A stretch of 18,490 nucleotides of DNA, from positions 1 through 18,490 of the forward strand of contig PLYD01000134.1 of assembly GCA_003151665.1 (NCBI GenBank), written 5' to 3'. A model generated the notes under the pieces. That model had not been told where the DNA came from. It searched no databases and was given only the letters and a program-made list of their open reading frames with translations. Origin of the DNA: Candidatus Dormiibacterota bacterium (lineage in GTDB: Bacteria; Chloroflexota; Dormibacteria; Dormibacterales; Dormibacteraceae). The position numbers and the translations under genes are program-made. Within the stretch, counting starts at the first letter, position 1; the number at the start of each line of letters is the position of its first letter. Below are positions 1 to 18,490 of the stretch, one piece after another.

Positions 1-2
1 TC

Positions 3-635
3 GTTTTTCAGGGGGATGTAGCTAGCGCCGCCGGCTGGTTTGGCCCTGTTTATGCCGACCAGGACGTCTGGATCGCGATCCTCGTCAGCTCGGGGCTCGT
101 CGCGTTCCCTCAATACATTGTTCTGCGGCTGCTGATACACCACTCATCGTTCGCCGGCGCGATGTGGATACCCGTGAGCGCGGTTGCGTCGCTTGCGGCT
201 GACCTGGCGATCTACGCATCGGCCGACAGGATCGCAAACGCGCTGTTTTCAGTCGGTGCGATTCAGGCATTGATGGGCCCGTTTCCATTTGTCAATCCCA
301 TTTCCGTGATCATTGCCGTTCAGGACATCACGCTTTCCGCCGTCCTCGGTCTGGCGCAAGGTCTGCTGCTGGCCAGGGTCTTCGTGGCAAGATCGGCGGC
401 CCGGCTGTGGTTCGTAGGGAACCTGGTCGCCGCGGTTGTCATCTTGATTGTCACCCTGATTCGAATGAACGTCGTTTCCACCCAAACCAATCAAACAGCC
501 GTTGACCTGTTGTTGGAGATCGCGATCCTCGGCGGGCTTTATGCCGCGGTGACCGGTATCGCGCTAATTGCTGTGTCTCGGCGATACAGCAAGGACGCTG
601 GTTCAAAGTCGAACGCGCCGTCCGCCGATGAATAG
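3..635 (+). CDS. Multi-pass membrane protein, 5' end outside the window
   Basis: The reading frame is open from the first complete codon of the window to the TAG at 633-635, so the gene probably begins upstream. An ATG at 162 is only an internal candidate. The translated part holds about five hydrophobic segments. Before the ATG, around 105-160, lies a stretch of the type PQYIVLRLLIHHSSFAGAMW. It resembles a common bacterial membrane family in which a Q..VLRR motif precedes A..W and a glycine/alanine-rich helix, and this argues against starting at 162. The C-terminal tail is short, polar and cytoplasm-like (Arg/Lys/Ser rich). No catalytic motif is visible and I assign no function. A tRNA-Ser-derived repeat begins 67 bases after the stop. 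Confidence 0.6.
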   Translation, partial: VFQGDVASAAGWFGPVYADQDVWIAILVSSGLVAFPQYIVLRLLIHHSSFAGAMWIPVSAVASLAADLAIYASADRIANALFSVGAIQALMGPFPFVNPISVIIAVQDITLSAVLGLAQGLLLARVFVARSAARLWFVGNLVAAVVILIVTLIRMNVVSTQTNQTAVDLLLEIAILGGLYAAVTGIALIAVSRRYSKDAGSKSNAPSADE

Positions 636-701
636 CTGTGCACGATGTCTTGAGACATGACAGGGTGTCTGAGTTCAGGACATAGTTCTCTAAAGCTGAC
701 G

Positions 702-739
702 GAGCGGGGAAGGAGGGATTCGTTCCGTCGATTGGCAGT
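702..739 (+). repeat. tRNA-Ser 3'-end repeat, attachment-site copy 1
   Basis: Positions 702-722 are identical over 21 bases to 14905-14925, the 3' end of the tRNA-Ser gene plus flank, including the core GGGGAAGGAGGGATTC. Weaker similarity to the tRNA continues over the next dozen bases. Beyond the core this copy shares ATTGGC (731-737 region) with the copy at 1745, as if both were ends of related elements. It is probably an old att site. Confidence 0.7.
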
Positions 740-802
740 ACCGAGTCCGAATCGCCTAATACTGCATCCAGTTGAACAGTTTTCGCGTAGTCTCTCAGCG
801 CC

Positions 803-1249
803 GTGGGGAAAACCGTCCCAGCTGCCCGCGTTGGCTCTCGGCGGCAGCGTGCGGTTGTGATTCTGCTCGTCCTGGAAGCCCTCTGGTTCGCGGCGGGGCT
901 TTATTGGACTAGCGTCAGTCATGTTGGCATCAATGGGTTGGGTTATCCAGGCTCATGGCAGCCCCAAGTCGTCGAACTGGCTGTCGTGCAAGCGGCTTCC
1001 ATGGTTGCGCTCGTTGTCTTTGCGGCGTTCGTGGCGCGGGGATCAAATGTGGCTCTTACGTTGACCCTCATCGTTGCGAGTGCACATGTTTTCATCCAGG
1101 TTGCGTGGTCCCTTTTCGGCTTCCTCTTGTTTCCCTACTATCTTCTGGCGGTAACGCTGCCTTTCAATGCGCCGTTCGTGCTTGCTGCGCCCCTCCTGAT
1201 TCTGTGCATGAGCACTCGCAAGGCCCGAAGCCTCGAGCTTCACCAATAG
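803..1249 (+). CDS. Small four-helix membrane protein, unknown
   Basis: This 148-residue protein starts with GTG at 803. About four hydrophobic helices are visible (residues about 16-36, 56-78, 82-108 and 112-134). The N-terminus is basic (GSRRQR) and the tail is short and charged, consistent with an inner-membrane protein with cytoplasmic ends. There are no conserved catalytic residues and I do not recognise the family. The start is uncertain because no good ribosome-binding site precedes it. A possible promoter is TTGGCA (732-737) with TAATAC (757-762), but the 19-base spacer is long. The gene sits alone between two tRNA-derived repeats (702 and about 1319), which suggests it arrived as a cargo or remnant of integrated DNA. 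Confidence 0.55.
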   Translation: MGKTVPAARVGSRRQRAVVILLVLEALWFAAGLYWTSVSHVGINGLGYPGSWQPQVVELAVVQAASMVALVVFAAFVARGSNVALTLTLIVASAHVFIQVAWSLFGFLLFPYYLLAVTLPFNAPFVLAAPLLILCMSTRKARSLELHQ

Positions 1250-1318
1250 GGGCGGGCACGCTCGCCAACGGCAGCAATCTAGCCCTCAAACGATTCCCCT
1301 CGTAACCAGACTCAGGCT

Positions 1319-1342
1319 GGCGGAAGGGAGGGATTCGAACCC
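1319..1342 (+). repeat. Diverged tRNA 3'-end repeat, attachment-site copy 2
   Basis: The sequence GGCGGAAGGGAGGGATTCG continues into AACCC and aligns with the tRNA-Ser 3' end with one gap and two mismatches; the T-arm signature GGATTCGAACCC is exact. No matching 5' acceptor strand, D-arm or anticodon arm is found between 1343 and 1425, so it is a fragment, not a tRNA gene. It may be a mutated att copy or the end of a different tRNA. Confidence 0.5.
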
Positions 1343-1424
1343 GCTCATCTATCTATCTGAACAGCCTCTAGCTACCGTTGAAGCACGCACCCGCGGCGTC
1401 GCGTAGCCTGATACTCAGCTCGAC

Positions 1425-1727
1425 GTGGCCGTCGAAGTATTGCTCGCCACTCTCCTTACGGCCTTGGCCGTACTCAGCCTGCCCCGCAGGCAGGTTCGAC
1501 TGCGAATCGCGTCGGCAAGCCGCGTCGGCCGCATTCAGTACGGCCTACTGCTCGGTCCGAGTGTCCTCCTTGCACTGTTGCTCTGGCTCGACGTTTGGTC
1601 TCGTTTTGAAGGACATCCGATTGGTCCGCTTTTGACGCTGATCATCCTCGCGGGGTGCCTTTGGGGTTTGGTCCTGACGGCAACTGCCGCCATGCAATCA
1701 CTCAGTACGAGAAAGACGCGGTCGTAG
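1425..1727 (+). CDS. Small three-helix membrane protein, unknown
   Basis: This 100-residue frame begins at GTG 1425. An in-frame stop at 1404-1406 prevents much extension and no other start lies between. It has three hydrophobic segments (residues about 3-18, 40-52 and 65-88), separated by basic loops (RRQVRLR, ASRVGR), and ends in an Arg/Lys/Ser tail. No motif or family is recognised. There is no clear ribosome-binding site, so the gene could be a remnant. Like the two genes before it, it lies on the + strand and ends just before a tRNA-Ser-derived repeat, which begins 18 bases after its stop. Confidence 0.42.
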   Translation: MAVEVLLATLLTALAVLSLPRRQVRLRIASASRVGRIQYGLLLGPSVLLALLLWLDVWSRFEGHPIGPLLTLIILAGCLWGLVLTATAAMQSLSTRKTRS

Positions 1728-1744
1728 GTACGGGCCACTGAGAT

Positions 1745-1782
1745 AAGCGGGGAAGGAGGGATTCCAACCTTCAATTGGCCAA
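1745..1782 (+). repeat. Element far-end attachment site (tRNA-Ser 3'-end copy 3)
   Basis: Positions 1746-1764 match 14906-14924 over 19 identical bases (core GGGGAAGGAGGGATTC). There is then one mismatch (C for G) and AACC again. It is the best candidate for the end of the element opposite the integrase and is in direct orientation with the tRNA copy, as expected of attL/attR. The stop codon of the leftward M41-like peptidase gene (1771-1773) lies within it. Confidence 0.75.
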
Positions 1783-2316
1783 AGCCGGCTTGGCGCCCGG
1801 CAGTAGCGCCTCGCTAAGGCAGCTCAGCGCCCGATGCTTAGCTACGATCTGGCGGACCTGAGCGCCGGCCAGGGTGCCCCTTGTCATGAGCAGTTGGGCG
1901 ATGGCCTCGAGAGCCGGCCAGTGCTGCGCCAACATGTTCGAGGTTTGTGCCTCCAAACGCTCGACGTAGCGAAGACGAGCGCCTTCGACGAGATCCAGCT
2001 CAGCTATCAGCTGGGCGGCGTGCTCAAAGTCGCCGCACTCGTCCCTAACCTCGGAAAGGACATGAGCATCGAGCAGCGGACCGGCCAGCGCGATCCGGGC
2101 TCGAGGGGCTATCCATGCGCGCTGCTGTGGATCGTTGGCGTCGCCGGGCATGTACCTTCGCGCCGGGGCAACGGCCACATTGAGCCAGCCCGGCGGTGGT
2201 GTGGCTCGGACCTCGGCACGCTGGTACAGGGTCACGTACTCGACCGGGACACGCTCGAGGGTGGCGATCACCGCATGTGCGGCCTCATGAAGTGCGACGC
2301 CGCGGCGATCGGTCAT
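1771..2316 (-). CDS. Stand-alone M41 (FtsH-like) zinc metallopeptidase domain
   Basis: This 181-residue protein has the zinc site HEAAH at residues 10-14 and, about 80 residues later, AGPLLDAHVLSEVRDECGD followed by FEHA, in which D96 fits the third ligand of the M41 fold. FtsH itself carries an AAA ATPase and membrane helices; neither is present here, so this is the protease domain alone. Such stand-alone forms occur in phage and island genomes, where their substrates are unknown. The ATG follows the TerL stop directly (TAG then ATG), so it is the last gene of the leftward terminase operon. Its stop falls inside the attachment repeat, so excision places the end of this gene next to the integrase gene. 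The protease fold is fairly sure; its role is not. Confidence 0.75.
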   Translation of the reverse strand: MTDRRGVALHEAAHAVIATLERVPVEYVTLYQRAEVRATPPPGWLNVAVAPARRYMPGDANDPQQRAWIAPRARIALAGPLLDAHVLSEVRDECGDFEHAAQLIAELDLVEGARLRYVERLEAQTSNMLAQHWPALEAIAQLLMTRGTLAGAQVRQIVAKHRALSCLSEALLPGAKPALAN

Positions 2317-3783
2317 CTAGCGGTCCAGGCGGCTCAGCGGATACCTGACCATGCCCGGCACTCCAACGGTGTCCGCGAACGGTGACTTCGACCCCGGTGG
2401 GCGCATGTCCTGCATCAGAGTCTTGAATCGGTCGACCTCACCGGCCTGCATCAACGGTTGCGACTGCAAGAGCTCGGCGACGCCACCCACCGCGATGACA
2501 TGGTCCTGATGGATGCTCGTGCTATCCACGACCTTGAGCCGGCCGCCCTGGACCCGGGTGACGAGGTTCAGCGCCTCTCGCCGCAGCTGGTCGTGCGGAA
2601 ACAGGACGAGCCTCTTCTCGTTGAACAACGAGTACAGGGTTCCGAAGAGGTTGGCTTGCGTCTGCGCGGTTGGGTACCGGACCTCGACGTGGACGCCGCA
2701 GAGGCGACGCTGCAGGCGTTGCTGACTGGCGACAGCCTGCGGTGCCTCAAGCCTCCATGTCCGGACACTGAACTTCTGCGTCAGCTCGGCGACCAGATCC
2801 TCGAGCACCTCAAGCTCGACAGGTTCCGAGCGCGAGCCCTGAAGTGTCCGGACAGTATCGATGACGATGAGACCGACCTCTCGATGTCCGACGGCGATCG
2901 CGGTCGGGTCGTGGACTAAGCCCACGTCAATGAACCCGACTGAGATCTGACCGGTCGCGGCGTGGCGCGCTTCCTGACCGGTCACGCAGGCGTCGTACAT
3001 CGCCGCGCTGATCCAACTGCCTGCTGGCTCCACCCATCGGCATTCCCAGAACCGAGCAAAATCGGCCGGGTGCAAGGTCCGCTCCTGCTCAGCCATGTCC
3101 GCCGCCGAGAGCCAAGGGGCCAGCTCTGACCCGGCGCGGGTCGCGAAGTAGTAGCCCTCGGTTGTCCTGGCCATCTCGCGGACCGTCCAGCCGATGGAGG
3201 TCATATCCCACCCGGCCATCGAGACAGCGATCAGCTGGCTCTTCGGGTTCTTTCCGACGCTCGACCACATGCTCGTCCACAGCCTCGAGTCGGGCTGGAG
3301 CGAGAGCTCGTCGAACCACGTCTTTCGCGGCCGGATGCCATAGGCGGTGCGGTCGTCCGAGCTCATCACCCGTAGGCGCGAGTCAGTGGCTCGGTTGATC
3401 ACCGTGCTCTTTTGGATCGTGACGTCCTCGAGCATCGGGGAGCGGTCCTTAAAGGTGCGGACGCTGTCGAGGATCAGCTCCGCCTGGTCCTGGTCGCCAG
3501 CGACCGCGTAGGACCGATGTCCAGCCGGTCCAACCAGTAAGTCAGCAAGGGCTGCAGCGGCGCAGTCCGCAGTCTTCGACTCGCCTCTGCGTCTTTCGTC
3601 GTAGACGAGGCGGTGGACCGGACGGCCGTCCTTGTGGTTGGCGAAGACTGCCTCGAAGAACTGTCGCTGGAAAGGAGCCATGACGTCACCGAAGCGCTGG
3701 CCGTCTTCGAGCACCAGCTGCTCGGCGATGAGCCTCACCGGATCCCGGTGATAGGCCTTGAGCTGCGTGGCAGTGAGCTTCAC
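2317..3783 (-). CDS. Terminase large subunit (packaging ATPase/nuclease)
   Basis: This 488-residue protein has the expected order of a phage TerL. An N-terminal adenine-binding PFQ lies at about 37-39. A Walker A of the terminase type, RRRGESKT, is at 64-71. Walker B is WFDEL at 156-160 (D158, E159), and LIAVSMAG at about 184-191 fits motif III. The C-terminal half has the RNase H-like nuclease pattern, starting with GFIDVGLVHDPTAIAV (D286) and ending with an Asp-His pair in IHQDHVIAV near residue 435. Length is normal for the family. In phages TerL translocates DNA into empty proheads and cuts it. The GTG start overlaps the preceding stop by four bases (GTGA), indicating coupling to the small-subunit candidate. 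No portal or capsid gene follows; an M41-like peptidase does. Confidence 0.88.
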   Translation of the reverse strand: MKLTATQLKAYHRDPVRLIAEQLVLEDGQRFGDVMAPFQRQFFEAVFANHKDGRPVHRLVYDERRRGESKTADCAAAALADLLVGPAGHRSYAVAGDQDQAELILDSVRTFKDRSPMLEDVTIQKSTVINRATDSRLRVMSSDDRTAYGIRPRKTWFDELSLQPDSRLWTSMWSSVGKNPKSQLIAVSMAGWDMTSIGWTVREMARTTEGYYFATRAGSELAPWLSAADMAEQERTLHPADFARFWECRWVEPAGSWISAAMYDACVTGQEARHAATGQISVGFIDVGLVHDPTAIAVGHREVGLIVIDTVRTLQGSRSEPVELEVLEDLVAELTQKFSVRTWRLEAPQAVASQQRLQRRLCGVHVEVRYPTAQTQANLFGTLYSLFNEKRLVLFPHDQLRREALNLVTRVQGGRLKVVDSTSIHQDHVIAVGGVAELLQSQPLMQAGEVDRFKTLMQDMRPPGSKSPFADTVGVPGMVRYPLSRLDR

Positions 3784-4274
3784 GAGTCGTCGTCTTCCTG
3801 AGCGGTCAGCCGGTGCCTGGCCAGCTGGGCGGCCAAACCGTTGCCGTTACCGCCCGCTCCGACCACCTTGAGGCGGGCCATGGTGGCTACCGACTCCCCG
3901 AGCTGAGCGGCGAGCAAGGCCTGCGCCCGGGTCGTGCTGATGTACTGCTGGTGGCACTTCGCGTTGCTTGGCGAGCGCTGCCAGGCTGCGAACAAGTCCC
4001 GCGCCATGATCTCCAGCTCGCAATAGCGGCGTGCTAGTGGGAGCTGGGTTGGGCCAAGCGCCCGCCCTTGCTCAGCCCGCAAACGGAGGTACTCGCCGAA
4101 GAGTCGCGACGTGCGCCGGTCGCGGCGCCTCAGCTCGGCTCGGGTACCCGCTCGCAGTCCATGGCGTCGAGCGGCCTGATTGCGGCTCGTGAAACGGCCA
4201 TCAAACGGCCGTTGGGATGCCGTTTGTGGTTCACCCGCCGTATTCGCGGAATGGTCGGTTTTCCCGTCACTCAT
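3780..4274 (-). CDS. Probable terminase small subunit
   Basis: The call rests mainly on position: a 164-residue protein directly upstream of, and overlapping by four bases, the large terminase gene. The N-terminal 30 residues are low-complexity and polar. A basic stretch follows (RNQAARRHGLRAGTRAELRR, about 31-50), then a helical core (about 55-125), a glycine-rich linker (VVGAGGNGNG) and an acidic end (QEDDDS). A basic DNA-binding N-terminal half and helical oligomerisation core fit TerS, which selects the DNA to be packaged. In satellites such as PICIs a TerS redirects packaging to the island genome. It could alternatively be an unrelated DNA-binding protein. The ATG at 4274 lies inside the end of the preceding frame (8-base overlap). 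Confidence 0.6.
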   Translation of the reverse strand: MSDGKTDHSANTAGEPQTASQRPFDGRFTSRNQAARRHGLRAGTRAELRRRDRRTSRLFGEYLRLRAEQGRALGPTQLPLARRYCELEIMARDLFAAWQRSPSNAKCHQQYISTTRAQALLAAQLGESVATMARLKVVGAGGNGNGLAAQLARHRLTAQEDDDS

Positions 4275-4575
4275 CCGGCCCCCCGGCGGGTCGCCCAGTG
4301 CTCACCTGGACGGACCCCCGGAGCGCACCTGTTTCATGCGACCCCTCGGCCGGTCTGGCGATCTCCACCAGCACCATGGGCGCGCAAAGGGAGGCGGTGT
4401 GCCGCGACTGACGGCCGAGACGGGCTCCGAGCTGCTGTCCCGCGTAATGACGGCGCGGCGCGATGCCTCGGAGCACCGCCGCGGCCACCTGGCGGCGAAA
4501 GCCGGTTAGGACCGCACTGAGCATTTGGGAGGTAAACCCGGTCTCAGCGCAGCCCTGACCGCCTGTCACCCTCAT
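4267..4575 (-). CDS. Hypothetical protein linked to the terminase operon
   Basis: This 102-residue frame lies between the 52-aa protein and the TerS candidate. Composition is Arg/Gly/Ala rich with low similarity to anything I recognise. Support is mainly positional: its ATG overlaps the stop of a nine-codon frame by four bases, and its stop overlaps the TerS start by eight. Without it there would be a 300-base gap in an otherwise gapless operon. Against it, the opposite strand holds an open frame of similar length here, including a 36-residue frame at 4399-4509 (+) with an AAGGGAGG ribosome-binding site. Codon choice does not clearly decide between them. Confidence 0.35.
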   Translation of the reverse strand: MRVTGGQGCAETGFTSQMLSAVLTGFRRQVAAAVLRGIAPRRHYAGQQLGARLGRQSRHTASLCAPMVLVEIARPAEGSHETGALRGSVQVSTGRPAGGPDE

Positions 4576-4597
4576 CGGGTCAGCTCCGGGGCGCTAC

Positions 4598-4756
4598 TCA
4601 TGACCGCACCGGCCGCTGGCAGATCCACTGCCAAAAATGGTCGAAGCAAACGCGGACGCCTTCGATAACGGTCCACGGCTCGCCGCCGCAAGGTTGCTGA
4701 TAACCGTTTGCGTCGGCGTCCGAGGCCGCGCACTGAACCGCCCACGGCTCGCTCAC
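4598..4756 (-). CDS. 52-aa Cys/Trp-rich small protein
   Basis: This short frame starts with GTG at 4756, overlapping the stop of the 229-aa gene as GTGA, and ends at the TGA at 4598-4600, which itself overlaps the next ATG. The protein has four cysteines (C9, C23, C37, C46), H40 and five tryptophans, with VCFDHFWQWICQ near the C-terminus. The cysteine/histidine spacing could bind zinc but fits no standard ribbon. The longer frame reading upstream into the 229-aa gene is Arg/Ala-rich nonsense, so the short start is preferred. Function unknown; it is probably translated by coupling within the operon. Confidence 0.5.
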   Translation of the reverse strand: MSEPWAVQCAASDADANGYQQPCGGEPWTVIEGVRVCFDHFWQWICQRPVRS

Positions 4757-5442
4757 TTCTTGGCCTTCACCGCGGCGATGTCGCCGACCAACTCCTTGAG
4801 CAGCTCGGCGAGCGGCACTACCATGCCGTCCTTGAGAGTCTTGCGCAGCTCCCCGATCTCTGAGCGGATCTGGCCTTGCTCTAGCTCGAGCGCGACCTCG
4901 TGCTTGGCCGCGGAACCCCACAGCTTCTTCAGCTGAGGCAGAGTCAAGTTCTTCAGCTCGGGGAGCCCATTGCGGGCTCCGCACTCATCGCAGGACGCTG
5001 CCAGTCGACCTGCCTCGTCGCGGGCGACCGTAGCTCCGCAATTTCTGCAACGGGAACTCGGCTCAACGCCGCGGATGTAGTCGCGCTCACTCTCCTGCTC
5101 GAGGCGTCGCTCGGCCTCTGGCGTGCCGCGCAGAGCGCCGATGGACTTGAGCACAAGCCGGTGATCGGCCTCTGGACCCGACCAACTGCCGTCCGAGTTC
5201 TTGCTCGCCCTCAAGTGGAACTGGTGTGTGTGGTCCGTCTTTCCCCTGGCCAAGCAGTCGACGCAGGCCGAGCCAGCGCTGATCAGATGACCATCGCGAT
5301 TGAGGAGTGCACCAACCGCGAGCGAGATCTTTGATGTACGGCCGTTCCATGCCGGCTCGATCGGCTCATCGCCGTCCTCAGCCTTTGGCTTCGCCTTGAT
5401 TTCCTCGACGTACTCGTCGATCAGGTCGATGGACTGGCTCAC
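4753..5442 (-). CDS. Zinc-ribbon protein of the terminase operon, unknown function
   Basis: This 229-residue protein has two cysteine-pair regions. C60-x2-C63 is followed by a His-rich stretch (TDHTHQFHL). A clear zinc ribbon follows at C132-x2-C135 and C151-x2-C154 (CRNCG and CDECG). The C-terminal 60 residues are leucine- and charge-rich and probably form a coiled coil. The N-terminus is acidic. The zinc ribbon suggests nucleic-acid or protein binding, but I do not recognise the family. It starts at ATG 5442, overlapping the stop of the 256-aa gene by four bases, and its own stop overlaps the start of the 52-aa gene. It occupies the place where a canonical phage operon would not usually have a zinc-ribbon gene, upstream of terminase. 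Confidence 0.7.
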   Translation of the reverse strand: MSQSIDLIDEYVEEIKAKPKAEDGDEPIEPAWNGRTSKISLAVGALLNRDGHLISAGSACVDCLARGKTDHTHQFHLRASKNSDGSWSGPEADHRLVLKSIGALRGTPEAERRLEQESERDYIRGVEPSSRCRNCGATVARDEAGRLAASCDECGARNGLPELKNLTLPQLKKLWGSAAKHEVALELEQGQIRSEIGELRKTLKDGMVVPLAELLKELVGDIAAVKAKK

Positions 5443-6209
5443 TTGACGCCCTCCAGTGACCGCAGAGCGGCCGCGTAGTTTTCGGCGAAGTTCTTTGCGT
5501 GCGGCTTCGTCGACTGGTCCTTGGCGCGCATCAATGCGAAGGCGCGCTCCTCGATGGTCTTCGACTCGCTGAGCGTGGTGGCAGCGCCGGTTGTCGCGCG
5601 ATGGCTGACCTCACGAATCATGGCTTCGTGGCTGACCAACTCAGCGGCCCTGAGCGACGCGTAGGCAGCCTCGGACTTCTCGGACGCCAGAGCAACGTCT
5701 GGGCGACCTGCGTCAGCGGGGCGTGCGAGGCGCTTGCTGGTGCCTGCTGGCGCTCCCGCAGACTGGGCCAGCTGGGCGACGTGGGCTCCGATGCGCTTCT
5801 TGAAATCGCCATAGCTCTCGCCAGGTTTGAGCTCTGGCGTCGGAGGATGAGCTGGCTGGCGAACCAGGCTGATCTTTGCGACAGTGCTCTGAGCCCTCGA
5901 GGGCGATTTCTCGCTTGGGTTGAGAACGCGCTCAGCGGCCTTAACCTCGCCCGCCTTGACGAGCGCCTCCACCTTCTGGCCGCGGTACCAGGCGGCGTCG
6001 TCGTGCGCGACCGCGGTCGCCTCAACGAAGTCCAAGCCAACCTCGGACATTAAGTGCTTGCGCCTTGGCTCGATGACCTCTCGCATGCGCCGCGCCATCT
6101 CGGCTGCCACCTGCGGTGGCCTGGTGGCCTGGCGCTTGATTCGGTTCTCGCGGATCTGCTTGACCTGCTCGTGCATGTCGGCGAGCTGGGCGAGGGATGG
6201 CCTAGTCAT
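5439..6209 (-). CDS. Unknown helical protein of the terminase operon
   Basis: This 256-residue, largely helical and charged protein has several segments. An N-terminal region (about 5-60) is rich in Arg/Lys/Glu with RRMREVIEPRRKH. A central low-complexity Pro/Ala/Ser region lies at about 95-165, followed by a second helical region to the end. No signal peptide, membrane segment, cysteine motif or catalytic signature is seen. The N-terminal part could bind nucleic acid. It overlaps the 63-aa gene upstream and the zinc-ribbon gene downstream by four bases each, so the three are surely one transcript. It is long for a regulator and unlike scaffold, portal or capsid proteins I know. Function not assigned. 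Confidence 0.65.
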   Translation of the reverse strand: MTRPSLAQLADMHEQVKQIRENRIKRQATRPPQVAAEMARRMREVIEPRRKHLMSEVGLDFVEATAVAHDDAAWYRGQKVEALVKAGEVKAAERVLNPSEKSPSRAQSTVAKISLVRQPAHPPTPELKPGESYGDFKKRIGAHVAQLAQSAGAPAGTSKRLARPADAGRPDVALASEKSEAAYASLRAAELVSHEAMIREVSHRATTGAATTLSESKTIEERAFALMRAKDQSTKPHAKNFAENYAAALRSLEGVK

Positions 6210-6397
6210 TCGGGCCTCGAGGTGACCACGGCGCTGGCGTCGGCGCCCTGGACCTGTGCGGTGAAATTGGTCAACGCTTCCGGCTCGACGTACAGGGTCA
6301 CAACCTTGTTCTTGTCGACCGTATAGATGCGGTCATTGACTCGAACATCGAAGACGCGGCCGCTGGTGTCGGTTGTACTCACGGTTACGAGAGGCAT
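6206..6397 (-). CDS. 63-aa beta-rich small protein, first gene of the terminase operon
   Basis: A longer frame reaches 6457, but the start at ATG 6397 is preferred. An AGGAG lies at 6405-6409, seven bases before it, and the extra N-terminal residues (Trp/Cys/Phe rich) look like untranslated leader. The protein alternates hydrophobic and polar residues (VTVSTTDTSGRVFDVRVNDR, then VVTLYVEPEAL), predicting a small all-beta domain. No homologous family is recognised. It is the first gene after the promoter at 6478-6506 and overlaps the next gene by four bases. Confidence 0.6.
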   Translation of the reverse strand: MPLVTVSTTDTSGRVFDVRVNDRIYTVDKNKVVTLYVEPEALTNFTAQVQGADASAVVTSRPE

Positions 6398-6477
6398 GGG
6401 GAAACTCCTGACTTGGAGATGCGGGCAGAAAGCCCAGAGAAGGCACCAGCGCCACATGGCGGTTGCATAGTTGCGGC

Positions 6478-6506
6478 AGCCTACCGTCCATCGGCCGGGA
6501 TAACAA
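6478..6506 (-). promoter_or_regulatory. Promoter of the terminase operon
   Basis: On the minus strand TTGTTA (6501-6506) and TAGGCT (6478-6483) are separated by exactly 17 bases, close to the primary-sigma consensus for high-GC bacteria. Transcription would start near 6471 and give a leader of about 75 bases to the ATG at 6397. This leader carries a small GGGC-TTTCT-GCCC hairpin. Confidence 0.55.
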
Positions 6507-6606
6507 CGCTTTCCGCTTGACGCGATTGTGTGCTCTGGGAAAGTGGCCTCGGGACCAGCGGGGACCGAGCCCGGTCGCTATTGAAGTTGCCGCCGTCAGC
6601 GAGTAG

Positions 6607-7203
6607 CTACGCGAATTCCTTCTGGGCGGACTTGATCAGGTCCTCAAGGTAGGCGATGTATTCGGTGAGTAATTGGGCGATCGGGATGCTCGGCGGCGGT
6701 AGCCCCAGTTGAGTGGTCACGTCCGTGAAGTACGTCTTCATAGTCATCTTCCAGTGCGTTGGCAACTCAACGTAGTAGCGCTCCTCGGTGCCATCCGCTA
6801 GCCTGACGATCCAACCAGAACCGCCCAGCTGATCGCCGATGAAGAACCCTCCTGCACCGGGCGGCGCGGGCGGTAAGTCCCTCAACTGGTTGGTGTTGAA
6901 CTCCTCGATATACACGCTGTTCGAGATGCGGCCCAGCACTCCCTCCTTAAGGACCTGGCTGCGCAGGTCGACCAGGTACTTGAATTCGGTCTTCTCGCGC
7001 ATGGCGGCCTGATGGGGTGCGTACCAGGTTTCGAACCGCTCCCTGTCAAAGGTCTTGATGTTCTGGAGGACGTTGGTCACCGCCCTGCCCCAGACCACGA
7101 CATTTCGAAGCCCGGCGATCCTCCGGCCGGGCGTGTGACCGTGAAGGAAGTCCTCGAGCCCTAGCTTCGCCGTCTCATGAGTGACCTTGGCTTCGCGGAG
7201 CAC
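6607..7203 (-). CDS. Hypothetical protein downstream of the resolvase
   Basis: The convincing part is about 198 residues. Helical segments flank a central stretch with Pro-rich PPAPPGAGGFF and a beta-like region, SGWIVRLADGTEERYYVELP. The C-terminal helix is LLTEYIAYLEDLIKSAQK. No catalytic motif or known family is seen. The frame can be extended to a TTG at 7278, but the extra residues are Arg/Ser rich. Over the same bases the overlapping 104-aa frame reads more protein-like ([14 protein letters not shown]), so GTG 7203 is chosen with low certainty. It lies at the end of the resolvase transcript and is followed by 100 bases holding the next operon's promoter. Confidence 0.55.
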   Translation of the reverse strand: MLREAKVTHETAKLGLEDFLHGHTPGRRIAGLRNVVVWGRAVTNVLQNIKTFDRERFETWYAPHQAAMREKTEFKYLVDLRSQVLKEGVLGRISNSVYIEEFNTNQLRDLPPAPPGAGGFFIGDQLGGSGWIVRLADGTEERYYVELPTHWKMTMKTYFTDVTTQLGLPPPSIPIAQLLTEYIAYLEDLIKSAQKEFA

Positions 7204-7475
7204 CGCTGCGGTATCGGCATGTCCTGCCACTGCGTGCCATCTTCGGCGACTTCGGTTGCTGGTGCGCGGCTCCAGCAAACTGGCGCCCGGCGCCGGTCAG
7301 GGACAGTGACGGGGGCTCGACTCCAGAGCGAGCCTGAGCTTTTGGCGATCTCTAAGGCCTCGATGCGGCGCCTAGTGGCCACGATCGCCCAGCCGGGCCG
7401 CGGTTCGGACTTCAGCAACCCGACCAGTAGGCGCCGCTGCCAGGCTAGCTCGAGGCGGACCAGATCAGCCGACAA
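7161..7475 (-). CDS. Hypothetical protein coupled to the resolvase
   Basis: This 104-residue frame begins at TTG 7475, inside the last codons of the resolvase gene, whose TGA is at 7465-7467, so translation would be coupled. The N-terminal half is convincing as protein: a helical stretch with [18 protein letters not shown] and [13 protein letters not shown]. The C-terminal 30 residues become Arg/Ser/Pro rich as the frame overlaps the next gene. No function is recognised. Either the two frames are separate overlapping genes, or one protein has been split by a frameshift near 7200. Confidence 0.42.
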
Positions 7476-8013
7476 GCTGGTGGCGGTACAAGGTCGCCCG
7501 GCTGATCCGCATGCTCCGCGCCACCTGGCTGATGCTCTTCCCGCTGGCTATGGCCTCCCGGATGTCGGCGAGCCGCTCCTCGTTCAGCACGCTAGGCCTC
7601 CCGAGCTTGCGGTTCCGAGCCCGCGCCGACGCTAGACCCGAGTCGATCCGCTCCTTGGTCAGAGCTCGCTCGAACTCGGCAAGGGCGGCCAACACATGGA
7701 AGATCAGCTTCCCGGTCGCGCTGGCGGTGTTGATCGAGTCGTGAAGGCTCTCGAACGCGACCCCACGCCCCGCCAGGTCCTCCACCGTGGCCAGCAGGTG
7801 GCGCATCGACCGGCCCAAGCGATCAAGACGCCAGATCACGAGTGTGTCCCCCGCCTGGAGCTCGGCCAGGCAGCGATTCAGCTCGGGGCGGTCGTCCTTG
7901 GCCCCCGAGAGCTTGTCGCTGTAGACCAACTCGCAGCCGGCCGCCTTGAGAGCGTCTAGCTGCAAGTCCAAGTTCTGACCGCGTGTACTGACCCTGGCGT
8001 AGCCTCGTTTCAT
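7465..8013 (-). CDS. Small serine recombinase (resolvase/invertase family)
   Basis: At 182 residues this is the usual length of Tn3/Hin-type recombinases. The nucleophile is S9 in YARVST. The conserved arginine motif LDRLGRS is at about 63-69, and the E-helix region [19 protein letters not shown] at about 104-122. The C-terminal 40 residues form a Hin-like helix-turn-helix ([19 protein letters not shown]). The family cuts and religates DNA at paired res or inversion sites. In an island this could resolve dimers of the replicating circle or invert a segment. The -10 box ends six bases before the ATG, so the message is probably leaderless. A 10-base inverted repeat at 8061-8094 upstream may be part of its target site. 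Confidence 0.88.
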
Positions 8014-8019
8014 GTACTA

Positions 8020-8049
8020 ATGATACAGGTTTATGCGACAGGAAATCAA
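8020..8049 (-). promoter_or_regulatory. Resolvase promoter, probably leaderless
   Basis: On the minus strand TTGATT (8044-8049) and TATCAT (8020-8025) are 18 bases apart. The ATG at 8013-8011 begins seven positions downstream of the -10, where transcription should start. Confidence 0.55.
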
Positions 8050-8060
8050 GATCAGCGTCC

Positions 8061-8094
8061 ACATGTCTCAGAAACAGTTGATTGTGAGACACGT
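8061..8094. repeat. Inverted repeat upstream of the resolvase
   Basis: ACATGTCTCA (8061-8070) and TGAGACACGT (8085-8094) are complementary at 9 of 10 positions around a 14-base spacer. The site lies just upstream of the resolvase -35 box, the usual place for a res subsite or autoregulatory operator. Function is inferred from position only. Confidence 0.45.
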
Positions 8095-8144
8095 GGAACC
8101 TGGCTGGGCACAGGAGTACCTTGTTGGCGAGGAGGTGATGCCAC

Positions 8145-8306
8145 ATGCCAGACGAAGCAAAGGTCAAGGAGGCTGGCGCGCTCATCAAGCGAGCTGCGCG
8201 CCAGCTCGCCGACGCGGGGAACGCGCAAACGTGGGATAGGGCCAAGGCCGCAATCGCACAGGCCGCGACGTACCTGCGCCGCGCCGGTGACGAGCTGGAA
8301 AGCTAA
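8145..8306 (+). CDS. 53-aa helical small protein
   Basis: This short frame has an excellent ribosome-binding site: AGGAGGTGA, fully complementary to the 16S tail, at 8130-8138, six bases before ATG 8145. The 53-residue product is almost entirely alpha-helical, Ala/Lys/Arg/Glu rich, with KEAGALIKRAARQLADAG and AAIAQAATYLRRAGDELES. These are probably two amphipathic helices forming a hairpin. No family or function is recognised. A strong hairpin starts three bases after its stop. An overlapping longer + frame (8033-8239) lacks such a site. Confidence 0.6.
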   Translation: MPDEAKVKEAGALIKRAARQLADAGNAQTWDRAKAAIAQAATYLRRAGDELES

Positions 8307-8308
8307 AA

Positions 8309-8361
8309 CGCCCGTTCGGCCGAAACCAGGGCTGGACGGCCGGGCGGGCGCTGGAGCGCCC
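8309..8361 (+). terminator. Overlapping alternative hairpins after the 53-aa gene
   Basis: Bases 8309-8321 pair with 8338-8350 (13 pairs, two of them G-U) around a 16-base loop. A second hairpin, GGGCGC (8346-8351) with GCGCCC (8356-8361) around TGGA, shares bases with the first, so both cannot form fully. There is no T-tract, so an intrinsic terminator of the U-less type or a regulatory RNA structure is possible. Confidence 0.45.
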
Positions 8362-8454
8362 CCTAGCTGGCCTTCCCGCCCTTCAAGAAGTCCTGCTGAT
8401 CGCCAGCTGCCGGCTATACGGAGCGCTTCCTCGAGAGTAGGCTCGTGACCGGGT

Positions 8455-9162
8455 ATGGGCGGACTCATCGGGCTGCTAATCAAGGGCATAGTCGCGTTGG
8501 CGGTGTTCAGCGCCTACGCGCTCTGGCACCTCATACGTCTTTCTATGCTGGCTGTCGCCTACGCCGTAAGAGTCACCGTTCAGCTCCTCAGCCAGCGCAG
8601 CGGCGGCCAGGTTTCGCCGGATAACCGTTACTGGTGGAACGGACAGCGGTGGGTGCCAAGGCTTCCGGCAGGGATGTGGATCGTTCCTGGCGCCGCCGTC
8701 GCCGTCCTGCTCCTAGCGGCCGGAATGTGCACCGCATCACTGCAGACGCCGCCTAGCAGCAATCCCGGAGGAACCGTCGCGGATGCACGGGCCGGTCCCA
8801 CCGATTCACCAACGCCAAGTTCGGCCGCAACGCCGACAGCAACCTCACGCTCGACACCCTCGCCTAAGCGGCGCACGGTCCCGCCTACAACACGAACCAC
8901 ACCGCCGCCTACACGAACTAAACCGCCACCTAGTACGTGCGGCGCACCCGCGAATCCATTCGGGTACGACTTCTGCTCACCCCCCAGCCTGATATATAGC
9001 CCGCCGTCATCCTTCTGTGGTTACTTCAATTGCATCCCGAGCTTCTGGAAGAGCACTAACGGCTACGTCGACGAGTGCAGCGACGGCACGTACAGCCACT
9101 CAGGCGGCCGCCAGGGTGCGTGCTCCTACCATGGCGGCGAGTTGCGGCCTCTCTATTCGTAA
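8455..9162 (+). CDS. Membrane-anchored surface protein with a DUF3761-like C-terminus
   Basis: This 235-residue protein has a modular layout. A hydrophobic N-terminus (about 4-44) is followed by a DUF2510-like module, SPDNRYWWNGQRWVPR (54-69), and a second membrane helix (about 73-92). A long Pro/Thr/Ser linker (95-160) then leads to a cysteine-rich outer domain with C162, C174, C188, C193, C208 and C223. The end, DECSDGTYSHSGGRQGACS followed by YHGG, matches the signature of DUF3761, a small extracellular domain of unknown function. A TAGGCT -10 box (8438-8443) lies 11 bases before the ATG. The short aromatic module also occurs in the Ltp-like protein encoded just downstream on the other strand. 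The surface location is well supported; the role is unknown. Confidence 0.72.
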   Translation: MGGLIGLLIKGIVALAVFSAYALWHLIRLSMLAVAYAVRVTVQLLSQRSGGQVSPDNRYWWNGQRWVPRLPAGMWIVPGAAVAVLLLAAGMCTASLQTPPSSNPGGTVADARAGPTDSPTPSSAATPTATSRSTPSPKRRTVPPTTRTTPPPTRTKPPPSTCGAPANPFGYDFCSPPSLIYSPPSSFCGYFNCIPSFWKSTNGYVDECSDGTYSHSGGRQGACSYHGGELRPLYS

Positions 9163-9254
9163 ATTAGCAAATCGCGGTTTACACGCGGTCGGACGAAATG
9201 ATCGCTCGAAGCCGGCGAGCCTTCCACCTACATCAGGGCCCGTTCGGCGGGATT

Positions 9255-9338
9255 CTATGGGCGATTCCTGCCGAGTGGTACCGCAGCCACGGCCAAGATG
9301 ACCAGCAGCGGAACGAAGACGATTGGCATTCGAATCAT
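9255..9338 (-). CDS. 27-aa hydrophobic peptide coupled to the Ltp-like gene
   Basis: ATG 9338 follows an AGGAGGA ribosome-binding site (9344-9350) that overlaps the stop codon of the Ltp-like gene (9349-9351), so translation is likely coupled. The product is 27 residues: a short basic N-terminus, one hydrophobic helix with FVPLLVILAVAAVPLG, and a polar end (RNRP). It is a single-pass membrane mini-protein by composition. It resembles phage membrane micro-proteins and type I toxins only in size and hydrophobicity. I do not recognise it. Confidence 0.5.
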   Translation of the reverse strand: MIRMPIVFVPLLVILAVAAVPLGRNRP

Positions 9339-9348
9339 GTTTTTCCTC

Positions 9349-9930
9349 CTAGCAAGCTCCTGCTTGCTTCGCTCCATATGTAGCCTGAGCGACTGTGTAC
9401 TTGTCACCGGCCGACGAGTCCAGTTGCTGGATCAGGCCCTTGCATGAAAAGCCCGAGATGCTCAGGTACTGCTTGGCCGATTGCACGGCCTCTGCGTTCC
9501 AATTCACGTGGAGGCTATCGACGGCGATGGTCGCATCCCGAACCGAGTACCCGTCGCCAGCCGATGACGAGAGCTGGTCAATGAGACCCAGCCGCGAAAA
9601 GCCTGAGATGCTCAGGTACTGTTGGGCTGACCTTGCTGCGTTCTGCTGCTGATTCGTCAGGGTGGGGCCAGCCGGTGTCGGGCTCGCCTTGGCGGTTGGG
9701 CTGGCCTGTGCCGTCGGTGAGCTGATTGCAACCGCGGCGTTCTGAGGCGTCTTGCCACCATTTGCAATCGCCGCGCCAATGCCGACTAGGAGCAGAGCAC
9801 CGACCACGATGCCGATGTTGCGTAGCTTGTGGGACTTCTTGGGTGGAGCCGCCGGCGGTCCCCCGTTAACTGGGATCCACGCGGTTCCGTTCCACTGATA
9901 CTTGCCGTCCGGCGAAAGCTGGGCGCTCAT
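9349..9930 (-). CDS. Ltp-family (superinfection-exclusion-like) membrane protein
   Basis: This 193-residue protein begins with a DUF2510-like module (SPDGKYQWNGTAWIPV, 6-21). A membrane helix (about 39-57) and a Ser/Thr/Pro/Ala linker (60-92) follow. Two repeats then come, each with A..YL....FS..GLI.QL followed by Y(S/T)V..A (about 98-146 and 148-190). These are the helical repeats of the Ltp host cell-surface family (PF07553), named from the TP-J34 prophage lipoprotein that blocks DNA injection by other phages. Unlike that protein it has no lipobox and is held by a transmembrane helix. The two repeats contain a 26-base DNA match (9446-9471 and 9596-9621, one mismatch) offset by exactly 150 bases, indicating internal duplication. 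It has its own promoter at 10026-10055. Confidence 0.78.
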   Translation of the reverse strand: MSAQLSPDGKYQWNGTAWIPVNGGPPAAPPKKSHKLRNIGIVVGALLLVGIGAAIANGGKTPQNAAVAISSPTAQASPTAKASPTPAGPTLTNQQQNAARSAQQYLSISGFSRLGLIDQLSSSAGDGYSVRDATIAVDSLHVNWNAEAVQSAKQYLSISGFSCKGLIQQLDSSAGDKYTVAQATYGAKQAGAC

Positions 9931-10025
9931 GACTCTTTTCTTTGTGTGATCGAGTAGAAGTCCGGCACTCTCGGCATCTCGAGCTCCTTTGGTGGGAGCG
10001 AGCGAGAGCTCGCTGTAAAGCGAAC

Positions 10026-10055
10026 GCTATACCCATCCAACAACCTCGGCAACAA
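10026..10055 (-). promoter_or_regulatory. Promoter of the Ltp-like gene
   Basis: TTGTTG (10050-10055) and TATAGC (10026-10031) on the minus strand are 18 bases apart, predicting a start near 10019 and a leader of about 90 bases. The leader contains short inverted repeats (for example AGCGAG and CTCGCT around 10000). Confidence 0.5.
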
Positions 10056-10086
10056 CTTCTCTCAATGATGGACTTTGTAGTCTCTT

Positions 10087-10148
10087 TAGACCTAGCGGTC
10101 TCCATAGACTCCGTAGACCGGTCTACGGTCTATGGGTCTACAGGGTCT
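10087..10148. repeat. GGTCTA/TAGACC repeat cluster with an 18-bp perfect palindrome
   Basis: The palindrome CCGTAGACCGGTCTACGG occupies 10111-10128 and is extended by CCATAGA (10102-10108) pairing with TCTATGG (10129-10135). Around it lie about eight copies of GGTCT(A) or (T)AGAC(C): 10087, 10097, 10105, 10114, 10120, 10127, 10135 and 10144, many 7-9 bases apart. It covers the last codons of the HEPN-like gene and the region upstream of the Ltp promoter. An operator, replication or partition site is possible. Confidence 0.65.
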
Positions 10149-10711
10149 GTGCGCGTGTCGGAGCTGTCGGTGGCCGCCTCCAATGCCATCGCTGCGTGCT
10201 TAGGGTCTTTGCGCCGGGTGAAATTCACCAGATCGACCACCACGAACAGACCGGCCTTCATCGCATCGCCAGCATCTTTCGCGAGCTTCTCCATTTCGGC
10301 GCGGGGCATTCGAACTAAGCGAAACGGGCCTCTCCTCAGTCCCTCTAACTCATCAGGTCCGACCGAAGACCATATCGTGTGCACGACCTCATTCCGGCGC
10401 CGCCCGATCTCCCGCGCAGACTCGATCCAAACCTTCCAACGGTCGAGGAGATCGCCTTCTGGCAAGAACGTAGGTGCTAGGCGGAGTAGCGTGTCCAGCA
10501 CGGCGCCATGCGTCAACCGCCTGAACGCCAGGTCGACCTTACCGAAGTCCGCATCCATCGAGATGGCCAGCGCGATGATCGCGATGTGCTCGAGGGCAGC
10601 GCATGTAACAACGAGCTCACCAACTAGCGTCCTGTCTTCGTCTCGAAGTTGCGCTGCCATGCTTGAAAGGGTCTCACACCCGAAGTGATCCCCTATGAGA
10701 GGGTCAGTCAT
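10130..10711 (-). CDS. HEPN-like protein with an Rx4H motif
   Basis: This 193-residue, mostly helical protein starts at ATG 10711, which shares a base with the stop of the RepA gene (TGATG), so the two are coupled. A TTG one codon earlier is less likely. The motif RNEVVH at 106-111 fits the R(N)x3H signature of HEPN RNases, and the preceding helix has ALEHIAIIAL (39-48). HEPN proteins are frequent in toxin-antitoxin and abortive-infection systems, but some are inactive or only bind nucleotides. No MNT-type or other antitoxin partner is recognised next to it. The C-terminal tail is polar and is encoded by the palindromic repeat cluster. It may be a replication accessory protein instead. Confidence 0.5.
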   Translation of the reverse strand: MTDPLIGDHFGCETLSSMAAQLRDEDRTLVGELVVTCAALEHIAIIALAISMDADFGKVDLAFRRLTHGAVLDTLLRLAPTFLPEGDLLDRWKVWIESAREIGRRRNEVVHTIWSSVGPDELEGLRRGPFRLVRMPRAEMEKLAKDAGDAMKAGLFVVVDLVNFTRRKDPKHAAMALEAATDSSDTRTDPVDP

Positions 10712-10819
10712 CAAAGGGGATCAAATGTGTTGTGTGACCCCCTATGCGTGTTGAATACGACCCCCCGCTCCTCGGGCGAAGTGATCCCCTTTGGCGTGCC
10801 GTCCTGTTGATCCCCTATG
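10681..10819. repeat. Five iteron-like repeats at the end of repA
   Basis: Five copies of TGATCCCCT(A/T)TG occur at 10686-10697, 10712-10723 (inverted), 10735-10746 (one mismatch, GACCCCC), 10782-10793 and 10808-10819. Two are preceded by CGAAG. Starts are 26, 23, 47 and 26 bases apart. They lie in the 3' end of the RepA-like gene and the start of the next gene, a plausible replication origin. Confidence 0.65.
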
Positions 10820-11820
10820 CGCCAGCTCCAGTAACCCTGCTTCCCAAAGCCCACTCGCTCGGCGACGATCCCCATCTCCTTCTTGGCTCGCTTCAGGGTG
10901 GCCGGCGGTATGTCGTGTTCGTCCGCGGCCTCGAAGATGCGCTTGGAGTCCACCGGCCCATCGGCTAGGAGCTCTGCGAGTAGATCCTTGGCGGTCGTTC
11001 TGGGCCGTGGACGGCCGAAGGCGATCATCAGATCCTCCGCCATCTGGTCCGTCTCTTCGCCCCATACGATCCGCGAGGTGGGGATCGTCTGCGAACCCTC
11101 GGTGAGCGTCACGCCCTCGATCTGGTAGCGCTGGGACCGCGGCTTAATCCCAAGGTTGTTCTTGAGCACCGAGAAGACGAACGTATCCGGCTGGTCTGGG
11201 TCTTTCACCACGCCGAACACGGTCCTGGCCAAGGCGGAGAAGCCGATGCTCCCCAACCCTCGATACAACGCATTTGGCACTCGGTCCTGCTTGTTCAAGT
11301 GTCGGAGTGCGACGCCGGCGCAGCCTGTGCGCTCGAGCATCTCCACCAGCGGCGTCATGGCGCGTCGGACGTCGTGCTCGCTGTTGGCGTTGGCCGAGTC
11401 GGAGAGGAAGGCGCTTAGCGGGTCGAAGCCGATCAACAGCGCGTTGTCTTCGATGATCAACCCCTCCAACAGGTTGATGTCCTCGGGGATTGAGATCAAC
11501 CTCTCGCCGCCGTCCTGGGCCGGAATCGTTGCCACGAGACGCACCTTCGAGCAGTCGGCGCCGGCCGCCACGAGGCGGGGCACCACCGTGGCTTCCCAGC
11601 TGTCTTCGGCGCCGACGATGATCACGCCTCCGACCTCGCACGCGCTGCCATCGGGCCAGGGCATGCCGGTGGTGATGTGTGAGGCCAACGCCGCGAGGAT
11701 CTGGGACTTGCCGCGCTCCGGGTCTCCGTCGAAACCTGAGAGGACGCCGCGCGCCAGCCGGTTGGGCCACAACCAGTCGACGGCTTTCATGCTGAGCAAG
11801 CTGGCTTTGCGCCCGACCAT
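10711..11820 (-). CDS. RepA-like AAA (RecA-fold) replicative helicase
   Basis: This 369-residue protein has a RecA-type ATPase core like that of plasmid and phage RepA hexameric helicases (AAA_25 class). Walker A is GDPERGKS at 32-39, then GGVIIVGAED (64-73). Walker B is ALLIGFD at 127-133 (D133), and a sensor-like VALRHLNK lies at about 170-177. After a linker, residues about 280-335 look like a winged helix (TAKDLLAELLADGPVDSKRI), followed by GYWSWRI. The family unwinds DNA at an origin. Its last 40 codons carry iteron-like repeats. ATG 11820 follows directly after the stop of the 66-aa gene. It implies that the excised element can replicate. Confidence 0.8.
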   Translation of the reverse strand: MVGRKASLLSMKAVDWLWPNRLARGVLSGFDGDPERGKSQILAALASHITTGMPWPDGSACEVGGVIIVGAEDSWEATVVPRLVAAGADCSKVRLVATIPAQDGGERLISIPEDINLLEGLIIEDNALLIGFDPLSAFLSDSANANSEHDVRRAMTPLVEMLERTGCAGVALRHLNKQDRVPNALYRGLGSIGFSALARTVFGVVKDPDQPDTFVFSVLKNNLGIKPRSQRYQIEGVTLTEGSQTIPTSRIVWGEETDQMAEDLMIAFGRPRPRTTAKDLLAELLADGPVDSKRIFEAADEHDIPPATLKRAKKEMGIVAERVGFGKQGYWSWRIGDQQDGTPKGITSPEERGVVFNTHRGSHNTFDPL

Positions 11821-12021
11821 CTACTTGTGCCCGCCGATGTGGTCCCGCGCTTCACCGATGCAGAACCATGCCGATTGGAGGTGGTCGATCGCTTCCTTCA
11901 GGGCCTGGCAAGGTAGGTCGCGCGAAAGACTCTCGGCGTCTATGCGCCGGTGAGCCACGGCCGCTTGCAGGTCATCGACACGCTTCTCCAAGTCCGCACG
12001 CCAGGAATCGATCTCTGGCAT
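11821..12021 (-). CDS. 66-aa small helical protein
   Basis: The ATG at 12021 shares one base with the preceding stop (TGATG), and the stop abuts the RepA ATG. The 66 residues are charged and helical (SWRADLEKRVDDLQAAVAHR and ALKEAIDHLQSAWFCIGEAR), probably two helices or a short coiled coil. It is part of the early leftward operon between the repressor and RepA. No function is recognised. Confidence 0.55.
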   Translation of the reverse strand: MPEIDSWRADLEKRVDDLQAAVAHRRIDAESLSRDLPCQALKEAIDHLQSAWFCIGEARDHIGGHK

Positions 12022-12290
12022 CAGATGTGCTCCCCGGTCGCGAGCTCGTGCCTGACCTTCGCTCGAAAGTCACCCTCGGTGAGCGCGGAGCCACCGATCA
12101 GGCAGTAGAACCGGAAGCGGTCGTGGGCTACGAGCTCCGCCAGATCCTCGTCGACCGTGGCCAGCTGCTCGCGCGCAGCCTGCAGCTCGAGGCATAGGTC
12201 CACGACGACGCCCCAGCTCAGCCGGCCGCATGTGCAAGCTCCGCCCTTGTTTTGGGCGTGTGGATTAGGCTTGGCGTAGGGAGTCGCCAC
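12021..12290 (-). CDS. 89-aa small protein of the early operon
   Basis: The frame is open to 12425, but that part overlaps a better-looking gene, so GTG 12290 is chosen; AGGA precedes it closely. The product has a Cys-x-Cys-x12-Cys pattern (ACTCGRLSWGVVVDLC) and then a helical stretch (ELQAAREQLATVDEDLAEL). It ends with a mixed region containing CLIGGSALTEGDF. It could bind metal but fits no known motif. Its stop shares a base with the next ATG. The start is uncertain. Confidence 0.45.
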   Translation of the reverse strand: MATPYAKPNPHAQNKGGACTCGRLSWGVVVDLCLELQAAREQLATVDEDLAELVAHDRFRFYCLIGGSALTEGDFRAKVRHELATGEHI

Positions 12291-12453
12291 TAGTCCTGGC
12301 AGCTCCTTCGGCCCGAGGGTCATCAGCCCTGCGGGCCATTTTCTTGTCAGCCGAGCGCTGCGCTTGAAGGTCGGCCTGGATCGCGGCCACCACACGAGCA
12401 AGGTCAAGCCATAGGGGCGACGCAAACGCGCTCCGGGTCGGCTTAGAGATCAT
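12265..12453 (-). CDS. 62-aa small protein following the repressor
   Basis: ATG 12453 overlaps the repressor's stop by four bases (ATGA), which supports translation. The 62 residues include a hydrophobic/helical stretch (WLDLARVVAAIQADLQAQ) and a very basic C-terminal half (KKMARRADDPR). It is probably a small cytoplasmic, perhaps nucleic-acid-binding, protein. No family is recognised. It overlaps the next gene by about 26 bases if that gene starts at 12290. Confidence 0.5.
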   Translation of the reverse strand: MISKPTRSAFASPLWLDLARVVAAIQADLQAQRSADKKMARRADDPRAEGAARTSGDSLRQA

Positions 12454-12683
12454 CTTCGCGCCACCTGCTGGAGGGTCTCGAGCACGGCTGCATAGCGGAG
12501 AGCAACTCGAGGACGAGGTGTGCGCTGGCCGGATTCCCAGCGAGAGATCGCGCTCGGCGCAGCGCCGATGGCCTCGCTGAATTCAGAGAGGCTCAGTCCG
12601 GCCGTGAGGCGGATACGGCGTGCAGCCCCGGTGCGAGCCAGCTCGCGAGCGGTTGCGATCCTTGCCAACTCTGCCGGAGTCAT
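12450..12683 (-). CDS. XRE-family (Cro/C1-type) repressor
   Basis: From ATG 12683 the protein has 77 residues. It is essentially one helix-turn-helix domain: ARRIRLTAGLSLSEFSEAIG, then APSAISRWESGQRTPRPR, the usual XRE recognition-helix and ISRWE(S)G signature. A longer frame to 12779 runs through the operator region, so it is rejected. TACCGT (-10) lies eight bases before the ATG, so the message is probably leaderless. It faces the integrase operon across a symmetrical control region, as phage and satellite repressors do, and heads the leftward early operon. Confidence 0.8.
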   Translation of the reverse strand: MTPAELARIATARELARTGAARRIRLTAGLSLSEFSEAIGAAPSAISRWESGQRTPRPRVALRYAAVLETLQQVARR

Positions 12684-12691
12684 CGGGCCAA

Positions 12692-12720
12692 ACGGTACGC
12701 ACTTGGGAACGCTTGGACAA
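12692..12720 (-). promoter_or_regulatory. Repressor promoter (leftward)
   Basis: TTGTCC (12715-12720) and TACCGT (12692-12697) on the minus strand with a 17-base spacer. The ATG follows eight bases after the -10 box. Confidence 0.5.
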
Positions 12721-12796
12721 CTCTTTCCCATCGACGTAAATCCGGGGTCGGGAAAGTCGGCTCCGCGACTTGACGGCACTTTCCCAAAAGCGTACC
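12694..12796. promoter_or_regulatory. Symmetrical operator region of the divergent switch
   Basis: GGTACGC-N2-TTGGGAA (12694-12709) is mirrored perfectly by TTCCCAA-N2-GCGTACC (12781-12796). Each overlaps the -10 side of one promoter. Inner TTTCCC (12724-12729) and GGGAAA (12750-12755) form a second pair. This suggests cooperative binding of the XRE repressor to both promoters. Confidence 0.6.
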
Positions 12797-12798
12797 AT
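12770..12798 (+). promoter_or_regulatory. Promoter of the integrase operon (rightward)
   Basis: TTGACG (12770-12775) and TACCAT (12793-12798) are 17 bases apart. GTG 12807 lies eight bases beyond the -10 box, which predicts a leaderless message. Confidence 0.6.
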
Positions 12799-12806
12799 TC
12801 CGAACT

Positions 12807-13466
12807 GTGTTCACTGCGTCACAACTACCAAGGCCCGGCCGGAGCGACTGGGCGATCGATCTACTGTTCGCTGAGCCAGATCACGGTGACGGACGTGTCG
12901 AGTGCGTTGCTGTAGTCCTGCGGTCGGTGCCCTTTCATGTGGTGAGTTCGGTGATCGGCGGCTCGGCGCCGGGCCGTTCCGACCCCCTCGCCGGTCGTGA
13001 AAAGCCAAAGCCAATCACCACGACCCTGATCCGGGGCACCGATCGTGGCTTTTCAGGATGGGCGCAACTGATCGACAAGGAGAAGCGGAGGCGGCTCAAG
13101 GAGCTTGATAGTCACCGGGCCGAGATCGAGGAAGGCAAGGTCGCGGTTTCTCCCGAGGAGAAGCGCGAAGCGACCGTGTGGCTGCGAAAGCTCGCCGCTC
13201 AATACAAGGTCAAGCGAGTCCAGCCTGCATCGGGCAAGACGCGGCCGACGTACGAAGCGATGGCCGACATCTACAACAAGCACGTGCGTGCAGGGCTCAT
13301 GACTCCGACCCGGGCCGTCTTTGAACACTTCCGGCCGGCCTATAGCGGGCTGACCTATCGCGCGGTAGCGAAGTGGGTGGAGCGAGGCCGGAAGCAGAAG
13401 CCGAACCCCTTTGATGAGCCTCCCGCTAAACGCCGAGGGCAGCGACCATTGAGGCGTCGAAGATGA
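12807..13466 (+). CDS. 219-aa basic protein upstream of the integrase, possible directionality factor
   Basis: GTG 12807 sits at the predicted transcription start of the rightward promoter. The 219-residue product has a less ordered N-terminal third. A charged helical middle follows (KEKRRRLKELDSHRAEIEEG). Next comes a region like a helix-turn-helix (YEAMADIYNKHVRAGLMTPT, then GLTYRAVAKWVERG) and an Arg-rich tail. Its stop overlaps the integrase ATG by four bases (ATGA). The genes that control integration direction are often next to serine integrases, and a basic DNA-binding protein here fits that role, but no homologue is recognised. If the leaderless start is wrong, a shorter N-terminus is possible. 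Confidence 0.6.
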   Translation: MFTASQLPRPGRSDWAIDLLFAEPDHGDGRVECVAVVLRSVPFHVVSSVIGGSAPGRSDPLAGREKPKPITTTLIRGTDRGFSGWAQLIDKEKRRRLKELDSHRAEIEEGKVAVSPEEKREATVWLRKLAAQYKVKRVQPASGKTRPTYEAMADIYNKHVRAGLMTPTRAVFEHFRPAYSGLTYRAVAKWVERGRKQKPNPFDEPPAKRRGQRPLRRRR

Positions 13467-14962
13467 TCCTCGCCCTTATCTACATCCGCCAATCGCGCCA
13501 CAAGGATTACGAGCGGACCGCATCACCGGAAGTCCAAGAGACCGGGTGCCGCGCTCTCCCTGCGGTCCAGGGCTGCGACCAGGTCGAGGTCTTCAGCGAT
13601 CTGGATGTGTCCGGCGGCAAGCGGGCCCGCCGCGGTTATGACGCGATGCTCTCGCGCATCCGGGCCGGCGGCGTCCACGTGGTAGCGGCCTACGACCAGT
13701 CGCGCGCCTTCCGCTCGACGCTCCTGGCCGCCGAGTTCAAGGCGCTGCTCGAGGAGCCAGCCCACAAGGCGATCCAGGTCGTATTCGTCCAGGGCACCTT
13801 CGACCGCTCACCGGTTGGCGGCTTCTCGTACGCAGTGCTGGCCGCCGCCCATGAGATGGAGCGGCGCATGACCGGCGAGAAGATCGCCGCCGCGTACAGG
13901 CACCTCAACGCGACGGGCGCGCCGACCGGCATGCCGCCGTATGGCTACCGCCGCGAGAGCAGTGGCGGGCGGTTGGTCATCGAGCCGAACGAGGCGGAGG
14001 TCGTCAGGCGCCTTTACACCCAATATGCGGGTGGACGCTTCAGCACGCGCCAGTTGGCGGCGCGCCTCAACTTTGATGGCGTCACGAAGCCCGGGTCGCG
14101 GACCAAGGGCTTGGGCTGGGTTCCGGACACGGTCGTAGACCTCCTTCAGAACGTCGCCTTTGTCGGCAAGACCTACACCATCAGCCGCGCCCGGCGCCAG
14201 GGCGAGCTCATCACCGCGGCGTGGCCGGCGATCATCGAGGGAGCGCTCTTCGACCAGGTCCAGGGGATGATCAAGCGCAATGCTCGAGTGGGTCGCAGCT
14301 CAGCTCGTCCTTCTTATGTCTTTAGCGGCCTGCTCATCTGCGCCGCCTGTGGCCGCCCGATGCGCGCCTCCAAGACCTACGGTGTCGCCTACTACGGGTG
14401 CAGGCGCGACGTCGCGGACGATGCGCGCTGCTCCGGGTCGCGCAAGACGGTCCGTGAGGATCGACTTCTGCCCTGGGCGAGCGCTCTGTTCGAGCGACTG
14501 GAAAGTATGCAGTTGCACGACTTCGCCGATGCGGTCAAGGCTTCGAGCTCCCGTCCGAGACAGTCACCGGACGCCGTGGCTCAGCTCGACAGCACGGTCG
14601 AGCGCCTGCGCAAGCTGTACCTCTGGCAGCACATCACCGAGGCCGAGTATCAAAGCGAGCGTGATCGACTTGGGGAGCTGCGTGCCGAGCTGACCGCGAC
14701 CACTGCGCCGACTCGGACAGTGAACCTGAAGGGTGTCGCTGAGGCATGGCGCAAGGGCGATTCGGTCAGACGCCGCGAGCTGCTTGCGACCCTGTTCACA
14801 GGTCTGGTAGTGCGCGACGGCATGGTCATCGAGTACGTGCCCCGACCTGAGCGCGAGGCTGAGGTCGTCGAGCTCATGACAGCGGCGTTCGCAAACTTGG
14901 CGAAGAGCGGGGAAGGAGGGATTCGAACCCTCGAGGGAGCTTTACACCCCCTACCCGCTTAG
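13463..14962 (+). CDS. int: Large serine recombinase (integrase)
   Basis: At 499 residues it has the full domain order of a large serine integrase. The nucleophile is S11 in YIRQSR, and the catalytic core includes DVSGGKRARRG and YDQSRAFRS. A recombinase domain begins near GMPPYGYRR (about 157) and runs through RLNFDGV. A zinc ribbon starts at C293-x2-C296 (CAACG) and continues to YYGC and RCS. A coiled-coil segment (about 372-415) is followed by the C-terminal region. The last residues (GEGGIRTLEG and the end) are encoded by the 3' half of the tRNA-Ser gene read antisense; the TAG stop covers the anticodon-loop bases. The gene lies next to the intact tRNA, as in other tRNA-targeting islands, though those mostly use tyrosine recombinases. 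Confidence 0.92.
   Translation: MILALIYIRQSRHKDYERTASPEVQETGCRALPAVQGCDQVEVFSDLDVSGGKRARRGYDAMLSRIRAGGVHVVAAYDQSRAFRSTLLAAEFKALLEEPAHKAIQVVFVQGTFDRSPVGGFSYAVLAAAHEMERRMTGEKIAAAYRHLNATGAPTGMPPYGYRRESSGGRLVIEPNEAEVVRRLYTQYAGGRFSTRQLAARLNFDGVTKPGSRTKGLGWVPDTVVDLLQNVAFVGKTYTISRARRQGELITAAWPAIIEGALFDQVQGMIKRNARVGRSSARPSYVFSGLLICAACGRPMRASKTYGVAYYGCRRDVADDARCSGSRKTVREDRLLPWASALFERLESMQLHDFADAVKASSSRPRQSPDAVAQLDSTVERLRKLYLWQHITEAEYQSERDRLGELRAELTATTAPTRTVNLKGVAEAWRKGDSVRRRELLATLFTGLVVRDGMVIEYVPRPEREAEVVELMTAAFANLAKSGEGGIRTLEGALHPLPA
14905..14930 (+). repeat. Integrase-side attachment site within the tRNA-Ser 3' end
   Basis: This 26-base segment covers the tRNA acceptor 3' strand and T-arm together with three flanking bases. 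It matches copies at 702 (21 of 21 bases in the core) and 1746 (19 of 19), and more loosely 1319. Confidence 0.72.
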
Positions 14963-14997
14963 CAGGCGGGTGCTTTCGGCCACTCAGCCACCTCCCC
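14908..14997 (-). tRNA. tRNA-Ser(GCU)
   Basis: The 90-base minus-strand gene folds fully. The acceptor GGGGAGG pairs with CTTCCCC (one G-U pair). The anticodon stem is CCCGC/GCGGG around loop CTGCTAA, with anticodon GCT at 14963-14961. A long variable arm typical of Ser and the T-arm GAGGG-TTCGAAT-CCCTC follow. The discriminator is G; CCA is not encoded. Its 3' end is the integration target. Confidence 0.95.
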
Positions 14998-15045
14998 GGT
15001 CGATCGGGATCGTCGCTCGATTCTATCGGCCGTGACCTCTCCGCA

Positions 15046-15051
15046 TACTTA
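15046..15051 (+). promoter_or_regulatory. Possible -10 box of the glucoamylase gene
   Basis: TACTTA lies seven bases before ATG 15059, which would give a leaderless message. No convincing -35 box is seen. Confidence 0.3.
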
Positions 15052-15058
15052 ACGGCCG

Positions 15059-17302
15059 ATGGAGGCACCAGGAGGCCCAGGAGCACCCCCGATGTGGGGT
15101 CCCGGTCGCAAGATGGCTTTCGGGGCCGCGCCTGGCTCCAAGAGCAAGCTCTGGTACACGCTCGCGGACGGAGCCCTCAGCGAGGTCTTTTTTCCCTCCA
15201 TCGACAGAGTCGCGCTGCACGAACTTCGCTTCTTCGCGTCCGCCAGTGGCGCCCCACCCGTGGATGATGCCGGTGATGGACAGCACCGAGTCAAGTGGTT
15301 CGCGCCGGGCACGCCCGGCTTCATCGTCGAGAGCACCCACCACGAGTACCGACTCACCAAAGAATATTTCTCGGACCCCGAAGAAAATGCACTCCTGATC
15401 GCCGCGACCTTCACGCCCGAGCTCCCCGACGTCCGCCTCTATTTGCAGTCCTCGGCCCACTGGCAACCGGGCAGCGAGGGCAACTTCGGCCAGGTCCTCG
15501 ACACGCACCCTCCAGCCCTGCTGATGCGCCAGCAGGACGTATGGATGTGCATCGTCGGACCATTCAGCCGAGCGACGATCGGCTACTTCCAGAGCTCGGA
15601 CCTACAGGTCGACCTGCACGACGGCGACGGCTATCTCACGAACCTGTACGACCGCGCGGGGCCGGGCAACGTGGCGGTCGGTGCCGAGCTGGGCATCCGC
15701 GCCGGCGCGTTCCAGATCGCAATCGGCTTCGCGCACACGCGTGCGGATGCCGAGGAGGTTGCCCGTCACGTCCTGCAAAAGGGTGCGGGCAACGTGCGGG
15801 CTTCATTCGAGCGCGCCTGGAGAACCCAGACCGATCTCCCACTGGCCCTCAGCAAGGTGAGTGGCGACGAAGGCGCGCTGGCCACGTCATCGCTGGCAGT
15901 ACTTCGCTGCCTCGAGGACAAATCGCACGCGGGTGCATTCGTCGCGGCTCCCTGCTCGCCGTGGGGCGAGAGCAACCACAACGGCAACCACGTCTACCAC
16001 CTCGTCTGGCCGCGCGACCTGTGCCGCATCGCCACCGCCCTTCTCGACGCAGGCGACACCGCCGCGGCTCTGCGCGCGTTCCGCCACCTGCAATCGCGCC
16101 AGCGCCCCGATGGCGGCTGGTTTCAGAACTGGTTCGTCGACGGCACGCCGCACTGGACCTCGACCGAGCTCGACCAGGTCGCGCTGCCCATCCTTCTCGC
16201 CTGGCGCCTCGGCGTCGCAGGATTCCTGGACCACGACCCGTATCCCGTGATGGTCCGGCCGGCCGCCCAGTTCTTGATTCGCGAAGGCCCGCTCACCCAG
16301 CTCGACCGATGGGAGGACCTCGGCGGGTTGTCGCCCTCGACGCTGGCCGCCTGCATCGCTGCTCTCATCGTCGCGGCCGAGTTCGCGCACGAGGCAGGCG
16401 AGCACGTGGCGGCCGGCCACCTTCGCGCCGTCGCTGACTACTGGAACGATCGGGTCGAGACGTGGTGCTCCACGCCTGGCGGCCAGTACGTCCGCCTCGC
16501 CGGCGATCCTGACATGCGTCCCACGGTAGGCGCCGTCGCACCAGAGTTCCTGGAGTTGGTGCGTTACGGCTTGCGGCGACCAAAGGACGAACGCATTCTT
16601 CGCAGCCTGCAGGGAGTGGATGCCACCCTGAAGGTGACGCTACCGGCAGGCCCCAGCTGGCGTCGTTACGCCGGCGATCTCTACGGCGAGAAGGACGACG
16701 GGTCGCCGTGGGATGGCAGTGGCCGCGGGCGCGCGTGGCCGGTGCTGACGGGCGAAAGAGCCCGCCATTTCTTCTCTATGGGCCTGCCCGCGGCCGAGAT
16801 CGTGCGGTCGCTCGAAGGTTTCGCAGGGCCGGGACTGATGCTGCCCGAGCAGGTGTGGGATGCGGCGGACATTCCTGCCAAGGGCCTGTACTTCGGTCGC
16901 GCCACAGGTTCGGCCTCGCCTTTAGGTTGGGCGCACGCTGAGTATCTCGAGCTGCTGGTGACGATCGCCCTCGGCGGTTTCCCGGACATCGTGCTGCCCG
17001 CGCGGCGGCGGTACACAGAAGGGCAGGCGCACGAGCCGGCGTTTGTCTGGACCCACCGGCATCAGATCACGTGGCTCGCGCCAGGACGGCGCCTGCGGGT
17101 TCAGCTGCCGCGACCGGGCTCGGTCCATTACTCCTTCGACGACTGGAAGACCTTTGGCGAGGTCGACGCCATCGACACGACGCTTGGTGTCTGGGTGGCG
17201 GAGGTCCCGTCAAACAAACTAGCGGCCGGCAGCACCTTCTCGTGGACGGCTCACTACATGACGGGCTGGGAAGGCAAGAACTACACGCTGACGGTCGGCT
17301 AG
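15059..17302 (+). CDS. GH15 glucoamylase / glucodextranase-like glycoside hydrolase
   Basis: This 747-residue protein has the bacterial GH15 layout. An N-terminal beta-sandwich begins with the family-typical APGGPGAPPMW and continues through LWYTLADGALSEVFFPSID. The (alpha/alpha)6 barrel starts near residue 275. It has HLVWPRDLCR (substrate pocket), the general acid E419 in RWEDLGGLSPST, and the general base E597 in LPEQVWD. C-terminal strands end at TLTVG. There is no signal peptide, so the enzyme probably acts inside the cell, releasing glucose from the non-reducing ends of alpha-glucans such as glycogen or maltodextrin. A second possible start is ATG 15092 with AGGAG eight bases ahead, but it would lose the conserved N-terminal motif. 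It is host chromosome beyond the element. Confidence 0.88.
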   Translation: MEAPGGPGAPPMWGPGRKMAFGAAPGSKSKLWYTLADGALSEVFFPSIDRVALHELRFFASASGAPPVDDAGDGQHRVKWFAPGTPGFIVESTHHEYRLTKEYFSDPEENALLIAATFTPELPDVRLYLQSSAHWQPGSEGNFGQVLDTHPPALLMRQQDVWMCIVGPFSRATIGYFQSSDLQVDLHDGDGYLTNLYDRAGPGNVAVGAELGIRAGAFQIAIGFAHTRADAEEVARHVLQKGAGNVRASFERAWRTQTDLPLALSKVSGDEGALATSSLAVLRCLEDKSHAGAFVAAPCSPWGESNHNGNHVYHLVWPRDLCRIATALLDAGDTAAALRAFRHLQSRQRPDGGWFQNWFVDGTPHWTSTELDQVALPILLAWRLGVAGFLDHDPYPVMVRPAAQFLIREGPLTQLDRWEDLGGLSPSTLAACIAALIVAAEFAHEAGEHVAAGHLRAVADYWNDRVETWCSTPGGQYVRLAGDPDMRPTVGAVAPEFLELVRYGLRRPKDERILRSLQGVDATLKVTLPAGPSWRRYAGDLYGEKDDGSPWDGSGRGRAWPVLTGERARHFFSMGLPAAEIVRSLEGFAGPGLMLPEQVWDAADIPAKGLYFGRATGSASPLGWAHAEYLELLVTIALGGFPDIVLPARRRYTEGQAHEPAFVWTHRHQITWLAPGRRLRVQLPRPGSVHYSFDDWKTFGEVDAIDTTLGVWVAEVPSNKLAAGSTFSWTAHYMTGWEGKNYTLTVG

Positions 17303-17319
17303 CCTTCTTCAGAGCGTCG

Positions 17320-18207
17320 CTAGGGCTCGTCCGGCGGCTCCAGGTCGTCGAGCCGAAGCTCGTTCGCACCGTCTTCGTCGAACTGGCTGTGCAGCTCGCC
17401 GCAGTCCGCGCACCGGTAGTACTCGCCGACGAAGCCCTTGTGCCACACGGCGTAGCTGACGACGCCGGGCTCCTCAACCAGGATCTCCTGCTCGAGCCTG
17501 TAGATCACCTGCTCCCAACCACCGGCCTCGAGATCATCGTCGAGGATCACCAGGCAGTAGGGGTGCGGCTCGCCCCAGATCACAGTCACCTCGCCACGGC
17601 GCTCGTCCTCGACGTTGACGATCGACCATGCCTCTGCCGCCTGGCCGCGCGTGCTGCGGACGAGACGAAGCTGCGCCCAGAACCGTTCAGCAGATTCGCG
17701 CTCAGCCTTGTCATGCTCGGCCTGCGCCTCCTGGAACGCACTCCACATGCGCAGCAGGTGGTTGCGGAAACGGTGATATGTGGGCAGCAGCTTGGGCTGC
17801 TGCTTGGGGGAGCCGATGAGCTGCTCGAATGCATGCTCGAACGCAGCCTCGACTCGCTCCTGGCGGTCGGCCACGTCGGGGGCCCAGGACTCGTCCTCTG
17901 ACAGCCGCATGCTCTCGTTGAGCACGACCTCGAAGTCCAGCCAGTCGTCGCCGAACTCGGGGACGAACACGCTCTCCACGAGGTCTGCGAGCCGGTGCTC
18001 CTCGAGCAGCGCCGGGTTCACCTTGCCACGCGCGTCGGGCCAGCCCTTCCAGCCCATCACGTTGTGGATCCAGTAGTCGAAGATCGTCACCGCGTACTGC
18101 AGCGCGGCGGGCGAGGACCAGATCTCGGTCGGCCAGGTGCGCTTGCCGGTTCGAACCTTGTTGTACAGGGCGATGACTTGCTCTTCGTCCAAGTATTCAG
18201 TTTCCAT
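17320..18207 (-). CDS. Conserved-looking hypothetical protein
   Basis: From ATG 18207 the protein has 295 residues. A frame open to 18312 exists, but the extra part runs through the divergent promoter. TATAGT nine bases before 18207 favours a leaderless start there. The protein is acidic and rich in Trp, Glu and Asp. The N-terminal region (LDEEQVIALYNKVRTGKRTW) leads to a helical middle containing FRNHLLRMWSAFQEAQAEHD. A beta-like C-terminal part contains VTVIWGEPHPYCLVILDDD and a short CADCG that is only half a zinc site. The final residues are acidic. No family is recognised. It converges on the glucoamylase gene with 17 bases between the two stops. Confidence 0.65.
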   Translation of the reverse strand: METEYLDEEQVIALYNKVRTGKRTWPTEIWSSPAALQYAVTIFDYWIHNVMGWKGWPDARGKVNPALLEEHRLADLVESVFVPEFGDDWLDFEVVLNESMRLSEDESWAPDVADRQERVEAAFEHAFEQLIGSPKQQPKLLPTYHRFRNHLLRMWSAFQEAQAEHDKAERESAERFWAQLRLVRSTRGQAAEAWSIVNVEDERRGEVTVIWGEPHPYCLVILDDDLEAGGWEQVIYRLEQEILVEEPGVVSYAVWHKGFVGEYYRCADCGELHSQFDEDGANELRLDDLEPPDEP

Positions 18208-18213
18208 GGACTC

Positions 18214-18300
18214 TTCACTATAGGAATAAGCGGGCAAGGACCCAGGAAGCAGGCGCGGGAATCCTAGGAATAAGCCCAGAGGGTCCCTGGGTATAGTGAA
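18214..18300. promoter_or_regulatory. Divergent promoter region with mirrored TATAGT boxes
   Basis: TTCACTATA (18214-18222) and TATAGTGAA (18292-18300) form an inverted pair. Each TATAGT acts as a -10 box for one gene and lies 8-9 bases before its ATG. TAGGAATAAGC is repeated directly at 18221-18231 and 18265-18275. A shared regulator is possible. Confidence 0.45.
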
Positions 18301-18305
18301 TTGAG

Positions 18306-18490
18306 ATGGCACCAGCTCGCCGCTTCACCCCAGATCAGGTCTCCCGCTACGCGCGGCACCTCATCCTGCCCGAGGTGGGCGGAGCCGGCCAGCGCAAGCT
18401 GCTGTCCTCGAGCGTGCTGCTCCTGGGCGCGGGCGGCCTTGGCTCGCCGGCGGCCATGTACCTGACGGCGGCGGGAGTCGGCAAGATCGG
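18306..18490 (+). CDS. ThiF/MoeB/HesA-type E1-like adenylyltransferase, 3' end outside the window
   Basis: Only the first 61 residues are present. They contain the family signature [19 protein letters not shown], then [17 protein letters not shown], the nucleotide-binding GxGGxGS loop of E1-like enzymes. These proteins adenylate the C-terminal glycine of small sulfur carriers (ThiS, MoaD, CysO) for thiamine, molybdopterin or cysteine synthesis. The visible part does not tell which; MoeZ/MoeB-type is likely from the RYARH motif. The ATG is eight bases after a TATAGT box, so a leaderless message is likely. Confidence 0.85.

What the first reader, a model, noticed from the sequence alone, without database searches (positions are those of the whole stretch)
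702..1782. tRNA-Ser-derived repeats punctuate single membrane-protein genes
Three direct copies of the tRNA-Ser 3' end (702, diverged 1319, 1745) follow three + strand genes one by one: 3-635, 803-1249 and 1425-1727. Each gene encodes a small membrane protein and each segment is only about 0.4-0.6 kb, with no integrase. Copies 702 and 1745 share bases beyond the tRNA core (CC-N-TC-N-ATTGGC), so they look like ends of related elements. This is either repeated accretion of islands followed by deletion, or a cassette-like array acquired by the serine integrase at one tRNA.
Basis: partly seen in the sequence, partly recalled or inferred. Interest (0 to 1): 0.75.

Follow-up and report, generated by a model that had tools for sequence, protein, structure and literature searches.

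The report
Stacked integration scars beside tRNA-Ser
In a soil bacterium, mobile elements have repeatedly inserted at the end of one transfer-RNA gene and mostly worn away, leaving short copies of the tRNA end between small leftover genes; the process is known, but the leftovers here are unusually small.

Summary
The repeats are real. Copies of the tRNA-Ser(GCT) 3' end start at 704, 1319 and 1747, in the orientation of the intact tRNA at 14907, and follow ORFs 3-635, 803-1249 and 1425-1727. The window is Candidatus Dormibacterota. Each copy looks like an attL: about 18 bp of tRNA end plus an arm of about 35 bp. The same arms recur in other genomes beside the same tRNA; between genomes, little besides these first 34-58 bp of a unit is shared. 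Close relative L001 lacks 704-14906 and has its own three copies. Integrase remnants, a large serine integrase running into the tRNA, and changed tRNA 3' ends show how the copies arose. Best reading: repeated serine-integrase insertion, then deletion down to 0.35-1 kb (tandem accretion, CIME-like remnants), as published for Dehalococcoides ssrA islands. Against pure decay: N-termini of metagenome proteins show arm A directly before members of the 3-635 and 1425 families, and arm A precedes 803 here. True cassette mobility is therefore not excluded, but no circle, cassette integrase or in-trans reaction was seen.

The parts
3..635 (+). membrane-protein ORF (5' end outside the window), cargo of the unit upstream of the first visible scar
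   Evidence: 47 homologs; L001 homolog lies between a type-A scar (8998) and the tRNA; homolog P0013 carries a translated type-A scar directly upstream
636..703 (.). old 3' flank of the tRNA, near-identical to the present tRNA flank of L001; contains an IS481-like end (family name recalled, not tested)
   Evidence: 59/60 and 58/59 (plus one gap) identical in bins 601-660 and 661-720; 27-28 bp match beside tRNA-Ser ends in L005 and L120
704..759 (+). scar 1 (attL-like): 18 bp tRNA-Ser 3' end plus type-A arm
   Evidence: 56 bp, 87.5% to L001 8998-9053
803..1249 (+). small membrane-protein gene, sole recognised gene of unit 704-1318
   Evidence: ORF; homolog P0049, 66% over 89%
1319..1373 (+). 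scar 2: diverged tRNA-Ser 3' end plus type-B arm
   Evidence: 88-92% over 50-52 bp to L002 5921 and L007 253
1425..1727 (+). 100-aa membrane-protein gene, sole recognised gene of unit 1319-1746
   Evidence: 11 homologs besides itself; four-helix model of low confidence (pLDDT 62)
1747..1782 (+). scar 3 = attL of the 13-kb element, type-A-like arm
   Evidence: 85% to copy 1; arm 25 of 36 identical to the L001 type-A arm (null: 24 at 99%, maximum 26)
1747..14905 (.). 13-kb phage-derived element (TerL 2317-3783, AAA_25 10711-11820, resolvase 7465-8013, superinfection-exclusion-like 9349-9930)
   Evidence: in G030 a related TerL (61%) lies 5.6 kb from a related integrase (54%) beside tRNA-Ser(GGA)
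13463..14962 (+). large serine integrase; its last 18 codons and stop overlap the tRNA 3' end
   Evidence: Resolvase + Recombinase + Zn ribbon domains; sequence
14907..14998 (-). tRNA-Ser(GCT), the attachment target; CCA not encoded

Best explanation
The 3' end of tRNA-Ser(GCT) is an attB used again and again by elements with large serine integrases. Each insertion puts a new element between the tRNA and the older DNA, restores the tRNA end from the element's attP, and leaves the old tRNA end at the far side, fused to the element's attP arm (attL). Later deletions, perhaps helped by insertion sequences, remove the integrase and most of the element but leave the attL scar and sometimes one gene. 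The window shows two such remnants (704-1318, 1319-1746) and one largely intact phage-like element (1747-14905), with the oldest visible unit at the left edge. Shown: scars with shared arms, a relative without the units, integrase remnants, changed tRNA ends. Inferred: the order of events, deletion as the cause of the small size, and retention of the genes by selection.
For: (a) W 23-731 aligns to L001 9175-9876, where the tRNA follows at once; the last 100 bp before scar 1 match the L001 tRNA flank. (b) Ten copies beside this tRNA in W, L001, L002, L007 and L150, each in tRNA orientation. Between genomes, units share their first 34-58 bp (core plus arm); the only other cross-genome matches are the 3-635 gene, a 63-bp integrase end, a 27-28 bp IS-like end, an arm match in L254 and one 40-bp match to L033. 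(c) With the tRNA-encoded tail cut off, integrase sequence remains in the flanks of W, L007 (C-terminal part), L021 (frame broken, 55%) and L001 (8919-9026, running into scar 8998), and in no other of the 69 distinct flanks at E 1e-3 with these two queries (a few flanks are under 1 kb). (d) 53 of 69 loci encode CCA; W and L001 do not and carry a changed acceptor strand. (e) The nearest integrase relatives also sit at serine tRNAs. (f) The same architecture, with 15 of 31 islands lacking the integration module, is published for Dehalococcoides ssrA (PMC3146451).
Against: No intact element with arm B, C or D, or with the exact arm A, was found; two arm-A patterns and one B/C pattern had 0 matches in viral contigs; A and B were sought in 110 class genomes, C and D only in fetched loci. 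Scar 1319 has an old-type acceptor strand between two new-type scars, so the strata are not simply ordered. L002 and L150 have scars yet encode CCA; the link of CCA loss with scars or integrase is weak: 4 of 16 against 2 of 53, p 0.023, and p 0.067 with W and L001 counted once. The left ends of units with the same arm are not alike (by eye; no match). W and L001 are 97.6% identical beside the tRNA, so two insertions with extensive deletion, or a precise loss in L001, must have been quick.
Confidence: 0.72

Rival explanations
1. Cassette system: 0.35-0.9 kb circles with one gene and one attP are integrated in trans at tRNA-Ser by serine integrases of resident elements, like integron cassettes but with serine chemistry.
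For: One arm type precedes different genes: A before 803 (W), before the 3-635 family (L001, P0013) and before a 1425 homolog (P0053); the 1425 gene follows arm B in W. Five of the small units hold one apparently complete gene: 3-635 family, 803, 1425, Imm74, DUF2019-like. Units differ between close relatives W and L001.
Against: Units L001 7394, L001 8427 and L007 250 have no single dominant gene, and the last two contain integrase remnants. No shared left end among units of one arm. P0057 may carry a second tRNA-end copy before the gene (p 0.011), so arm swapping for 1425 rests mainly on P0053. No integrase shown to act in trans.
Confidence: 0.16
2. The array grows and shrinks mainly by recombination between the scars themselves (homologous or integrase-mediated), so L001 has lost 704-14906 rather than never having had it. 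This can hold together with the best explanation.
For: L001 matches W on both sides of the missing stretch; the A arm before 1425 homologs in other metagenomes suggests the array is older than the W-L001 split (inference).
Against: No intermediate genome; the L001 genome has no match to 803 or 1425.
Confidence: 0.35
3. Chance: tRNA T-arm-like sequence is common, and the repeats mean nothing.
For: The T-arm is conserved among tRNAs; the 1319 copy is diverged; two reverse hits occur in other surveyed flanks (L013, L143), the L013 one lying in a tRNA-Ser(TGA).
Against: 5 chance hits in 2.79 Mb; the ten copies share one orientation and lie within 2.5 kb stretches; arms are conserved between genomes.
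Confidence: 0.01

Closest known systems
Dehalococcoides ssrA genomic islands with serine integrase DsiB (PMC3146451; abstract, passages and one results section read)
   Same: Chloroflexota (recalled); tandem islands marked by repeats of the RNA gene's 3' end; integrase ORF overlapping the RNA gene; many islands without an integration module
   Different: target is tmRNA, not tRNA-Ser; 16 of 31 islands carry integration modules, and reductive dehalogenases are frequent cargo (vcr islands about 12 kb); no 0.4-kb one-gene units described in what I read
CIME and tandem accretion of ICEs/IMEs (PMC5704250, passages only; Pavlovic 2004 seen only as a reference)
   Same: att-flanked remnants that lost integration genes, with later insertion at the attR inside the target gene
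   Different: mobility of the remnants is not shown here; the one large element here looks phage-derived, not conjugative
SCC elements with CcrA/CcrB (recalled; CcrB and SCCmec named in PMC3146451)
   Same: large serine recombinases, tandem insertions at one gene end, elements lacking recombinase
   Different: different target; W integrase scores 52 bits against a CcrB cut-off of 900
Integron gene cassettes (recalled)
   Same: one small gene plus one recombination site per unit, immunity-type cargo
   Different: serine, not tyrosine, integrase; sites are a tRNA-end copy plus an arm; attC not tested

Membership tests
tandem-accretion array / CIME | units inserted at the 3' end of a tRNA or other fixed gene end | tested here: met
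tandem-accretion array / CIME | units bounded by direct repeats of that gene end | tested here: met
tandem-accretion array / CIME | remnants lack integrase and transfer genes | tested here: met
   636-1746 has no match to two integrase queries; 803-1249 and 1425-1727 match no Pfam family above cut-off. Other small ORFs there were not scanned
tandem-accretion array / CIME | site without the units in a relative | tested here: met
   L001; L150/L151 as a partial second pair
tandem-accretion array / CIME | remnant att sites still functional for cis mobilisation | not testable with these tools
   needs excision assays or junction reads
large serine integrase | Resolvase, Recombinase and zinc ribbon domains | tested here: met
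   13463-14962
Dehalococcoides ssrA island / SCC | target ssrA or orfX with DsiB/CcrB-family integrase | tested here: not met
   target is tRNA-Ser(GCT); CcrB model far below cut-off; DsiB itself was not compared
integron cassette | tyrosine integron integrase acting on folded attC sites | not tested
   the recombinases identified in the window are serine type, but not every ORF was scanned and attC models were not run
serine-integrase cassette system (hypothetical) | same complete unit, both ends conserved, at independent sites | tested here: not met
   9 units against 260 fetched sequences: only core plus arm and short pieces are shared between genomes, except the 3-635 unit at the same locus in W and L001

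The most novel reading that the evidence does not exclude
The units are genuine mobile single-gene cassettes: short circles with one attP that large serine integrases of resident elements insert, in trans, at serine tRNA genes of Dormibacterota, giving integron-like arrays of membrane and immunity-type proteins.
Probability: 0.13. Interest if true: 0.82.

Novelty: new member of a known kind. Interest (0 to 1): 0.42.

Why it matters
It is a readable record of repeated serine-integrase insertion at one tRNA in a little-known phylum: each scar keeps an old tRNA end and the attP arm of a vanished element, so target use and tRNA 3'-end replacement can be ordered between strains. If the small units prove mobile, it would be a gene-cassette system built on serine integrases.

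Tried and rejected
Rejected: chance; scatter of the repeats over the relatives' genomes; conserved core genes; an Rfam RNA in 1-3000 (three matches of 14.6-17.1 bits against gathering scores of 50-68). Led nowhere: viral contigs for TerL, for the 3-635 and 1425 families and for three arm patterns; plasmids for 3-635; phages for the integrase (664 records, all under 60% identity, the ten listed 26.6-27.9%); PADLOC and NCBIfam for the small genes; structure models of 3-635 and 1425 (pLDDT 66 and 62), too weak for a fold search, so none was run. ORF length is not evidence: 1 of 9 units has an ORF longer than shuffles at p below 0.01. I first took P0053 to carry a second scar before its gene; the test gave p 0.40 and I dropped it. 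The type-D arm pair (L001 7394, L150 2806) scores 23 of 36 over the arm, equal to the 95% null, though 34 bp match at 88% with the core included. Integrase matches in L003 and L015 vanish when the tRNA-encoded tail is cut off; L015 was first counted as a remnant and the CCA test gave p 0.006; without it p is 0.023. The L175 hit (7248) is a purine run and was not counted.

Full report
Observation. The window holds one tRNA, tRNA-Ser(GCT), 14907-14998 on the minus strand. Copies of its 3' end start at 704, 1319 and 1747, with 3, 5 and 2 mismatches over 26 nt. The scan at up to 7 mismatches gave 5 chance hits in 2.79 Mb of shuffled flank. ORFs 3-635, 803-1249 and 1425-1727 lie before the three copies. 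The extra shared bases noted between 704 and 1747 are there.

Organism. The gene after the tRNA (15059-17302, glycoside hydrolase 15) gave 77 distinct loci out of 538 relatives found (capped list); the closest, L001 (PLJM01000018.1, Candidatus Dormiibacterota), is 97.6% identical over 14905-18490. No genome is held for the window.

Relative without the units. Window 23-731 aligns to L001 9175-9876, and there the tRNA follows directly. The alignment of 601-720 shows 2 mismatches and 1 gap, while the gene differs more (dN/dS 0.755, dS 0.175, against 0.065 and 0.082 for GH15). So L001 lacks 704-14906. But L001 has three copies of its own at 7394, 8427 and 8998, with the 3-635 homolog in the last unit. 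A second, partial pair is L150 (G256, scar at 2806) and L151 (G098): 2713-2824 matches 9085-9198 at 92%, so the last 90 bp or so before the scar resemble the tRNA flank of the relative; further out the two diverge.

Scars and arms. In all, ten copies lie beside this tRNA in five loci: W 3, L001 3, L002 2, L007 1, L150 1. I tried 87 loci (the window, L001-L026, L121-L180); 81 gave a tRNA-Ser(GCT) call; 12 are repeats of the same locus, leaving 69. Of these, 63 have at least 1 kb and 51 at least 5 kb of 3' flank, so absence of scars is not informative for all. One weak forward hit (L175) was not counted; reverse hits occur in L013 and L143. Comparing units between genomes, the shared DNA is the first 50-58 bp for types A (W 704, L001 8998), B (W 1319, L002 5918, L007 250) and C (L001 8427, L002 6266), and 34 bp for type D (L001 7394, L150 2806); B and C share 31 bp. 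The other cross-genome matches are the 3-635 homology between W and L001, a 63-bp integrase end (L001 and L007), 27-28 bp of an insertion-sequence-like end, a 45-bp arm match in L254, and one 40-bp match to L033. Arm identities are 31/36 (A), 29-31/36 (B), 27/36 (C) and 23/36 (D), against a null of 23 at 95%, 24 at 99% and a maximum of 26. This is what attP half-sites of integrase families would leave.

Integrases. The window's integrase (13463-14962) has the three domains of a large serine integrase, and its frame runs into the tRNA 3' end (18 codons and the stop). Its closest relatives that run over most of its length or lie at this tRNA, among 110 class genomes, are at tRNA-Ser(GGA) in G030 (54%) and G048 (45%), and at tRNA-Ser(GCT) in G274, where the frame is broken (55%); a 78% N-terminal piece in G259 ends at a contig edge with no tRNA seen; five of the more distant ones among the 12 loci checked are beside tRNA-Gly. 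After cutting off the tRNA-encoded tail, integrase sequence is found in 4 of 69 flanks: W, L021, L007 (only the C-terminal part, between its scar and the tRNA) and L001 (8919-9026, running into scar 8998). The last two show that at least some units were larger elements.

The tRNA end as a record. 53 of 69 loci encode CCA and 16 do not; the script printed 20 without, but four rows (L124, L125, L127, L128) were misread and are TGGCGGG. W and L001 also have GCGGGGAAGGAGGG where the others mostly have GCGGGAAGGGAGGG. L001's two distal scars carry the old form, its proximal scar and tRNA the new one. W is less tidy: 1319 is old-type between two new-type scars. Loci with scars or integrase sequence are 4 of 16 without CCA and 2 of 53 with it (p 0.023; p 0.067 when W and L001 count once): a weak link, and kinship is ignored.

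Cargo. 3-635: 47 homologs. 803: the window's own protein and P0049. 1425: 12 proteins including itself. In relatives: Imm74 (E 3e-9), DUF2019-like (E 0.2, below cut-off), CsbD-like (E 5e-6, below cut-off). In 6 of 9 units the longest complete ORF covers at least 64%; in 3 of 9 (L001 7394, L001 8427, L007 250) at most 41%; in L150 the longest ORF counted there is not the DUF2019-like one, whose frame ends inside the tRNA. None of the three window genes matched a Pfam family above its cut-off.

Evidence for a cassette-like side. Sixteen proteins with an N-terminal extension were compared with the translated scars; P0013 (3-635 family) and P0053 (1425 family) score above all 3000 shuffles, P0057 (1425 family) has p 0.002; two others (P0022, P0056) had nominal p of 0.03-0.04 and are not counted. 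So in other metagenome contigs the same arm stands directly before these genes. Arm A thus precedes three gene families, and the 1425 gene is seen behind A and behind B. The DNA of those contigs could not be fetched. P0057 may have a second copy between (p 0.011); for P0053 this was not supported (p 0.40).

Interpretation. Repeated insertion by large serine integrases at one tRNA end, with decay, explains the anatomy and is the published model for accretion: integration, decay to a CIME, and integration of a newcomer in the attR that holds the gene end (PMC5704250, passages). The Dehalococcoides ssrA islands are the nearest case: tandem islands, 20-bp repeats, a serine integrase overlapping ssrA, and 15 of 31 without an integration module (PMC3146451). 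What is unusual here is the size of the remnants and the arm-to-gene links. Literature searches on accretion, serine integrases with cassettes, tRNA fragments and Dormibacterota with integrase (listings only) showed no title or abstract start describing such one-gene units; that is a limited search.

Verdict. Real, mostly explained by a known process; the cassette reading stays open at low probability.

Noticed in passing
1747-14905: 13-kb phage-like element with TerL, AAA_25, small resolvase and a superinfection-exclusion-like protein; no capsid or portal hit among the proteins scanned. G030 holds a 61% TerL 5.6 kb from the 54% integrase at tRNA-Ser(GGA).
   Followed up: partly
13463-14962: Integrase frame continues into the tRNA 3' end, as reported for DsiB and ssrA in Dehalococcoides; a similar tail (G-[EK]-GGIRTLEG) is readable from the tRNA in the 13 loci printed.
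   Followed up: partly
L120 6870-8470 (G003): A second serine tRNA, tRNA-Ser(GGA), also has 3'-end copies downstream (about 7180, 7811 and 8450, the first two by eye); the 7811 copy resembles the GCT-type end.
   Followed up: partly
636-703; L003, L005, L007, L119, L120 beside tRNA-Ser ends: IS481-like ends (name recalled, by eye) abut tRNA-Ser 3' ends or scars in several genomes, perhaps a target preference or deletion endpoints.
   Followed up: no
3-635: Gene differs from its L001 homolog with dN/dS 0.755 while the neighbouring GH15 gene has 0.065: fast evolution or allele exchange.
   Followed up: no
L254 7030-7074 (G277): Type-A arm (82% of 45 bp) about 100 bp after another tRNA-end-like copy (6897-6930), followed by a 133-aa ORF; the other copy (10203-10236) lies inside a serine integrase ORF.
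   Followed up: partly
L150 2656-2711 and 3272-3327: The 3' part of the DUF2019-like gene is duplicated (91%) on both sides of the scar, hinting at two successive insertions of related units.
   Followed up: no
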